Source: Pseudomonadota bacterium (GTDB lineage: Bacteria > Bdellovibrionota > UBA1018 > CAIMNF01). From it: a stretch of 64,000 nt of DNA. Below the pieces are notes generated by a model. It had not been told where the DNA came from, did not search any database, and worked only from the letters and a program-made list of their open reading frames with translations. The translations under genes were made by a program, and so were the position numbers. The DNA lies in the NCBI GenBank assembly GCA_027486675.1, contig JAIXOQ010000004.1, positions 124,001 through 188,000 on the forward strand. Direction: 5' to 3'. This document shows positions 1 to 64,000 of this stretch, piece by piece; position 1 is the first letter of the stretch; every line of letters begins with the position of its first letter.

Positions 1-2514
1 GTCGGTTTTTGTTCCTGGGTTGTAGGCACATTGCCTGCAAGCTTCACTGTCAGTAGTACGAATAACAGCAAAGTCTTAAGCGTTTGGATCAGAGACGCCG
101 CCGGCAATCGGTCCGCCCGCCAGGACTCTAATGCAGTGGTGTTAGATACCGTAGCACCCGTGCTTGCATCGGCAGTGATTACAAACAGTGATCCATCGAC
201 GACAAGAACTTACAATCTTGCTTACGGGGCTGTCACCGGAACCTATGCCGACTACTGCATCAATGAGAACGATACTGCTGTTGGAAATTGCGCGTGGGTC
301 GCGGGCACTCTCCCCGCTTCAACTTTAACGTCGGCTTCTGCAAACGCGAAGGTCTTAAGTCTCTGGCTCAGGGACGCCGCAACCAACGTCAGTGCCCGTG
401 TCGATACCAACAGCGTGACTTATTCACCGGTGATCCCAACGATTACGATCGGGGCGGCTAGCTCCAGTATCGGGAATAGCACGACGAACTTTGCTTTTAC
501 CGTAAGCTACTCTGATGCCACTGCGGTCACTCTTGCCAACGGTGATATCTCAACTTCTGTGGTAAGCGGCACACCCTCTTGTACTGTTGCGGTCACGGGC
601 TCTGGCGTTCTGACCCGCACTGTCACCTTAAGCGCTTGTTCGGGTGACGGGACGATCAGATTTGATATCGCTTCCGGCACCGCAAGCAATGCCGCTGGAT
701 CTGCAAACGGCGCAGGCCCAAGCGCTACAGTCACTGTGGATAACACTGCCCCAGGTATCCCTTCGGCTTTAGCGCGCGTGAGTCCGACTGCTGCTGTAGG
801 AAGTGATTCCACTCCGACCATCCGTGTCAACGGGGTTATTTCGGGCGACATCGTCTCTCTTCACCGTGACTCAAGCTGCACGACGCCAACACTCTACGCA
901 AGTGGGACCGCATCCGGGGTCACTATTGACCTGGAAGGGTCCGTCGGCCTTTCTGAAGGCGCATACACGTTATATGCAAAAAGTACGGATTTAGCTGGGA
1001 ATGCAAGCGCCTGTTCGTCTGCAAACGTCGCTTATCAGTACGACGCAACTGCGGCAACACTGGCTTCAGTCACAGTCACCAATTCCACTCCTACAAATTC
1101 TACGACCTATAATCTGACTTACGGCGCCATCACGGGCTCTTATGATGATTATTGTATTTTAGAGAATTCAACGACGGTGGGTTCGTGCTCATGGACAACA
1201 GGAACACTGCCTTCAAGCTTCACAGTCACTAGTACAAATAACAGTAAAGTCTTAAGCGTCTGGCTAAGAGACACCGCAGGAAACGTATCCACAAGGCAGG
1301 ATTCCAATGCCGTGGTCTTAGATACCGTGGCGCCATCTCTTGCATCTGCCGCGATCACAAATTCCACGCCCTCGACGACAAGAAACTACAACTTGGCCTA
1401 TGGCACCGTCACCGGAACCTATGCCGAATACTGCATCAATGAGAACGATACAGTCGTTGGAAATTGCGTTTGGGTCACGGGGTCGCTTCCGGCATCCACT
1501 TTGACGTCGGCTACTGCAAACGCGAAAGTTTTAAGCCTCTGGCTCAGGGATGCCGCCACCAACGTCAGCACGCGTGTCGATACCAACAGCGTGACGTATT
1601 CACCGGTCATTCCATCGATTTATGTCAGTGCGGCAAACCCATTGATCGGAAATAGCAGCACGAGCTTCAACATCACTGTGAACTATGTGGATGCTACCAG
1701 TGTGACTCTGGTCGCGGGTAATATTACGCAAGAAGTCTTAACTGGGAATCCTTCATGTTCAATAAGTGTCACTGGATCCGGTGTCTTAACCCGTACCATC
1801 ACACTCAGTGCATGTTCCGGAAATGGACTCATGAGGCTCCAGATCAATTCTGGAACTGCGAGCAATGCAGCTGGACTATCGCAATATAGCATTAGTCAAA
1901 GCTTTGAAATAGACAACACCCCGCCTTCAGCTCCGACTTCACTGATGAGCATAAGCCCAGCAGCCGCTATCGGGAATGACTCGACTCCAACTCTCAGGGT
2001 CAGCGGAGTCACAATTGGGGACGCCGTTTCTATCCACCGCGATTCCAGCTGTACCACACCAACCCTTTACGCATCGGGAACTGCATCGGGTGGGACCATA
2101 ACATTTGATGGATCAGTGCCACTTTCTGAAGGTTCATACACGTTCTACGCAAAAGCAACAGATCCCGCAGGCAATGCAAGCGCATGTTCTTCCGCAAGTG
2201 TCGCGTATCAATACGATGCGACAGCCCCAGCTTTAGCTTCAGCCACCATCACGAACTCCGCTCCTTCTACAACTCGAACCTACACTCTCAGTTACGGGGC
2301 GGTCACAGGAACTTATGCGGATTACTGCATTTTAGAAAACTCGACTACGGTGGGCTCTTGTTCTTGGACTTCAGGCACCCTGCCTGCAAGTTTCTTTGTC
2401 AGTGCTACGCAAAATGCGAAAGTCTTAAGCATCTGGCTCAGGGACAGCGCCTTAAACGTGAGCGCACGGGTAGACACCAATTCCATCAGCTACAATCCGT
2501 CCGGGAACTTTACG
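1..2514 (+). repeat. Coding super-repeat, period about 1,176 bp
   Basis: The segment beginning at 31 recurs at 1207 (exactly 1,176 bp, 392 codons) and again at about 2380 (1,173 bp). The module beginning near 166 likewise recurs near 1342. Copies are in frame, diverged in sequence and codon use, and retain paired cysteines. This is an old intragenic amplification of Ig-like modules and a possible site of recombinational length variation. Confidence 0.8.
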
Positions 2515-5073
2515 ATTGCGGATGTCAGTTTTAGCCTTAGAAAAGGAGCCGGTGGGCAGCAGCAGGCTGATAAAACTAATCTCTCTTACGCAACATTCAA
2601 AACAACACCGACGGTGGTGATGAATGCATCCACAAATGGAGCAGCAGGAACTTCAAGAGTTCAGATCTACAGTGACCCAGGCTGCACCTTGCCTTTAGGC
2701 AGTAGCGCCACAGGCATTAGCGCAGTTGGCGGCGTCAACATCGATGTCACCGAAGCCAGTTACGGCCGCAAGGAATTCTATGCGATCCTTATCAATGGCG
2801 GGAATGCCTCTGCTTGTACGAATACTCAGACAGCATATTTCCGTGCATTAGCGAACGATCTGACGATTACGGACAATACTACTCCATCGACCGCTATACC
2901 CAGCGGAGGAACCCGATACATCCAGTTTTCAGCGGCATTGCCTCAAAATAAAATGCTGGTCTGGGTGGACGATATAAACCAAGCCAATACCAACCGTGCA
3001 TTTTATGTTTTTAACCCAATCCTTGGGACCGCTACTGTAGCTGGGCAAGGAGGAGCAGCTCCAAATGGGGGTTGTGTGGAGGATTATTGTTTGATGCTCA
3101 GCTTGAGTTCCGGAAAGGTTCTGATTATTTCGGGTTATCAGGCGACAGTCTACGATCCGACAACCGATGCATTCTCTTCCGCCATTTCAACTGGAAGCGG
3201 GGCGAGATTAGGATACCTAGGGATAGGTTCCGGCCAAGAAACCCGAGCTGTAGAGCTTCAGGATGGGAACGTCTTTGTGTTGGGGGCTTCATCCGTAGAT
3301 AAGACAACGACACCTATCGCAAAGATCATCAATCCAACGACTTTTGATGTAACCCAGCTTCCCTCAGCACCTCTTCGAATATTCTCAAGCCTCACCTTAT
3401 TACCAGATGGCCGCGTCCTCATAGCAGGCGGACGACAGCCTTCTATCGTCGGAACAGATGTGAACTGGAGCCCAGAAAGCGCCAGTGATGCGCTCTATCT
3501 CTTTGATCCAAGCGACAACTCATTTTCAGCATCTGCAGCAACATTTCCAGAGGGCATCCACTCGCACGGTGCGGTTCTTCTTTCCGGATCCAATGCTGGG
3601 AAAGTCCTTTTCTTGGGAGGATCAACCCCAAATGCTGGAAGTGCTGCCGATTACAGCGGTAAAAATTATCTCTATGACTTTGCCCTAGACTCCATTGCTG
3701 TAACGGACGGCACAAATGCGATTGATCCCTTCACAGAGGATTCTTATTATCCAAGCTCGCCTACAGTCTACCAAATTTCCGAAGTCGAGACCATTCGATT
3801 GCCCAATTCAGGAAATCAGATTTTTGTGAGTATGGGTTTCGCAAGAAACGGATCAGGAATTGGAGAAGCAGATACAGGACTGTCTAACCGGACCTTTATC
3901 TTAAGTGCTGACGGAAAGAGCTACCGTGCTGGACCATCGATAGCAACTGCTAATAATAGGCCTCCCTGGATCTCAAGTGTCCTCACCAATGGTCAGATTG
4001 CTTCTATCAGAGAGGGTTCTCTCTTCCTCACCACAGTCCCTTACTCCGGTACATTCTCACTTGCAGCGACCAACTTAGATAAGCCTACTTATGCGCACAA
4101 AGCGCTCGTCACCTCTGACGACAAAGTCGTACTGCTGGGTGGATACACCACGGGTGCGGCTACCCAGGACCAAGCAGCGCTGTATGACTTACCGAATAGC
4201 TCCTACACGGTCTTAGGGAGTTATGGCGGCCAGGGCCCGACTTTTGGATTTGGTGCTGCATGGATCGACTCAAGCACCATTGTGGTCGCGGGAGGAGATT
4301 CGAAGGGAACCTCTTTAGACTTGAGCCGTGAACTTTCGGTTTCAGATTCATTTGGAAATGCAGCATTTCTAGTTGGAAAAGTACAGAATGTTTTCTCAAC
4401 GGTCGTGAATTCCCCAGCCCTCGGCGTGCTCATGATCGGTGGATTTGATGGTACGAATGTTCTTGATTCCATCTCGACCTACTCTTCAAACGTTTGGAGT
4501 GCCGCCTCGAACACTCTTCCTGAGGGATTCTACAAACATACTTCTGATGTGATCGCCGATGGAAGCGTTGTCGTCATAGGGGGATTAAAGTCGAGCGGTC
4601 AGACGAGCGATAGGATCACAGTCATCCGCCCTAATGGGTCTATTGGTGTAGACGGCACGTACCCTCAACAGCTCATGAATCACGCAACCGCGGTGATCGG
4701 ATCATTAGTTTATATCGTCGGAGGGGAGACAGGGCAGGACAAAGGCGACGGGTCATCTAAGATTTACAGCTACGATGCATCCAAGAAGGCACTTACTGAA
4801 GTCGCAGACTTAGGTGAAAGCCTTGTCGGCCACACCGTGACTGCATTGAACGACGGCAATCTTTTGGTTGCGGGTGGAAAAAGTGAGAAGAACGGCTTCA
4901 GCAACAAAGCCTATCTTGTGAATGTCGAGGCTGGGACCTTCCAAACCTTGACCATGAGCGGCAAGCGCGCATATCACACCGCCTCAAAACTCAGCGACGG
5001 CCGCGTCCTTCTGATCGGCGGGATCGATGAGAATTCAAATCCACTCGATACGGTAGACATCTACACGCCTTAA
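1..5073 (+). CDS. Giant surface protein, Ig-like repeats plus kelch repeats (5' partial)
   Basis: The frame is open from base 1, and its first residues (VGFCSWVVGTLP) match an internal repeat (VGSCSWTTGTLP). The gene therefore begins outside the window, and the TTG at 31 is not a real start. The first ~830 visible residues are modules in the order A-A-B-C, A-A-B-C, A. Module A carries a YCI.EN...C pair, B is a 'GTASNAAG' Ig-like unit, and C is a 'HRDSSCTTPTLY' unit. The remaining ~850 residues contain at least seven kelch-like motifs of the type 'dGrVLiaGG', suggesting one or two beta-propellers. It is probably a secreted or cell-surface adhesin-like protein. The signal peptide is not visible and the ligand is unknown. 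A single TAA ends the gene, followed by 92 bp without a recognisable terminator. Confidence 0.8.
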   Translation, partial: VGFCSWVVGTLPASFTVSSTNNSKVLSVWIRDAAGNRSARQDSNAVVLDTVAPVLASAVITNSDPSTTRTYNLAYGAVTGTYADYCINENDTAVGNCAWVAGTLPASTLTSASANAKVLSLWLRDAATNVSARVDTNSVTYSPVIPTITIGAASSSIGNSTTNFAFTVSYSDATAVTLANGDISTSVVSGTPSCTVAVTGSGVLTRTVTLSACSGDGTIRFDIASGTASNAAGSANGAGPSATVTVDNTAPGIPSALARVSPTAAVGSDSTPTIRVNGVISGDIVSLHRDSSCTTPTLYASGTASGVTIDLEGSVGLSEGAYTLYAKSTDLAGNASACSSANVAYQYDATAATLASVTVTNSTPTNSTTYNLTYGAITGSYDDYCILENSTTVGSCSWTTGTLPSSFTVTSTNNSKVLSVWLRDTAGNVSTRQDSNAVVLDTVAPSLASAAITNSTPSTTRNYNLAYGTVTGTYAEYCINENDTVVGNCVWVTGSLPASTLTSATANAKVLSLWLRDAATNVSTRVDTNSVTYSPVIPSIYVSAANPLIGNSSTSFNITVNYVDATSVTLVAGNITQEVLTGNPSCSISVTGSGVLTRTITLSACSGNGLMRLQINSGTASNAAGLSQYSISQSFEIDNTPPSAPTSLMSISPAAAIGNDSTPTLRVSGVTIGDAVSIHRDSSCTTPTLYASGTASGGTITFDGSVPLSEGSYTFYAKATDPAGNASACSSASVAYQYDATAPALASATITNSAPSTTRTYTLSYGAVTGTYADYCILENSTTVGSCSWTSGTLPASFFVSATQNAKVLSIWLRDSALNVSARVDTNSISYNPSGNFTIADVSFSLRKGAGGQQQADKTNLSYATFKTTPTVVMNASTNGAAGTSRVQIYSDPGCTLPLGSSATGISAVGGVNIDVTEASYGRKEFYAILINGGNASACTNTQTAYFRALANDLTITDNTTPSTAIPSGGTRYIQFSAALPQNKMLVWVDDINQANTNRAFYVFNPILGTATVAGQGGAAPNGGCVEDYCLMLSLSSGKVLIISGYQATVYDPTTDAFSSAISTGSGARLGYLGIGSGQETRAVELQDGNVFVLGASSVDKTTTPIAKIINPTTFDVTQLPSAPLRIFSSLTLLPDGRVLIAGGRQPSIVGTDVNWSPESASDALYLFDPSDNSFSASAATFPEGIHSHGAVLLSGSNAGKVLFLGGSTPNAGSAADYSGKNYLYDFALDSIAVTDGTNAIDPFTEDSYYPSSPTVYQISEVETIRLPNSGNQIFVSMGFARNGSGIGEADTGLSNRTFILSADGKSYRAGPSIATANNRPPWISSVLTNGQIASIREGSLFLTTVPYSGTFSLAATNLDKPTYAHKALVTSDDKVVLLGGYTTGAATQDQAALYDLPNSSYTVLGSYGGQGPTFGFGAAWIDSSTIVVAGGDSKGTSLDLSRELSVSDSFGNAAFLVGKVQNVFSTVVNSPALGVLMIGGFDGTNVLDSISTYSSNVWSAASNTLPEGFYKHTSDVIADGSVVVIGGLKSSGQTSDRITVIRPNGSIGVDGTYPQQLMNHATAVIGSLVYIVGGETGQDKGDGSSKIYSYDASKKALTEVADLGESLVGHTVTALNDGNLLVAGGKSEKNGFSNKAYLVNVEAGTFQTLTMSGKRAYHTASKLSDGRVLLIGGIDENSNPLDTVDIYTP

Positions 5074-5165
5074 GCCCACGGTTTCTGATTATGACCGCAG
5101 ACGGGACCGCCGACTGTAGACATGACTATGGACGGCTTCGGCGACTGTGGTAATATATAGAGGCT

Positions 5166-6302
5166 ATGACAAAAGTCATTCGTTGCCTTGACCTTAGGGA
5201 ATTATTAGAGAAGAAGAGCTGTTTTCTTTTTGGCCCCCGCCAAACTGGGAAAAGTACTCTCATTCGCCAACAGTTCCCAGATGCAATCTATTACAACCTA
5301 TTGTTCGTGGACACTCTCACTGAGCTTTCACGCAATCCCTCTTTGATCCGAAAAGAGAATCCGAAGTCGAACCTGCTTATTATTATCGATGAAATCCAAA
5401 AGCTTCCACAACTTCTGGATGAGGTTCATGCAATGATTGAGGGACAAAATTGTCGTTTCCTCCTGACCGGTTCAAGTTCGCGAAAACTAAAACAATCCGG
5501 GGTGAATTTACTCGGAGGGAGAGCTCGTGAACGTTATCTGTTTCCCTTTTCCTTCTTTGAGCTAAAGAGGTCCTTCAATCTGGAGCGTGCCCTCCAGTTC
5601 GGCCTTATGCCGTCTATTTATTTCTCTGACTCCCCTGAAGAGGACTTAAGAACTTACGGCGGGTCATATCTTCAGAATGAAATTGCGGCTGAAGCCTTAG
5701 TCAAGAACCTCCCTGCATTCAGCCGTTTTCTGCAAGTCGCTGCCCATTGCGATGGCCAAATGATGAAATACACTCAGATCTCTTCCGATGCACAAATTGC
5801 GAAAACAACGGTCATAGAATATTTCAAGATTTTAGAGGAAACCTATCTCGGATCTCAGCTTCTGCCTTTCCTAAAATCTGAAAAACGTAAACCAATTGAA
5901 GCAAAGAAATTCTATTTCTTTGACTGCGGTGTCGCCAGAGCGCTTAGAAATGAACCGATACCGCGTCAAAAAACACCGCAAATGGGTTGGGTCTTTGAAA
6001 ACTACATGCATCATGAACTGAGAACTTACACTCACTACCATCAGCTCCATCCACTCCAGTACTGGAGATCAACCAGTAAATTTGAAGTTGATTTCATTTT
6101 GAATGACGAAATTGCAATTGAAGTGAAAGCAAAAGCGACGATCGCGAGTGAAGATCTCAAAGGACTCCGCGCCCTAAAAGAGGAGAATAAACTCAGGCGC
6201 TACTATCTTGTCTTCATGGGGGAGCGCGCTCGGAACGAAGACTTCATTGAGGTGCTTCCAGTCCAAACATTCCTGAAAAAACTATGGGCCGGAGATCTAT
6301 GA
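5166..6302 (+). CDS. AAA-family ATPase with DUF4143 domain
   Basis: A 378-residue protein. The N-terminal P-loop domain has Walker A GPRQTGKS (about residues 23-30) and Walker B LLIIIDEIQ, followed by the LLTGSSSRKL sensor region. The C-terminal half has the DUF4143 signature KFYFFDCGVARAL and the nuclease-like 'FEVDFIL...AIEVKAK' segment. Proteins of this AAA_14/DUF4143 type are widespread, often laterally moved, and of unknown cellular role. The ATG at 5166 has AGAGG close upstream. The stop overlaps the stop of convergent lipB by 6 bp. ATPase assignment is firm; function is not. Confidence 0.85.
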   Translation: MTKVIRCLDLRELLEKKSCFLFGPRQTGKSTLIRQQFPDAIYYNLLFVDTLTELSRNPSLIRKENPKSNLLIIIDEIQKLPQLLDEVHAMIEGQNCRFLLTGSSSRKLKQSGVNLLGGRARERYLFPFSFFELKRSFNLERALQFGLMPSIYFSDSPEEDLRTYGGSYLQNEIAAEALVKNLPAFSRFLQVAAHCDGQMMKYTQISSDAQIAKTTVIEYFKILEETYLGSQLLPFLKSEKRKPIEAKKFYFFDCGVARALRNEPIPRQKTPQMGWVFENYMHHELRTYTHYHQLHPLQYWRSTSKFEVDFILNDEIAIEVKAKATIASEDLKGLRALKEENKLRRYYLVFMGERARNEDFIEVLPVQTFLKKLWAGDL

Positions 6303-6926
6303 GAGAAAACGACCCGTCCAAAGCGCCTCACACCCCTGCCTGCTGAAGGACTGTCCAATCAGAACCTCCGCCACAGACGTCATCCTGTCCGCCGAAAATC
6401 CGCACGGCGATCCTACTTTTGCCCAAGGGCCGGGAGTAGGCACAAGATTCAGCGCGATCCCGTGATAACTCACCCACTTCCGCACTGCGATCCCGACGCT
6501 TGCAATTTTTTTTTCACCCACCCACACACCACTGGCATCACTCACGCGGTGCGCGTCAGGGACACCCATGTGCACTAAAAGATCTATGACCGTTTGCTCT
6601 AAGGTCCTCACCCACTTTTCAACATCTTTGGGTTCAATCTTAAAAATCGGATAACACACCAGCTGGCCAGGCCCGTGGTAAGTGAGGTCCCCACCCCGCT
6701 CGATCTCTACATATTCGGCAAATAAGGGATCTGGGGCGTAAGGTACGGGAGGCCGCGCCTCACCCGCTTTTCGCTGGAGGCCCCGACCACGCGTCACCGT
6801 GGGCGTGTGTTCACAAAAAATCAGGGTGTCAGGAACTTCGTCCCGGATGCGTTTTTCAAGTAACTGAAGCTGCTGAGCGTGCACTTCACGAAAGGGCGTA
6901 AGCCCCGGCAAGGACAGCACCTGCAT
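6297..6926 (-). CDS. lipB: Octanoyl-[acyl-carrier-protein]:protein octanoyltransferase
   Basis: LipB transfers octanoyl groups from acyl carrier protein to lipoyl domains, the first step of lipoate synthesis, in the cytoplasm. The 209-residue length is normal. Family motifs are RGGDLTYHGPGQLVCYPI (about 77-94), the catalytic lysine in GEKKIASVG (K140) and the acyl-thioester cysteine in GSPCGFSADRMTS (C175). It is last in the lipA-E2-lpd-lipB operon, 12 bp after the lpd stop. The substrate domain is encoded by E2 two genes upstream. Confidence 0.95.
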   Translation of the reverse strand: MQVLSLPGLTPFREVHAQQLQLLEKRIRDEVPDTLIFCEHTPTVTRGRGLQRKAGEARPPVPYAPDPLFAEYVEIERGGDLTYHGPGQLVCYPIFKIEPKDVEKWVRTLEQTVIDLLVHMGVPDAHRVSDASGVWVGEKKIASVGIAVRKWVSYHGIALNLVPTPGPWAKVGSPCGFSADRMTSVAEVLIGQSFSRQGCEALWTGRFLS

Positions 6927-6938
6927 GAGTCAAACTCC

Positions 6939-8336
6939 TTAAGCGCGCTTAAAGATGTGAATCGGATGGCCCATGGCAAGTTCGCCCGCTTCCATCAAAA
7001 CTTCAGGAAGCGTTGGGTGCGCATGCACGGTCAGTGCAAGATCTTCCACGTTTGCACCCATCTCAATCGCAAGAGTCGCTTCTGCGATTAAGTTTGAGGC
7101 TTCACAACCCACGATGTGAACGCCTAACAGCTTCCCCGTCTTTGCGTCACTGATGACTTTGGCAAAGCCGTCAGACTCTGCTACTGAAAGCGCACGGCCG
7201 TTGGCCGCAAAGGGGAACGCCGAAATTTTTACGTTGAGACTCTTAGCCTTAGCTTCAGATTCCGTCACGCCAACAGACGCGATTTCTGGATCGGTAAAGA
7301 TCACAGCAGGCATAGCCCGCACATCATAGATCGTGGTTTTCCCTGCAATCGCTTCCGCGGCAACGATGCCTTCTTTTGAACCCTTGTGGGCCAAGAGTGG
7401 CTGGCCTGCGACGTCGCCTATGGCAAAGATATTGGCGACATTAGTTGCCCGACGCGGATCCACTGGAATGAATCCTTTGGCATCCAGCTTCACGCCCGCT
7501 TTTACTAAGTCAAGCGCGTCCGTATTCGGAGCACGACCAATGGTGACCAGCACTTTATCTACGTCCATGGCCCCATCGCCGTTTTTGCCAGCAAGCTTGA
7601 CCGAAACGCCGCTTGCACTCGCCTTCACTTCTTTCACTTGGGTGTCTTTGTGTATGACGATACCCAGCGCGGTCATGCGTTTTTCAACAACACGCACAAG
7701 ATCAGGATCAATCGTCCCAAGCAGTGCAGGCCCCGCCTCCACCACAGTCACTTTTGTGCCCATTTTTGCGTAAAAAGTGCCTAATTCTAGGCCGATATAC
7801 CCGCCACCCACACAGAGCATGGATTTCGGAATCTCCGTTTGATCTAAGCCACCTGTTGAATCCAAGATTCGCTTTTGGTCCACATTAAAACCTGGAATCG
7901 CTGCAGGACGTGACCCTGTTGCAATCACCGCGTGTTTAAACTTCAGGGTTTTTGTCCCGTCTTTGGTTTGCACAGACAAAGAAGTAGAGGAGAGAAACTT
8001 CGCGTCGCCTGTGATCACTTCGCAGCCGTTTGCTTTGAGTAAACTAGCCACGCCAGTCGTTAGCTTCTTCACAACGCTGGACTTAAACTCCATCACCTTG
8101 GTGAAATCAGTCTTGACGCCACCCACATCTAACCCAATCGAAGCAGCGTGCTTCATCTTGTCTAAGGTTGTGCCGACGTGAATGAGAGCCTTCGAAGGAA
8201 TGCAGCCGCGATTCAGGCACACCCCACCGACGACGTCTTTTTCAATCACGGTGACTTTCTTCCCCAGCTGCGCGAGGCGAATCGCACAAACGTAACCTGC
8301 AGGGCCCGCACCAATAACGACCACTTCTGTTTCCAT
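6939..8336 (-). CDS. lpdA: Dihydrolipoyl dehydrogenase (E3)
   Basis: A flavoprotein that reoxidises dihydrolipoamide of 2-oxoacid dehydrogenase complexes, passing electrons to NAD+. The start chosen is ATG 8336, giving 465 residues that begin directly with the FAD motif VVIGAGPAGY and lie one base after the E2 stop. A longer frame to 8375 would overlap E2 and adds nothing family-like. The redox disulfide is C40-C45 (CLNRGC). The NAD motif is GGGYIGLELGTFYAKMG, and the C-terminal dimer motif is AHPTLPEVLMEA. The gene is embedded in the lipoylation operon. Confidence 0.96.
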   Translation of the reverse strand: METEVVVIGAGPAGYVCAIRLAQLGKKVTVIEKDVVGGVCLNRGCIPSKALIHVGTTLDKMKHAASIGLDVGGVKTDFTKVMEFKSSVVKKLTTGVASLLKANGCEVITGDAKFLSSTSLSVQTKDGTKTLKFKHAVIATGSRPAAIPGFNVDQKRILDSTGGLDQTEIPKSMLCVGGGYIGLELGTFYAKMGTKVTVVEAGPALLGTIDPDLVRVVEKRMTALGIVIHKDTQVKEVKASASGVSVKLAGKNGDGAMDVDKVLVTIGRAPNTDALDLVKAGVKLDAKGFIPVDPRRATNVANIFAIGDVAGQPLLAHKGSKEGIVAAEAIAGKTTIYDVRAMPAVIFTDPEIASVGVTESEAKAKSLNVKISAFPFAANGRALSVAESDGFAKVISDAKTGKLLGVHIVGCEASNLIAEATLAIEMGANVEDLALTVHAHPTLPEVLMEAGELAMGHPIHIFKRA

Positions 8337-8337
8337 G

Positions 8338-9543
8338 TTAGAACGACTCCAACAAGAGCAGATTTGGGGTTTCAATGTACTGGATAAAGGTCTTCATGAA
8401 CTCTGCTGCTTCTGCTCCATCCACGATGCGGTGATCGAGCGAAATTGAGAAGTAGGTCCAGTCCCGGATCACTACTTTTTCCACACCGTTGATTGTTTTC
8501 ACAACAGGCTTACGTGAGATCTTGTTGAATCCTAAGATAGCAACCTCAGGGAAGTTGATCACAGGCGTTGCAAATAGCCCACCGATCGAACCGGCATTGG
8601 TGAGCGTGATCGTTCCACCCGTCAGGTCTTCCATGGTGAGTTTCTTCGCTCTTGCCCGCGCGACGACGTCTTGAATTTCTTTTGCAATCTGCAGAATCGA
8701 TTTTGATTCCACGTTCTTGATCACAGGCGCAGTCAAACCATCCGCAGTCTGAACACTGAGACCGATATTGTAGTAGTGCTTCACGACAATTTCTTGTGCA
8801 GCTTCGTCCAAGGTCGAGTTGAGATTTGGATGCTTCTTGAGTGCAACAACCATCGCCTTCATGACGATAGGTAAGTAAGTAAGCTTAATCCCCTGCCCTT
8901 CAGCAATGGCTTTAGCCGCAGTCCTAATCTTCACGAGCTCTGTAACATCTGCCTCTTCAACATACGTGAAGTGCGCTGCCTTATCTTTGGAGAGCCGCAT
9001 CTTTTCCGCGATCTTCTTACGTAGACCCTTAAATGGCATACGGTCTTCACGCGACGAAGGTGCTGCCTTCGGTGCTGCGGCAGAGACCCCGCCTCCACCC
9101 ACAAATTTCTCTAAGTCCTCTTGCAACACTCTGCCGTTTGGTCCTGTCGCAGCAACCTGGCCTAAATCCACGCCCTTTTCTCGCGCCAATCTTCGCGTGG
9201 CAGGAGAAGCAAGAGTGTCGTTGCTGGTAGCGTAAGCAGCTTGAGGAGCAGTCGTAAGCGCCACAGTAGGAGCTACCTCTTGCTTTTTAGTCGGTTCCGC
9301 TTTGACTTCACCCGAAACATTCGCAGTAATGAGCACTTGATGCACCTTCACCACTTCACCCTCTTTTGCGTGAAGTGTTTCCACTTTTCCCGCAAATGGG
9401 GATGGAATTTCCATCGTGGCTTTATCAGTCATGATTTCACACAGAGGCTGGTCGTCTTTGATGACATCGCCTGACTTCACAAGCCACTTCACGAGTTCAC
9501 CCTCGTTCACACCCTCACCCAACTCTGGCAGACGAAATTCCAT
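8338..9543 (-). CDS. 2-oxoacid dehydrogenase E2 (dihydrolipoamide acyltransferase)
   Basis: The domain order is an N-terminal lipoyl domain with DKATMEIPSP (lipoyl lysine K41), a flexible linker, and a peripheral E3/E1-binding domain at about 110-145 (SPATRRLAREKGVDL...GPNGRVL). It ends in a CAT acyltransferase domain with the active site SLDHRIVDG (H371, D375). At 401 residues with one lipoyl domain it could serve pyruvate or branched-chain 2-oxoacids. No E1 gene is nearby, so the substrate cannot be fixed from context. It starts 2 bp after the lipA stop. Confidence 0.92.
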   Translation of the reverse strand: MEFRLPELGEGVNEGELVKWLVKSGDVIKDDQPLCEIMTDKATMEIPSPFAGKVETLHAKEGEVVKVHQVLITANVSGEVKAEPTKKQEVAPTVALTTAPQAAYATSNDTLASPATRRLAREKGVDLGQVAATGPNGRVLQEDLEKFVGGGGVSAAAPKAAPSSREDRMPFKGLRKKIAEKMRLSKDKAAHFTYVEEADVTELVKIRTAAKAIAEGQGIKLTYLPIVMKAMVVALKKHPNLNSTLDEAAQEIVVKHYYNIGLSVQTADGLTAPVIKNVESKSILQIAKEIQDVVARARAKKLTMEDLTGGTITLTNAGSIGGLFATPVINFPEVAILGFNKISRKPVVKTINGVEKVVIRDWTYFSISLDHRIVDGAEAAEFMKTFIQYIETPNLLLLESF

Positions 9544-9545
9544 AA

Positions 9546-10487
9546 CTAGCTCCTTTGATGACGAATTAAACTCTCGATAAAAAACTCTGCAGCGCGGTAA
9601 CTGGACCGAACCATAGGACCTGCTGCGACATACAAAAATCCTTGGGCTTCAGCGAGCTTCCTCAGCTCATCGAACTCAGGGACAGTGACATACTTTTCAA
9701 CAGGAAGGTGTTTTAAGGTTGGCCGCAAGTATTGACCTAAGGTCAAGATGTCCACGCCGACTTCCCTCAAGGAACGAAACGCATGCAAAAGCTCTGCGTC
9801 TGTCTCCCCAAGACCCAGCATGATCGAACTCTTCGTCACAACCTTTTGGCTCTTTTCTTGGGCGTAGATTTTCGCGTGCTTTAAGGTCTTTAAGCTTTGC
9901 GCAAACCCTGCTCGAGGATCTCGCACTCTGTACTGGAGACGCTCGACGGTTTCAATATTGTGCGCATAGACGTCCACCTGTGAATCGATCACAGTCTCAA
10001 CGCCGCGTAGATCACCTCTGTAGTCAGAAACCAAAGCTTCCACCAGAAGCTTCGAGTCGAGCTGTTTTAACTCTGAGATGGTCTTCGCAATGTGACCGGC
10101 TCCGCCGTCTTCCATGTCATCGCGATCCACAGTAGTCAGCACCACGTATTTCAGCTTCAACGCTGCAACCGCACGCGCCACATTCGCGGGTTCGTTCGGA
10201 TCTAGTGGCGGCGGGATTCTGGCCGTCTTCACTGCGCAAAAACGGCAAGCACGCGTACAGATGTCCGAACCGACCATGAAGGTTGCGGTGCCAGAGGCCC
10301 AGCATTCTGAAATATTTGGGCACCTCGCCTCTTCACAAACGGTGTTTAATCCACCCTCTTTTAAGAGTCCTTTGATTTTTGTGTAGGATTCGCCTCCAGG
10401 CGCGCGCACCTTGAGCCAGTCGGGCTTACGAAGGGGCGGAATTTTCTCCGCCTCAGTAGGAGGAATCGGGCGAGCCTGATCTTGCAT
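9546..10487 (-). CDS. lipA: Lipoyl synthase, radical SAM
   Basis: Inserts two sulfurs into octanoyl-lysine of E2 and GcvH. The auxiliary cluster cysteines are C51, C56 and C62 (CEEARCPNISEC). The radical-SAM cluster is C77, C81 and C84 (CTRACRFC). The family's C-terminal RSSY motif is present (MVRSSYRAAEFF). The 313-residue length is typical. It is first of the lipoate genes and begins 14 bp after the small secreted-protein gene, so it may be read from the Tad/hit-like transcript as well as from its own promoter. Confidence 0.97.
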   Translation of the reverse strand: MQDQARPIPPTEAEKIPPLRKPDWLKVRAPGGESYTKIKGLLKEGGLNTVCEEARCPNISECWASGTATFMVGSDICTRACRFCAVKTARIPPPLDPNEPANVARAVAALKLKYVVLTTVDRDDMEDGGAGHIAKTISELKQLDSKLLVEALVSDYRGDLRGVETVIDSQVDVYAHNIETVERLQYRVRDPRAGFAQSLKTLKHAKIYAQEKSQKVVTKSSIMLGLGETDAELLHAFRSLREVGVDILTLGQYLRPTLKHLPVEKYVTVPEFDELRKLAEAQGFLYVAAGPMVRSSYRAAEFFIESLIRHQRS

Positions 10488-10501
10488 GAATGGCCGTTAG
10501 T

Positions 10502-10726
10502 TTAACGGACTTGTTCCGGATGGTCCACAGATACGGCAGTGGGAGCGTCCCCCTCGGGGCTATGCACCTCTTGATCGAACGGGTTATATCCGAATTTTAG
10601 AGGTTGATCGCTGATTGCGTGGCTTTTACAGCTCTGGGGCAGCTCAGACGGTGCGCCGTCCGGGGAAAGACCAGCCTGTGGCCCAGCCAGACAGATCAGC
10701 GATAAAACGGCAATCATCGCGAGCAT
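10502..10726 (-). CDS. Small secreted protein, positional counterpart of Bdellovibrio Bd0108
   Basis: Seventy-four codons with a hydrophobic N-terminus (MLAMIAVLSLICLAG) and a plausible cleavage after PQA at about residue 18. The mature part is short, polar and proline-rich. The ATG lies 2 bp beyond the stop of the YD-repeat gene, with AGGG as ribosome-binding site. No family is recognised from the sequence. In B. bacteriovorus the hit gene bd0108, a small secreted protein, pairs with YD-repeat bd0109 beside type IVb pilus genes; here position, size class and export signal agree. Homology is inferred from synteny only. Confidence 0.6.
   Translation of the reverse strand: MLAMIAVLSLICLAGPQAGLSPDGAPSELPQSCKSHAISDQPLKFGYNPFDQEVHSPEGDAPTAVSVDHPEQVR
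10571..10610. repeat. In-frame 7-bp direct repeat inside the small secreted-protein gene
   Basis: TTGATCG occurs at 10571-10577 and 10604-10610, 33 bp apart start to start, a multiple of three. Slippage or recombination between the copies would delete 11 codons without shifting the frame; each copy encodes an Asp-Gln pair. Chance occurrence is quite possible at this length. Confidence 0.5.
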
Positions 10727-10728
10727 TT

Positions 10729-12405
10729 TTATATCCCTAGGTTTGCGCCCGATGGCCGCACCAAATCGTAGACGGTTTGAATCACGCCAATGATCTCATC
10801 GGTGACGGCATCCCCGCCGTCGCTCGTCATCTTGTCCACTTCACCACTCGATTTATAAGTGAATGCAAGCTTCCCCTTACCGCGACTTGAGATCAGCGCT
10901 GGGCGGTTGTTTTCATTGTATTTGAGCTGAAGCACCATGCCTTTTTCGTTCGCAATCTGCATGGGTCGCTGCTTGCTATCCCAAACGAGCTTCACCCACT
11001 GCCCGGAGGAGTTCTTAGCTGATAAAACCACGTGTGCTTTTGGATCCCAAGTGAACTCAGACCAAGTCAGCTTTTTTTCCGGAAGCTCTGTTTTTTCAAC
11101 ACGAGCGAGCTTCCCGGTTTTTGAATCGTACTTCATCGCCACAATCTCATCTGGAGTGGTCTTTAAAATGGTCCTTCCCCGATCATCATATTTATATTCA
11201 GTCTTGGCCCCAGCCTCATCCACCTTCTTCGGTAAGCCCGTTTTTTCATCATAGTCGGTGATGGTCACCTGCCCATTGACATTGCTCTTGAGCTGAATGG
11301 TGTAGGGCTCGCCTGAACTGCGATGTTTATTTTTATAGTCATACTTTGAATTAGAAACCACACGGCCGCGTGAATCCTTTTTAGTGACCGATACAGAATA
11401 TCGATCAGGATCGGTCGAGACGCCATAAGCGTATTCGTATCGGCTCCCATCTAAATTTTCGACTGACTTTACGTTCAATAATTTGTCCGGGCCGTAATAC
11501 TCCACGCGCATCGCTTGTTTAGTTCCTGGAAAGCCAATTTCAGTCAAATTGTAGTAAGGAGCGGGGCCGTACTTAAAGGTGTTCTCAATCCCCTTCATGT
11601 CTCGACTGGTGGCTAACATGCCCGCGTCATTGTAACCAAATGAGGCCTTAAGCCCACTTTCACCGATGACTTGAACCAGGCGGTCCCCGACTGCTCCAAA
11701 GGTTTTGTAAGAAAACTTCATTTTGCGTTTTTGGTTGTCAATGAGTTCAGCAATCTTTCCGTTTTTTCCGTAAGTAAAACGAATGAAGTGTCCGAGCCGG
11801 TCCTGCAATTGGGTCAGATGTCCACGGTCATCAAAGGTATAGACTTCCCCGTATTCATTCACACGAATGAAGCCCGTCTTCGTTTTTGTGAGGTACTGAT
11901 GGCGATAAAGAGATGATGCCAACTGAGCGCCCACTTTCAGTGTCACTGCTTTTGCAAAGCCGCGACGCACGAGGGTTGCCCACAGATTGGATCGATACTT
12001 CGGATCTGCGGTGATTCTTGATTTAAACTCCTCAAGCGCCTTACCCGTAGGAGCAAGCCCTTTAGAGACCGCAAGCGTCACCATCTCATTTATTTTTTTT
12101 GTGGCTAGCGCTTGAGTGTAGTTCTTAGGTAGAAACCGATTCTCGGCCCCTCCACCGTGCTCGACAATCAGAACGCTGCCATCCGGATCTACGGAAAGCT
12201 GGGTCTCGTACTCGCTCCCCCAGCCATAACCAAACATTGGGCTCACGTAATCGAGCTTAGAGTTGTAAGTAGAAAGCACCTTGGGTTCTAAGTCACCCGG
12301 ATACTCGATGTGGGTGAAACCTACAAAAAAATTACCATTCTTCAGGCTGACGTCGGCCTGAGAGTTGAAGCTTAGAAAAGACGTCAAAAGTGCAAAAGCG
12401 ATCAC
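10729..12405 (-). CDS. Secreted YD/RHS-repeat protein, Bd0109-like
   Basis: A 558-residue exported protein. It has a GTG start behind a GGGGG ribosome-binding site, signal peptide MIAFALLTSFLSFNSQA and mature start DVSLKNG. Residues about 20-80 resemble the N-terminal module of RHS proteins (TYNS...FGYGWGSEYE). From about 190 onward there are repeated YD-type units such as FDDRGHLTQLQDRLGH, YDDRGRTILKTT and YDSKTGKLARV. No polymorphic toxin tip is present; the chain ends soon after the repeats. It is the last large gene of the Tad cluster. Its place beside pilus genes and before a tiny secreted protein matches Bdellovibrio bd0109, reported there as a periplasmic/secreted YD-repeat protein. 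Confidence 0.8.
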   Translation of the reverse strand: MIAFALLTSFLSFNSQADVSLKNGNFFVGFTHIEYPGDLEPKVLSTYNSKLDYVSPMFGYGWGSEYETQLSVDPDGSVLIVEHGGGAENRFLPKNYTQALATKKINEMVTLAVSKGLAPTGKALEEFKSRITADPKYRSNLWATLVRRGFAKAVTLKVGAQLASSLYRHQYLTKTKTGFIRVNEYGEVYTFDDRGHLTQLQDRLGHFIRFTYGKNGKIAELIDNQKRKMKFSYKTFGAVGDRLVQVIGESGLKASFGYNDAGMLATSRDMKGIENTFKYGPAPYYNLTEIGFPGTKQAMRVEYYGPDKLLNVKSVENLDGSRYEYAYGVSTDPDRYSVSVTKKDSRGRVVSNSKYDYKNKHRSSGEPYTIQLKSNVNGQVTITDYDEKTGLPKKVDEAGAKTEYKYDDRGRTILKTTPDEIVAMKYDSKTGKLARVEKTELPEKKLTWSEFTWDPKAHVVLSAKNSSGQWVKLVWDSKQRPMQIANEKGMVLQLKYNENNRPALISSRGKGKLAFTYKSSGEVDKMTSDGGDAVTDEIIGVIQTVYDLVRPSGANLGI

Positions 12406-12433
12406 CTAAAAGCCCCCTCTTTCAAAGTCTTTC

Positions 12434-13297
12434 TTATACATCGACGCGCACTATGAAACGGATCAAAAAAAACGCAACCATTTCTAAGGCCACAACAATC
12501 GCTACTACGATCCAACCCATGGCACTGCTGAACAATGCTGCAAACATAGTCGGATCATTCTCTTTTAACATCAAAACCATCATGGGTGGAAACAACAACA
12601 ACAGGTAACCCTGCATCTTTCCCTGGGTTGTCATCGCATCGATCTTCTGTTCCATCTTGATGCGTTCACGAATGGTGCTTGAGATCGTGTCAAAGGTCTC
12701 AGCCAGGTTACCGCCGGTCACCTTCAGGATATTGACGCTGGTGACAAACATTTCTACATCGTCTGACTTCATTCGGCGTGCGAGTTCAGAAAAAGAATCC
12801 TCAACCGACATGCCCAAGCGATTCTGACTCAGCATCAATTCGAACTCATCCTTCAGTGGGGACTGGCTTTCCTGCGCGACAAGCCCCATAGCCTGCACAA
12901 CACTCAGGCCAGAACGCATTCCATTGGACATGAGTGAAAGTCCGTCTACCATCTGAACAACAAATTTTTTGAGACGCTTTTGATACATCGTGTCCACGAC
13001 AAATTTTGGAGAAAACCAAACCACGAGGGATGCAAACAAGCCAAAACCTGCAGCGACCTTAAGATCTGGAAGAAGCATCACAAAGACGAAGAGCCCTAGG
13101 CCAAGACTCGCACCCGCCATCAGCGCGAAGACCTTCTCAGAGGTCATATCAATCATCATGAGCTTCAGGCGGTCGTAGACGTAATCCCGTGTGCCAATGG
13201 ACTGAAATCTCACCCAGTCTAGTATGCGATCGGAAAACTGGTAAAAAACTAATGAAAGGGCTATAAAAACCACGCTGATGAATAAGAGGGATGTCAT
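12434..13297 (-). CDS. tadB: Tad pilus inner-membrane platform protein TadB
   Basis: A 287-residue T2SF-domain protein. Membrane segments lie near the N-terminus (LLFISVVFIALSLVFYQF), at about 60-100, and at the C-terminus. The cytoplasmic GspF-like core includes 'MSNGMRSGLSVVQAM' and 'VTGGNLAETFDTISSTIRER'. TadB and TadC form the platform on which the TadA ATPase acts. The start codon directly abuts the stop of the TadZ-TadA fusion, the usual tadA-tadB order. Confidence 0.9.
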   Translation of the reverse strand: MTSLLFISVVFIALSLVFYQFSDRILDWVRFQSIGTRDYVYDRLKLMMIDMTSEKVFALMAGASLGLGLFVFVMLLPDLKVAAGFGLFASLVVWFSPKFVVDTMYQKRLKKFVVQMVDGLSLMSNGMRSGLSVVQAMGLVAQESQSPLKDEFELMLSQNRLGMSVEDSFSELARRMKSDDVEMFVTSVNILKVTGGNLAETFDTISSTIRERIKMEQKIDAMTTQGKMQGYLLLLFPPMMVLMLKENDPTMFAALFSSAMGWIVVAIVVALEMVAFFLIRFIVRVDV

Positions 13298-15451
13298 CTA
13301 TTTCACCGCAAATATTCCGCGAGGTATGCGCAGGTTCTTGCGCTCCAGTTCCTCGACAAATTTTGGAATAAATCCGGTCGGCACATAACGGCCAATGATT
13401 TTCCGGTTTTTATCCATTCCTTCTTCTTTAAACTCAAAAATATTCTGTAGAGTGATCGTGTCGCCTTGGATGCCAGCCACTTCTGATATATGAGTGACTT
13501 TCCGTGTCCCGTCCGCCATACGACTTTGCTGAATCACAAGATTCACTGCAGAAGCAATCGTTTCCCGAATCGCACGCGACGGTAGCCCTAAACCCGCCAT
13601 CATCACCAGGGTCTCAAGCCGAGCTAGTGCTTCACGAGGCTCATTCGCATGCAAGGTCGTGAGCGAGCCAGAATGGCCCGTATTCATCGCTTGCAACATA
13701 TCGAGAGCTTCGCCGCCACGGCATTCCCCGACGACAATTCGGTCAGGCCGCATTCTCAGACAACTCTTGATCAATTCACGGATCGACACTTCCCCAGTGC
13801 CTTCAATGTTCTTAGGTCGGGTCTCAAGACGCACCACATGGTCTTGACCCAGCTGAAGTTCGGCTGCGTCTTCGACCGTGATGATGCGTTCATTGGACGG
13901 GATGAAGTTCGAGAGAACGTTTAAGAGTGTGGTTTTACCGGAACCAGTTCCCCCAGACACAACGATATTGAGTTTTCCTTCCACACAGAACCTTAGAAAA
14001 TCAGCCATTTCTTGGGTCATGGATCCATAACCAACAAGGTCTTTGATGGTGATCCGGTGTTTCGGAAACTTTCTGATCGTGATTGTAGGGCCTCTCAGTG
14101 CGAGCGGCGGAATAATAATATGCACCCGAGATCCATCTGCAAGACGGGCATCCACATAAGGAGTACTGTTATCGACTTTCCTGCCTAAAGGTTCGACGAT
14201 GCGTTCGATGATTTTCATCATCTGCTCTTCACTGGTGAATGTTGTGCGAGCAACCTGAGGCTTACCGCCTCGTTCGATGTAAATTTGGTCTCTGGCATTC
14301 ACCATGATCTCAGTGACGCTTTCGTCTGCAAGTAGATCCTCCAGCGGCCCAAGCCCTAAGGCTTCATCCAGCACTTCCTTGAGTAACTGTGTCTTCTGCT
14401 CACGACTCGGACAGGTAGAACTGAGATCCTCCTGATTCATGAGATCTAAAATTGCTTTTTGCGTCTTCTCACGTAAAACACCGGCGACGCCATCACTTCC
14501 ATCCCGCTTAAAGTCCATGATATCGATCAGGCCTTTATGGATTCTGATCTTCAGTGCGGTCCACGGGTCGATCGAGCCGGACTTCGAGCGTCCAAAATTT
14601 CCATTTGCATCTTTAGATGGTCCAGAGACTAGAGCAAGATTTTGATTCTTGCTCTCTTGCGCCTTCTGCGCAACGCCGGAGGGTTTATTGAGTCTTGCTA
14701 AGTTTTCAAGCAGCTTCGTCTGCTCCATTCGCCGCACGAGTTCGTGATAGGAGCGAGTCAAGGCACTGGCAGGGGCGGAGAGGACGAAAGGCGCACTTTT
14801 GGCGAGCGCCATATCACTGGTTGCGGCATCCTCAGGAAGAACAGCAAACGGTGCGCGACCTAAGTTCTTCTGAATCATGGCTGGATTGATCACGCTCGTT
14901 GCAGCCTGGCGGTTGATCACCAGTTGCACCATTTCAGGGGGGAACATGAGCTCCTGAACACGCTGTAGCACTCTTTTGGTCTGATTGAGCACGATCATGT
15001 CTGGAGTGCTTACGACAAAAATCAGGGAAGCCACCTCCATCGCACGCAATGCCTGCGGTTCGGTTCCACTCCCGCCATCGACAATCACCCATGGAAAAAG
15101 AGTAGTTGCCGCTTTCAAAAATTTACCTAATCCGTCCAAATCAATATCACGCGCTGAGAATGCATCTCTCGGTGCGGCTATAAAACTATAGCCTTGAGGT
15201 GAACTTGCCATAAAAGGTGCAAGAGCTTTTGGGTCCCAGGAACCGACATTTGCTTTGCTGACGTCGACGATACTTTTTGCAGGATTGAGTCCTAGGACGA
15301 TATTCATATCCCCTAGGGCTTGAAAATCAAGATCAACGATCAATGGGCGTTGCTTCACATTGAGCTGATAGGACAATGCTAGATTTGCAGCGAAGACACT
15401 CTTCCCTACGCCTCCTTTGCCCCCAACTACAACGATGATATGACCTGCCAC
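13298..15451 (-). CDS. TadZ-TadA fusion: ParA-like localiser joined to pilus assembly ATPase
   Basis: Residues 1-~250 form a ParA/MinD-like domain with the deviant Walker A GGKGGVGKS (K12 signature, K17 P-loop), the TadZ/CpaE fold without its receiver domain. A linker of about 50 residues follows. Residues ~300-717 are a complete CpaF/TadA secretion ATPase with GGTGSGKTT (K506), a Walker B-like RPDRIVVGECRGGEALDMLQA segment and SLTTLHANEP. These two proteins are normally separate adjacent genes. Here one 717-codon frame runs through without an internal stop. The fusion should tie polar placement of the apparatus to the motor at 1:1 stoichiometry. Confidence 0.92.
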   Translation of the reverse strand: MAGHIIVVVGGKGGVGKSVFAANLALSYQLNVKQRPLIVDLDFQALGDMNIVLGLNPAKSIVDVSKANVGSWDPKALAPFMASSPQGYSFIAAPRDAFSARDIDLDGLGKFLKAATTLFPWVIVDGGSGTEPQALRAMEVASLIFVVSTPDMIVLNQTKRVLQRVQELMFPPEMVQLVINRQAATSVINPAMIQKNLGRAPFAVLPEDAATSDMALAKSAPFVLSAPASALTRSYHELVRRMEQTKLLENLARLNKPSGVAQKAQESKNQNLALVSGPSKDANGNFGRSKSGSIDPWTALKIRIHKGLIDIMDFKRDGSDGVAGVLREKTQKAILDLMNQEDLSSTCPSREQKTQLLKEVLDEALGLGPLEDLLADESVTEIMVNARDQIYIERGGKPQVARTTFTSEEQMMKIIERIVEPLGRKVDNSTPYVDARLADGSRVHIIIPPLALRGPTITIRKFPKHRITIKDLVGYGSMTQEMADFLRFCVEGKLNIVVSGGTGSGKTTLLNVLSNFIPSNERIITVEDAAELQLGQDHVVRLETRPKNIEGTGEVSIRELIKSCLRMRPDRIVVGECRGGEALDMLQAMNTGHSGSLTTLHANEPREALARLETLVMMAGLGLPSRAIRETIASAVNLVIQQSRMADGTRKVTHISEVAGIQGDTITLQNIFEFKEEGMDKNRKIIGRYVPTGFIPKFVEELERKNLRIPRGIFAVK

Positions 15452-15466
15452 GATTGACTTCCCTTC

Positions 15467-17083
15467 CTAGTTCGACTTCACACGAAAGTTCGCTTTGAGG
15501 TCTGTAGTTCCTTCAGATGCATTTTCAATCAGCTGCGGCGAAACATAGACGATGAATTGACCGCGTCGTTTATTGAAGTTCTTAGAGCGATTTAAGGTGA
15601 AGAGCGGACGAGTTGCAGCCCCCGTCGCAGAAGCTCCAAAGGCACCTGGGTTGGCGTCATCCCGGTTGTAACCAGTCTGAACATCATTGGTATCAATTCC
15701 GGCTAGAGCCGCAACTTCACCCGACTTCAGATAGACCCTGGATTGTACTTCGTGTTGCGCCACAATCGGAGTGCCGTTAGGACCGTTCCCAATGCGGTTG
15801 GTCTGATTGAGTTTAAGGCTAAGATCAATATTGTCCTGCGCAAGAATCGTGGGCGTGATCTCGACATCAAATCCCACATTGATTGGATTGCCGGTCCCCG
15901 CGGTCCCATTCACTCCTATTGTTTGTGGGTAGACCGTTTGCAGGTCCTTGAGGAGACCCTTTTCCCCTGATTTCGCGATGATATTTGCAGTCTTTAGGAT
16001 ACGACCATAACCCGCATCTTGTGCGCTTTGGAGGACTGGGAAGAGCGACGAAAGAGTGGCTGCAAAAGAGAAGCCCCCAGCGCCTGCGCCCGCAGTCGTC
16101 ACCGACCCCGTAGAACTTTGACCGATAGAAATTTTTGCGTCCTCTGTAAAGCCTGGCTGCCACTTAAAGCCAAAGACCTTTCTGAAGTCCTTGGATAGCT
16201 CGACAAAGTGCACCGTAAGCCGAACAAGTTTGCTTTCCCTTTTTGGTGGTGGCTCTTGTACTACGATTTGATCCTGCAAAAGATCTAGAGGCTTCGTATC
16301 ACGAACGGCCAGTTCATCTTTTGAGATCGGATCAGAAGGTCTAATTTCAGGAATATAGATTCGAGCGCGATCAAAGACTTGTTTCTTAAGGGCAGCGCTT
16401 TCTACCGTGCCCTCAAGCAAGATCTTTTTATTTACTACTCCAACCCTCACCGTGACTGCGATCGTCTGCACTTCTTTTTCAATTCGTTTGGAAAGCTCAG
16501 AAAGAGAGACAGGCGACAGCGTTACCTTATTTGAGACATTTGCGGCAAATCTTGGATCATTGGTGATGTCATAAACACGTCCATAATCAGGAATAGTGAT
16601 CACCTCGCCCAGCAAATACACCTTCCCGCCCACGATGCGGTACTCAATGCCTTCGACCTCTTTCAAAAGCACATCCCGTAACTCAGACAAGATCCGGTCT
16701 AAGTTCACGCTGGTTGCAATGATATCTAGAATCAGCTTTGGATTACCGGCTTCATCCCGGATGGTGATATTGGTTTCTCCAACCTGGAGTGCCTTGAGTA
16801 CCAACTGCTTCTGGTCCCCCACCTTCACTGCGGTCGCACGTACTATCTCTGTATTCCCGATCTGAATCCCATCTCGGGTCATGTTGGCATCAAAGTCAAT
16901 ATCGATCAGTTTATCGACACCTAGGCCCACAACAATTTCACGGTGGTCAGCCTTCGCTTCTGTGCGATCGCTCGTCAGTTCAGATTTACGATAGGGATCT
17001 GAACTTTTACGACGACGAGTCTCAGCATTGGCATCGGTTGCAAATGCGAGTACCGCCAAAAGAATAGAGATGGTCATTTTCAT
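15467..17083 (-). CDS. cpaC: Tad pilus outer-membrane secretin (CpaC/RcpA)
   Basis: A 538-residue secretin. The signal peptide is MKMTISILLAVLAFATDANA. The N-terminal pilus N0-like domain (~45-125) and BON/N1-like segments (~140-240) precede the C-terminal secretin pore domain (~300-520), which has the 'GFDVEITPTI...LSLKLNQT...SRVYLKSGEVAALAGI' pattern. It forms the outer-membrane channel for the Flp pilus. The start overlaps the cpaB stop by 4 bp. Confidence 0.9.
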   Translation of the reverse strand: MKMTISILLAVLAFATDANAETRRRKSSDPYRKSELTSDRTEAKADHREIVVGLGVDKLIDIDFDANMTRDGIQIGNTEIVRATAVKVGDQKQLVLKALQVGETNITIRDEAGNPKLILDIIATSVNLDRILSELRDVLLKEVEGIEYRIVGGKVYLLGEVITIPDYGRVYDITNDPRFAANVSNKVTLSPVSLSELSKRIEKEVQTIAVTVRVGVVNKKILLEGTVESAALKKQVFDRARIYIPEIRPSDPISKDELAVRDTKPLDLLQDQIVVQEPPPKRESKLVRLTVHFVELSKDFRKVFGFKWQPGFTEDAKISIGQSSTGSVTTAGAGAGGFSFAATLSSLFPVLQSAQDAGYGRILKTANIIAKSGEKGLLKDLQTVYPQTIGVNGTAGTGNPINVGFDVEITPTILAQDNIDLSLKLNQTNRIGNGPNGTPIVAQHEVQSRVYLKSGEVAALAGIDTNDVQTGYNRDDANPGAFGASATGAATRPLFTLNRSKNFNKRRGQFIVYVSPQLIENASEGTTDLKANFRVKSN

Positions 17084-17937
17084 CTGAGTCCTCCTTGAGG
17101 AGCGGGCGGAGTTGCAGAAGCAGGACGACGTATATCCCCTAAGATGTCGCTTTGTGTGACGAGACCCACTGAGGTCCTATCGGTATCGTCTGCATTTCGG
17201 AGGGTCAAAAATAGCGTTGAATTCCCCATGCTGAGGAGCGCAAGAGATTGAGCAGCGGCAGGTTCTACCTCAAGAGTGACAGAGCTATACCCGTCGTAAT
17301 CTGCGAGTGGTCGCACGGTTTGTTTACCCGAGCTTGGATCCACATCTACTTTGCGAGGCAGATTATTCGTCACCGAACGACCCACTGCAAGGATTGCAAC
17401 ATCTTGGAGAATCGTACGAGCGACTCGTTGCACACCCCCACTACTGGTCACGTCAATCACCGCTATGACATCGACACGATCACTCGGCTTCACTAACTTT
17501 CCAACACTGGTTCGTTCATCCACTGTAATCGAGATCGCCCTTTTTCCTGGGGTCACTTGCGGAGCAAGGCCGGTGCGAAGCGATGGCTCTCTCACTTTAT
17601 TATATGCGAGCTGTTCGCCCTTCTTAATCGGTACCAACGCTACAGCACCTCGAAGTTCCTTGATGCGTTGCTTAAAGAGATCACTGGATGTGGATGAGTC
17701 CCGATCACTGTAAGAAATCGCATCGGGTTCCACGTAGTTTTTTGGAATTTCTTTGGGTTCGATGATGGCGGGATCTAAGGCTTGCATCTCTTTAATATCG
17801 CCTTTAGCAACTAGAACGATCACAGGAGTGCCATTACGATGCACAGTCTCTTCCCGGATACTTTCCACCGAGGAATAGACCAGATAGGTCGCAATTCCTG
17901 CCATAAATAGGCTTAAACCCATCGCTTTATTGTTCAC
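17080..17937 (-). CDS. cpaB: Flp pilus assembly protein CpaB/RcpC
   Basis: Chosen start is GTG 17937, whose GTGA overlaps the stop of the upstream pseudopilin gene and has GGAGGG as ribosome-binding site; this gives 285 residues. Longer frames to 17988 lie inside the neighbour. It has a single N-terminal membrane anchor (MGLSLFMAGIATYLVYSSV), then an SAF domain (VIVLVAKGDIKEMQALDPA) and a CpaB-type C-terminal region (KRAISITVDERTSVGKLVKPSDRVDVIAVIDV). It probably acts in the periplasm with the secretin. Confidence 0.9.
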   Translation of the reverse strand: MNNKAMGLSLFMAGIATYLVYSSVESIREETVHRNGTPVIVLVAKGDIKEMQALDPAIIEPKEIPKNYVEPDAISYSDRDSSTSSDLFKQRIKELRGAVALVPIKKGEQLAYNKVREPSLRTGLAPQVTPGKRAISITVDERTSVGKLVKPSDRVDVIAVIDVTSSGGVQRVARTILQDVAILAVGRSVTNNLPRKVDVDPSSGKQTVRPLADYDGYSSVTLEVEPAAAQSLALLSMGNSTLFLTLRNADDTDRTSVGLVTQSDILGDIRRPASATPPAPQGGLR

Positions 17938-18494
17938 AACGAAGTCCCTCCGTAGGTGCATGGAGTGCCACCTGAATACTGCGGCCAACGCACGTTTCTT
18001 GGAAATGCCTGTGGATCAATCGCGACCCATTTACCATTTGATTTCGTAGCACTTGCCTGTGTGCACAGCGCAACAGTGTTTCGCACTCGAACTTTGGTTC
18101 TACGATCGACCTCACCCGGAGCATCCGAACCTGGACTCTGAGTTCCCGATCGACCGATATTTTCCTCTGTAGGGATGGGTTCAAGGGCATCCCCTTCTTC
18201 TGCAGCAATCGCTGCCGAAGGATCGTTCACACCTAAGATCACCATGGAGTGGCCATACTTATCCATACTGGCGGATGATTGAGGTGGTCTGCGCCATTCC
18301 ATCCGTGGGTACTCAGGCTGGTTTGAGGCAAGCTGAAAGAGCTGGACGCGGGCGTACTGCACATTGTTGATAGCAACCTGAGCCGCTAAATTCACATGAT
18401 ACAGAATTCCGACCATGGCAAAAAAGAGTGGGATCACAAGGATCACCTCCACTAAGCCTTGTCCGGATTCGGAACGGAGGATATTAGCAGCCAT
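17934..18494 (-). CDS. TadE-like pseudopilin
   Basis: 186 residues. The leader ends in SESGQ, followed by the conserved E five residues after G (SGQGLVEV) and a hydrophobic stretch ILVIPLFFAMVGILYHVNLA, the TadE-like motif. The soluble part is Ser/Pro/Glu-rich with a CTQA...GGTPCTYGG cysteine pair. It overlaps the preceding pseudopilin gene by 11 bp and the following cpaB start. Expected to be processed by a prepilin peptidase, which is not encoded in this window. Confidence 0.82.
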   Translation of the reverse strand: MAANILRSESGQGLVEVILVIPLFFAMVGILYHVNLAAQVAINNVQYARVQLFQLASNQPEYPRMEWRRPPQSSASMDKYGHSMVILGVNDPSAAIAAEEGDALEPIPTEENIGRSGTQSPGSDAPGEVDRRTKVRVRNTVALCTQASATKSNGKWVAIDPQAFPRNVRWPQYSGGTPCTYGGTSL

Positions 18495-19056
18495 TGTCCC
18501 ACTCCAAACTGATGTTCTTTAAATCCCCAGGCATTCCTTGGGAGATCTTTTTTTGAGTCTGATTGAGGCATTCGGCAGTGGTCTCTTCACGACCGAGCCA
18601 GCTCTCACTCGCAAGATCTAAATTTGCACTCGTGCCTGCACGCGACCACGGGTACATTTCAAGTTTTGATCGAAAGCTAAAGGTCACTCCCTGGTTCCAT
18701 GCATTTCTTTCTTTGCTTTCATTATTGAAGAAATAGCCGCCACCAATGCCTACACCCTCAATCTCTGAGTTACCCTCTTCGGCCCGGCGCGAAATGAATC
18801 TCTTCCACCGGGATCCAAGAGCCGACTCCATGACAGTCTCAGCACGTGTGATTTGCGCACCTGGATTTTCCGCAGATGCAAAGTATGCGCGCGCGCCCAT
18901 AAATGTTGCATAGTGAATGTAGTTGCCGATGGCAAAGACTGCGCAAAGGCGAACGATGAAGAAGAAAAAGGTAAGCAGCAGCAGCAAAGAGAGTACAAAC
19001 TCCATTGCCGCTTGGCCTGATTCAGAATGTCGGTAAATCTGCTGACTAAAGTCCAT
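18484..19056 (-). CDS. TadE/TadF-like pseudopilin
   Basis: 190 residues beginning MDFSQQIYRHSESGQAAMEF. The SGQxxxE cleavage-type motif precedes the membrane helix VLSLLLLLTFFFFIVRLCAVF. The periplasmic part has two cysteines (AECLNQ, DNGC) that could form a disulfide. Its ATG is 4 bp after the stop of the upstream pilin-like gene. Minor pseudopilins of this type are needed for Flp pilus biogenesis in other Tad systems; which one it corresponds to cannot be told. Confidence 0.82.
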   Translation of the reverse strand: MDFSQQIYRHSESGQAAMEFVLSLLLLLTFFFFIVRLCAVFAIGNYIHYATFMGARAYFASAENPGAQITRAETVMESALGSRWKRFISRRAEEGNSEIEGVGIGGGYFFNNESKERNAWNQGVTFSFRSKLEMYPWSRAGTSANLDLASESWLGREETTAECLNQTQKKISQGMPGDLKNISLEWDNGC

Positions 19057-19060
19057 CTCA

Positions 19061-19381
19061 TTACTCTTTCGACGGATTGATGAATACCCTTGAACCGCCT
19101 CCTAGTACCAAATTGACGGGACCACCGTCTTCCGGACCACGCGCATCCTTATGGCCGTACCGGTATGCAAAAGCGAAGTCTTTCGTCAAAGGACTGACGA
19201 GTCTTTTAAAAAAACCACGATCCTGAATGCCCCGCATAGCGAAGAGAAAAGTTCCAAATACGACCGCTAAAAGGAGTACATATTCAACAGCCGATTGCCC
19301 CGATTCGTTCTGGCTATTTCGTCCAGTAAGTCGCCGGCAATGCACCTGTTCTAAGTTCTCGCTCGAACCTTCCTCCAACAC
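19061..19381 (-). CDS. Flp/TadE-like pilin-family protein, short
   Basis: The core motif NESGQSAVEYVLLLAVVFGTFLFAM is of Flp pilin type. A ~60-residue tail (DGGPVNLVLGGGSRVF) is longer than in the classical Flp1 pilin. The start is uncertain: GTG 19381 overlaps the upstream gene by 68 bp, while GTG 19345 gives a 16-residue leader ending in G and a 32-bp overlap. Neither is backed by a well-spaced ribosome-binding site. Confidence 0.75.
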   Translation of the reverse strand: MLEEGSSENLEQVHCRRLTGRNSQNESGQSAVEYVLLLAVVFGTFLFAMRGIQDRGFFKRLVSPLTKDFAFAYRYGHKDARGPEDGGPVNLVLGGGSRVFINPSKE

Positions 19382-19514
19382 CTTCTACCCCCTTATCCAA
19401 AGAAGCGACCACGGTGACCCTCACCACGATCACGACACTTAAGACGACGGCCAAGACCAGGACGTATTCAATAACAGCCTGCCCGGATTGCCGTTTTCTG
19501 CGCAGGGACTTCAC
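19314..19514 (-). CDS. Flp-type pilin
   Basis: 66 residues: basic leader KSLRRKRQSG, then QAVIEYVLVLAVVLSVVIVVRV and a short C-terminal tail. Size and motif fit a type IVb Flp pilin, the major-subunit class, and it is the best candidate here for the fibre subunit. The start is a GTG whose last bases overlap the stop of the upstream gene (GTGA). Confidence 0.8.
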   Translation of the reverse strand: MKSLRRKRQSGQAVIEYVLVLAVVLSVVIVVRVTVVASLDKGVEGVGGRFERELRTGALPATYWTK

Positions 19515-20113
19515 TTTTGTTCCTCTAGATCGGCTAGGTGACGCTCAAGCTCCTCTGCGATCGGTGCGGTGTCTAAATGTTGCGAAAGCACGGCTGCAGC
19601 GCTCTGGACTTCGTAGGTATATCCGTCGCCAATCTGCTTTGCGTCCGCACGCAACCCCTTACGGAGTCGATCAATTTCCGTCATGTCTGCATCCGGCATG
19701 CGGGCCGCTCGATTTGAGACCAAGAGGGCTTTTACCATAGGTGCCAGGACGAGCGATTGAATGATGGTTTTTGCACGTCCGGGAATGTCATAAAGCTCAA
19801 ATGATTTTGCAGGCTCCGAATAGCGAGCAAGGCGCTGACTGAGTTGTTCAGGTGTGATGCTGGCTAAGCTGCGCTCGGAGCGCTCCACGAGGTCAGACAT
19901 ATTCACGCTTGGACCTCCCTTGGTGTCCTTGTTGTAAACAAGAACCAGTCCTAGCTTCTTCGTTTGAAGCGCCTCCGCGAATTTTCGTACCGTTACCTCC
20001 TGCGCTTTCTTTTCCTGAACGAGCGCGGGTGTTGGGCGCTCCTGAAACTTCAGGTAAGACAGTGCGCCTACGAAAGGCACGACCATGGCGATAACAAGGA
20101 ACAGTTTGAACAT
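19511..20113 (-). CDS. Membrane-anchored protein of the Tad cluster, unknown function
   Basis: 200 residues from ATG 20113 (AGAGG eight bases upstream); the frame extends ten more codons but without support. There is one N-terminal membrane helix (MFKLFLVIAMVVPFVGALSYL), then a charged, helical, probably periplasmic domain with no family signature recognised. Coupling by a 4-bp overlap to the Flp pilin gene suggests a role in pilus assembly or anchoring. Confidence 0.75.
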   Translation of the reverse strand: MFKLFLVIAMVVPFVGALSYLKFQERPTPALVQEKKAQEVTVRKFAEALQTKKLGLVLVYNKDTKGGPSVNMSDLVERSERSLASITPEQLSQRLARYSEPAKSFELYDIPGRAKTIIQSLVLAPMVKALLVSNRAARMPDADMTEIDRLRKGLRADAKQIGDGYTYEVQSAAAVLSQHLDTAPIAEELERHLADLEEQK

Positions 20114-20162
20114 ATCTTTGACCTCTTCGGTGTGAGCCCACACAAAAATAAGGAATGCCTGT

Positions 20163-20840
20163 TTATACCGCCAAAATCCTAACTACCGTGGCATTGCGAT
20201 CCCCACCCTTCGGGTTGCCGCCTTGTCGCACTGCTTCAAACTGCTCCGAACTGACTCCGCTGGAACACAAATACACGGCATCACCTGCAATCAGCTTGAG
20301 CTCAACCAATTCGGGCTCAAGCGTGTTGTGTGTCCCAATACTCACCAATGGAATTTCATAGGCAGATCCGATCAATGCACCGCTTGGATCTAAAGCCTGA
20401 GCAAGACTCCTCGGTTGAACAATGGGAGCCAAACATTTTTGCCGTTCGTGGTAGGCCCGACAGGCCCCGATGTTTGCAATGGAAAGGTTGGGCCCATCCA
20501 TAACCGCGGCAATCAGGGAAGCACCCCCCCGTTTTGAAATAGGCGTCTCAGCGAAGCTTTCCATGACACTGCGATTTGCATGCGAGACAGCGTTAAAAAG
20601 CACATTACCCATCAGAGTCAGATAACGACGGATTTCAAAAGGAAGAGTCGCATCTAAATCTCCTGCCTCAAGTTCCAGGAAATCAGCAAGAGATTCGCAA
20701 GCGAGCGTTGAAGCAAAAACACCAGGATGACCACCAAAACCGTCCCCCAAAACAGCAAATCTTCTTGCCTCACGAACGACAATCACGTCTTCCTGAAAGG
20801 GTGTATTTCCTTCTGAGGTCCAGACATCAAACTGAATCAT
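20163..20840 (-). CDS. PP2C-like Ser/Thr protein phosphatase
   Basis: 225 residues matching the PP2C pattern: an acidic N-terminal 'NTPFQEDVIVV', metal-site VLGDGFGGHPG, RGGASLIAAVMDGPNLSIANIGACRAYHER, AGDAVYLCSSGV, and a terminal DRNATVVRI metal-binding motif. It is predicted to dephosphorylate Ser/Thr residues. It follows three FHA-domain genes with a 4-bp overlap, a common pairing in which FHA domains read the phosphothreonines that such phosphatases erase. The partner kinase is not in the window. Confidence 0.82.
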   Translation of the reverse strand: MIQFDVWTSEGNTPFQEDVIVVREARRFAVLGDGFGGHPGVFASTLACESLADFLELEAGDLDATLPFEIRRYLTLMGNVLFNAVSHANRSVMESFAETPISKRGGASLIAAVMDGPNLSIANIGACRAYHERQKCLAPIVQPRSLAQALDPSGALIGSAYEIPLVSIGTHNTLEPELVELKLIAGDAVYLCSSGVSSEQFEAVRQGGNPKGGDRNATVVRILAV

Positions 20841-23038
20841 GGGTTTCCTGTCTCCGTCGGTGTAGGTGATGCAGCGGCGTCTAGGATCGTCAATCTCCGT
20901 AACTTTGCCTGAGCTTTTTCATGGTAACTGTCGTCCCTGGTGCTGCTATCGAGTATCTGTTTAAACTTGGCTTTTGCAGTCTCCACATCGCCTAAGCTCT
21001 CTGCAAAAACAGCCTCGATGTAGATGTGTTTGGATTTAGCCTCAAGCATTCCTTTAATTCGTTTCATCCCATCTTTTGAGATTTTATCTTCTGGATCTAC
21101 TTTGGATGCAGAAGAGAAAGAGTTATAGGCTGCTGCAAGATCGCCGCGATCTTCTGCTTCTTTTCCAGCTCGCAGAAGCGGGTCGCGTTCATTTGCGATC
21201 AGTTGGGTAGAGGCTTCGATCTCACGATCGATCTTCGCATCCCAGTCAGAAGGGCCTGGGTCCTTCCCCTTCATCTCTGAAAGCTCGTCAATCGCAGCGT
21301 AGTAGTCCTTGGTTTCGGAGCGACGGGCAAGAATCGCGGTCAACTCTGTTTTCAGCTGCCTACGAATGATCGCAAGCTTTTCTGCTTCCTCTTTTGCGCG
21401 AAGCTTGCGCTCTCGCTCCGCGATGACCTCATTGCGCCATGCATTCACGAGCGCATTCTCGGGCTCTATGATTTCGATCTCAGCAAAAATTCCCTCAGCC
21501 TCAGTGTACTTCTTTTGCGCCATCAATGCGCCAGCCTGCTGTGTGAGCGTATCTAACTTGATCCTTTGAGCTTTCTCTAAGTCTTTACGCTTTCGATTCT
21601 TTTCTTCCTGTTCAATCTTTGCCTGAGCTTCCTGTGCGTAGGATCGAATTTCTCTCGCTTGTTTAAAGTCTGTGGTCACTTGAAAGATTTTATCGACCTC
21701 AAAAATTGCTTTTGCGTAGTCACGATTTTTATAATAATCAACGGAGAGTTGATACTGCGCCTCCACATAACGTTTCTGTTCAGGTGATAGGGCTTCAAAA
21801 TGAGGGAGTCCCACCTTTTCAGAAGAATCCTTCACCGGCTTCTTAGCGGACACCTGTTGAGCACTGGGTTGCACTTGCTTCTGGGCTGGATCTTCATCAA
21901 AAAACACCATGTAGAATACGCCCAATATGGCCGCACCATAGATGATTTGCATCTTGGGAGGCAAGGTCCGGTAGTACTCTAAAAAGCGTCCAATCGCGGA
22001 TTTTTTTTCGACGCTTGGGATTCCAAGACCCGGATTTGAGGAGACAAATGCATTTGACGGTTGAGCCTCAGCTCCTGCCATAGGATACGGCTGCGCCTCT
22101 GATACCTGGACTGCCTCGGCAGGTATCTCAACGGGTAAAAAGTTTCTTTCTTTCTCTTCGTAGTCTTTGCTGTGAACACGAAACTGAAAGGTAGTATTGC
22201 CGATCTGGATTTGATCACCTGAAGAGAGTACTGCTTCAGAAACTCTGGATCCATTGATGGAAGTTCCGTTTGCGGAACCTAAATCCTGCAATACAAATCC
22301 TTGGCCACGACGTTTGATGATCGCGTGTTTGCGCGAGGACTTAGCGTCCTCTAAAACGACATGACAATTGGGAGCGCGCCCAAGGGAGATCTCGTTATCT
22401 AAAATCTCATAACGTTCGCTGTTTGCGGATCCAGGGGAGAAGATGAGTTCTGCAACGGCCATCGGTGCCTCAAAGGCACGGGTCTGATCAGAATTTTCTG
22501 TTTCTAAAAAAATCTCTTGTGGTGCTTCACTAATCACAACCTGTGAAGCGTTTGGAATCGAGAAAACCGGCTCCTCAAGTGCAGCAATAGGGATAGAGGC
22601 GGTCTGCTGCTCGGTTGATGGGTCATAGCTTGGCATTGCCACTTCGTCCTGGGGTAAAGGTTCTTCCGGTGCCGCCTCCTCGGTCACTGGCGTAACTTGA
22701 GGAGTGCTCATGACATCGATTACCGGCTGCGGCGATTCTATCTGCTTTTGTTGCAAAACAAGAACAAAGGGTCCTATTTCAACTCGGTCTCCAAGAACTA
22801 TTCTTGCGCGCTGGGTTTCGGCACCATTCACCATCATGCGTCCGAAACGGGAACTCAGCAGGACCTCGATTGCATCCCCAACACGGCGGACTTCTGCGTG
22901 ATTTCTTGAAATTGCATGGTCATCTAAACGGATCGTGCAAGCAGCATCCCGACCCACTAGGATGGGGTCCATCTTGAGAGGTACTTCCATGAGGCGACGG
23001 CCCTCACTAAAGACTTCTATGAACGAGTCAGCCATCAA
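20837..23038 (-). CDS. Tandem-FHA, single-pass membrane, TPR-like protein
   Basis: 733 residues. FHA domain 1 (~20-95; ILVGRDAACTIRL...SRNHAEV) and FHA domain 2 (~205-290; ISLGRAPNCHVVL...SSRKHAII...GSANGTSINGS) are cytoplasmic phosphothreonine readers. One transmembrane helix follows at about 365-385 (IIYGAAILGVFYMVFF), then a long helical, lysine/glutamate-rich region with TPR-like repeats (YAKAIFEVDKIFQV; AAAYNSFSSASKVDPED). It probably links cytoplasmic phospho-signalling to periplasmic parts of the pilus. It overlaps both neighbours by 4 bp. Confidence 0.85.
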   Translation of the reverse strand: MMADSFIEVFSEGRRLMEVPLKMDPILVGRDAACTIRLDDHAISRNHAEVRRVGDAIEVLLSSRFGRMMVNGAETQRARIVLGDRVEIGPFVLVLQQKQIESPQPVIDVMSTPQVTPVTEEAAPEEPLPQDEVAMPSYDPSTEQQTASIPIAALEEPVFSIPNASQVVISEAPQEIFLETENSDQTRAFEAPMAVAELIFSPGSANSERYEILDNEISLGRAPNCHVVLEDAKSSRKHAIIKRRGQGFVLQDLGSANGTSINGSRVSEAVLSSGDQIQIGNTTFQFRVHSKDYEEKERNFLPVEIPAEAVQVSEAQPYPMAGAEAQPSNAFVSSNPGLGIPSVEKKSAIGRFLEYYRTLPPKMQIIYGAAILGVFYMVFFDEDPAQKQVQPSAQQVSAKKPVKDSSEKVGLPHFEALSPEQKRYVEAQYQLSVDYYKNRDYAKAIFEVDKIFQVTTDFKQAREIRSYAQEAQAKIEQEEKNRKRKDLEKAQRIKLDTLTQQAGALMAQKKYTEAEGIFAEIEIIEPENALVNAWRNEVIAERERKLRAKEEAEKLAIIRRQLKTELTAILARRSETKDYYAAIDELSEMKGKDPGPSDWDAKIDREIEASTQLIANERDPLLRAGKEAEDRGDLAAAYNSFSSASKVDPEDKISKDGMKRIKGMLEAKSKHIYIEAVFAESLGDVETAKAKFKQILDSSTRDDSYHEKAQAKLRRLTILDAAASPTPTETGNP

Positions 23039-24057
23039 TAGCCCCTCTTCAATTCCTCGTTCAACTCCTTGAGGGATTCCTTCGCTTCACTGAGCTGATC
23101 ATTTTCTGTATCTCCAGGAAGCATCCTAATCATTGTTTCATAATATCCCCTCGCCTCAGAGGACCTTCCGATCGAGCGTGCTTTGGCGGCCTGCGCTTTG
23201 AGGCGAGTGAGCTCGTTTTTGATCTCGATGTCGCACATAGCCCAGTAGTCACGGGCACGCTCGTGCCCTGGATTGACCTGAAGCGCCAACCCAAACTGTT
23301 GTTTTGCACGGACGTAATTCCCTTCGCGATAGTCCCTAAGCCCCAGACGAAAGTGCTGCTCCGCTGCTTTTTTGACACCCTCTAATCCCTCGGGTGGCTC
23401 AATGCGTTCGAAGTCTAAAGCACCGACGGGTAGTTTTTTTGCACCCGAAGATCCTCCGGGGACGGATACGGATTTTGGCGGAGAAAAGAATCCAGTGATC
23501 ATGTCCATGTTCATGTAAGCCATTGCCCCGAGGGCGACCAACAAGAGGACCCGAACTTTTTTCTTCTGTTCCTCAGTTTGCACCGGACTACTGACTGTTG
23601 CGCGATCTCCGAGCTGTCTCACCCGCTGCTTTTGTTGAAGGTAAGCAATTTGCTGGGCCTTCACATCCGCTTCGGGCTTAAAAGGTGCCTGTAGCATTCG
23701 TGTTCCAGCATCAATGGGCACAAATTCATAGGTCGTTTCACCCAGCGTAAATTGATCCAGCTCATGTAGGACGGCTTTTCTCACGAACTCACCCTGGAAG
23801 AGAATTCCGTTATCACTCCCGAGGTCAGTCAGAACCCAGCCATCTGCGCTCAATTCTAACCTCGCATGGCGTCTAGATGCCTTAAGGTCGTGCATCAACA
23901 CGTCCACGTCTTCAGCACGGCCTAAAATCACTCCTTTAGAGCGAACGATTTGAATGAGTCCTTGGTCCGGGCCCGTGAGCACACGAAGACGTACCAATTC
24001 CCCGACTTGGCGGGGAACAGCAACACCTTTAAAGCTTAAGACCCGAGTCGCACTCAT
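23035..24057 (-). CDS. FHA-domain membrane protein with TPR-like tail
   Basis: 340 residues: FHA domain at ~40-120 (VILGRAEDVDVLM...ASRRHARLELS...GSDNGILFQGE), a membrane helix near 170-190 (VLLLVALGAMAYMNMDM), and a C-terminal tetratricopeptide-like segment (LGLRDYREGNYVRAKQQFGLALQVNPGHERARDY). It is a smaller version of the neighbouring tandem-FHA protein and probably a paralogue arising by duplication. Confidence 0.85.
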   Translation of the reverse strand: MSATRVLSFKGVAVPRQVGELVRLRVLTGPDQGLIQIVRSKGVILGRAEDVDVLMHDLKASRRHARLELSADGWVLTDLGSDNGILFQGEFVRKAVLHELDQFTLGETTYEFVPIDAGTRMLQAPFKPEADVKAQQIAYLQQKQRVRQLGDRATVSSPVQTEEQKKKVRVLLLVALGAMAYMNMDMITGFFSPPKSVSVPGGSSGAKKLPVGALDFERIEPPEGLEGVKKAAEQHFRLGLRDYREGNYVRAKQQFGLALQVNPGHERARDYWAMCDIEIKNELTRLKAQAAKARSIGRSSEARGYYETMIRMLPGDTENDQLSEAKESLKELNEELKRGY

Positions 24058-24065
24058 TTAAATCC

Positions 24066-25658
24066 TTAGTCTTTCTTTCTCCTAAATAGGATGACAAACC
24101 CCTTACGCTGAGCCGGTCCAACCGCAAAAGCAGTCAGCCAGTACGCATCGCCCGAAAATTCAAATTGATCGTCCACTGCCCCATAGACCATAGCGCTCGA
24201 TTTTGAGGCAATGTCTTCTACCAATGAGATGAAGGCGCGGTCACGGGCAAACTGAGACAGGTGACTTCCGATGTTTGTCATGCGAATACCGACGACCTCT
24301 TCACCCACCGCATTCACCGCAACTAAATTTAACCCTGCATCAAAAGCAATCATCGCTTCTTGGTGTGCATCCGCAAGCGCGCGCACGCCGGTTAACTCTG
24401 CGTCCCAATTCACCTCTGCAGCGCCCTCAGAACTAGAGGCATCGCTTCCATTTGCAGCTCGTTGAATCAATACATTGATCGAATCCCAGAGCGATTGAAG
24501 CTCAGGGAATCTAAATTCCCGTGTGACCTTTGGAAGTAGCCCACGTAGGGACTGATCGAGCTCATCGGCCAGAACTTCAAAGGGTTTTAACGTCATCCGG
24601 TAAATCAAATAGGTACCGATGACTGCGAAAATCAAACCGATCAGTAGCCCTGTACCGTAAACAACAAGCTCATCCCCACTGGTCAGTTGATTTCTTGAAT
24701 AGTCCACGGACACCACAGCAAATCCTGCGAGTACAGGCTGCATAGTCTTTGGGTTCACCATGCGAATGGGCTCTACCGCAACTGCAATACCGCCAGGAAT
24801 CTTGGTTGCAAGCCCTGCGTCTCGACCGCTTTCAATCAATTCACGGCGGGCACGGGTCAATACTGAACCTTCCCTCCCGCCAGTGAGCATCTGATTGATT
24901 TTACTTTGAGGTGCAATGATCTGAAAGTTTGGGTTGGTCACCGCGGCTATGCGGACTGTTGCTTCATTGGCCAAGGAGGAGACATCGATTTCGCCCTCCG
25001 TCTTACTTGCGAACCGTGGAGCAGCAGAATCAGCTACCTGCCGGGCTAAGATCTTCGCACGTAAGACCGCCTCACGATCAATATTCCCAACAGCAGAATC
25101 CAATGTGGGAAGAACTGCGGCCATCGCAGCCGCGATGGTGATCACGCCGACTACTGTGGCCAGGACTGCCTTATAGTCATTCTTCATCAAAACTCCATAA
25201 AAGATTGGCATCACTGTTGCTTCGATCTGCACCTGGATTTTACCCAGCGGCGTATCGGGCGACTGCAAAACATTTGGAATAACCGTAAATTGAGGCGTTT
25301 TTCTTTGGCCCTGATGGTTCACGATCTCAGAGGCAGCATGGCCACCCCCTGAAGCTAAAGCCAAGGCGCGTCTGGCGCCGACGACTTCTAAAATGAACTC
25401 ACCCACCGTGATTCGATCCCCAGGCTGGAGTGCTTTTCTTTGGACCATTTCACCATTTATGAATGTGCCGTTGGTGCTGCCCTCGTCCCGCAGAGTGAGC
25501 TCACCCTCAGTCACTAGGATGGTGCAATGCAGTTTACTCACGCGAGATGAGCTCAGCACGACCCGTGCATCCTCTGAACGCCCAATCGCATTTTCTCCTT
25601 CAGTCAGAGTGAAGGAACTACCCCTATTCGGCCCGGAAACGATCGTTAGGCGATACAC
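24066..25658 (-). CDS. FHA-domain two-helix membrane sensor-like protein
   Basis: 530 residues: FHA domain at ~20-95 (NAIGRSEDARVVLSSSRVSKLHC...GSTNGTFINGE), first membrane helix about 165-188, a periplasmic domain of ~140 residues (RFASKTEGEIDV...), a second helix about 330-355 (LLIGLIFAVIGTYLIYRM), a HAMP-like stretch and a C-terminal PAS-like domain (ALADAHQEAMIAFDAGLNLVAVNAVGEEVVGI). The layout is that of a transmembrane receptor without an output kinase. It overlaps the DUF192 gene by 13 bp. Confidence 0.82.
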   Translation of the reverse strand: MYRLTIVSGPNRGSSFTLTEGENAIGRSEDARVVLSSSRVSKLHCTILVTEGELTLRDEGSTNGTFINGEMVQRKALQPGDRITVGEFILEVVGARRALALASGGGHAASEIVNHQGQRKTPQFTVIPNVLQSPDTPLGKIQVQIEATVMPIFYGVLMKNDYKAVLATVVGVITIAAAMAAVLPTLDSAVGNIDREAVLRAKILARQVADSAAPRFASKTEGEIDVSSLANEATVRIAAVTNPNFQIIAPQSKINQMLTGGREGSVLTRARRELIESGRDAGLATKIPGGIAVAVEPIRMVNPKTMQPVLAGFAVVSVDYSRNQLTSGDELVVYGTGLLIGLIFAVIGTYLIYRMTLKPFEVLADELDQSLRGLLPKVTREFRFPELQSLWDSINVLIQRAANGSDASSSEGAAEVNWDAELTGVRALADAHQEAMIAFDAGLNLVAVNAVGEEVVGIRMTNIGSHLSQFARDRAFISLVEDIASKSSAMVYGAVDDQFEFSGDAYWLTAFAVGPAQRKGFVILFRRKKD

Positions 25659-26011
25659 AGATGGTCTCCCTCTTTGACTTCGTTTCTGACTACATTACCA
25701 GCGGCCATTTCTAAAACTGCGTCTGCTCTGAAATTTGAAAGAGGCAACGGCCGCCACGGCTGAATCGCTTCATGCACCGAAAGAACCTCAAACCGAATCT
25801 CATCGAGTGTTTTCAGAAACACGATATCAATCGGCATCCTCATGAAATACATGTGAACGCTAGAACAATTTGGAAAGAGTAATCCAGCATCCATAGGATA
25901 GTTACTCCGTCCCATCAATCCTAAAAATCGTTCTAGAAAACGATTCGCCTGATGAAGGTCTTTCACAAGAGGGAGAGTCTCACTGCCCCTTTGAATGAAA
26001 AGTGAACTCAT
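25646..26011 (-). CDS. DUF192 family protein
   Basis: 121 residues with the DUF192 core: RFLGLMGRS, GLLFPNCSSVHMYFMRMPIDIVFL, and VLEMAAGNVVRNEVKEGD. The biochemical role of the family is not established. No signal peptide is seen, unlike many members. It sits between tadC (ATGA overlap) and the first FHA gene (13-bp overlap), so it is cotranscribed with the pilus genes. Confidence 0.82.
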   Translation of the reverse strand: MSSLFIQRGSETLPLVKDLHQANRFLERFLGLMGRSNYPMDAGLLFPNCSSVHMYFMRMPIDIVFLKTLDEIRFEVLSVHEAIQPWRPLPLSNFRADAVLEMAAGNVVRNEVKEGDHLCIA

Positions 26012-26931
26012 AAGGAGGCCCCACTTCCATAAAGTTGCGCTGCAAAGGAACCAAAGATGATCGCCATGATCGCAAGGAGAATCGGCACCATCGGAATCAG
26101 CAATTTAGCTGCCGCACTACCGCCGGCCTTTTCGGCTCTTAAGAATCTTTCGACGCGGACTTGCTCCGATTGCTGCCTGAGGACCTTTCCAACAGGCGCG
26201 CCCATTTGTTCGGCGGCGATCAGAACAGATACAAAAGAACTGGTCTCTTTCAAATTCAGACGAATGGCCATTTCACGCAACGCGGTCCCCCTTGGGGAAC
26301 CCAGCTGAATATCCTTCAGAACTTGCTCGAGCTCTTCAATGAGAGGTCCTCGCTTGCCTTTTTCTACAACTTTTTGGATGGCCCCAATAAAATCCAAACC
26401 CGCCTCTGTGGACAAAGCCAACAGATCAACGACAAATGGAAGTGTTTTCAGTACCGATTTGTGACGCTTCTTGATTTGCCCCTTCAGCCAACTATCGGGA
26501 TAAACGAATCCAACAGCCGCAAGTCCAACCAGGAATATCGAATCAAACTGAAAGACCTTCGCGGCATTTAAGATTGCGCCAATCATGGGGAACGCAAGCG
26601 TGAGCAGCAGCTTAAAGCCGATCACCTCATCAGCTGTAATGTTCCCCTTCTGCCCCCCCGAAATCACAAGCCTCCGGTAGATGACTCTTTGTGCATCGAG
26701 TTTCGGTTTGGCACGAATCGCTGGGACTAAGTAGTTCCTGATAAAGGGTTTTAAAATTTTGAAGAATGGATCCTCTGGCCCACGACGCCCGTCCATCTCG
26801 TCCAAACTGTCTTGGGTAGACAAGGATTCCGTCTCAGATAAAAGAAGGAACACAACTCCAAAGACGGCCAACGCGCCTAAGAGCAGTCCCGCTAAAAGTA
26901 TCCATTCCCGGTAATCTTGTAGACCGAGCAT
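26008..26931 (-). CDS. tadC: Tad pilus inner-membrane platform protein TadC
   Basis: 307 residues with a type II secretion F domain: an N-terminal helix (WILLAGLLLGALAVFGVVFLLL), a central pair near 105-145, a GspF core (DLLALSTEAGLDFIGAIQKVVEKG; MGAPVGKVLRQQSEQVR) and a C-terminal helix. It is the partner of TadB but is encoded at the opposite, promoter-proximal end of the cluster, 14 genes away from tadB. GAGGGG precedes the ATG. The divergent gene starts only 26 bp away. Confidence 0.88.
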   Translation of the reverse strand: MLGLQDYREWILLAGLLLGALAVFGVVFLLLSETESLSTQDSLDEMDGRRGPEDPFFKILKPFIRNYLVPAIRAKPKLDAQRVIYRRLVISGGQKGNITADEVIGFKLLLTLAFPMIGAILNAAKVFQFDSIFLVGLAAVGFVYPDSWLKGQIKKRHKSVLKTLPFVVDLLALSTEAGLDFIGAIQKVVEKGKRGPLIEELEQVLKDIQLGSPRGTALREMAIRLNLKETSSFVSVLIAAEQMGAPVGKVLRQQSEQVRVERFLRAEKAGGSAAAKLLIPMVPILLAIMAIIFGSFAAQLYGSGASL

Positions 26932-26957
26932 ATTCCCCTCAATGGCGTATCGGTATT

Positions 26958-27698
26958 ATGCTTCCCGAGATGAACGGCCTGGGATGGGTGACAATTTTTT
27001 GGCTCTTTGGTGCAAATGCTCTCGCAAAACCGCTTTGGGATAGCTGGTATCTCGTCTATGCCGACGGGATCACGCCCTCTTCTTATTATAGCGAAAAGGT
27101 CTACATTCAGGGAAATGAACTCAGAATTCAATTAAACCAATATAACAAGACGGATGAGGGGCTCGAAGAAGAGCATCTGGGCTCGGCGGCCCGCGACCTC
27201 CCTGACCTTCCTCCTCTCAAAGTGACATTCCAGAAAACCTCCCCCTTTGGCAATGTCGCGATCGATGGCGCCTTGGATCAAACCGGGAAGATCTTCGTGA
27301 GCCGGGTGGCGCACGGAAAAGAGCCGCGCCGAGTGCTTAAGGCAGAGATGCAGCCCAAACTTTTCTTCGTCTCCATGTTTCCAGCATGGCTCGGAAAAAA
27401 TGCGAAACGCATCAACTCGGTTCAGCAAACTGCTTTTACCGTGCTCCTTGAGGACAAAATCGACACTCAAGTGCCCATCGCCGACGGCAGCGTTATGGAA
27501 ACACAAGGGGACGTGATTTCAAAAAACACAGGCTCACGAAAACTCAGAGTGAAATTCCAAGGCGACACTCAGTTCTGGTGGGTTATGCCGAATGGCGAAA
27601 TGGTCCGGATGGAAACGCCGAGCACGCGCTCGGTCATTGAAAAGACGACCCGAGAAAAAGCGATCGCTGCGTTCCTGCCTCCAGCAAAAGGGAAATGA
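26958..27698 (+). CDS. Secreted protein of unknown function
   Basis: 246 residues with a signal peptide ending in ANALA (start ATG 26958 or 26970). The mature protein is beta-rich, with segments such as WYLVYADGITPSSYYSEKVYIQGNELRIQLNQ and FQGDTQFWWVMPNGEMVRME. No family is recognised. It is coupled to nagZ by a 4-bp overlap, which hints at an envelope or cell-wall role. Divergent from tadC with a very short gap. Confidence 0.7.
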   Translation: MLPEMNGLGWVTIFWLFGANALAKPLWDSWYLVYADGITPSSYYSEKVYIQGNELRIQLNQYNKTDEGLEEEHLGSAARDLPDLPPLKVTFQKTSPFGNVAIDGALDQTGKIFVSRVAHGKEPRRVLKAEMQPKLFFVSMFPAWLGKNAKRINSVQQTAFTVLLEDKIDTQVPIADGSVMETQGDVISKNTGSRKLRVKFQGDTQFWWVMPNGEMVRMETPSTRSVIEKTTREKAIAAFLPPAKGK

Positions 27699-28672
27699 TG
27701 ACGGACATTCATGAGCTTGTGTTTCAGGCATTTGATGGCGCAACACTTGGAGGAAATGCTCTGCATTTTGCTGAGAAGTTTAGACCTGGTGCATTTATCC
27801 TCTTTTCTAAAAATGGAAATGCCGTCGATAAAGATCAAATACGGGGTCTATGCGCCGAGATCCAAGCCTTACATCCGAAGTCTTTACCGGCGCTGATTTC
27901 GGTAGATCAAGAAGGCGGCCGCGTTCAAAGATTCAGACAGGGATTTACCAGGCTTCCGCCTGCCGACCAAGCCGGAAAACTCAGCGATGAAGACTTGCGG
28001 GTTCTGACCGAAATCCAAGCCCGTGAACTGAGAAATGTCGGCATCAATTTAAATTTTGCGCCCGTGGCCGACGTGAATACGAATCCAAACAACCCAATCA
28101 TCGGGGATCGGGCGTATTCAAGCGATCCTACCGATGCTGCCCGAGCCGTTCGTATCTTAGTCCAGGAACATCTCAAGTGGGGCGTGCTCCCTTGCATCAA
28201 GCACTTCCCCGGTCACGGCGATACACACTTAGACACACACCTTGCGCTCGCTCGGGTCGACACTTCGCTCTCTCAGCTGCAGTCCCGGGAATGGCTTCCC
28301 TTTCAAGCTGGCATTGGTGCAGGCGCTCCCCTCGTGATGACCGCTCACATCGTCACAGCTGCTTTAGATCCCGATCTTCCAGCGACCTTAAGCTCGCGTG
28401 CTCTAGATCCGCTGAGGACCTTACTGGGTTTCTCTGGGCTCATCGTTAGCGATGACATGCAGATGAAAGCTATTGAGGACAATTACGGCAAGGATGAGGC
28501 ACTCGTCCGTGCACTTCAGGCGGGATGCGATCTATTACTAACGAATACTGAGGAAGGCCACTTCACTGCGGTTGAGTCTCTGCGCAAAAGCGTGCGAGAC
28601 GGCCTGCTTTCGGATCAGCTCATGGAGAAGAAATTGCTGCGTGTCCGTGAATTACGGCGTGGCCTGAGCTAA
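27695..28672 (+). CDS. nagZ: Beta-N-acetylhexosaminidase, GH3
   Basis: A 325-residue single-domain GH3 enzyme of NagZ type, which removes N-acetylglucosamine from muropeptides in peptidoglycan recycling, in the cytoplasm. Motifs are ISVDQEGGRVQRF, the His-Asp acid/base loop KHFPGHGDTHLDTH and the nucleophile region IVSDDMQMKAI. The last 53 bp overlap, on the opposite strand, the 3' end of the NuoM/N-like gene. Confidence 0.93.
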   Translation: MMTDIHELVFQAFDGATLGGNALHFAEKFRPGAFILFSKNGNAVDKDQIRGLCAEIQALHPKSLPALISVDQEGGRVQRFRQGFTRLPPADQAGKLSDEDLRVLTEIQARELRNVGINLNFAPVADVNTNPNNPIIGDRAYSSDPTDAARAVRILVQEHLKWGVLPCIKHFPGHGDTHLDTHLALARVDTSLSQLQSREWLPFQAGIGAGAPLVMTAHIVTAALDPDLPATLSSRALDPLRTLLGFSGLIVSDDMQMKAIEDNYGKDEALVRALQAGCDLLLTNTEEGHFTAVESLRKSVRDGLLSDQLMEKKLLRVRELRRGLS

Positions 28673-29798
28673 GAATCCGCTCTAACCACAACCCTGGCAT
28701 GAGCCCCAAGATCAACCCGATCACCACAATGCTTTGGTAGATTCTGCGGTGCCCATTGGGGAGCCGGGATTCCCGTGTTTCATCGGAATTTGCGGGCCCA
28801 AGAAACAGGTGGGAATAGACGTGATAAAGCGCAATCACGTTGAGACTCCCTAGGGCAATGAGGACCAGGGTCTTCGATAGAGATAGCTCTAAAAATCCGT
28901 GAAAAAGAATATCCTCACCCAAGAAAGTTAATCCTCCAGGAATCCCAACCCACAGCAAGGAGACAACAACAAAAAATCTATGCTCTTCTGGGAATCTCAG
29001 CGCCAGGCCCCTATACCCCATTAACTTTGTGGCACCTTCGATATGAATCAGCCTCGAGATCACACCAAATAGAATCACACTGCTCCACTGAAGGGAGAGG
29101 ACCATAGGCAAAAGCGCACTGTGGGTCAACTCATTGCCAAAAGCCGCAGCCAAGATCAGAGAACTCTGTGCAAAGAAAATCGCCCACACCGCACCGGCCG
29201 TCTCCGTGATCACACAAGCAGAAATGGCTCTATAACAAGCGTGAATCAGAAAGAATGAAAATAGGACAAAGGACTGCGAGTCGGTCAAAGCCCCTCGATC
29301 AAATCCAATCTTTTCAATGAGAGCCAAACCCGGGAGAGCTGCAAAGCAGGTAACCAGATTCCCCCAGCTCCTTGAGGCCTGGAGCAGAAATACAATTCCG
29401 TGAAATGGAAAAATTCCGGCTACTACGAGCACCAGGCCAATCAGTGGCCATCGATAGTACTCAGAGGCCAGCAACCACTCTTTCGAGTCAAACGGTGCAA
29501 AGATGGCGGCATAATGTTCTGAATGGAGGGCCATCGCGACTACAATGGCGCCAGCAAAAAGAGCGGCAAATGAGCCAAGTACCCCACGCTCTTTCTTCCC
29601 TGCTCTTTCAAAAAATAGACTACCTAACCAGATGCAGCACAGGGCCAGGCAGGCAATACCGAAGTTAGGGGCGAGCCAGAGGAGAATCGATCCAACTGCA
29701 ATTGAAGAAGATCCGAAACGCCAGAATTCAGGATCCAATCGATCCACGACCAAAGTCATCAGTGCTGTTGATAAGGCGATCCACAAAGAAAACGTCAT
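28620..29798 (-). CDS. NuoM/N-like membrane protein, accessory subunit of the Dab system
   Basis: 392 residues with about ten to twelve hydrophobic helices. Similarity to antiporter-like complex I subunits is seen in FPFHGIVFLL (~130-139) and the C-terminal VGIPGGLTFLGEDILFHGF. At the place of the channel lysine five residues before the conserved proline (P131) there is a valine (V126), and the WLPDAxxxAP stretch is lost, so a complete proton half-channel is doubtful. ATGA overlap with dabB. Characterised Dab/Mps systems have one such subunit; this is an extra one. Confidence 0.72.
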   Translation of the reverse strand: MTFSLWIALSTALMTLVVDRLDPEFWRFGSSSIAVGSILLWLAPNFGIACLALCCIWLGSLFFERAGKKERGVLGSFAALFAGAIVVAMALHSEHYAAIFAPFDSKEWLLASEYYRWPLIGLVLVVAGIFPFHGIVFLLQASRSWGNLVTCFAALPGLALIEKIGFDRGALTDSQSFVLFSFFLIHACYRAISACVITETAGAVWAIFFAQSSLILAAAFGNELTHSALLPMVLSLQWSSVILFGVISRLIHIEGATKLMGYRGLALRFPEEHRFFVVVSLLWVGIPGGLTFLGEDILFHGFLELSLSKTLVLIALGSLNVIALYHVYSHLFLGPANSDETRESRLPNGHRRIYQSIVVIGLILGLMPGLWLERILSSGHAVIHGHAAISSP

Positions 29799-31048
29799 CG
29801 TTTACCTCGCATTCGGAAACTCAGTTCTGAGCTGATCGATTCTTCCCACCTCACGATCGTAAGAAAGAAGTTCAGGATACGGGAAGTGAGTCGGATCTGA
29901 ATCGCATCCACAAAAAATCCATGAACAGACCAGATCAGGAACTTCCGTCGCCACGCAGAACGGATTGGCTCACGTTCGGTCCTGTTCTTTAACCAATCGT
30001 AAGCGACCGGGTTTTCTTGAAAGTCTTGAAGAAGTGAAGAAGCCCGCAAAAACTGCCAGGTCCTAAAGAATGCATGGAGGCACAAATGCACCAGGGCAAT
30101 ATTGAGCCAACCGAGGGAAAGCTCAATGTACAGAAGAGAGACCCCAGCCATCGAGGCATAAGCGAGATGTGTTTTAGCATCGGGACGTGAACGCCCAACA
30201 GAAACCGCAAACAGGAGTGTCGCTAGGCCAAGAATTCCCATCGCAATCCTAAGAGCAGAAACATCCATCCAAATTTCTGGCCGACGCAACAAGGTGATCA
30301 CACCTAAGTGAATGGCTACCCCGCCGTAGAAAGCAGCACTGGATGCTGTCGGCCCTTCTACTGCGCGAGGCAGCCAAGGAGAGAACGGCAGCTGTGCCGA
30401 CTTTGCTAACGTCCCGAAAACGAGTAGCGATGCACCTAGCCAGTGCGCAGAACCGTGGTGATGCGAAACAGCTGTGGCAGCAAGCATTCCAACATCCCCC
30501 ATGCGGTAGTAAATCAGCGCACGAAAACTATTTTCTACAGCGCGGGGATTATGTCTAAAAAATGAAATGAGAAATACAGAAGCCAGTCCCGTGAGTTCCC
30601 AACCGATGCAGTGCACATCCAGGTTCCCGGAAAGGGAGATTAACGTGACACCGAATCCGAGCAAAGAAAGTACGAAAAAGAAACGGTCTCTGCCGGGATC
30701 CTTCACAAACGAAGGCAATGAAAAACGGGTAATGACAAGAAGGATGAATGACGAAAGCAAAAGGAATGAAGTGCCAGGGATATCTAAAGCGAAACGAAAA
30801 TCTAAGGAGTATCCATGGATATGCAGCCAACTTCCCAAATCAAATACTTGCCCCCAGTGCCCTCCTTGCCAGCAAAGTGCAAAAAGAATTGCCTTGAGCA
30901 GCACATGACTTGAGGCGGTAGTCATTGCCCAGCGAAGAACAGCCCTTTCACCTAACTTGACGCCAAAAAAAATACAGCTGCCTGCAATCAGTACTGTCAA
31001 AAAATGGGAGAGAACAATGAAGGCAACAAGATTCTGCACATCAAACAT
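29795..31048 (-). CDS. dabB: DabB-like (NuoL-type) membrane subunit of inorganic-carbon uptake
   Basis: 417 residues from ATG 31048 (AGGG seven bases upstream; overlaps the dabA stop by 8 bp). It has the proton-antiporter core with the channel glutamate in GWELTG (E151) and the lysine in FGTLAKSAQLPFSPWLPRAVEGPT (K216). It resembles NuoL but no other complex I gene is near. Pairing with DUF2309 identifies it as DabB/MpsA, which is thought to couple cation flow to CO2 hydration by DabA. It is shorter than most DabB proteins. Confidence 0.85.
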   Translation of the reverse strand: MFDVQNLVAFIVLSHFLTVLIAGSCIFFGVKLGERAVLRWAMTTASSHVLLKAILFALCWQGGHWGQVFDLGSWLHIHGYSLDFRFALDIPGTSFLLLSSFILLVITRFSLPSFVKDPGRDRFFFVLSLLGFGVTLISLSGNLDVHCIGWELTGLASVFLISFFRHNPRAVENSFRALIYYRMGDVGMLAATAVSHHHGSAHWLGASLLVFGTLAKSAQLPFSPWLPRAVEGPTASSAAFYGGVAIHLGVITLLRRPEIWMDVSALRIAMGILGLATLLFAVSVGRSRPDAKTHLAYASMAGVSLLYIELSLGWLNIALVHLCLHAFFRTWQFLRASSLLQDFQENPVAYDWLKNRTEREPIRSAWRRKFLIWSVHGFFVDAIQIRLTSRILNFFLTIVRWEESISSELSFRMRGKR

Positions 31049-33449
31049 TCGCACGCCCTACTCTATTTTTGGTGGGAAAGACTTCCTGCCAACCGCAAGC
31101 CGTGTATTGCTCGTAATAGTCCGAGTCTGGATCCAACCGGATGAGATGGATCCATTTGCCTACCGTTAAGCGCTTCAATCGATCGTTTCCAAAGAATACC
31201 TTTTCAACATTCTCCCGAGTTGCTTCCACGATCATAGAAGGACGCAGCGGCTCATGGATCTCTGTCATCTGCGTGGCTAAGCCAAACCGAAGATCGCTCT
31301 TTGATCCGGTCATTACCCCCAACAGAGACGTGACATTGAGCGGTAGTTTCGACCCTGCCCCTAGGCGATTTGTATCCACTGTAGAGAAGTAGTAGTCGAG
31401 AGCGATATTGGCGGCCACAGGGACTGTCCCCATCACAGATTGCTCCAAAACTGTTCCATCGAAGTCGATAGCGGGATCATAAGAGACCAAAAAGGCACGC
31501 CGGTCGAGATCTGCCCCACGGTAACGTGAGCGACGACCCACGATGCATGCGGCCACTCTGGAATGCCCATATTCTGGACGTGGCTGAGCAAGGTCCCGAG
31601 ATCGAATGATCGCGTGCTCAAGTGCACGCTCTGGGCTTAAGTTTGCTGGTGCATCCGCAAACCAGCGCATGCGTTCCATGACATGCCCCTTGCGGGCTTC
31701 ATCAAGTGCCTCTTTAAGACTGGCCCATATCGCAGCAGACGGAGGAGATAAATCGGACTTGAGTTCGATTTCATCCGAACAAGTGTCGTGGGTCGCAGAG
31801 ACGAATACCGTCTCATCTGGAATCAAGAAGCCTCTAGACTTTAATATCGCTCTGACATTTGCGTCATTTGCCATCTCACAAAATGCACGAGAATTAGGCG
31901 CACCATGATTCCCGCCACATGCACCACAGCCATAGGCCTGTCGGAACGGATTGTTCGTCATCGTTGAACCATGACCTAAGATCACTACTACTTTTGCAAG
32001 CTTTTGACCCGGACCGTGATTCACAAGGAGAGACCGAACAATGTCCGCTTGCTCCGTCAAAGAAAACCCATTCTCGCCGTTGAGTATGAATTTCGTCTTT
32101 CGCTTCGATTTCAGCAGTGACCCTAAAAACTTACCCAAGCGGAGTTCAAGTCTGGGTGATGCTTTCAACATCATGGGAACGAAGGTAATCAGACCGCCCA
32201 TCAACGCCAATAAAAGGCCTCGAAGTTCAGTTCGGCTCGCAGAGTAAAATTGAACTGCATAGGTGTGCCGCATGGTCCCCGGTATAGATCCATCTAAAGC
32301 CACTTCATCCACATGCCGTCGGGGCTGCACGACCGGTGGGCACTGGTTACGGCGGCGGCGCTCCCCATAACCTTTAAACTTCATATCGACATAAAAAAAA
32401 CCTGGTACTCCAAAGGTCTCGAATTCCGGTGCGACCAACTCAAGTCGCCGACGGAGTGACTCTTCCCGATCATCCATACAAAACAAAATCTGGGCCTCTC
32501 TCTGCGGCTCCTGAAGAGTCGGAAGGGTTCTCATGCGACTTATCAATGAACGCTGAATCGCTCGCTCCGATGCGGCTTGCCAAACCATCAGTCTCTCCAG
32601 GGCAGCTTTCTTCGCCTCAGGCGAAAGCCTCTTCTTTTCATCGATCTCCGGCAGGCGTTTATAGATTCCAATGTAAGCGCGATGAAGTGAATGCTCGCAG
32701 AGCAACCTTACTGCAAGCCAATCCAAGAGATCTAAATCCCAAGAGAAAATCGGTGCCTGCTCTGGCACCGCAGCAAGACGCTGGATCATGCCCCCCCATC
32801 CGGGGAGGTCAAATAGGATCTCTTCAAGATAATCGCGATGAAGTTCAAGAGGCAGGTCCACTTGTTTCAGCTCAGCTTCAATGATCTGTGAGCTATTAAG
32901 ATTTAAGTCCTTGTAATACTGAACTGCCTTTTTAATTTCGGAATAGCCATCCTGCACCGCTCCCGGCAAAGCATCCACCCAAAGACAAAATGCGCCCCAA
33001 AGAGAAAAATTCTTACCGAACGGCGCTCGCGTATCGCTCATCCCCTGATCCAGCAAAACGGAAATGAATGGAATCAAAAGATCGTGAATGCGTCGATTGA
33101 ATGGCTCAAGGGCGCCACGCTCCCAGCGCTGTGCGACCCTCAGGGACTTTGGAATCAAAACACCGGCATCAATCGGCTTAGTATGAATCAACTCCATTTC
33201 GTCGAGCTGGCGTCCCCCTTTCCGATTGTGCTCCTCAATCGCAAAACGGAGGTCAGAGGCTTCAATGCGACCCTTTTGAAACATCTTCCGGAACCGATGT
33301 TCCGACCAGATACTCTTTGCTCGATAGCGTTTGGAAATCTCTAAGAGCGCATCCGGAAACGCAAACCGCTCAAAGGGTTGCATCGGGTTATTATGAACAA
33401 AAGTATTGAGCGGATTCTGAAAAGGGAGAAATTCACCGATACCTTTCAT
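31041..33449 (-). CDS. dabA: DabA, DUF2309 zinc carbonic-anhydrase-like subunit
   Basis: 802 residues. The beta-carbonic-anhydrase-like zinc site described for DabA is intact: C324 and D326 in ILFCMDDREES, H493 in LGHGSTMTNNP and C508 in YGCGACGGNHG; the spacing H493 to C508 (15) equals that in the Halothiobacillus protein. The N-terminal NPLNTFVHNNPMQ motif is also typical. It is a peripheral membrane protein expected to hydrate CO2 vectorially together with DabB. ATGA overlap with the SulP gene. Confidence 0.93.
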   Translation of the reverse strand: MKGIGEFLPFQNPLNTFVHNNPMQPFERFAFPDALLEISKRYRAKSIWSEHRFRKMFQKGRIEASDLRFAIEEHNRKGGRQLDEMELIHTKPIDAGVLIPKSLRVAQRWERGALEPFNRRIHDLLIPFISVLLDQGMSDTRAPFGKNFSLWGAFCLWVDALPGAVQDGYSEIKKAVQYYKDLNLNSSQIIEAELKQVDLPLELHRDYLEEILFDLPGWGGMIQRLAAVPEQAPIFSWDLDLLDWLAVRLLCEHSLHRAYIGIYKRLPEIDEKKRLSPEAKKAALERLMVWQAASERAIQRSLISRMRTLPTLQEPQREAQILFCMDDREESLRRRLELVAPEFETFGVPGFFYVDMKFKGYGERRRRNQCPPVVQPRRHVDEVALDGSIPGTMRHTYAVQFYSASRTELRGLLLALMGGLITFVPMMLKASPRLELRLGKFLGSLLKSKRKTKFILNGENGFSLTEQADIVRSLLVNHGPGQKLAKVVVILGHGSTMTNNPFRQAYGCGACGGNHGAPNSRAFCEMANDANVRAILKSRGFLIPDETVFVSATHDTCSDEIELKSDLSPPSAAIWASLKEALDEARKGHVMERMRWFADAPANLSPERALEHAIIRSRDLAQPRPEYGHSRVAACIVGRRSRYRGADLDRRAFLVSYDPAIDFDGTVLEQSVMGTVPVAANIALDYYFSTVDTNRLGAGSKLPLNVTSLLGVMTGSKSDLRFGLATQMTEIHEPLRPSMIVEATRENVEKVFFGNDRLKRLTVGKWIHLIRLDPDSDYYEQYTACGWQEVFPTKNRVGRANV

Positions 33450-34906
33450 GCCGGAGCGACCTTGTTCCTCTTGTCATCAAAGAGAATCTCTAACGCAGGC
33501 TTCTTGACCTGACCACCCTGGAGTTCGTATCCCACCTTCCATCCGCGGATGGCTTCAACCGCAGCATGATCGATACGTTCGACCTCAAGGATGAGATGGA
33601 CCGTCTTTTTTGCAGGGATCTCAGCTAGCTTTGCCGTAAGCAGAGGCACACACAGGAACGACAACGATCCAGAAACAGTCACGATTTCTGAGCTGCCCTC
33701 TGATTTACGGCTGATCTGAACACGACTGAGCTGCAGCAGTAAGAAAAAGATCGCCAATGCGAATCCGACTCCAATCCCCCACAACAGATTAATGAAAACA
33801 ACACCCAATAATGTTGCAGCATAAACAAAGTGCTCGCGAAATCGCGTCATTTTTTTCATTTCCTTCACCTTAACCAACCCGACTCCGACCGAAATCAAGA
33901 GCGCAGCAAGCACTGCAAGTGGAATCAGCGTTAGGATCCCGGCCAACAACGATGCAAACAGAAGAATCCAGACCCCATGAAGCACTGCCGACCATTGGGT
34001 TTTACCCCCGGCAGAAATGTTCGCAGTAGAGCGGACTATCACCCCCGTGACCGGCAATCCCCCTAAAAGTCCACTGACGACATTTCCAATTCCCTGGGCT
34101 CGGAGCTCCTTATTTAAATTGGCTCGAGGTCCCGAATGCAGCTGATCTGTTGCTACCGCGCAGAGTAGCGATTCAGCACTCGCCACCACACCCAGAGCCA
34201 GTGCAGCCATTAGAAGCTCGATCACACCATAGCCACCCGATGTAGGAGCATGAAAACTAAACAAGGACTGAGCCTCAAGATCCACACGTGCCACATCCAG
34301 GTTGAGAATCGATGCAAGCGCAGTCCCTGCAACAACAGCGATGAGTGAGGCTGGCAGAAATTGCAACTTGGCCTCTATCCATTTTCTCCACGAATACAGA
34401 ACCGCGTAAGTGAAGACACCAATAATGACAGGAGCCATGTTAGCATTGAGGAGGTGATCCGGCAGAGCACCCAGATTCGCAAGAGCTGAGCTGCCGGGCT
34501 TATAACCCAAGACCACATGGATCTGACCCAAAGAAATCAAAATACCAATCCCTGCCAACATCGCATGGATCACCGCTGGTGAAATGATCAACGTCAGTTG
34601 TGCGGCACCCACGATACCAAGCCCAATCTGCAACAAACCCGCGAGCATCCCGATCGAGCACGCCACACCAAAGCCATAGTGTTCAATGAGGCCCGCAACA
34701 ATGACGGTCAAACCAGCTGCAGGGCCGCTGACCTGCAGCGGTGCGCCCCCCAACAATCCCACCAAGATTCCACCAACCCCGGCGGCGATGAGACCCGCCG
34801 TTGGACTGGCTCCGGAGGCGAGTGCAATCCCTAAAGAAAGAGGGAGTGCCACCAAAAAAACGACGAGCGATGCGGGTAGATCTTTCGAAATTATAGGGCG
34901 AGTCAT
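33446..34906 (-). CDS. SulP family anion transporter, probable bicarbonate importer
   Basis: 486 residues from ATG 34906 (ATGA overlap with the preceding gene). Twelve to fourteen predicted helices carry SulP signatures (FLVALPLSLGIALASGASP; LGGAPLQVSGPAAGLTV; GLLGGLPVTGVIVRSTANISAGGKTQ). A C-terminal STAS-like domain lies at ~395-475 (VSGSLSFLCVPLLTAKL...LEVERIDHAAVEAI). SulP proteins move sulfate, bicarbonate or other anions. Cotranscription with dabA and dabB favours bicarbonate, which is an inference. Confidence 0.88.
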   Translation of the reverse strand: MTRPIISKDLPASLVVFLVALPLSLGIALASGASPTAGLIAAGVGGILVGLLGGAPLQVSGPAAGLTVIVAGLIEHYGFGVACSIGMLAGLLQIGLGIVGAAQLTLIISPAVIHAMLAGIGILISLGQIHVVLGYKPGSSALANLGALPDHLLNANMAPVIIGVFTYAVLYSWRKWIEAKLQFLPASLIAVVAGTALASILNLDVARVDLEAQSLFSFHAPTSGGYGVIELLMAALALGVVASAESLLCAVATDQLHSGPRANLNKELRAQGIGNVVSGLLGGLPVTGVIVRSTANISAGGKTQWSAVLHGVWILLFASLLAGILTLIPLAVLAALLISVGVGLVKVKEMKKMTRFREHFVYAATLLGVVFINLLWGIGVGFALAIFFLLLQLSRVQISRKSEGSSEIVTVSGSLSFLCVPLLTAKLAEIPAKKTVHLILEVERIDHAAVEAIRGWKVGYELQGGQVKKPALEILFDDKRNKVAPA

Positions 34907-35469
34907 GAGCAATCTTCTCCTGGATCTGTGCGTAGGTGTTTCACTGCGGTAATTAGAATTCCCAAATCATCGATCAAGCCCATTCCCACCACTGCATCTG
35001 CAATCAGATCGAATGGATTGATGAAGTAAGCAAGCGCTGCGACCGCCACTAAGCGTGCCTTTTGATTTAACGGTTGCCGCAGGGTCTTGTAGAGTTCCTT
35101 CAACAAAAGCCGCAGTTGAACCGGGGCACGGACCTTCTTCATATGCAACTTTGCCCCTTCAACCGTCGCCTCTGCCGAAGCGTCCTCCGGGAGTGCGGCG
35201 GCAAGAGTCTGCATTGTGATTTCGGGTGATTGCTGAAATCCGGACTTGAGTACTGATATCGATTCCACTTCTTCTGCTAAGAGTGGGGCCAGCAAGGAAG
35301 CATACTTTTCTGGGACCTTGATGGCATCCCGCCGGGCTAGAAGCCGTCTCCAAGTCATGTTTGAGACCGGGAGATGCCGGGCAAGATCCTCGGGCGACCA
35401 ATCCTTTTGTTCTAGAAAAGTTCGGAGATCACCAACTGAAATGCCCTTTGAATTTCCAGAAGATCGCAT
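34903..35469 (-). CDS. YkvA-like DUF1232 protein with N-terminal helix-turn-helix-like region
   Basis: 188 residues. The C-terminus has the DUF1232 motif YFINPFDLIADAVVGMGLIDDLG (~149-171). The N-terminal 60 residues look like a small helix-turn-helix (LRTFLEQKDWSPEDLARHLPVSNMTWRRLL), an unusual combination. It is first gene of the carbon-uptake operon, so it could act as regulator or membrane-associated helper; neither is shown. AGAGG precedes the ATG, and an inverted repeat lies 37 bp upstream. Confidence 0.8.
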   Translation of the reverse strand: MRSSGNSKGISVGDLRTFLEQKDWSPEDLARHLPVSNMTWRRLLARRDAIKVPEKYASLLAPLLAEEVESISVLKSGFQQSPEITMQTLAAALPEDASAEATVEGAKLHMKKVRAPVQLRLLLKELYKTLRQPLNQKARLVAVAALAYFINPFDLIADAVVGMGLIDDLGILITAVKHLRTDPGEDCS

Positions 35470-35505
35470 CTAGGTTCTACCTCTGTGTTTTTCATTGTCA
35501 GAGGA

Positions 35506-35525
35506 AAATTCACAAATGTGAATTT
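35506..35525. promoter_or_regulatory. Inverted repeat between mutase gene and carbon-uptake operon
   Basis: AAATTCACA-AA-TGTGAATTT is a perfect 9-bp inverted repeat, 7 bp beyond the methylmalonyl-CoA mutase stop and about 37 bp before the first gene of the Dab operon. It is AT-rich with only short T tracts, so it could be an operator for the downstream operon or a weak terminator. Confidence 0.5.
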
Positions 35526-35531
35526 AAAAAT

Positions 35532-37094
35532 CTAGAACCCAGAATACTCTTGGTATTCCCCGAACACAGAACGCATCGCATCTGCAATTTCACCGAGCGT
35601 ACACTCAGAGGAAACAGCGTGAACCACAGCATCCATGAGGTTTCCGCCGCCTTTAGCGCAGTCCGTCAAACGCAAGAGTGCTGCAGCGGACTCTGTTTGA
35701 TTCCTTCTGGCCCGAAACGCTCGAATGCGCTCACAGGCAGCTTGGCCCACCGCTTCGGATACGCCAAAGTGTTCAACTTTCTGGGAATCTTTTTCTTGGA
35801 AACAATTCACACCCACTACCTTTAAAGTCCCGTGGTCTAAAGCAACTTGGTCCTGATAAGCAGAATTGAGGATCTCATTTTGGATATAGCCGGATTCGAT
35901 ACTGGCGACAGTACCTCCACGCTTTTCGATCTCCTCAAGGTAGGACCAGACTTGCTTTTCAATTTCGTCTGTCAGCGCTTCCACAAAATAGCTGCCGGCC
36001 AAAGGATCCACCGTCTGAGTCACATTCGTCTCATAGGCGATCACTTGCTGCGTCCTTAGCGCAATTCTTGCTGCACGTTCGGTGGGTAGCGAAAGCGCCT
36101 CATCTAACCCATTCGTATGCAGGGACTGCGTGCCACCTAATACGGAAGAAAGCGCCTGAATCGCCACACGCACAACGTTGTTGTCCGGCTGCTGGGCCGT
36201 AAGTGTTGAGCCCGCCGTCTGTGAATGGAAACGGACCATCATGGATCTTGGGTCCTTCGCATGAAAACGTTCTTTCATCAATTTGGCCCAGATCCTTCGG
36301 GCTGCGCGAAACTTTGCGATCTCCTCAAAAAAGTCGCTGTGCACATTGAAGAAAAACGACAACTGACCAGCAAAATCATCAACAGCAAGACCGGCTTTTA
36401 GCGCTGACTCAACATAAGCAATGCCATCTGCAAAAGTGAAAGCAAGTTCCTGAACGGCGTTCGATCCTGCTTCCCGGATGTGGTACCCAGAGATACTGAT
36501 CGGATTCCACTTGGGCGTGTTTTTTGCGCACCAAGCGAACATATCGGTAGTTAACCTCAGGGCGCCTCTGGGCGGATAGATATAGTTTCCGCGAGCAATG
36601 TACTCTTTCAGAATATCATTCTGCACAGTCCCACGAAGATCCTGGGTTGCGCACCCCTGTTCCTTGGCGATCGCAACATAGAAACCCAGCAAAGTAGAGG
36701 CCGTGGCGTTGATTGTCATCGAAGTCGAGACATCGGAAAGCTTGATACCCTGAAAGAGGGTGCGCATTTCGTCCAACGTTGAAATTGAAACCCCAACCTT
36801 ACCTACCTCACCCATGGAGCGTGGATGATCAGGATCGTAGCCCAGTTGAGTCGGTAGATCGAAAGCAACCGATAGACCGGTCGTGCCTTGCGACAAAAGG
36901 TAGTGATAGCGTTTATTGCTCTCTTCCGCGGATGCAAAACCCGCGTACTGACGCATCGTCCAAAGCCGCCCGCGATACATAGTTTTCTGCACACCACGAG
37001 TGAATGGATATTCGCCTGGAGACTCTGGACCGTATTTCTCCTGAACAGTAATCCCGGAACGAGTCACAAAATTTTCGATCTTTTTATCAGCCAA
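35532..37094 (-). CDS. Methylmalonyl-CoA mutase, large (catalytic) subunit without cobalamin domain
   Basis: 520 residues: the TIM-barrel substrate-binding domain of the family ([48 protein letters not shown]). Y50 and R168 match the Tyr89/Arg207 pair of the Propionibacterium enzyme at constant offset; isobutyryl-CoA mutases have Phe and Gln there, so succinyl/methylmalonyl-CoA is the likely substrate. The C-terminal B12-binding domain (DxHxxG) is absent and must be supplied by another gene outside the window. It overlaps the biotin-carrier gene by 8 bp. Confidence 0.92.
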
Positions 37095-37608
37095 AGTAGA
37101 TCAGCTCCGCACCCGCTTCAATAGTTGCACCTGTTTCCACAAGCACTTTGCGCACGACCGCGTCTTCCTGCGCCTTCATCTCATTCTCCATCTTCATCGC
37201 TTCCATCACGAGCAAAGCCTGCCCCTTAACCACCGAATCCCCTGCTTTCACAAGGACCTTTAAGATCTTTCCAGGCATTTGGGACTTAAGCTTCCCACCC
37301 TTTTTCACCCGTGCACCGGCAGTGATTGTGTCTTCACCGTCCTTTTGAAATCGCACTTGGGAAACATGCACGCTACTGTTTCGGCCGATCAAACTGTATC
37401 GAGGCAACCCGGCGTCCTGATTTTCTTTCCGCCAATCGTACCCCACCACGCGGTCACCAAAATCGAGGGTTATCCCTTGTTGATCCCTGACGTACTTCAA
37501 GGATACCTCTTTACCTTGGACTCTGAGCCTCAATTCGCCCGAGCCAGCTTGAGGCAAAGATAGAAACTCAATTTCAATCCCTTGCACCTTACCGCGCATC
37601 AAAGTCAT
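37087..37608 (-). CDS. Biotin carboxyl carrier subunit of acyl-CoA carboxylase
   Basis: 173 residues. The N-terminal ~100 residues form a linker/adaptor domain, and the C-terminal biotinyl domain carries [10 protein letters not shown] with biotin lysine K139. The ATG has a strong AGGAGG site and overlaps the biotin carboxylase stop (ATGA). It is separate from the biotin carboxylase, whereas many propionyl-CoA carboxylase alpha chains fuse the two. Confidence 0.93.
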
Positions 37609-39077
37609 GACAGCACCTCCTGAGCAGGGAGCTGCTGAAGAATTGAAAGGGCAATCGCACTACTCAGATCGATTGCTGAGCTAGCGTCCGCTGTGAGTTC
37701 AGGGTTCTTTGGAATCAGATCCGTCGTCGTGCTACCGGTGATCGCATCTTTATTTCGCACCAACCTTCGCAAGAACGTGAGGTTCGTTTTTAGGCTGCCA
37801 ATCTCAGTGCCATCTCTCTTTTTTGGCGCCTCAATCGATAACTCATCGAGAGCCACCCGCATGCGACCTACAGCTTCAGTCCGGGTATTTCCCCAGACAG
37901 AAAGTTTTGCGATCATCGGATCATAAAATCTTGTGACTTCACCCTCGGTGGCAAATGAGCTATCCCACCGAAGAAACGGCCCATTGGGTTGTCGGATGAC
38001 GCCGATTTTTCCAGGCGCTGGCAGGAAGTTCTGTGGATCTTCTGCATAAATTCGAACCTCAATTGAGCTTCCACGAACAGTGATGGCGTCCTGCTTCGGC
38101 AACTGCAGAGTGCCCTCGGCTAAAAGAAGTTGCCACTCCACTAGGTCAACACCCGTGACCCATTCACTCACAGGATGCTCCACTTGAAGGCGAGTATTCA
38201 TCTCTAAGAAATAGAACTCACCCTTTCCATCGACGATGAACTCAAATGTTCCGGCACCAGCATAACGGATTTCTTGAGCCACACGGACTGCGGCATCCTG
38301 CATTTTCTTCCTGGTGCCACCAAAGTTTTCTAAGATCGGTGCGGGAGACTCTTCCCAGACTTTTTGGTGGCGACGTTGAATTGAACATTCACGCTCACCT
38401 AAATGCACCGCACCTCCGCGCCCATCGCCGAAGACCTGGATCTCGACGTGATGAGGTTCGACAATATACTTCTCTACGTAAAGCGAACCGTCCCCGAATG
38501 CGGCTTGTGATTCCCGAGCTGCCGCCTCAAAAGAGGAAGCAAGTTCTGCAGCGCTATCTACACGGCGCATGCCCTTGCCACCGCCGCCAGCAGCAGCTTT
38601 CAGCAGCACTGGGTAACCGACATCGCGCGCAAAGGCGAGTGCTGCTTCTGCATTCGGCACCGCACCAGGGCTTCCGGGCACGCGCGGCATCTTGAGTCGA
38701 TCTACCGTTCTGCGTGCTTCAATTTTATCCCCCATCACGCGCATGGAGTCAGCACTTGGGCCGACAAATACCATGCCGGCCTTTTCTACTGCCTCAACAA
38801 AGTGGGGCCGCTCACTTAAGAACCCGTAACCTGGGTGTATGTATCGCGCTCCAGTCTGTTTCGCTGCAGCTATGATCTTCTCGACAACAAGGTAGCTATC
38901 TTTGGGCTCTATTCCACCGATTGCGATTGTATGATCCGCGTACTTAGCGTGTTCAGAAAATCGATCCGCATCGGATACGACAGCGACCACTGGGAACCCT
39001 AAACGACGCGCAGTGCGCGCGATTCGAATGGCAATCTCGCCCCTATTTGCGATCAAAACTGGCTCACGGTTTTTCAT
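37605..39077 (-). CDS. Biotin carboxylase subunit of acyl-CoA (propionyl-CoA) carboxylase
   Basis: 490 residues with the BC N-domain ([21 protein letters not shown]), the ATP-grasp glycine loop ([13 protein letters not shown]), [14 protein letters not shown] and a C-terminal domain. It uses ATP and bicarbonate to carboxylate biotin on the adjacent carrier. Its position between the carboxyltransferase and carrier genes, with 4-bp overlaps on both sides and the mutase downstream, points to propionyl-CoA rather than acetyl-CoA carboxylation. Confidence 0.93.
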
Positions 39078-40681
39078 AGTGGAATATTCCCGTGCTTACG
39101 GCTTGGGCGGACTTCCAACTTATTTGCAAGCAACTCAAGACCACGGATCAAACGCAGCCGCGTCCACTCCGGGCGGAGCACTTCATCGATGTAACCCAGT
39201 TCAGCCGCTTTGTATGGATTCGCAAATTTGTTTTTGTATTCTTCAACCAGCCGAGCACGCACCTCAGCGGTATTTCCTTTCGCTTCGCTATCGGCGATCT
39301 CTTTACGGAATAGGATATTGATCGCGCCCTCTGGACCCATGACCGCGATCTCTGCATTTGGATAAGCGAAGTTGAGGTCAGCTCGGATGTGTTTAGAAGC
39401 CATCACATCATAAGCGCCGCCATAAGCCTTACGAGTGATCAAAGTCAGCTTAGGTACAGTGGCCTCGGAAAACGCATAGAGCAACTTCGCGCCGTGCCGA
39501 ATAATGCCGCCAAACTCTTGTGCGGTGCCAGGAAGAAACCCGGGCACATCTACTAGGGTGATGAGTGGAATGTTGAAGGAATCGCAAAAGCGAACAAACC
39601 TTGCCCCTTTTACAGAAGCATTGATGTCCAAACATCCAGCTAAGTGCGCTGGCTGGTTTGCGACAATCCCGACCGATCGGCCGCCTAGACGGGCAAATCC
39701 AACAACCAAGTTTGCGGCATAACCGCTTTGTGTTTCTAAGAACTCCCCATCATCGACGACATCTTCAATGATCTGCCGAACATCATAAGGCTTGTTGCTT
39801 TGCTCAGGGAGGATGCCCGCAATCTTGGTGCACAAGCGATCGATCGGATCTGATTTCTTCAGTGCTGGAGGAGCGACCCGATTGCTTGACGGAATGTAAC
39901 CTAAAAGTTTTTTCACACCATCCAAACATGCCGCCTCACTTGGGTAGACCAGATGCGCAACACCCGATTTTTCTGCGTGCGTTTCTGCGCCGCCTAAGTC
40001 TTCTTTGGTCACCTCTTCGTGCGTCACAGTTTTGATCACGTCAGGACCCGTGACAAACATGAAGGATGTTCCATCCACCATGCAGACGAAGTCAGTGATC
40101 GCTGGACTGTAAACCGCCCCACCAGCGCATGGACCAAGAATCACGCTAATTTGCGGCACGACACCGCTGGCTTGAGTGTTTCGCCAGAAGATCTCTGCAT
40201 ATCCGCCTAAGCTCTCTACGCCCTCTTGAATGCGCGCGCCGCCGGAATCATTGAGCCCGATCACAGGCGCCCCCATCTTAAGCGCGAGATCCATGAGCTT
40301 ACATATTTTTTGCGCATGCGCCCCAGAGAGCGATCCACCAAAGACCGTAAAATCCTGCGAAAAAACGCAAACCTGGCGGCCATCAATCGTGCCGTACCCA
40401 GTCACCACACCATCGCCGTAAACCTTCTGCTGCTCCATGCCAAAGTCTGTACAGCGGTGAGTTACAAACTGATCCAGCTCAACAAAGGATCCTGGATCCA
40501 GCAGTTGATGCACACGTTCGCGGGCGTTCCATTTTCCTTGCTCCCGCTGCTTCGCAAGGCGCGGATGCCCTCCTGCAAGCAATGCTTGGGACTCACGTCG
40601 TTCAAGTTCACCAAAGGCCTTGGAATTCATGGCCTTACGATAGCCGCCGGGGCCTAGAGTTTCAGCCAAAAACTTGACCAT
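39074..40681 (-). CDS. pccB: Propionyl-CoA carboxylase carboxyltransferase (beta) subunit
   Basis: Crotonase-fold carboxyltransferase with typical motifs: [78 protein letters not shown] and [15 protein letters not shown]. The start is uncertain: ATG 40681 (535 residues) or ATG 40630 (518 residues). The latter fits family alignments and would leave 99 bp for divergent promoters; a TTG at 40696 is less likely. First gene of the propionate operon. Confidence 0.92.
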
Positions 40682-40729
40682 CACCCCTATGTTCAATAGC
40701 GGTGATTGAGGGCCTAAACTAATAGAGCC

Positions 40730-41362
40730 ATGAGTTTGAGACGGATCCTGATGCTTTTTGCCTGCGCTTTCACCCCTGCGGTCACACAGGCGGCTTACAT
40801 CGACGTGGGCACGAGCCTTGGGAGTATTTCTTCACCCTCTGGTTTCTTTAACTCACTCGGTTCGAGCTCATCCAACACGGGATTCGTCGGTAGCCTCGGC
40901 GGCTACTTCGGCCTCAACTCACTCAGCTCTGTTGTTCGATTCCAACTTGGAGTCCAGAACAAGCTCAGCATTGCTTCACTTGAGGCGACCTCCGAACAAC
41001 TGGCATCACTGACTCACCACCTCGCTCTTCGCATCGAGCTTGCTCGGTTTTATGTAGGAGCAGGTTATGCACCGATTGCATGGCGAAGCGAGAATGGCCG
41101 TGGGCTTGCCTCACTGACGCGCGCCCAAGGGGCAAGTGCGCAGTTTTTTGAGGGGGGCATCATTTGGAATATGGTGCCGGAATTTCAAATTTGCGCACAC
41201 TTTGGGGCGGAGACATTGAACCCTGGCAGCGGTGGCACAAGCGCAACAGTCACGGAATACGGCCTTAGGTTTCGGTTTACCTTAAATCCAAGTGAAGTCA
41301 CCAAATCTGGATCAAAAAGCTGGGATGGATTCCGCTACCCCTTTGGAATTATGCGGGATTAA
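40730..41362 (+). CDS. Putative outer-membrane beta-barrel protein
   Basis: 210 residues, signal peptide ending TQA, mature start AYIDVG. Alternating hydrophobic strands rich in Gly/Ser/aromatic residues ([51 protein letters not shown]) suggest an eight-stranded barrel. No specific family is recognised. Divergent from the propionyl-CoA carboxylase operon. Confidence 0.65.
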
Positions 41363-41372
41363 AATCCTGCTT

Positions 41373-42302
41373 ATGGAAGACCAGAATCCCCGATACGGCA
41401 ACAACCGATCCTTTAAAAGCTTAGCGCCCATTCAGTGGCTCAAATCCTCACCTTTTGTTCTCATGCATATCGCGGCGATCGGCATTTTTTTTGTCGAATT
41501 CAAGTGGCAGTACGTGGTGCTTTCACTTTGCGTCTACGGCGCTCTGATGTTTGGCATCACTGCTGGCTTCCATCGGTACTTCAGTCATCGCACCTATAAA
41601 ACCTCCCGTTGGTTTCAATTTGTGCTTGCTTGGCTAGGAAGCATGTCCACACAGAAGGGTGTGCTCTGGTGGGCTGCTAATCACCGCCATCACCACAAAG
41701 TCAGCGATATGCCAGCTGATATTCACTCACCTATTCAGGACGGATTTTTCTGGTCGCACATGGGCTGGATTATGGGCAAAGAGGCAGAACCTGTTCGAGT
41801 GGAACTGATCAAGGATCTCTGGAAGTTTCCAGAACTCCGCTGGTTGAACCGTTGGTACTTGCTGCCTCCGATTCTATTTGCGGTCTCTTTGGTTCTTTTA
41901 GGGGGATGGGGCGCATTCTTCTGGGGTTTCGTTTTTACTACCGTGCTGCTTTGGCACGGAACATTCACGATCAACTCTTTGTCCCATGTCTTTGGATCAC
42001 GCCGCTATAAAACTGGGGACACCAGCAGAAACAACTTCCTGCTCGCGGTGATTACTCTGGGAGAAGGCTGGCACAACAACCACCATTGCTATCAAGCGTC
42101 TGCGAACCAGGGCTTCTTCTGGTGGGAAATTGATGTCAGCTTTTACACCCTGAAGGTGATGAGCTGGTTTGGTGTTGTGAAGGAACTCAAGAAGGCACCC
42201 GTGAAAGCTCTTGAAAAGAAACGGCTCAATGGGGATTCGGTTCAGGATGCAATCGACTCGCTCACAGCTACTTCCGCCGACTCCGTCACAAAAACGGCTT
42301 GA
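41373..42302 (+). CDS. Membrane acyl-CoA/acyl-lipid desaturase (delta-9 type)
   Basis: 309 residues from ATG 41373, 10 bp after the previous gene; an in-frame extension to 41292 lies inside that gene. The three histidine boxes of di-iron desaturases are present: HRYFSH, HRHHH and HNNHH. Four hydrophobic helices flank them. It introduces a double bond into saturated acyl chains, adjusting membrane fluidity, and needs an electron donor not seen here. Confidence 0.92.
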   Translation: MEDQNPRYGNNRSFKSLAPIQWLKSSPFVLMHIAAIGIFFVEFKWQYVVLSLCVYGALMFGITAGFHRYFSHRTYKTSRWFQFVLAWLGSMSTQKGVLWWAANHRHHHKVSDMPADIHSPIQDGFFWSHMGWIMGKEAEPVRVELIKDLWKFPELRWLNRWYLLPPILFAVSLVLLGGWGAFFWGFVFTTVLLWHGTFTINSLSHVFGSRRYKTGDTSRNNFLLAVITLGEGWHNNHHCYQASANQGFFWWEIDVSFYTLKVMSWFGVVKELKKAPVKALEKKRLNGDSVQDAIDSLTATSADSVTKTA

Positions 42303-42382
42303 GTTGATTCTCAGTTTTTCTCATTTATCACCAGGACCACTTGAACGACTTTTAAATCCGACCGTGGTAGTTTTCTACAATC

Positions 42383-43276
42383 ATGTTCGGTTGCGTGCGA
42401 TCCGCTCTCATCGTTTTTGTAACACTGCAGTGTTCGGCTGCATCTTCGCTGCCTTTAACCGATAAGGCGTGGAATAAGCTCGTCTGCCGAGGGGCTGTTG
42501 TAGGCCAACTCCCACGCACGATCAATGATGCTTCCGAAATCAGTAATTCCGGGCCTCCCATTTCCTTCATCGCGATCGATCTGGACGACACCTTGATTCC
42601 CGAGGAACGGAGCAAAAAAGTTGCTCTGAAATTCATCAATCGGCTCTGGCAAGAAATTCGCTTTGAATACGATAGCCGATTTCCGAGGTCTCCGTTGTCA
42701 TCGCGGATCGTGGCGCTGCAGACCATCTCGACAATCGTGAGCGCCATCCGGGGCGCGCACAAAACCCTCACGATCGAACAGCAACTCATCGAATCCGTAA
42801 CTAAGAGTTTCAAGATTTCCCCGCAAGAAGCGCAAACGCTTGTATCGGCAGTTGTTGATCGTGCGTATGACGTTCTCCGTCCCTCATTCGGACGGATCGA
42901 TGGAGCTCCAGAATTGATCGCCTGGCTGAAGGCGAAGGGATTCCCGCTCATTCTTGCTACGACCCCACGTTGGCCGCTTCCACGAATTCATGAACGGGCG
43001 CTGATCGGCGATATCCAACCTTCAGACTTTATCGGCATTACAGACTGGGCGAGTTACCGGGCCGCAAAGCCACATGCGCCTTATTACCAACAGATGTTCG
43101 AACGGCATGATTTAAATCCCCTTCTCGGGCTGATGGTTGGAAATGACATCGACAAGGATTGCATACCCCCTTTGAAAGAAGGAATGTCCGGTTTCTGGTT
43201 TGTCGAATGCGCCTCATTTGGTCGAATTACAGCCGCGCACTCCAAATCAACCTGGCTTCTGGATGGGAAACCATGA
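42383..43276 (+). CDS. Exported HAD-family phosphatase-like protein
   Basis: 297 residues. The hydrophobic N-terminus (CVRSALIVFVTLQCSAASS) suggests a signal peptide or lipid anchor. HAD motifs are motif I IAIDLDDTLI (nucleophile D66, acid D68), motif II LATTPRW, motif III lysine in AAKPHAPYY, and motif IV VGNDIDKDC. It may belong to the DUF2608-like exported HAD group. The substrate is unknown. Confidence 0.78.
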   Translation: MFGCVRSALIVFVTLQCSAASSLPLTDKAWNKLVCRGAVVGQLPRTINDASEISNSGPPISFIAIDLDDTLIPEERSKKVALKFINRLWQEIRFEYDSRFPRSPLSSRIVALQTISTIVSAIRGAHKTLTIEQQLIESVTKSFKISPQEAQTLVSAVVDRAYDVLRPSFGRIDGAPELIAWLKAKGFPLILATTPRWPLPRIHERALIGDIQPSDFIGITDWASYRAAKPHAPYYQQMFERHDLNPLLGLMVGNDIDKDCIPPLKEGMSGFWFVECASFGRITAAHSKSTWLLDGKP

Positions 43277-43310
43277 ACACGCAAAAATGGTCGCCGATCG
43301 ACTCGGGGCG

Positions 43311-44900
43311 CTAAGCGACTTCCCCGCGCGCTAATTTTCGCTTATCCATTCCATATTTTTCGACTTTCATAATGAGTCCAGCACGGCTAATGCCCAGTTC
43401 CTTTGCAAGCTTGCTTTTGTTCCACTTGGTGCGCTTGAGACCTTCTTTAATCATGGCGCGCTCCAGCTCCTCAACCGCATCCTTCAAGCGACCGGCAAGA
43501 TTAAAGCCACCCATGGACTTTGCACTCGCCCCACCGCCCGGGGAGGATTCGCGAATCCTTGCGGACAAGAGATCAGGCCCAATTCGGGTTTCGGCGCCGG
43601 AAAGAACTATGAGGCGCTCGATCTCATTCTGAAGCTCCCTCACATTTCCTGGCCATTGGTAGTCGTAGATTTTTTCCATTGCCCGCGCATTGAGTTGCTT
43701 CAATTCAAGATTCTTTTCTTTGCAGGCCGTGATTAAAAAATGATCGACCAGGACCGGCAAGTCTTCTTTGCGTTCACGCAAAGCCGGAACATGAACGTTG
43801 ATGACATTAATTCGATAATAAAGATCTTCGCGGAAAGTACCTTCTTCAATCATCGACTTCAGATCACGATTGGTCGCGGCCACGACCCGGACATTCACCT
43901 TTCGCTCTTCGGTTCCACCCACCGGAGTCAAGGTGCCTTGTTGCAGAACACGAAGCAGTTTCACTTGCATCGAAAGCGACATATCGCCGATTTCATCTAA
44001 GAACAAAGTCCCGTTGTGGGCCGCTTCGAAGAGACCTTTTTTATCTTTGATTGCGCCGGTGAAAGAACCCTTCACATGACCAAAGAGTTCACTATCCAAA
44101 AGGTTCTCATTGAAGGCAGAGCAGTTCACGGTAATGAAGCTCGCAGTCTTCCTAGGTGAGTTGTAATGCACGGAACGCGCGATCAGCTCTTTCCCTGTAC
44201 CATTTTCACCTTGAACAAGAACTGTAGCTTCGGTGCTGGCAACCTTATCTAGGATCGAATAAAGCTCCTGCATGGGCTTTGATTTTCCGATCATCTGATC
44301 GTAGCGGTAACGATTGCCAAGCTCACTATTGAGAAGTTTGATTCTGTCTTCACGCTTCGAAATTTCAGTGTGGAACGCCACGATTTCTTGGGAGACCAGG
44401 TCTACAAGTTCAAGGAAGTATTTCTGCTCAGAATCTGAAAGGACCTTCATGCGTTCTGCAGCACTCTCAAATAATTCGCGATCTAAGCCCAAAGAAGCCA
44501 CCTTGACCCCGGCTTCCTGGAGGGCTTTAGGCCCAATCGACTGGTCTAAGTAACAGTAGGCGGCGACCCAACCCAAAGTTTCGTTGTCCTCCTGGATACG
44601 CACAAAAGCCACGCGCTCAAACCCCATTGGGCCCCGTGTGATCGTCTGAGAAATAGACACCTCACGAAGTTTTTCAGATTCCTCTCGAAAGAACCGTAAG
44701 ACGGCCTCACGGCTGGCTTCTTTCGGAAGCAAATTTGCGCAAAGGGGATTCTTAAATTCGCGCTGGCGATCGGCTGGATCGTAATTCCTGACTACCCCTC
44801 GCTCATCCAAAAAGAAGATTTCGCTGTGAAACCATTGACCAATAATGGCTTGTAGCTTTCGGATGACGTGTATATGCCTTAGCGCTTCCCAATTGATCAT
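43311..44900 (-). CDS. Sigma-54-dependent transcriptional activator, Fis-type
   Basis: 529 residues from ATG 44900 (GGAGA nine bases upstream; a longer frame to 44960 lacks one). The N-terminal sensor region (~1-200) has GAF-like character and no receiver aspartate. The AAA+ domain has Walker A GENGTGKE (~231-238), the sigma-54 contact loop as GSFTGA (canonical GAFTGA) and LFLDEIGDMS. The C-terminal Fis helix-turn-helix is WNKSKLAKELGISRAGLIMKVEKYG. It activates sigma-54 promoters in response to an unknown signal; targets are not evident here. Confidence 0.93.
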   Translation of the reverse strand: MINWEALRHIHVIRKLQAIIGQWFHSEIFFLDERGVVRNYDPADRQREFKNPLCANLLPKEASREAVLRFFREESEKLREVSISQTITRGPMGFERVAFVRIQEDNETLGWVAAYCYLDQSIGPKALQEAGVKVASLGLDRELFESAAERMKVLSDSEQKYFLELVDLVSQEIVAFHTEISKREDRIKLLNSELGNRYRYDQMIGKSKPMQELYSILDKVASTEATVLVQGENGTGKELIARSVHYNSPRKTASFITVNCSAFNENLLDSELFGHVKGSFTGAIKDKKGLFEAAHNGTLFLDEIGDMSLSMQVKLLRVLQQGTLTPVGGTEERKVNVRVVAATNRDLKSMIEEGTFREDLYYRINVINVHVPALRERKEDLPVLVDHFLITACKEKNLELKQLNARAMEKIYDYQWPGNVRELQNEIERLIVLSGAETRIGPDLLSARIRESSPGGGASAKSMGGFNLAGRLKDAVEELERAMIKEGLKRTKWNKSKLAKELGISRAGLIMKVEKYGMDKRKLARGEVA

Positions 44901-44920
44901 GCGTCGTTTCTCCAAAGTTC

Positions 44921-44934
44921 GTATCGGTCGATAC
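44921..44934. promoter_or_regulatory. Inverted repeat upstream of sigma-54 activator
   Basis: GTATCGGTCGATAC is a 6-bp inverted repeat with a 2-bp centre, starting 20 bp before the chosen start codon of the activator gene. It is a candidate operator, for example for autoregulation; no regulator family is assigned. Confidence 0.4.
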
Positions 44935-44969
44935 TGCACAAACTTTAGACAATCCAGCATGCTAGGAGA

Positions 44970-45515
44970 CTACTTCTTAGACACTCGCTCGGTAAAGATT
45001 TGAATAAATTTCGGCGCGCTCCAAGGCTGGGGACCCACCCACTTTGCCGCAAGTTGACCCTCTGTGTCATAGAGGTAGGTTTCGGGGTACTGATAGGTCC
45101 CTAGGGCTTCAGGTAGGCGCAGCTTTGTGTCAAGGACATCGATCCAGTTTTTAGGCCTTTTCAGCGGCTCGAGCATCTTATCCGCGTCGCTCCACCCTTG
45201 ATCCAGGGATACCGCTAGCACCAGGACCTGAGGGACTTGGTCAGCGAAACTCACGAGTGCGGGCAGTTCCTCCTCACATGGAGCGCACCAGGAAGCCCAA
45301 AAGTGGACTAAAACCCATCGTCCATTGAGTCGTCCTGGATCAAAAATCTCGCCGCTCGGCTGTTTGACGGGCGTCAACATCAGCGTCGACTCGATGCCGG
45401 TATGATTCTCTGGCCGCCACCGCTTGCTCCACAAAAGAGCGGCGAAGACGATAACGACCACCGTTAGGATAGTGACGACAAAAAGTTTGATCCATCTCTT
45501 CCACTGCATTTTCAT
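44970..45515 (-). CDS. TlpA/ResA-like membrane-anchored thioredoxin
   Basis: 181 residues from ATG 45515 (AAGG four bases upstream). An N-terminal membrane helix (LFVVTILTVVVIVFAALLW) tethers a thioredoxin-fold domain with the redox motif WCAPC in VHFWASWCAPCEEELPAL. It is predicted to reduce disulfides on the periplasmic side, as in cytochrome c maturation or envelope redox repair; the partner is unknown. Its start lies 20 bp from the divergent HNH gene. Confidence 0.88.
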   Translation of the reverse strand: MKMQWKRWIKLFVVTILTVVVIVFAALLWSKRWRPENHTGIESTLMLTPVKQPSGEIFDPGRLNGRWVLVHFWASWCAPCEEELPALVSFADQVPQVLVLAVSLDQGWSDADKMLEPLKRPKNWIDVLDTKLRLPEALGTYQYPETYLYDTEGQLAAKWVGPQPWSAPKFIQIFTERVSKK

Positions 45516-45522
45516 CAAGCCT

Positions 45523-45528
45523 TATACT
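45523..45528 (+). promoter_or_regulatory. Candidate -10 element for a leaderless HNH transcript
   Basis: TATACT ends 7 nt before the ATG at 45536, which has no ribosome-binding site. That spacing places the transcription start at or next to the A of the ATG. The would-be -35 (TCCACT at 45500) is poor. Confidence 0.35.
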
Positions 45529-45535
45529 CTTACAG

Positions 45536-46066
45536 ATGGAAGGCAACGCCCTCCTTTTAAATGAGATCTTTCAACCGATCCAACTCATCCCATGGCAAAA
45601 AGCCGTGCAGCTCTTCTATTTGGGAAAAGCGGAGGTCGTTGAGGAATCCACACAAGTCATACGCACGGTGAGTTTCTCCATGCGCATGCCGCTCGTACTA
45701 CGACTCACACGCATTGTTCCGCTGCGCGCCCGGCGCAACTTAGTGCGATTTACTCGCAATAATATTTTTTTACGGGACCGCTACCAGTGCCAATACTGTG
45801 GGCACAAACCTTCGAGACACAACCTGACCTTAGACCACGTCAAACCTGTGGTCAGCGGTGGACTCAAGACTTGGCAAAACATCGTCACAGCCTGTCGCTC
45901 TTGCAACCAACGCAAGGGAGGCCGAACACCACAGGAAGCGAAAATGGTGCTCATGCGCAAGCCTGCAAAGCCCCAGTGGCTTCCACTTCAGGAGGCCGCA
46001 ATAAATATCGCCCATCTTCCAGAAAACTTACGAATTCTGCTGAAGGGCTATCTATTGATTGAATAA
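45536..46066 (+). CDS. HNH endonuclease family protein
   Basis: 176 residues. The N-terminal segment NEIFQPIQLIPWQKAVQLFYLGKAEVV is characteristic of a widespread bacterial HNH family. The nuclease core has CQYCG (zinc), LTLDHVKPVVSGG, W.NIVTACRSCN.RKGGRTP. The cellular role of this family is not established. It has no ribosome-binding site and may be translated leaderless. Confidence 0.9.
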   Translation: MEGNALLLNEIFQPIQLIPWQKAVQLFYLGKAEVVEESTQVIRTVSFSMRMPLVLRLTRIVPLRARRNLVRFTRNNIFLRDRYQCQYCGHKPSRHNLTLDHVKPVVSGGLKTWQNIVTACRSCNQRKGGRTPQEAKMVLMRKPAKPQWLPLQEAAINIAHLPENLRILLKGYLLIE

Positions 46067-46075
46067 GATTCAGAT

Positions 46076-47212
46076 GTGGTACGAGATTCATACATTCAAC
46101 TTTGGCAGCAGTACCATTCGACTCATCCGCGGGTCTTACCGCCGAGCCTAGAGGCGTCTGACAGTCCAACTGAATGGGGTTCGGTCGAAGCATCGATTCT
46201 CACAGAGTCTGTATTGGCTCATCTCAAGCGAGATCCGATGCTGCTCAATGAGTTTGAAGCCCATTCCATAGATCGGGCTCTGCACGCCTTAGAACCCAAG
46301 GACCTGGTTGCAACGGTCGCCCACTTGGCTTGGGGGCTTCAAACTGAGGACATCGCATCTCTTCTCAACGAAACAGTATCCGCCTCAGAGCAGCGGCTGG
46401 CCCGCAGCACCCGGGAACTCGATGAACGTCTTGAGATGACCCTAGATCCTCCCGATAGTTCAGAGCAGGCCTTAAAGGCATGGCTCACTCGTCCTCTTCA
46501 AATCACAAACCAGGTGGCCACTCCAAAAAAGCTCGCACTCGGAGCGTGGTGGCTGCGGCCGATTTTAGAGGGCGCATTATTTGTTGCGGTCCTAGCACTA
46601 GCATTCTGGGGTGTGCCTGAAATCAAAGCACTCTACGACCAAGCCATGGAGCAAAAGTTAAACAGCTACCTGCTGGAGAATGTGATCACGGAAGCACCGA
46701 TACCAAAAGGCATGGAGCCAACGAGCCCATCTGCAAACACGCAGTCCGAGGAATCAAAGGTGTCGCCCGCAAAAGAAACCTCCCCAGCCCGGGTGGAAGC
46801 ATCAAACACCCCGTCGCCCAATACAAAAAAACTACAGATCCCTGAGCCTAAGGTTCTTGCCGGAGAAATTTGGCGTTTTTCCTGGACTGGCGCAGACCCT
46901 GATCGCACGCGCTCGATGGTCGAGGATGTACTCAAGAAAGAACTGAACCGAACAACGGTTGGAAATGTAATCCCTGGCGGAATCCAATACGACATTGAGC
47001 TCGAGGTCGCTCAGGTTCTTCCTTTGAAGCGTGCTTTTGAAGCGCGCATCTCCGAGGAACAATCCAAAACCAACGAGACCACAGATGCAGCCGATCGAAG
47101 CACAGGAGTTTCCACAGTTCCGCAGCTCTCTTGGTATAAACGCACCCCTCAGCGTCAAACCATCACTGAAAAAGGAAAAGTACAGGTTGTGGTTTGGATT
47201 TCGACGCTTTGA
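46076..47212 (+). CDS. Single-pass membrane protein with sigma-70 region 4-like N-terminus
   Basis: 378 residues, GTG start 9 bp after the HNH stop. Residues ~75-125 (ALEPKDLVATVAHLAWGLQTEDIASLLNETVSASEQRLARSTREL) follow the helix pattern of sigma-70 region 4. A membrane helix lies at ~165-185 (LFVAVLALAFWGVPEIKAL), then a Ser/Pro/Glu-rich linker, and a C-terminal domain (EIWRFSWTGADPDRTRSMVEDVLKKEL) reminiscent of domains after anti-sigma-factor helices. No region 2 is present. Function is unknown; the sigma-like resemblance was judged by eye. Confidence 0.65.
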   Translation: MVRDSYIQLWQQYHSTHPRVLPPSLEASDSPTEWGSVEASILTESVLAHLKRDPMLLNEFEAHSIDRALHALEPKDLVATVAHLAWGLQTEDIASLLNETVSASEQRLARSTRELDERLEMTLDPPDSSEQALKAWLTRPLQITNQVATPKKLALGAWWLRPILEGALFVAVLALAFWGVPEIKALYDQAMEQKLNSYLLENVITEAPIPKGMEPTSPSANTQSEESKVSPAKETSPARVEASNTPSPNTKKLQIPEPKVLAGEIWRFSWTGADPDRTRSMVEDVLKKELNRTTVGNVIPGGIQYDIELEVAQVLPLKRAFEARISEEQSKTNETTDAADRSTGVSTVPQLSWYKRTPQRQTITEKGKVQVVVWISTL

Positions 47213-47231
47213 GGAAGGGACATTTTTGTAG

Positions 47232-47250
47232 ATTTATCTGATTGATAAAT
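47232..47250. promoter_or_regulatory. Inverted repeat before TM2 gene
   Basis: ATTTATC-TGATT-GATAAAT is a perfect 7-bp inverted repeat 17 bp before the start of the TM2 gene. A third, direct ATTTATC copy lies at 47258-47264 next to a TAAAAT -10-like element (47254-47259). It is a candidate operator. Confidence 0.4.
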
Positions 47251-47267
47251 GTGTAAAATTTATCCTA

Positions 47268-47942
47268 ATGAGTGAAAAGAGTCCGGTGGGTACAGTCATT
47301 CTTTGTGTCGTTTTAGGCTTTCTAGGGCTCCACCGTTTCTATGTCGGTAAATGGAAGACAGGACTTCTCTTCCTGCTGACCTGCGGGTGCTTTGGCATCG
47401 GCCAAACGTACGACATGGTTACGATTCTGCTCGGCAAATTTAATGATTCAGATGGCTACAGAATTCCATCCGGGCCGGCAGTCATTGGTGCCACCGTCGT
47501 CATCTACGCGATCTTTTTTAGGATCGCGATGAGTGCTGAAAACAGGCGAACCAACGCCACTGTGAACTCTGTTTCATCCGTAATCGTTCGGAATATTGAT
47601 GCATTACTGCCCCACGTGCTTGGCCCAACGCTGAAAGAAAGCGTGAAAAGGACTGTTCAAGAAATCACGCAAGAGACAAGTCAGACTTCTGCTATCTTTT
47701 TCAATCGCATTCACGTGAACGTCGGATTGCTCATGCTTCTCAATGAGAGCCTTAAAGATAATGTCCTCACCGATGAAGAGTACAAAGAATGGATGGATCT
47801 CGTCGGGCTCCGTAAAAGTTGTTCTCGCAGGAGGATTGATGCAGCGATTCAGACTCGGAAAAGTGCTCCACCCGACCCCGCTCCTACACCGCCCGTCGTA
47901 AATACAACTAGCGAACTCGCTCCACAACCGGCCAGCCCATGA
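47268..47942 (+). CDS. TM2-domain membrane protein
   Basis: 224 residues. The N-terminal TM2 domain has two helices around the FLGLHRFYVGKWKTGLLFLLTCG signature and the YDMVTILLGKFND end, followed by a third hydrophobic segment (~75-95). The rest is soluble, with a Pro-rich tail. TM2 proteins are common in bacteria and of unknown molecular function. Confidence 0.85.
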   Translation: MSEKSPVGTVILCVVLGFLGLHRFYVGKWKTGLLFLLTCGCFGIGQTYDMVTILLGKFNDSDGYRIPSGPAVIGATVVIYAIFFRIAMSAENRRTNATVNSVSSVIVRNIDALLPHVLGPTLKESVKRTVQEITQETSQTSAIFFNRIHVNVGLLMLLNESLKDNVLTDEEYKEWMDLVGLRKSCSRRRIDAAIQTRKSAPPDPAPTPPVVNTTSELAPQPASP

Positions 47943-47994
47943 CCTCAGGCGCTCCGAGCTCGCATAAAATAGGACACAAGTGGGACACAAAATG

Positions 47995-48026
47995 AAAAAG
48001 GCCCGCTGAGAAAAACCCAGCAGGCC
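47995..48026 (-). terminator. Intrinsic terminator of the ribosomal alpha operon
   Basis: On the minus strand GGCCTGCTG pairs with CAGCGGGCC (one G-U pair) around a 9-base loop, followed by TTTTT and a T-rich stretch. It lies 27 bp after the rplQ stop and ends the superoperon. Downstream on the same strand, TTGTGTCC occurs twice within 20 bp. Confidence 0.85.
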
Positions 48027-48052
48027 ATTTAAATTTCAATCTAGAAAACAGT

Positions 48053-48661
48053 TTACTTAGACGCTGCAGGTGCCTTACGAGCTGTCTTCGTCGACTTAGC
48101 AGCTGGAGCCTTCTTAGGCTTAGCTTCTCTGGTCTTCTGCTCTGAGCCCGGAGCTCCTTTTGCCTTCTTGCCACGGAATAAACCACGCATTTTTGCGAAA
48201 GGATCGGACGCTTCAGGCGCTTTCGATTCCGCCGTCGCACCAGCTGTTTCCACAGTTGATTCTTCACCTTCTGTGGTTTTCGCCTTACGACGATCGATCG
48301 GAGGATGATCTACGAGCTCGAGCATGGCCATCTGAGCACCATCACCAAAGCGACGCTCGGAAACTTTCACGATGCGAGTGTAACCACCCTCACGCTTTGC
48401 GTAACGCTCGGTCAGAACATCAAAAAGCTTAGCAACGACTTCTTTATCGCGAGTCCGATCAAAAGCCAAACGACGTGCGTGTGGTTTTCCCTTTTTTGCC
48501 AGAGTAATCAAAGCCTCTGCAACCCTACGGGCTTCTTTTGCCTTCTCTACGGTCGTAATGATTTGCTCCTCACGAAGCAAAGCATTTGAAATGCTCTTCA
48601 ACATCGCTACGCGATGGGATGTATTCCGACCAAACTTTCTACCATCAACAGCATGACGCAT
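48053..48661 (-). CDS. rplQ: 50S ribosomal protein L17, with long C-terminal extension
   Basis: The conserved L17 core is MRHAVDGRKFGRNTSHRVAMLKSI to MLELVDHP (1-120). An 82-residue extension rich in Ala, Lys, Pro and Glu follows (e.g. PKKAPAAKSTKTARKAPAASK). Usual L17 proteins end near residue 120-130. Last gene of the superoperon. Confidence 0.97.
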   Translation of the reverse strand: MRHAVDGRKFGRNTSHRVAMLKSISNALLREEQIITTVEKAKEARRVAEALITLAKKGKPHARRLAFDRTRDKEVVAKLFDVLTERYAKREGGYTRIVKVSERRFGDGAQMAMLELVDHPPIDRRKAKTTEGEESTVETAGATAESKAPEASDPFAKMRGLFRGKKAKGAPGSEQKTREAKPKKAPAAKSTKTARKAPAASK

Positions 48662-48675
48662 GACTGTACTTCCTC

Positions 48676-49758
48676 TTAATCTTCGAGATCGTCTTCGTCG
48701 GCTTCGTCCATGCCAGCATCGAGCACGAGTTCACCACGCGTTGCTTCATCTAGATCCGACTCTACAGGCTTCATTCCATGAACTGGAGCGACGAACCCAT
48801 CGAGGCGCATCCCAAGACCAAGACCCATCTCAGTGAGGATCTCTTTAATCTCGTTCAACGATTTACGACCGAAATTTTTTGTTTTCAGCATCTCTGGCTC
48901 AGTTTTTTGGACTAGCTCATAGATGTATTTGATATTTGCGTTCTGCAAACAATTTGCGGAACGAACCGAAAGTTCTAACTCTTCAACAGAACGCAATAGG
49001 TTCTGATTCAAGCTTGGGGAGCGATCTTCCGTTGGGGCAATGACCACTTCTGGCTCTTCATCAAAGTTCAAGAAGACTGAGAGTTGGTCTTTCAGGATTT
49101 TGGACCCCAAAGCGACTGCATCGTCAGGCTTCACGGAGCCATCGGTCCAAACTTCGAGTGTCAACTTGTCAAAGTCTGTTCGCTGTCCAACGCGGCTCTG
49201 AGTGACTACATAGTTCACTTTGCGCACGGGTGAGAAAAAGCTATCGACTGGGATCCAACCAATTGGCAAATCCGCAGATTTATTGCTTTCAGCCTGTTTG
49301 TAACCGCGGCCCATATCGACATTGAGTTCGATTTTTAGGCGGCCTTTGGTTTCCAAAGTGGCAATCTTGAGATCACCATTCATCACTTGAATGTGCTCTG
49401 GGCAGATGATGTCTTTTGCGTACACATCCCCTGGACCTTGGAAGTCGATAACGACCTGTGCCTTCGGGCTATGCATCCGGAAACGAACTTCTTTCAGATT
49501 CAAGATGATTTCGACGATGTCTTCACGTACGCCTTCGAGCGTTGTGAATTCGTGCACAGCACTCTCGAACTTTACGGAAGTAATCGCTGCACCTTGAAGC
49601 GATGAAAGAAGAACGCGTCGAAGAGAATTTCCGAGCGTCAACCCAAACCCACGCTCCAGAGGACGCGCTACAAACTTTCCATAACCTGTGGAAAGAGAGT
49701 CTTTTTCAACATCCAGAGCCTTTGGCCTGATCAAATCGCGCCAGTTACGTTCCAACAT
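48676..49758 (-). CDS. rpoA: RNA polymerase alpha subunit
   Basis: 360 residues. The amino-terminal dimerisation domain contains [23 protein letters not shown]. The C-terminal domain (~255-325) has [15 protein letters not shown] and [15 protein letters not shown] for UP-element DNA and activator contacts. An acidic tail of ~30 residues (EADEDDLED) follows. Located between rpsD and rplQ as in most alpha operons. Confidence 0.98.
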
Positions 49759-49787
49759 GAAGTATCCCCTTATATCTTTCTTCTAAG

Positions 49788-50414
49788 TTATTTTGAGTAA
49801 AGTTCGACGATAAGACGCTCTTCAATAGGAGCGGTCACATCATCACGCGCAGGAAGGTCGCGCATCTTAATTCTGAAATCACCAGTGCTCACTTCTAACC
49901 ACTGTGGGGTTTCGCGGCGCTTGCTTGATTCCATCGCTGCAAGAATCTGCACTGCTCCACGGCTTTTCTCGATAACCACAACTTCTTGGCCTTTTTGAAC
50001 CAAGAACGAAGGAATATCTACGCGCTTTCCGTCCACCATGAAATGACCATGACGAACCAACTGACGCGCTTCAGAACGACTATTGGCAAAGCCAGCACGG
50101 TACACGACGTTGTCCATGCGACGCTCAAGGAGAGACAAAAAATTTTCCCCCGTCACGCCTTTCATACGCTCTGCTTTTCCGAATAGGTTACGGAATTGAG
50201 CTTCAAGCATGCCGTACATGCGACGAACTTTTTGCTTTTCTCTGAGTTGTAGTCCGTACTCAGAAAACTTGATTCGGCCTTGACCATGCTGTCCTGGCGG
50301 ATATGCACGGCGCTCGAATGCACACTTTTCAGTGAAGCATCGATCACCTTTTAAAAATAGTTTCTGATTTTCACGACGACAAAAACGACAAACTGCACCT
50401 ACGTAGCGAGCCAT
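49788..50414 (-). CDS. rpsD: 30S ribosomal protein S4
   Basis: 208 residues. This is the zinc-binding form with C9, C12, C26 and C31 (CRFC...CFTEKC). The S4 RNA-binding domain includes [27 protein letters not shown]. In many bacteria S4 also represses the alpha operon by binding its leader. The start is 3 bp after the rpsK stop. Confidence 0.97.
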
Positions 50415-50417
50415 GAA

Positions 50418-50870
50418 TTAGACCCTCCTCTTCTTGGGTGGGCGACAACCGTTATGAGGAATTGGAGTCGTATCCTCAATGTAGGTCACGCGAATCCCTG
50501 CCATTGCAATTGCTCTCAAACCAGATTCACGTCCTGAACCAGGTCCGCTCACGTAAACACTCACAGAGCGAAGACCGGCATCGTATGCTTTACGAGCAGC
50601 GTCTTCCGCCGCAACCTGAGCTGCAAACGGGGTGTTCTTACGTGAACCTCGGAATCCTTTTGCGCCTGCACTCGACCAGGAAATTGCATTCCCCATCGAA
50701 TCGGTCAAAGTGATCACGGTATTGTTGAATGTAGAAAGAATGTAGGCACGGCCAGTCGAAACTGCCCTTTTCCCCGAGGAAGGCGCCTTCAGTGTCTTCT
50801 TCTCCATCTTTTCTGCTGGTTTATCAGCGGACTGTGGAGCTGCTTCAGTGACTTGCTTATTTTCGCTCAT
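50418..50870 (-). CDS. rpsK: 30S ribosomal protein S11, N-terminally extended
   Basis: 150 residues. The core ([18 protein letters not shown]...[24 protein letters not shown]) is complete and preceded by a ~30-residue Lys/Pro/Glu-rich extension ([20 protein letters not shown]). Confidence 0.97.
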
Positions 50871-50880
50871 TTATATCCTA

Positions 50881-51264
50881 CTACTTCAGCGTCTTAATAG
50901 ACTTCTTGCCTGCAATCGCCACAGCAGGACCCTTACGAGTGCGCGCATTTGAGTGCGTACGCTGACCTCGGACTGGGAGTCCTTTTCTATGCCGAACGCC
51001 CCGATAACAACCGAGGTCGACCAGGCGTTTAATGTTAATGCTCACCTCACGGCGAAGATCGCCTTCAATACGAAGGTTCTTATCAAGGAACTCCCGAATG
51101 AATCCAACCTCGGCTTCCGTTAGCGCTTCGATCTTTTTATTTTGATCGATGCCTCCGGCCTTCAAGATTTTTTGTGAAGTCGATTTCCCAACACCAAAGA
51201 TGTAGGTCAATCCTATTTCTGCCCTTTTATTCTTAGGCAAGTCGATCCCTGCAATACGAGCCAC
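50881..51264 (-). CDS. rpsM: 30S ribosomal protein S13
   Basis: 127 residues: [33 protein letters not shown], the helix-two-turn-helix, and the C-terminal rRNA/tRNA-contacting tail ([15 protein letters not shown]). A candidate promoter lies upstream in the rpmJ-rpsM gap. Confidence 0.97.
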
Positions 51265-51301
51265 AGGAAAATTTCCTTTCTGAAATTTTGCGGAAAACTC
51301 C

Positions 51302-51330
51302 GGTTTACTGACTCAAGACTCTCTTGTCAA
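51302..51330 (-). promoter_or_regulatory. Candidate promoter in the rpmJ-rpsM gap
   Basis: On the minus strand a perfect -35 TTGACA (51325-51330) is followed after 17 bp by TAAACC (51302-51307), a weak -10. It could give extra transcription of rpsM-rpsK-rpsD-rpoA-rplQ. Confidence 0.3.
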
Positions 51331-51338
51331 GAATCCGA

Positions 51339-51452
51339 TCAGCCCTGACGTTGTTTATGACGAGGATTATCGCAAATCACCCGGACTACGCCCTGGCGAC
51401 GCACTACTTTACACTTGGTACAAATTTTCTTAACAGACGCACGCACTTTCAT
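51339..51452 (-). CDS. rpmJ: 50S ribosomal protein L36
   Basis: 37 codons from ATG 51452 to TGA 51339: [20 protein letters not shown] and so on. It is the zinc-ribbon form (CTKC, then C and H in [13 protein letters not shown]). It lies between adk and rpsM, the usual place, with GGAG upstream (GAAGGAGTAG). Translation was read directly from the sequence. Confidence 0.96.
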
Positions 51453-51620
51453 TTAACTACTCCTTCAATTGAAACTCTCTCACCCAACTCACCTTTTCAT
51501 CGACTGAAGCGCTAACCCCAGCCGATACACACAATAAAGGCTTTTCACCACGAACCTTTTCTTCCCGTTCTAATCACCGGGGAAAATGCTCGAAGTGGAG
51601 CGTGCTGACTCTACTGTGGG

Positions 51621-51635
51621 TAACAAAATTTGTTA
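51621..51635. promoter_or_regulatory. Palindrome overlapping a candidate rpmJ promoter
   Basis: TAACAAA-A-TTTGTTA is a perfect 7-bp inverted repeat in the adk-rpmJ gap. It overlaps the -10 of the candidate promoter just upstream, where a repressor could block transcription. Confidence 0.4.
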
Positions 51636-51659
51636 TCACGCATGTGCACTCGCTATCAA
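51632..51659 (-). promoter_or_regulatory. Candidate promoter for rpmJ and the alpha operon
   Basis: Minus-strand TTGATA (51654-51659), 16-bp spacer, GATAAC (51632-51637). It lies in the 295-bp non-coding gap 51453-51747 between adk and rpmJ, the largest gap in the superoperon. No infA or other small gene could be read there. Confidence 0.35.
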
Positions 51660-51747
51660 TGTATTTCTCAAGAATGCCCAGAGTGATACTTAATGCATTG
51701 AGTGCGAACTGGGATCCGCCCACCCAGCTGGTAGCCCTCAACACCCT

Positions 51748-52386
51748 CTAAATACGGCTTAAAATAGCCTGTGTCACCAACCCCGGATCCTGATCCCCAT
51801 CGACGGTAATGAAGCCTGGGCGCGACTGGTAGAACTTAAGAAGCGGCGCCGTCTGCTCCTGATACACGCTCATTCTTTTTCGAATCACAACTGGCTGGTC
51901 ATCAGAGCGCTGAGCGAACTCACACACCCCCGAGACCTTGCAATCCACTGACGCAGCCGCGGCAGCCTTTGACCCTAAAATCCGGCCACACTTCGTGCAG
52001 GTTCGGCGATCGGAAAGGCGCGCCACGAGGACATCTTCTGGAATCTGAAAGTTAACAATAACGTCGAGCTTCAGTCCCATGCCCTGAAGAACGCGATCTA
52101 GCGCCTCTGCTTGATTCAGTGTTCTTGGAAAGCCGTCTAAAATAAAACCGTTCGCAGAGTCCGCCTGACTCACTCTCTCTTTGATGAGATCAATAACGAC
52201 TTGATCGGGAACGTACTCCCCACGATCCATAAACCCCTTAGCCTGGAGCCCAACCGGGGTTTGCTCAGAAAGCGCTTTTCTAAACATATCTCCGGTCGAG
52301 AGATGAGGCACCCCAAGCTTACTTTCTAAAAGCTTAGATTGTGTACCCTTCCCCGAACCAGGGGGCCCGAGAAAAAGAAGAATCAT
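51748..52386 (-). CDS. adk: Adenylate kinase, zinc-lid type
   Basis: 212 residues, catalysing ATP + AMP = 2 ADP. P-loop GPPGSGKGTQ (7-16), AMP-binding STGDMFR, and GFPRTLNQAEAL. The LID has four cysteines (C130, C133, C149, C155); the second pair is spaced CX5C rather than the common CX2C, and an alanine-rich insert separates the pairs. Overlaps the secY stop by 4 bp. Confidence 0.97.
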   Translation of the reverse strand: MILLFLGPPGSGKGTQSKLLESKLGVPHLSTGDMFRKALSEQTPVGLQAKGFMDRGEYVPDQVVIDLIKERVSQADSANGFILDGFPRTLNQAEALDRVLQGMGLKLDVIVNFQIPEDVLVARLSDRRTCTKCGRILGSKAAAAASVDCKVSGVCEFAQRSDDQPVVIRKRMSVYQEQTAPLLKFYQSRPGFITVDGDQDPGLVTQAILSRI

Positions 52387-53687
52387 GTATACACCGCGCG
52401 GCCCTTAACCCTCGCGTGCTTCATGAAGCCTTCATAGTTTTTTGAAAGCAGAAAGGTCTCTACCTGCGCAACAGTATCAAGCGCTACGCCGACCAGAATC
52501 AGTACTGAAGTACCACCAAAATAGAATGGAACTTTAAGAGCTTGATTGAGAAACGTAGGCAGGACGCATATTGCGGCAATATACACTGCACCCCCCAGAG
52601 TTAATCGGGTCACGACATAATCGATGTAGCTGACGGTTGCTGGGCCGGGCCGAATGCCTGGAATAAAGTTACCAGCCTTCTTCAAGTTCTCTGAGATGTC
52701 TTCAGTCTTGAACGCAACGGCGGTATAGAAATACGCAAAGAAAATAATCAAACCGACAAAAAGCACTTCATACAGCCAGCTTCCAGGAGCAAGCCAGGAG
52801 GTGATAACGGAGAGCGCTCCAGCGGTAACAAAAGTCCCGATCGTTGCAGGAAACATTAAAAGAGAGGAAGCAAAGATGGGAGGAATCACGCCCGCAATGT
52901 TCACTTTCACTGGCAAGTTAGACCCCTGCCCACCATAAATCTTTCGTCCTACGATTCGACGAGTGGTTTGAATCGGAATACGACGCGCAGCACGCTCGAC
53001 AAATATGATCGCGAAGAAGGTAGCCAGTACAAGGGCCACAAATACCGCGAGACGAATAATCGAAAGCTCGCCCGTACGAATCAAAGAAAATGCCTGGGCG
53101 ATCCCAGATGGAATATCAGCAGCAATCCCGGCAAAGATGATGAGCGAAGTTCCGTTCCCGATCCCACGCTCTGAGATTTGCTCTCCGAGCCACATCAGGA
53201 ACATCGTCCCACCCGTCATCGTGAAGGTTGCAAGCAACCGAAAGCCGAACCCTGGATCAAGAACGACCTGAGGCTGATTGTATTGCTCCATCGTCGCGCT
53301 GATGGCCATCCCCTGCACAAAACATAGGAGGACAGTAGCGTAACGCGTGTACTGAGTGATTTTTTTCCGACCCTGCTCACCCTCTTTTTGGAGTTCTCCC
53401 AAACGAGGAACCATCACGGTTAGAAGCTGAAAAATAATAGAGGCACTGATGTAAGGCATCACCCCTAATGCAAAAATACTAAAGCGCCGCAAGGCTCCAC
53501 CACTAAAGAGATTGAACCACCCAAAAATAGTGGAACCCATCTTTTCAAAGGCTTGGTCCAATGCAACTGCATCAATCCCAGGGGCCGGAATATGAATTCC
53601 GAACCGATATATTGCTAGCACGACCAATGTGAAGATAATTCTCTTACGTAGCTCTGGTATTTTAACCAGTCCTGCGGTGCCAGACAC
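52383..53687 (-). CDS. secY: Preprotein translocase subunit SecY
   Basis: 434 residues, ten transmembrane helices, the central channel of the Sec translocon. Typical motifs are VLAIYRFGIHIPAPGID, GERGIGNGTSLIIFAGI and KVPFYFGGTSVLILVGVALD. Encoded between rplO and adk as in most spc operons. Confidence 0.98.
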   Translation of the reverse strand: MSGTAGLVKIPELRKRIIFTLVVLAIYRFGIHIPAPGIDAVALDQAFEKMGSTIFGWFNLFSGGALRRFSIFALGVMPYISASIIFQLLTVMVPRLGELQKEGEQGRKKITQYTRYATVLLCFVQGMAISATMEQYNQPQVVLDPGFGFRLLATFTMTGGTMFLMWLGEQISERGIGNGTSLIIFAGIAADIPSGIAQAFSLIRTGELSIIRLAVFVALVLATFFAIIFVERAARRIPIQTTRRIVGRKIYGGQGSNLPVKVNIAGVIPPIFASSLLMFPATIGTFVTAGALSVITSWLAPGSWLYEVLFVGLIIFFAYFYTAVAFKTEDISENLKKAGNFIPGIRPGPATVSYIDYVVTRLTLGGAVYIAAICVLPTFLNQALKVPFYFGGTSVLILVGVALDTVAQVETFLLSKNYEGFMKHARVKGRAVYT

Positions 53688-53708
53688 GGTGCGTCTCCTT
53701 CAGAGGTG

Positions 53709-54167
53709 TTAGCCGACTTTTACGATCTCTACGGACCCTCCAGCAGCCTGAATTTTCTTCACTGCTGATTCAGAGACGCGATGAGCTTTGACTTTGATGC
53801 TACGGGTGATTTCACCGTTGGCAAGCACGACTAAGCGGTCGGTGCGACGTTTTGCTAGACCAAGCTCCTGAAGTGACTCTAGGGTGACTTCAGAGACATC
53901 CGTTGGCAGGAATGCAGTCAAGTCAGCAAGATTCACAACAGCATGATCTTTTGCATGAATATTGGTAAATCCACGCTTTGCAAGACGACGGTAGAGTGGA
54001 GTTTGACCACCTTCAAAGCCTGGGCGAGATGTCCCACCCGAGCGTTGGAGCTGACCTTTGTCCCCTTTACCGGCCGTTGGTCCGTGACCGCTACCGGAAC
54101 CGCGCCCTAAGCGTTTGCGATTTTTTGTAGATCCACGCTGTGGCTTCAAATTATTTAACTTCAACAT
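53709..54167 (-). CDS. rplO: 50S ribosomal protein L15
   Basis: 152 residues. The glycine/arginine-rich N-terminus (RGSTKNRKRLGRGSGSGHG) that threads into 23S rRNA and the C-terminal globular domain (SVKAHRVSESAVKKIQAAGG) are both present. Confidence 0.97.
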   Translation of the reverse strand: MLKLNNLKPQRGSTKNRKRLGRGSGSGHGPTAGKGDKGQLQRSGGTSRPGFEGGQTPLYRRLAKRGFTNIHAKDHAVVNLADLTAFLPTDVSEVTLESLQELGLAKRRTDRLVVLANGEITRSIKVKAHRVSESAVKKIQAAGGSVEIVKVG

Positions 54168-54181
54168 AATGATGATTCCTC

Positions 54182-54388
54182 TCAGGTCTCAGATACGACT
54201 TCGACCAGGTGAAGAACTTTCTTCACCATACCGCGTACTGCGGGAGTATTTTCAAGAGCCACTTCTTGGTGACGTCTCTTTAAACCAAGCCCTTGTAGGC
54301 AGGCTCTTTGATTTGGATTACATGCGATCAAACCCTTTTTTAATCGGAGTTGAATCGTGCTTTTTGCAGCTGCTTCTTTCTTTGCCAT
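54182..54388 (-). CDS. rpmD: 50S ribosomal protein L30
   Basis: 68 residues: [32 protein letters not shown] matches the single-domain bacterial L30 pattern, with a short N-terminal extension (MAKKEAAAK). Confidence 0.93.
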
Positions 54389-54396
54389 AAATCACC

Positions 54397-54909
54397 TTAG
54401 CCCTGGAGCTCTTGTACAGTCTTGCCCCGTGCACGAGCAATTTCGCTCAAGCTACGCAGCCCTCTAAGTCCATCAAATGTTGCACGGACTACGTTGTGTG
54501 GATTATCACGACGAAGCGACTTTGTTAGAATGTTTTTCACACCAGCGGCCTCAAGAATCGCGCGAACGGCGTGAGAAGCGATAACTCCTGATCCCTCTGG
54601 CGCAGGCTTCATCAAAACTGCGCTAGCTCCGAATTTTCCGGTCACTTCATGAGGAATTGTAGTTCCACTCAAAGGCACAGTTACCAGCGCCTTGCGAGCA
54701 CGCTTGCCGGCTTTTTTGATCGCCTCAGGGACTTCGTTTGCCTTCCCTAAGCCAACACCGACCTGGCCCTTTTTGTTACCGACTACGACGATTGCTGCGA
54801 AACTAAAGCGGCGTCCGCCTTTCACAACCTTCGCGCAGCGATTGATGTGAATCACTTTATCTTCAAACTCAGAATCTTCGTTATGTCTGTCGTTGTGTCC
54901 AGCTGCCAT
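54397..54909 (-). CDS. rpsE: 30S ribosomal protein S5
   Basis: 170 residues: dsRNA-binding-like N-terminal domain ([21 protein letters not shown]) and the C-terminal domain ([25 protein letters not shown]...[17 protein letters not shown]). Confidence 0.97.
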
Positions 54910-54936
54910 TGAGAAACTCCTCTACTAACCTATTAG

Positions 54937-55314
54937 TTAAAACTGAAGCCCAGCTTCTCGAGCGGAATCCGCTAGAGCTTTCACTTTTCCGTGATAAACA
55001 TATCCGCCGCGATCAAAAACAATAGACTTGACCCCTTTGGACTGTGCGCGTTTCGCAATCAAGCTACCCACCAACTTTGCACCTTCGATGCTGGCACCTG
55101 CTTTTCCACGCAGTTCCTTCTCTTGGGTCGAAGCCGCAGCAATGGTCGTCGACTTCACATCGTCAATGAGCTGCACATAAATGTGAGCATTCGAGCGAAA
55201 CACAGCTAAGCGAGGACGCTCAGTCGTTCCTGACAGGCGTGACCGAATCTTGCTTTTGTGTTTAATCCGAACTATAACTTTTGGATTCGTCTTTTTACGT
55301 CTTTGAGTACTCAT
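54937..55314 (-). CDS. rplR: 50S ribosomal protein L18
   Basis: 125 residues: the basic N-terminal region and [20 protein letters not shown], ending [16 protein letters not shown]. It binds 5S rRNA. Confidence 0.97.
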
Positions 55315-55317
55315 AAC

Positions 55318-55860
55318 CTATTTACTCCCGGCAGCAGCTTTACCCGCTTTGCGAACAATATGTTCGTTGGTGTAGCGAATGCCCTTGCCTTGATACGGCT
55401 CTGGTGGTCTTACGCCACGAATTTTATCGGCAACCATACCTAGCTGACCTTTGTCTGCACCCGTTAGAACAACGTGGGTGTTGCCATCGACACGAGCTGT
55501 TACCCCTTCAGGGATATCGAAGTCCACTGGATGCGAATAGCCCACGGTCAGTGCTAGCACCTTCCCTTTAGCAGCTGCTCTGTATCCGACACCTACGATA
55601 TCAAGCTCACGAGTGAAGCCTTCACTCACTCCTGTGACCATATTCTGGATCTGGGAACGAATCGTCCCCTGAATCGCTGATGATTGGTCTTCAGATGCAA
55701 GCTCTACCTGCACTGAAGTCGGCTCAATTTTGAGAACGATTCCGCTTGGAATTTTGAAGCTCAACTTCCCTTTAGGTCCCTCAACGCGGACTAAGCCTTC
55801 ATTGAGGTTCACTTTCACTCCGCTAGTAACCTTGATTGGATTTTTTCCTACGCGAGACAT
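55318..55860 (-). CDS. rplF: 50S ribosomal protein L6
   Basis: 180 residues: two tandem L6 folds, with MSRVGKNPIKV at the start and the signature RPPEPYQGKGIRYTNEHIVRKAGKA at the end. Confidence 0.97.
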   Translation of the reverse strand: MSRVGKNPIKVTSGVKVNLNEGLVRVEGPKGKLSFKIPSGIVLKIEPTSVQVELASEDQSSAIQGTIRSQIQNMVTGVSEGFTRELDIVGVGYRAAAKGKVLALTVGYSHPVDFDIPEGVTARVDGNTHVVLTGADKGQLGMVADKIRGVRPPEPYQGKGIRYTNEHIVRKAGKAAAGSK

Positions 55861-55863
55861 AAA

Positions 55864-56265
55864 TCACCAGACCTCACAGAGAATTTCGCCGCCCACTTTT
55901 TGCTGAGCTGCTTTTTGGCTTGTCATCACGCCTTTTGATGTCGTGAGAATTGAAATGCCAATTCCACCCATCACTTTCGGCATTTTTGCAACCTGGGCAT
56001 AGTGACGAATTCCTGGCTTTGAAATTCGACGTATTCCGCGAATCACACTTGCTCCGCCGTCATCGTATTTTAGGTACACACGAAGGGACACACGACCGGC
56101 GTCATCACGCAGAATTCTAAAATTCTTGATGTAACCTTGATCTTTGAGCACCTTCACCAAGTTTGCTTTCAGCCTTGATGCTGGAATGTCCACGCGCTCG
56201 TGTTTTTCAGCAGCCGCATTTCTGATGCGGGTGAGAAGATCTGCAACTGGGTCTGTCATCGACAT
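55864..56265 (-). CDS. rpsH: 30S ribosomal protein S8
   Basis: 133 residues: TDPVADLLTRIRNAAAEKHERVDIPASRLK and the C-terminal rRNA-binding GIGISILTTSKGVMTSQKAAQQKVGGEILCEVW. S8 is the translational repressor of the spc operon in E. coli; whether that holds here is not shown. Confidence 0.97.
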   Translation of the reverse strand: MSMTDPVADLLTRIRNAAAEKHERVDIPASRLKANLVKVLKDQGYIKNFRILRDDAGRVSLRVYLKYDDGGASVIRGIRRISKPGIRHYAQVAKMPKVMGGIGISILTTSKGVMTSQKAAQQKVGGEILCEVW

Positions 56266-56278
56266 AATATATTTCCTC

Positions 56279-56464
56279 TTACCAACTCGATTTGGTGACG
56301 CCAGGTAGCAAACCCTTCAGGGCTAGACTCCTAAAGCAAAGGCGGCACATGTTAAACTTACGCATATAGGCCTTGGAACGTCCGCAGAGTGGGCAGCGAT
56401 TCTTCTGCCTGGACTGAAACTTCGGCTTAACACCAATCTTTACTAACTTACACTTTTTAGCCAA
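56279..56464 (-). CDS. rpsN: 30S ribosomal protein S14, zinc (type Z) form
   Basis: 61 residues, the short zinc-binding version with C24, C27, C40 and C43 (CPLC...CRLC). Located between rplE and rpsH. Confidence 0.97.
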
Positions 56465-56479
56465 GCGTCGCTCCTCTGG

Positions 56480-57175
56480 TTACTTACGGAAAGGCATGCC
56501 CATTTCGGCCAAAAGCGCCCGTGCATGCTCATTATTAGTTGCTGTTGTAACGATAGTGATCGTAAAGCCTCTGACTTTATCGACTGTATCGTAATTGATT
56601 TCTGGAAAAATGATCTGCTCACGAATCCCAAGGGAATAGTTCCCACGACCATCGAAGGCCTTTGGGCTAACACCTTTAAAATCGCGGACCCGTGGTATCG
56701 CAACCGAAACAAGGCGATCAAAGAATTCGTACATCCGCGCTCGACGTAAAGTCACCATTACGGCCACGGCATTGCCCTCACGCACTTTGAAGGCAGCAAT
56801 AGCTTTTTTTGCGCGAGTCATGACTGGCTTCTGACCGGTAATTGCCATGATGTCGTTTAATGCGCTATCTAACACCTTCGGATTAGCTACAGCTTCTTTC
56901 ACTGCGCAATTCACGATGATTTTTGAGATGCGAGGAACCTGGTTCACGTTCTTCAGACTGAGTTGCTTCAGCAAAGCTGGTGCAATCGTCGTCCTGTAAG
57001 CCGTGAGCAGGCGAGGCTCGATCGCAGGAGAAACCTTTGTCTCGCCAGCAGCGGCCATCTTAAGCGCATTTGGGAGCTCACCCTTGGACCTTCCGCCGGA
57101 CTTGGGTGCCTTTGGAGCACCTTCAGCTTTTGGCTTCGTTTCCTTCTTCTTTTCGTCTTTTTTATCTGCAGCCAC
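56480..57175 (-). CDS. rplE: 50S ribosomal protein L5, N-terminally extended
   Basis: 231 residues against about 180 for typical L5. The extra ~50 N-terminal residues are Lys/Ala/Pro-rich ([20 protein letters not shown]). The core is normal: [59 protein letters not shown]. It contacts 5S rRNA and the P-site tRNA. The conservative internal start is M40, but the first ATG has its own spacing. Confidence 0.94.
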
Positions 57176-57198
57176 AAAAACTCCTTGAGCAAATAACT

Positions 57199-57510
57199 TT
57201 AGGCTTTAGCCTGAAGCTCGCCCTTCTGATTACGCGTCAGTTTTGAAGCACGCACTGGCTTCTTGGTTTTGGGATCCAATAGGGAAACGTTGGAGTAATT
57301 AATCCAGGCTTCCTTCTCAACAATCCCGCCTTGAGGGCTGGTTTGACTTGGTTTCGTGTGCCGCTTCACCATGTTGAGGCCTTCGACCAAAACACGATTG
57401 TTCTTCGAATCAACGCGAAGAACCTTCCCTTGGCTGGCTTTGCTCCGGCCAGACAGCACAACGACCTGATCGTCTTTTCTGATAAACATTTTTGTTTTCT
57501 TAAATTCCAT
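57199..57510 (-). CDS. rplX: 50S ribosomal protein L24
   Basis: 103 residues: KOW motif [18 protein letters not shown] and [27 protein letters not shown]. Confidence 0.97.
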
Positions 57511-57516
57511 AAATCC

Positions 57517-57885
57517 TCACAGCACTTCCGGTGCGAGCGAAATAATTTTCATGAAATTTTTCGCTCTAAGTTCGCGGGCAACTGGTCCAAAGATACGAGT
57601 CCCAACTGGCTCGCTCTGAGCATTGATCAAAACCGCGGAGTTTGTATCAAAGCGGATATAACTTCCGTCTTTGCGGTTAATCTCCTTTTTGGTGCGAACG
57701 ACAACGGCTTTCATCACGTCGCCCTTCTTCACCTTTGCATTGGGAGTCGCTTCCTTCACAGCCACGACGATGATGTCGCCGATCGTTGCATAACGACGAC
57801 GTGATCCGCCGAGCACCTTAATACACATAACTGAGCGCGCGCCGGAGTTATCTGCGACATCGAGCCTAGTAGTTGTCTGAATCAT
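57517..57885 (-). CDS. rplN: 50S ribosomal protein L14
   Basis: 122 residues, the usual length: [44 protein letters not shown] and [26 protein letters not shown]. Confidence 0.98.
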
Positions 57886-57906
57886 TTCATTACCCTCTTT
57901 AAGTCT

Positions 57907-58266
57907 CTACTCGGTGATTAAAACTTTGCCTGCTGAAGCACGAACGATCTGCTGAAGTGCCCAGCGTTTATCTTTACTGATAGGACGTGTCTCAACGATC
58001 GTGACCAAATCACCCTCTTTAGAAAGATTTGCCTCGTCGTGAACTTTGACCTTGCTCCATTTGCGAGTGGTCTTACCGTAGGTTGTGTCACGAACCATGC
58101 GGTCAATCCGCACTACTCGGGTCTTCATCATCTTATCTGAAACAACAACGCCAGTCTGAGTCCGACGAGGTTTTTGATTCTCGTTATTGATGATTTTCGC
58201 CACAGGTGCTTTCGCAGCTTTGGGAGCCTTCTTTGCAGTCGCTGGTTTCTTTGTAGTGGTAGCCAT
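57907..58266 (-). CDS. rpsQ: 30S ribosomal protein S17, N-terminally extended
   Basis: 119 residues. The OB-fold core TQTGVVVSDKMMKTRVVRIDRMVRD to TRPISKDKRWALQQIV is preceded by ~33 Lys/Ala/Pro-rich residues absent from most S17 proteins. Confidence 0.96.
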   Translation of the reverse strand: MATTTKKPATAKKAPKAAKAPVAKIINNENQKPRRTQTGVVVSDKMMKTRVVRIDRMVRDTTYGKTTRKWSKVKVHDEANLSKEGDLVTIVETRPISKDKRWALQQIVRASAGKVLITE

Positions 58267-58269
58267 CTC

Positions 58270-58473
58270 TTACTCCGCCTTGCCCTTTTGGGTCAAAAAT
58301 GTCTTGAGGCGAGCGAGCTCTTTACGGCTACGCCACAACATCGACGTCTTTTCGAGCTGGCCTGTCGCATGCTTAATGCGCATCTGAAACAGGTCCTTCT
58401 CAGTTTCTGAAACCTTTTGAATCAGCTCTTTTGTCGAGAGACTCTTTAAAACATCAATTTTTTTCTTAGCCAT
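58270..58473 (-). CDS. rpmC: 50S ribosomal protein L29
   Basis: 67 residues: helical hairpin [32 protein letters not shown]...[11 protein letters not shown]. Its start overlaps the rplP stop by 8 bp. Confidence 0.96.
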
Positions 58474-58951
58474 GGGTTACGGCCTCCTTCTTGGTACGCT
58501 TGGCTTCGCGCGCGTCAAGGACGGCCTTCTGTGCCAGAGCTTCGCTCTCTTTTGTGATCGACTTAAACTTGCCTGGCAGCTTATGACTTGCAAGACGAAA
58601 TGCCTCGTAGGCCTCTGTCTTGGTCACACCGGCCATCTCAAAAATCACTCGGCCTGGCTTAATCACTGCTGCCCACTCTTCGACGTTCCCTTTACCTGAA
58701 CCCATCCGTGTCTCAGCTGGTTTCTTCGTCATTGGTTTGTTCGGAAAAATACGAATCCAAACATTACCACCACGTTTCACGTAACGAGTCATCGCCACAC
58801 GAGCCGCTTCGAGTTGTTTAGCAGTAATTCTACCGCAGCCAACGGCCTGCAATCCAAACTCACCGAAGGTTAAGGTTCCGCCACGGTCTGCACGACCACG
58901 CATCTTCCCTTTTTGCACCTTCCGCCATTTCACTCTTTTTGGGGACAGCAT
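58466..58951 (-). CDS. rplP: 50S ribosomal protein L16
   Basis: 161 residues: [25 protein letters not shown]-like [26 protein letters not shown] and the [14 protein letters not shown] end. A C-terminal basic extension of ~20 residues ([14 protein letters not shown]) is beyond the usual ~138-140. Confidence 0.97.
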
Positions 58952-58961
58952 TCATCGCTCC

Positions 58962-59660
58962 TTAAGAATTCGATTCCGAATGGTTAGACGTGCTTGCTGC
59001 CAAAGCTTTCGCTTCAGCGGCAGCCAAACGCTTCAATGTTTGGATCTCGCCGTTGTATACCCAGATTTTTACACCGATAACGCCGTACACGGTGTGTGCC
59101 TCGGTAGTACCGTAGTCAATGTTTGCGCGAAGCGTATGGAGAGGAACACTGTCCTCGCTATACCATTCCGAGCGAGCAATTTCTGACCCACCCAAACGAC
59201 CCGCAACCCGCACTTTAATCCCTTTAACGCCCTGCTTGAAAGCAGCGGTCATGCACTTCTTCATCGCTCTGCGGAAAGCAACCCGTTTCTCAAGCTGGGC
59301 GGCTACGTTTTCAGCGATCAGTTGCGCATTCGCTTCTGGGTTCTTAACTTCAATAATATTTAGGTCGATTTCGCTATTGGATAGCTTCATCACTTCAGCC
59401 CGAAGAGATTCGATGCCTACACCTTTTTTCCCGATGACGATCCCCGGACGAGCCGTGAATACATTCACCCGAACTTTAGCTGCAGCACGTTCAATCTCAA
59501 TTTTCGAGATCCCAGCTTGGAAGAGCTTCTTTTTCAGAAACTTACGAAGCTTGAGGTCTTCATGCAGAAGTTTTGCATAGTCTTTCTTCGCAAACCAACG
59601 GCTTTCCCATGTGCGTGTGACTCCAAGACGAAATCCTACTGGATGTACCTTTTGACCCAT
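58962..59660 (-). CDS. rpsC: 30S ribosomal protein S3
   Basis: 232 residues: [26 protein letters not shown] domain ([18 protein letters not shown]) and the C-terminal [31 protein letters not shown]. Confidence 0.97.
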
Positions 59661-59662
59661 GG

Positions 59663-60031
59663 TTAGGCTCCCACCTTCTTGGTCTTCTTCTTCTGAGCGA
59701 CTTCAGAAACAGCAACTTCCAAATGACTTGAGTACTTCAAGATGCGGGCACCTGCTCCTTTTGCTCGTGGCATAAATCTCTTCAAGGTTGGTCCTTTGTT
59801 CACAAGGATCTGGGAGATCACGAGTTGATCCAGATCCATAATCCCTTTTTGTTCTGCGTTAGCGACTGCACTTTTGATTGCAGTAACCACCACAGCAGCA
59901 CTTCTTCTGCGTGGGGAAAGCGTCAAATAGGTGATTGCGTCCTGAACCGGCTTCCCGCGGACTGCATCGGCAAGCAAGCCTAGTTTCCTAGGAGTGATGC
60001 GCACGTACTTAACTGTTGCTGTAGCTTTCAT
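59663..60031 (-). CDS. rplV: 50S ribosomal protein L22
   Basis: 122 residues: [22 protein letters not shown], the tunnel-lining loop, and [17 protein letters not shown]. It starts 8 bp after the rpsS stop. Confidence 0.97.
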
Positions 60032-60039
60032 GGTCTAGC

Positions 60040-60336
60040 CTACTTCCCCGCAGCGGCAGGGGCTGCGTCTTTCTTCTCGGATGCTGTGTGACCAGCAAAT
60101 GTCCGCGTAATCGCGAACTCACCCAACCGGTGACCAACCATATTTTCAGTGACATAAACGGGAATGAACTTGCGCCCATTGTGCACCGCAAACGTCAGAC
60201 CAACAAAATCTGGAAGCACCGTCGATCGGCGTGACCAGGTCTTGATGACCTTTTTGTCATTATTTTCTTTAGCGACAGTCACCTTCTTTTGGAGGTGATC
60301 ATCGCAAAATGGACCTTTTTTTAGGGATCTAGCCAT
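60040..60336 (-). CDS. rpsS: 30S ribosomal protein S19
   Basis: 98 residues: [49 protein letters not shown] and [17 protein letters not shown]. Confidence 0.98.
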
Positions 60337-60353
60337 GAATTCTAATCCTCCGT

Positions 60354-61187
60354 CTACTTCCTGCGCTTGACGATAAAGGCCGTCGTGCGCTTGTTCTTAC
60401 GGGTCTTGTAGCCCTTCGTTGGTTTACCCCAAGGTGTACATGGATGTCGTCCACCTGAGCTTTTCCCTTCACCGCCACCCATTGGGTGATCGATTGGGTT
60501 TTTAGCTACTGCACGGGTGGTAGGACGAACCCCTAACCAACGCGTACGGCCAGCTTTACCGATAGTAATGTTTTCGTGGTCTAGGTTAGAGACCTGCCCG
60601 ATCGACGCTCTGCAGTTGACGTGAATCAAGCGCATTTCGCCCGATGGCATCCGTACCTGAGCGTACTCAGATTCTTTGGCCATAAGCTGAGCGTACGCAC
60701 CAGCACTACGGACCAGACGTCCACCTTTGCCTGGTTCAAGCTCAAGATTATGAATGAAGGTCCCAACTGGGATCAGCTTCAGCTTCATTGAATTGCCCGG
60801 CTTAATATCAGCAGCGTCTGAAGAGATCACTGTGTGACCTACTTGGAGACCTTCTGGGGCTACGATGAATCGTTTTTCCCCATCTGCGTAATTCACTAAT
60901 GCGATCCAAGCTGTTCGGTTCGGATCGTATTCGATCGAAGCGATCTTGCCTGGCACACCCTCTTTGTCACGCTTGAAGTCAACGGTGCGATAACGACGCT
61001 TATGACCACCACCGATTTGTTGAACCGTGATGACGCCATGAACGTTCCGACCACCCGACTTCGAGATGAAGCTAGAAAGGCTCTTTGGTCTCTTAGGGAG
61101 TTTGTTCTTAGGTGTAAGTACCGAGAAGTCCGCCACTGTTTTGTAGCGGAGAGTCGGAGTAACTGGTTTGAATGACTTAACTGCCAT
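60354..61187 (-). CDS. rplB: 50S ribosomal protein L2
   Basis: 277 residues: [25 protein letters not shown], a peptidyl-transferase-near [22 protein letters not shown] histidine loop, and the C-terminal [19 protein letters not shown]. Confidence 0.98.
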
Positions 61188-61198
61188 GTTCCCTTACC

Positions 61199-61492
61199 TC
61201 ACTGCTTCGCCTGGAAAAGATCAATGCGACTGCCTGCTGCCAGGGTCACGATGGCCTTTTTCCAATTGCTGCGTTTGAAGGCATTTCGCCCCATACGCTT
61301 GTTTTTACCTTGCATCATCATCGTACGGATCGAGCTGACCTTCACACTGAAGAGCTGCTCAATTGCGTCACGAATTTCTGGTTTCGTAGACGCAGGTGCG
61401 ACTTCAAATACATACCTATTGCCTAGCTCCGCGAGAGCTGTACTTTTCTCGCTGATGACTGGGCGCTTAATGATTTCGTAGATCTTTTGCAT
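61199..61492 (-). CDS. rplW: 50S ribosomal protein L23
   Basis: 97 residues from ATG 61492, which has AGGAGA eight bases upstream; a longer frame to 61561 runs into rplD and lacks similarity. Signature IIKRPVISEKSTALAELGNRYVFEV. It is located at the tunnel exit. Confidence 0.96.
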   Translation of the reverse strand: MQKIYEIIKRPVISEKSTALAELGNRYVFEVAPASTKPEIRDAIEQLFSVKVSSIRTMMMQGKNKRMGRNAFKRSNWKKAIVTLAAGSRIDLFQAKQ

Positions 61493-61503
61493 TTTTAGAT
61501 CTC

Positions 61504-62127
61504 CTACCCTTGAAGACGCGTTTCTAATCCGCGCGCTACATCTTGCGTCAGCACTAACCAATCGTGTTTCACGATATCGAGTACGTTCACGCCTTCAGTG
61601 CGAATTACTTTTAGCCCCTTGATGTTCCGTGTTGATAGCTCAACATTTTTATCAGGAGTGATCACAACCAACGCATTCTGCAGTCCCAAAGTTTGCATCA
61701 ATACTTTTTCTGCATCTTTGGTCTTGATCACAGGAAATGTGAGCTTATCCAAAATGATGACGCGCTTTGCTGCAAATCGATCTGACAAAGCGCTTCGTAG
61801 TGCGCCTTTCATCATCTCTTTTGGTGTGCGCTCTGCGTAAGAACGAGGCACTGGACCAAAAGACTGACCACCGCCTGGATTCAAAGGAGAACGAGTCGAA
61901 CCCTGTCGGGCATTCCCTGTTCCTTTTTGCTTGAATGGCTTGCGGCCACCCCCGCGTACTTCAGACTTGGTTTTAGTCTTTGCAGTGCCTTGACGGCGAT
62001 CCGCTAACTGAGCCTTGATCACTTGGTGAACGAGGGCGCGGTTAACGCGGGTAGCGAACACATCATCACTGAGCGTGAGTGTTCCAACCTTCTCTTTGTT
62101 TTGATTTAAGATATCGATTGTTGCCAT
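61504..62127 (-). CDS. rplD: 50S ribosomal protein L4
   Basis: 207 residues: the extended loop RGGGRKPFKQKGTGNARQGSTRSPLNPGGG and a Rossmann-like globular domain. In E. coli L4 autoregulates the S10 operon; the leader required for that was not identified here. Confidence 0.97.
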   Translation of the reverse strand: MATIDILNQNKEKVGTLTLSDDVFATRVNRALVHQVIKAQLADRRQGTAKTKTKSEVRGGGRKPFKQKGTGNARQGSTRSPLNPGGGQSFGPVPRSYAERTPKEMMKGALRSALSDRFAAKRVIILDKLTFPVIKTKDAEKVLMQTLGLQNALVVITPDKNVELSTRNIKGLKVIRTEGVNVLDIVKHDWLVLTQDVARGLETRLQG

Positions 62128-62131
62128 CGTC

Positions 62132-62815
62132 TTACGCCTTCACTGCTTTGCGGATGGTGACAATACCGCTCTTAGGACCAGGAACACTGCCGTTTAAAAG
62201 CAAAATCCCTTTCTCAAGATCGATTTTCACTATCGTGATGTTTTGGATCGACACGTGCCTATGGCCCATGTGTCCGGCCATTTTCTTACCCTTAAATACT
62301 TTACCCGGGTCAGCACGGTTACCGATCGAACCAATAGAACGATGGTTAACGGATGCTCCGTGGGACGCAGGACCACCGGCATAGTGGTAACGCTTCATGA
62401 CACCCTGGAATCCCTTACCCTTGGATACCGAGCTCACGTCCACAAGATCGCCGTCCTTCAAGAACGCTGCTGTCAGCTCTTGGCCATCAGCCAGACCTTC
62501 AAGCGCCTTGTCGTTCTCCACGCGGAACTCTTGTGCATGGTAGTAGCCAGGATTGCCGGAACGTTTGAAATGCCCAGTCTCAGCGCGATTGACGCGAGAA
62601 GCCTTTTTCGGCAGAAAGCCAACCTGAACGGCGCTGTAGCCTTCGGTCGCTGCTTTCTTAATTTGTGTAATCGTATTTTTCTTCAGCTCAACAACCGTTA
62701 CCGCAAGAACGCGTCCGTCGGCACCGAAGACTTGAGTCATCCCCGCCTTCACACCCAGGATTCCGCCTCGGTCTGAATTTAAAGTTGCGGAGGTTTGCGT
62801 ATTATTTTCTTCCAT
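62132..62815 (-). CDS. rplC: 50S ribosomal protein L3
   Basis: 227 residues from ATG 62815; a GTG at 62827 is an alternative. Core ILGVKAGMTQVFGADGRVLAVTVVE, KGFQGVMKRYHYAGGPASHGASVNHRSIGSIG, KMAGHMGHRHVSIQNITIV. The first ~18 residues are an N-terminal extension. Confidence 0.96.
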   Translation of the reverse strand: MEENNTQTSATLNSDRGGILGVKAGMTQVFGADGRVLAVTVVELKKNTITQIKKAATEGYSAVQVGFLPKKASRVNRAETGHFKRSGNPGYYHAQEFRVENDKALEGLADGQELTAAFLKDGDLVDVSSVSKGKGFQGVMKRYHYAGGPASHGASVNHRSIGSIGNRADPGKVFKGKKMAGHMGHRHVSIQNITIVKIDLEKGILLLNGSVPGPKSGIVTIRKAVKA

Positions 62816-62836
62816 CGCTAGGTCCACTCCGTTCCG

Positions 62837-63151
62837 TTACGACTTGATCTCAACATCGACGCCCGCGCTCAGGTCGAGCTTCATGAGGGAGTCAATGGTT
62901 TGTTGAGTTGGTTCAACGATGTCGAGAATACGCTTATGAGTGCGCACTTCGAACTGTTCACGGGATTTTTTATCCACGTGAGGGGATCGCAAAACACAGT
63001 ATTTATTAATGACCGTTGGGAGAGGAATTGGGCCACGAACCATAGCGCCTGTGCGGCGGGCTGTGTTTACAATTTCCCAGACCGATTTATCGAGTACCCG
63101 GTGATCAAACGCTTTTAGCTTGATTCGAATTTTGTGCTCGGCAATTGCCAT
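62837..63151 (-). CDS. rpsJ: 30S ribosomal protein S10
   Basis: 104 residues: [51 protein letters not shown]. First gene of the S10 block. The 255-bp gap before it (63152-63406) presumably holds its promoter, but no convincing -35/-10 pair was found. Confidence 0.98.
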
Positions 63152-63365
63152 TTACTCTCACTCCAATCGCTTCACCCGCCATCAGATACGCGGATTAGTC
63201 CACGCACCCTGAACAGGTGTTGTTTGTTTCTAAACTAAATATTCGACACGGAAAGCTAAGCACCCATCATTCACCGTCGTCGGGAGGTGAACTGTAGCGG
63301 ATAGCCAAACTTAGCGCGGCAAGTGTTAGAGAAATACCGGAAGAGGCGGTTTCTGACAAGTGTGT

Positions 63366-63387
63366 TTTGCTGTTGAAATTCAGCAAA
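63366..63387. other. Stem-loop after fusA
   Basis: TTTGCTG pairs with CAGCAAA around an 8-base loop, 20 bp beyond the fusA stop. It is AT-rich with no clear U-tract, so it could be a weak terminator or a processing hairpin between fusA and the S10 genes. Confidence 0.4.
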
Positions 63388-63406
63388 TAACAAAACGCGA
63401 AAGAAA

Positions 63407-64000
63407 CTAGATTAAAATCCCTGCTCTTCGTTTAATTTCTGCAAGTGCTGAGTCAGAAACCTGCGCATACTGAGAAAATTGCATGGAAAAAGTTGCGCGA
63501 CCTTGGCTAGATGAACGCAAAACCGTTGAATATCCAAACATCTTCGCCAAAGGTACCTCCGCGCTAATGACCTGAAGGCCCCCCCTCGAGGTCATTCCAT
63601 GGATTCGACCGCCTCGGGCATTCAGATCGCCAATCACGCCCCCCACAAACTCCTGCGGGCTTACAACCTCACAGGACATGATGGGCTCAAGAATTGTTGG
63701 ATTGGCCTTTTTTGCCGCATCTTTAAACGCCATGGTGGCAGCAATCTTGAAGGAAATTTCGCTCGAGTCCGTTTCGGAGAATGATCCGCCGGTGAGCGTA
63801 AAGCCGATATCCATCGCCGGATACCCCGCAAGCACTCCACCGGAAATGCTTTCTTTTAAGGAGTTTTCCACTGCTGCTGCAAAAACTTTAGGAATCTGTG
63901 TTTCCGGAACCAAATTTTTGAACTTGAAGTTTTCACCCCGTGTTAACGGCTCAATTTTCAGTACGACGTGACCGTACTGGCCCTTAGATCCTGGAATTTG
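63407..64000 (-). CDS. fusA: Elongation factor G, C-terminal part (cut by window edge)
   Basis: The frame is open to the last base of the window; about 197 codons of the C-terminus are visible. GSKGQYGHVVLKIEP belongs to domain IV, with EP.MSCEVVSPQEFVGGVIGDLNARGGRI and VPLAKMFGYSTVLRSSSQGRATFSMQF of domains IV-V. EF-G drives translocation. No tuf gene lies between fusA and rpsJ. Confidence 0.95.
   Translation of the reverse strand, partial: QIPGSKGQYGHVVLKIEPLTRGENFKFKNLVPETQIPKVFAAAVENSLKESISGGVLAGYPAMDIGFTLTGGSFSETDSSEISFKIAATMAFKDAAKKANPTILEPIMSCEVVSPQEFVGGVIGDLNARGGRIHGMTSRGGLQVISAEVPLAKMFGYSTVLRSSSQGRATFSMQFSQYAQVSDSALAEIKRRAGILI

Follow-up and report, generated by a model that had tools for sequence, protein, structure and literature searches.

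The window, a stretch of 64,000 nucleotides that forms part of contig C12 of a 2.7-Mb genome in 33 contigs, carries on its minus strand a Tad operon, including the pair at its end, and the lipA-like gene beyond it. The terminal pair of this operon consists of an open reading frame (ORF) for an exported YD/Rhs-repeat protein of 558 amino acids (P0001; 10729..12405, GTG start) and, separated from its stop codon by a gap of 2 bp, an ORF with an ATG start for a small secreted-like protein of 74 amino acids (P0002; 10502..10726). The initial annotation had described an exported YD protein followed after 2 bp by a 74-codon ORF at the end of a type IVb pilus cluster, and the ORFs, the gap and the Tad neighbours were all confirmed. 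The gene order up to the pair is TadE-TadE-CpaB-CpaC-ParA/CpaF fusion-TadC-YD-small. Immediately upstream of the YD gene, at a distance of 28 bp, lies the gene of a TadC-like inner-membrane protein (12434..13297; T2SSF, Pfam PF00482), and this order is identical in strain HD100. It is preceded by a 717-aa fusion of ParA/CpaE with CpaF (TadA ATPase; 13298..15451; Pfam CbiA and T2SSE), whose HD100 counterpart comprises 739 aa, by the CpaC/RcpA secretin (15467..17083; Pfam Secretin and T2SS-T3SS_pil_N) and by CpaB/RcpC (17080..17988; Pfam RcpC). Of the two TadE-like proteins, the minor pilin encoded at 18484..19056 matches Pfam TadE, while the second copy (17934..18494) was assigned by sequence inspection from its N-terminal ESGQGLVEVILV motif and has no Pfam match. 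Two Flp-like pilin candidates, again with no Pfam match, were recognised by inspection from a ESGQSAVEYVLL motif (19061..19381) and a SGQAVIEYVLV motif (19314..19514).

The downstream boundary of the locus is formed by a lipA-like gene (9546..10487), and the small ORF occupies the gap between it and the YD gene. Inspection of the translations indicates that this gene is followed by E2-/E3-like dehydrogenase genes and a lipB-like gene; within the same family, 10 loci likewise have a lipA-like neighbour next. Scans for promoters and terminators gave results no better than chance. Elsewhere in the window, three proteins with FHA domains resembling the Yop-YscD cytoplasmic domain are encoded in a row next to the Tad genes (20837-25658), a set of DabB/NuoL-like, DabA-like and SulP-type genes recognised by inspection (28620-34912) resembles an inorganic carbon uptake system, and a large protein with bacterial Ig-like and Kelch repeats (31-5073) probably starts outside the window.

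As a reference for the hit locus of HD100 we used genome G190, the only one among 369 genomes matched by the exact primer sequence given in PMC3818213. Its locus encompasses the 101-aa bd0108, the 550-aa bd0109, TadC, the 739-aa ParA-CpaF fusion, CpaC, CpaB and two TadE-like genes, arranged as they are in the window. The alignment of P0001 with Bd0109 spans both proteins in full and shows 27% identity (E 1e-59). Searching the window genome with Bd0109 yields a single match, located at P0001, and searching G190 with P0001 likewise yields a single match, located at bd0109. In genomes harbouring extra YD copies (G193, G198, G222 and G231) the best match of P0001 is the full-length copy which is also preferred by Bd0109. 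The reciprocal best match to Bd0109, on which the initial annotation had made its reading depend, is present, and the gene order is the same. Judged by the full-length match, the reciprocal best match and the shared gene order, P0001 belongs to the Bd0109 family and is orthologous to Bd0109.

Both P0001 and Bd0109 contain the Pfam domains RHS_repeat and DUF6531. A default search of the window genome with PF05593 returned no match in spite of the hmmscan score obtained for P0001, and this null result was not used. The putative signal peptide of P0001 (about 17 aa; 12355..12405) is a hydrophobic N-terminus free of Lys and Arg, and it precedes a conserved A(D/N)VSLxNGN motif which relatives also possess. 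Neither a C-terminal protease motif nor a variable toxin domain was found, the C-terminus being short and conserved. The AlphaFold (AF2) model of P0001, for which, as for P0002, a single chain was modelled, displays an Rhs-like beta fold (pLDDT 93.2, pTM 0.86). Foldseek matches this model to the Rhs cores of T6SS effectors, to teneurins and to the shells of Tc BC components, the highest query TM-score being 0.51, and P0001 has about half the length of these proteins.

The small protein is less easily classified. Its codon bias of 0.006 is midway between that of coding (0.163) and non-coding sequence (-0.118). A TAGGG element is found about 9 bp ahead of its ATG. The putative signal peptide (about 18 aa; 10673..10726) was identified by eye as a hydrophobic stretch with an uncertain cleavage site and with no Lys or Arg in its n-region. 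The mature part contains one Cys and no CxxC motif, which is present in 83% of 12 sampled members of the same family. According to the AF2 model only an N-terminal helix is formed and the rest is predicted to be disordered (mean pLDDT 59), in line with its composition. No match was found in Pfam and no credible one in 57 relatives, and BLAST produced no alignment with Bd0108. Compared with shuffled controls, P0002 ranks 25th of 1000 against the profile of family f11 and is unremarkable against the five other profiles; no similarity to Bd0108 or to any family profile survives correction for multiple testing. Since sequence similarity to Bd0108 or to the 57 relatives is not detectable, the identity of P0002 rests on position and architecture: as for Bd0108, we find a small ORF directly after the YD gene, a signal peptide called by a crude rule and predicted disorder. 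P0002 corresponds to Bd0108 in position and architecture, homology between the two being unproven.

We extended the comparison of gene order, as had been proposed, to the whole phylum. The YD profile finds matches in 342 of 369 Bdellovibrionota genomes and in 227 of the 235 genomes of the high-quality set. TadC lies directly upstream of the YD gene in 174 of 178 sampled loci, and CpaF is found upstream in 109 of 111. Of the otherwise good genomes with a Tad cluster but no YD gene, nine were examined; in eight of them the contig stops before or within the position of the YD gene, and only G244 represents a real loss, TadC being followed there (locus L247, G244:C51) by an unrelated lipoprotein-like ORF of 647 aa. 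Outside the phylum, Geomonas paludis (L061) encodes a YD homolog with a similar C-terminal end (RPAGVNLNF), which has neither TadC in its vicinity nor a small partner.

Bd0108 is encoded by the gene most often reported mutated in prey-independent Bdellovibrio. This gene has been worded as specific to Bdellovibrio (PMC3818213), and the initial annotation had mentioned its description as unique to Bdellovibrio. A small ORF with a signal-peptide-like N-terminus is, however, present downstream of the YD gene in 162 of 174 loci (93%), compared with 70 of 584 other long ORFs (12%), a control set which includes some antisense ORFs, and 47 of 522 stretches of shuffled DNA. Signal peptides were called here by a crude rule, and the count of 162 is approximate because the ORFs at L051, L064 and L210 look false while those at L145, L203 and L228 look missed. 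The contrast is more pronounced for ORFs with a start within +-30 bp (93 of 174 versus 11 of 584 controls, 1.9%), and it persists if only ATG starts are counted (157 of 174 versus 34 of 584). The hit-type pair closes the Tad operon in nearly the whole phylum and is not special to Bdellovibrio; as a statement on the arrangement, "unique to Bdellovibrio" is therefore wrong.

These companions have features in common beyond their position. Cys occurs in the mature part of 152 of 159, compared with 61% of the control ORFs, and CxxC in 44, compared with 10.8 expected and a maximum of 21 in 500 shuffles. Disorder-promoting residues amount to 80% in the companions versus 64% in control ORFs. For close pairs of loci other than that of the window the dN/dS of the small gene ranges from 0.04 to 0.40, dS being saturated in several of the pairs, and its dN usually exceeds that of the YD gene severalfold, ranging from about equal in L078/L109 to about 16 times as high in L179/L180. 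The companions are real, mostly fast-evolving genes under purifying selection. All checkable members of the window's own family harbour a small ORF at the same place. The initial annotation had expected the small frame to be conserved in near relatives, which is borne out for a small secreted ORF at this place and not for the exact 74-aa sequence. In the f21/f22 loci (L157-L162, L166) the slot is instead occupied, by our reading by eye, by a conserved Lys-rich helical protein of about 100 aa with no signal peptide; hence the partner is replaceable.

Within a family the small proteins show continuous similarity. Between families, comparison of profiles with one another (HMMs, hhalign, shuffled controls) gave no firm matches and most pairs were non-significant, some controls in the hhalign comparison having scored implausibly, near 125, for which reason that comparison was given no weight. 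Weak signals in both directions connect f11 and f18, and likewise f9 and the window's own order. Bd0108 itself scores weakly against the profiles of f9 (5 of 1000 shuffles) and f18 (20 of 1000), which is not firm after multiple tests. Since their position is kept, the small genes likely share common descent, although this is unproven by sequence. The suggestion that the locus is a diverged form of the Bdellovibrio pair, to be examined by profile alignment, has thus held up for YD orthology, gene order and the position of the small ORF, and not for homology between P0002 and Bd0108. That P0002 is a fast-evolving homologue missed by searches fits the data, while BLAST and profiles do not demonstrate the homology.

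In HD100 the pair is tied by phenotype to type IVa pili (PilA), bd0108 mutants being affected in pilus length (PMC3818213). PilT (TIGR01420) is encoded in the window genome and in 344 of the 369 genomes of the phylum. The genomes of f23 (G346-G351), f24 (G352-G353) and f25 yield no TIGR01420 match over the cut-off, and nearly all of them contain CpaB. G346, which is 100% complete, retains CpaB, CpaC, CpaF, TadC, the YD gene and the small secreted gene, as does G353, and G351 likewise keeps the pair together with Tad genes. Most of the tested PilT-less genomes, among them G346, G347, G350, G351 and G353, score over the cut-off for PilM, so that type IVa assembly may remain in them. The persistence of the pair where PilT is not detectable favours a Tad role over one in type IVa retraction; it argues against a requirement for PilT, not against every type IVa role.

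We consider it probable that the locus is the form which the Bdellovibrio hit module takes in the window organism, and that a periplasmic Rhs shell and its disordered partner tune the Tad pilus. Both proteins would be exported to the periplasm, where P0001, as its model suggests, may fold into a small Rhs-type beta-shell devoid of the protease and the toxin tail of classic Rhs proteins. By analogy with Bd0108 and Bd0109, the short disordered partner might bind weakly to this shell, and the complex could tune how the Tad (type IVb) pilus is assembled or displayed on the surface, by which the state of the pilus or of cell contact could feed back on the cell. We infer this mechanism (Rhs shell, disordered ligand, Tad tuning) from the work on Bdellovibrio and from genomic context. 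Evidence against it comes from the lack of firm sequence similarity between P0002 and Bd0108 or any family profile, from the missing CxxC and the ambiguous codon bias of P0002, from the HD100 phenotype, which was described for type IVa and not for Tad pili, from PilM in several PilT-less genomes and from the substitute protein in f21/f22. The phylum-wide occurrence of the arrangement makes an ancestral role at the envelope and the Tad pilus probable, with the growth-mode switch of Bdellovibrio as a lineage-specific use of it. A wider reading, to which we give slightly less than even credence, regards the pair as an ancestral, PilT-independent Tad accessory of the entire phylum, composed of a conserved shell and a fast-evolving ligand whose divergence would mirror shifts in contact partners or prey, the switch to host independence in Bdellovibrio being derived.

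Other explanations have to be weighed against this. The YD protein might be a true ortholog of Bd0109 whose small neighbour has been replaced time and again by unrelated or de novo exported, disordered, Cys-bearing peptides, which would render P0002 an analogue rather than a homologue. While the scarcity of significant cross-family profile matches, the clearly different protein of f21/f22 and the failure of P0002 to match anything are consistent with such refilling, we hold it to be rather unlikely in view of a position kept in 93% of the loci, the continuous similarity within families and the weak f11/f18 and f9/own-order signals; a single ancestral, fast-evolving gene is also the simpler assumption. 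It is still far less probable that the 74-codon frame is spurious and the YD protein alone is real. The midway codon statistics, the missing homolog in 57 relatives and an n-region with neither Lys nor Arg would agree with this, yet the frame belongs by position to a class of companions under purifying selection found there in nearly all relatives, fills the YD-lipA gap and is preceded by TAGGG about 9 bp before its ATG.

With respect to function, the pair could govern extrusion and retraction of type IVa pili, as has been proposed for HD100, its co-transcription with Tad genes being incidental. This possibility draws support from the effects seen on PilA and pilus length in bd0108 mutants (PMC3818213) and from the occurrence of PilT in the window genome and most of the phylum. 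We nevertheless regard it as unlikely, since the YD gene is tied to the Tad operon phylum-wide and, together with the small gene, persists in genomes where no PilT match exceeds the cut-off. A toxin-immunity or effector module, in which the small protein is carried by the Rhs shell or caps it and is delivered by this shell to other cells through the Tad system, is quite improbable. The best structural matches of P0001 are indeed T6SS Rhs effectors, teneurins and Tc BC shells, encapsulation of Bd0108 has been proposed (PMC4267844), and Tad-like systems are used by Myxococcus to kill prey (PMC8460266, PMC12075869). However, P0001 ends in a short, conserved C-terminus in which there is no variable toxin domain, and the small proteins, bearing signal peptides and being disordered and of low hydrophobicity, do not resemble folded cytosolic immunity proteins. 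The Rhs shell with its disordered partner, acting on the Tad pilus, is our preferred reading. Lineages with the pair but no PilT permit a comparison of the type IVa and the Tad model and, if a Bd0108-like partner accompanies Bd0109 phylum-wide, the role of the pair becomes a comparative question with the Tad operon as its fixed context.

Binding of Bd0108 to Bd0109 and effects on pili have been reported (PMC3818213, PMC4267844), and Bd0109 homologs had already been associated with Tad systems (PMC3818213). The locus of the window resembles the HD100 hit locus in its Bd0109 ortholog, its operon order, a small secreted, predictedly disordered partner downstream, and a similar gap and size class. 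It differs in that the large protein is only 27% identical and the small one, with 74 instead of 101 aa, bears no detectable similarity and possesses one mature Cys in place of the CxxC of its HD100 counterpart. For B. exovorus a Bd0108 homolog at 28% has been described, and for B. marinus two unrelated small neighbours (PMC4267844). P0001 shares the predicted Rhs beta-repeat fold with T6SS Rhs effectors, teneurins and Tc BC components, but is only about half as long, lacks any C-terminal protease or variable toxin domain that we could find, and has a link to Tad rather than to T6SS. The Kil Tad pilus of Myxococcus is also a Tad machine of a predator, whose tips are minor pilins; the accessible part of that report describes no hit-type pair (PMC12075869). 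PMC5430801 describes the bd0109-bd0113 block as an attack-phase core conserved in Bdellovibrionaceae and Bacteriovoracaceae; it covers the TAD operon bd0109-bd0119, with no treatment of a small companion outside Bdellovibrio in its accessible part. Closest to our observations are the short signal-peptide genes near Bd0103/Bd0109 homologs in Bdellovibrionales bins from wastewater (PMC10469934), which likewise place small secreted genes beside Bd0109 homologs outside B. bacteriovorus. Whereas that study comprises about 20 bins of one order with E-values up to 10, the present survey covers 174 loci across the phylum, and its quantification with positional controls, its selection test and its PilT contrast are new as far as the literature was searched.

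Follow-up and report, generated by a model that had tools for sequence, protein, structure and literature searches.

Two sequence classes of Dab proteins and a NuoM-like third subunit in an inorganic-carbon operon of Bdellovibrionota

Among the closest known counterparts of the system considered here is DAB2 of Halothiobacillus neapolitanus (PDB 9rd0), in which the finger residue Glu444 of DabA occupies the place of NuoL K399/D400 and the substitutions E444A and E444Q abolish activity (PMC13144422). A second residue, Leu658, replaces the Gln or His of β-carbonic anhydrases (β-CAs) and is described as strictly conserved across 150 DabA2 homologues, and the same work does not resolve how proton movement is coupled to the hydration of CO2 (PMC13144422). 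An earlier, sequence-only reading of the present DNA held that characterised systems have two components, which is nearly right, although DAB1 of H. neapolitanus adds a small membrane protein (PMC13144422). In 2017 a further operon type, with dabA upstream of dabB and together with SulP (COG0659) and NuoM (COG1008) genes, was described as COGNAT clade C of ybcC on the basis of neighbourhoods alone, with no residue-level or functional class (PMC5700660).

The stretch of DNA analysed here (the window; 64,000 nucleotides) carries on its minus strand, in this order, overlapping genes for a SulP transporter (488 aa; 33446..34912, alternative ATG start 34906), DabA (802 aa; 31041..33449), DabB (419 aa; 29795..31054) and a third, complex-I-like protein (392 aa; 28620..29798). 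With mechanically assigned starts the genes overlap by 4, 14 and 4 bp, and by 4-8 bp if the in-frame ATGs at 34906 (sulP) and 31048 (dabB) are used, which confirms both the four-gene overlapping unit reported earlier and the place of SulP and the extra complex-I-like protein in one unit with dabAB; chance is excluded as the source of this arrangement. The inorganic-carbon cluster grows to five genes once the DUF1232 gene overlapping sulP is counted (188 aa; 34903..35469, minus strand; PF06803, E 9.5e-10). No homologue of that gene was found beside related dab loci. A gap of 62 bp (35470..35531, minus strand) separates the cluster from the preceding genes for an acyl-CoA carboxylase (CT, BC, BCCP) and methylmalonyl-CoA mutase (35532..40696, minus strand), a probable bicarbonate consumer. 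The gap before the DUF1232 gene is strongly structured and possibly a leader or operator: the 76 nt spanning it (35465-35540; RNA fold z -3.9) contain a perfect AAATTCACA/TGTGAATTT inverted repeat, in a single copy that is absent from 12 relatives. Promoter matches are no more frequent than expected by chance, and terminator matches lie slightly above chance. In gene content and order the locus is a new member of the COGNAT clade C operon type; unlike in that description, the NuoM part can, across the loci compared here, be shortened to a reduced gene or be joined to DabB.

The residues named by the 2026 DAB2 structure (PMC13144422) were mapped onto 115 DabA and 82 DabB sequences. Judged by these positions, the Dab proteins split cleanly into two classes, class I being the known DAB2/DAB1/MpsAB type, and the window belongs to the second. 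Glu444 is present in 16/16 class-I DabA and in 0/99 class-II DabA. Since it is the finger residue that assigns the class, the independent support comes from other features that follow the same split: the gene order, the residue at 658 (Leu or His), the DabB residues and the NuoM domain. Position 658 is Leu in 15/15 class-I sequences and His in 95 of 97 from class II; DabB position 151 is Glu in 76/76 class-II proteins and never Glu in class I, and in all class-II sequences scored His260 has become Tyr and Lys347 Arg. The class-I loci sampled have dabB before dabA and no NuoM-like subunit, whereas the window has the opposite order and a NuoM-like gene. Ten named plasmid loci from Proteobacteria, Actinomycetota, Bacillota and Haloarchaea, which form an independent sample, all have dabB first and are all class I (finger Glu, Leu658, His260, Lys347, non-Glu151), and the TM12 motif described below is absent from these ten. 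In class II, by comparison, practically all loci come with a NuoM-type domain whose second TM12 position is acidic (61/61). A DabA tree calculated with the finger columns excluded shows a single, fully supported change of the finger state; therefore, the reciprocity between finger and NuoM domain represents one deep event and not repeated co-variation.

Class II is large, with members in Bdellovibrionota, Myxococcota, Planctomycetota, Acidobacteriota, Bacteroidota and Methylococcaceae, and it breaks both DAB2 rules, the finger Glu444 and the strict Leu658. Although the operon type was already published in 2017, the residue-level division into two classes appears to be new: a search of openly accessible literature found no report of such a split or of a role for the NuoM part.

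The window DabA is a full-length member of PF10070 (598.7 bits against a cut-off of 25, residues 4-767, E 2.4e-179) and shares with DAB2 the fold family, the zinc site and the Asp-Arg dyad. Its C324, D326, R328, H493 and C508 align with C351, D353, R355, H524 and C539 of H. neapolitanus DabA2, and the zinc ligands (Cys2His) together with the dyad are kept in 115/115 aligned DabA, the 99/99 of class II included. Of the four zinc ligands suggested earlier, C324, H493 and C508 hold, but D326 has to be reassigned to the Asp-Arg dyad with R328, where the equivalent Asp of the DAB2 structure sits without being a zinc ligand (PMC13144422). Unlike in DAB2, dabA precedes dabB in the window, and the window protein has Leu416 (codon 32202..32204, minus strand) in place of the finger Glu444 and His629 in place of Leu658. 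The finger acid has not merely shifted, as no conserved acid occurs within about 28 columns in class-II DabA.

DabB is a short NuoL-like protein that matches Proton_antipo_M (Pfam) and ends after TM11 and a terminal helix. As in DAB2, the equivalents of K235, K310 and H339 are conserved. The window protein retains E153, R184, D187, K218 and K294, so the channel Glu and Lys previously ascribed to it are indeed present, although E153 is exactly the Glu missing from characterised DabB2 (Ile151). In addition to E153, the class II marks are Y243 in place of His260 and R331 in place of Lys347. A further difference from DAB2 is that the window DabB appears to lack the TM12-14 region, with a NuoM-like subunit added. 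This absence is consistent with the AF2 model of L027, a Planctomycetota protein in which DabB and the third subunit are naturally fused, because its N part covers NuoL residues 6-582 with only 397 residues aligned (Z 46.9).

The third protein gave no match in Pfam, none in the PDB by single-sequence search, and in NCBIfam a weak match to the C-terminal half of NuoM only. A profile of 27 relatives (A7) matches NuoM/ND4 chains with E down to 1e-93, and the AF2 model (mean pLDDT 75; >85 over most of residues 173-370) superposes on E. coli NuoM (3rko_C) with Z 28.8 and rmsd 3.2 over 350 aligned residues, the fold Z being 28-30 overall. The third protein is thus a NuoM homologue with the NuoM fold. 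Its alignment starts at NuoM residue 84, which leaves roughly the first 80 residues of NuoM without a counterpart. The aligned third-subunit relatives have lost the TM5 Glu of NuoM, no Glu follows the TM5 Trp in the window protein, and the TM7 Lys is replaced by V in the window (VVAGIFPFH) and by R, S or other residues elsewhere; the pair that defines a full proton channel is therefore missing from the window protein. What has been kept is the TM12 motif GxPxxxxFxxEDLLxHG (VGIPGGLTFLGEDILFHG in the window; 28896..28949, minus strand), which places E295 and D296 at the position of NuoM E407 and NuoL K399-D400. In class-II sequences, those of multi-antiporter loci aside, the second acid occurs in 61/61 and the first in 53/61.

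Considered together, the two membrane proteins resemble the NuoM/NuoL pair of complex I, the third subunit by its NuoM fold and TM12 acid, and DabB by NuoL TM1-11 with the TM5 Glu and TM7 Lys. Unlike complex I, the third subunit has lost its own TM5 Glu, TM7 Lys and N-terminal portion, and there is no quinone arm. The third gene is not a stray complex-I NuoM, since the genome's own NuoL/M/N-like antiporter genes form a separate set on another contig.

DabA is sporadic in the phylum of the window (76/368 genomes). This phylum includes Bacteriovoracaceae, since locus L119 matches a Bacteriovoracaceae MAG with full identity over 5.5 kb, and is hence Bdellovibrionota. The strongest matches of the third-subunit profile in that phylum (E < 1e-114) are in dabA-bearing genomes, many of them on the contig of dabA and a few kb away, which likewise speaks against a stray complex-I NuoM. 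Related loci in which dabB follows dabA numbered 72; they were collected through their resemblance to class-II DabA, so the proportions apply to class II alone. In 38 of them the NuoM-like domain is fused to DabB and in 29 it is encoded by a separate gene; of the remaining five, four are truncated at a contig end, and L023 is divergent yet carries FLTTDLIFH. The third gene is hence linked to dabAB well beyond the window, and the three-subunit Dab unit proposed from this locus is well supported by linkage or fusion in 67 of the 72 loci. An unrelated neighbour is ruled out by the same count, four of the other five loci being truncated. The fusions vary in size from about 625 aa in Methylococcaceae and 650 aa (L024) to 808 aa (L027) and 1105 aa (L044, Sorangium), and the common forms of about 625 aa retain just the C-terminal half of the NuoM-like part, which contains TM12.

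A separate arrangement was observed in seven Methylococcaceae operons (L063, L077, L078, L080, L087, L090 and L091), in which a DabA of about 1,090 aa is accompanied by four antiporter-like proteins, one encoded before dabA and DabB plus two more after it. The finger residue of these DabA is D, N or M.

What is read from sequence is the order and linkage of the genes, the fold, the residues kept and lost, and the absence of β-CA, α-CA and RuBisCO; complex formation, proton coupling, CO2 hydration and the role of SulP as an added anion (bicarbonate) carrier are what we infer. The class-II Dab complex is proposed to consist of a zinc, β-CA-like DabA placed on a two-protein complex-I-like membrane module. 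DabB would contribute the half-channel on the cytoplasmic side together with the pair of TM5 Glu and TM7 Lys, its TM12-14 being gone, and the third protein, having lost its own pair, would provide the TM12 acids E295/D296; since each appears to hold what the other lacks, together they could form approximately one working antiporter unit. On the simplest reading, the half-channel acid that the DabA finger supplies in DAB2 would then come from the third subunit, or from what is left of it at the C terminus of a DabB fusion. This role is suggested because class-II DabA lacks the finger acid while a NuoM-type TM12 acid pair has been added, and it is supported by the fusions of about 625 aa, which keep only the TM12 half. 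Protons entering through the antiporter unit would power a unidirectional hydration of CO2 by DabA. Carboxylases, among them the acyl-CoA carboxylase whose genes lie immediately upstream, would draw on the resulting bicarbonate, with the complex standing in for a carbonic anhydrase. We consider the chances of this proposal to be about even. If it is true, the coupling residue moved between subunits during evolution.

Three points bear on how the donor role should be read. The AF2 model of the L027 fusion does not settle where the C domain sits (pTM 0.56), and for that reason we only infer the half-channel geometry. The simple version of the donor model leaves the four-antiporter Methylococcaceae pattern, with D, N or M at the finger, unexplained. 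Finally, the loss of the finger Glu and the presence of the NuoM domain share one tree split, which also counts against it. The wider proposition, that class II is a mechanistically separate energy-coupled carbonic anhydrase in which the β-CA His is kept, coupling runs through a NuoL/NuoM pair and the essential acid has been relocated between subunits, is tentative and falls just short of an even chance. Class II amounts to a natural mutant series, with an apparently relocated acid, the β-CA His in place and channel parts split or fused, and the question of proton coupling therefore becomes directly testable.

The TM5 Glu of NuoL in complex I lies at an inter-subunit interface. Class-II DabB has this Glu and class I has lost it, and the NuoM-like fold spans nearly all of the third protein; both observations would fit a third subunit that stands beside DabB as NuoM stands beside NuoL, modulating or adding proton coupling (stoichiometry) and not completing the DabB channel. 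Against this stand the loss of the third subunit's own half-channel residues and, in many fusions, of the N-terminal half of the NuoM-like part, and we regard this explanation as unlikely, though one to be taken seriously.

The His at position 658 leads to another alternative. As β-CAs have Gln or His where DabA2 has Leu (PMC13144422), the retention of a transition-state-stabilising His in 95/97 class-II DabA could mean that these proteins behave as more ordinary membrane-tethered β-CAs, with coupling weak or absent and uptake performed by SulP, to which a natural SulP-DabA fusion (L056) lends some weight. Yet the substitution L658Q gave DabA2 no free activity (PMC13144422), the conserved channel Lys of DabB and the TM12 acids favour ion coupling, and a same-strand SulP gene occurs in the retrieved flanks of only 22/72 loci, all of which makes this alternative improbable. 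Least probable is a cation/bicarbonate transporter in place of a CO2-hydrating enzyme, modelled on the Na+/HCO3- symport proposed for MpsAB in work cited by PMC13144422, given that all class-II DabA (99/99) retain both the zinc site and the Asp-Arg dyad and that the residues of the sampled MpsAB-type locus place it in class I.

Returning to the proposed energy-coupled complex, the anion carrier belonging to it would be SulP (Sulfate_transp, PF00916, E 1.6e-68). Its best solved relative is BicA (6ki1_A, E 3.6e-35), but it scores only 154.8 bits against the NCBIfam BicA cut-off of 880. In the alignment to 6ki1, E247 and C251 fall at what we take to be the D and T positions of BicA, and R294 is presumably as in anion exchangers. 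The second independent bicarbonate importer claimed for this locus is accordingly no more than a possibility, bicarbonate import by SulP being plausible. The fusion at L056 (246-4421), from a Saprospiraceae MAG, is one polypeptide of 1391 aa and supports a functional link between SulP and DabA. In class-II dab operons of the order, SulP is also adjoined by proteins of 380-410 aa that are alike and without a Pfam match (L019:5161-6348, L023:9267-10409, L024:11589-12821); they have the look of outer-membrane barrels and are possibly a porin for the same anion.

No RuBisCO, β-CA or α-CA was found in the genome, which is 95% complete. The idea that the host is a heterotroph draws its sole support from the missing RuBisCO. 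In the 13-genome family, 3/3 genomes without β-CA have DabA, as against 2/10 with β-CA (Fisher p 0.035, phylogeny uncorrected). The dab operon follows the acyl-CoA carboxylase/methylmalonyl-CoA mutase operon on the same strand, and the interval between the mutase gene and nagZ is syntenic in 13/13 family genomes (window 27695-40696; L132-L143). In this slot one relative (G008) has a LysR gene and class-I dabBA, two (G002 and G012) have a β-CA, and the others have no such gene. The presence of 4/18 such loci in the slot corresponds to p < 1e-6 under random placement, a value weakened by shared ancestry and by the post-hoc slot length. The slot looks like a site for bicarbonate supply beside a bicarbonate-consuming enzyme. 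Because the genome lacks β-CA, α-CA and RuBisCO, and because the slot holds a two-gene Dab or a carbonic anhydrase in relatives, the evidence points to bicarbonate supply for carboxylation as the service of the dab operon. Bacteria without β- or α-CA can thus carry either Dab class at the same chromosomal site by the carboxylase operon. A genome of the same family also contains a class-I DabB-DabA fusion of 1205 aa (L021:3142-6759).
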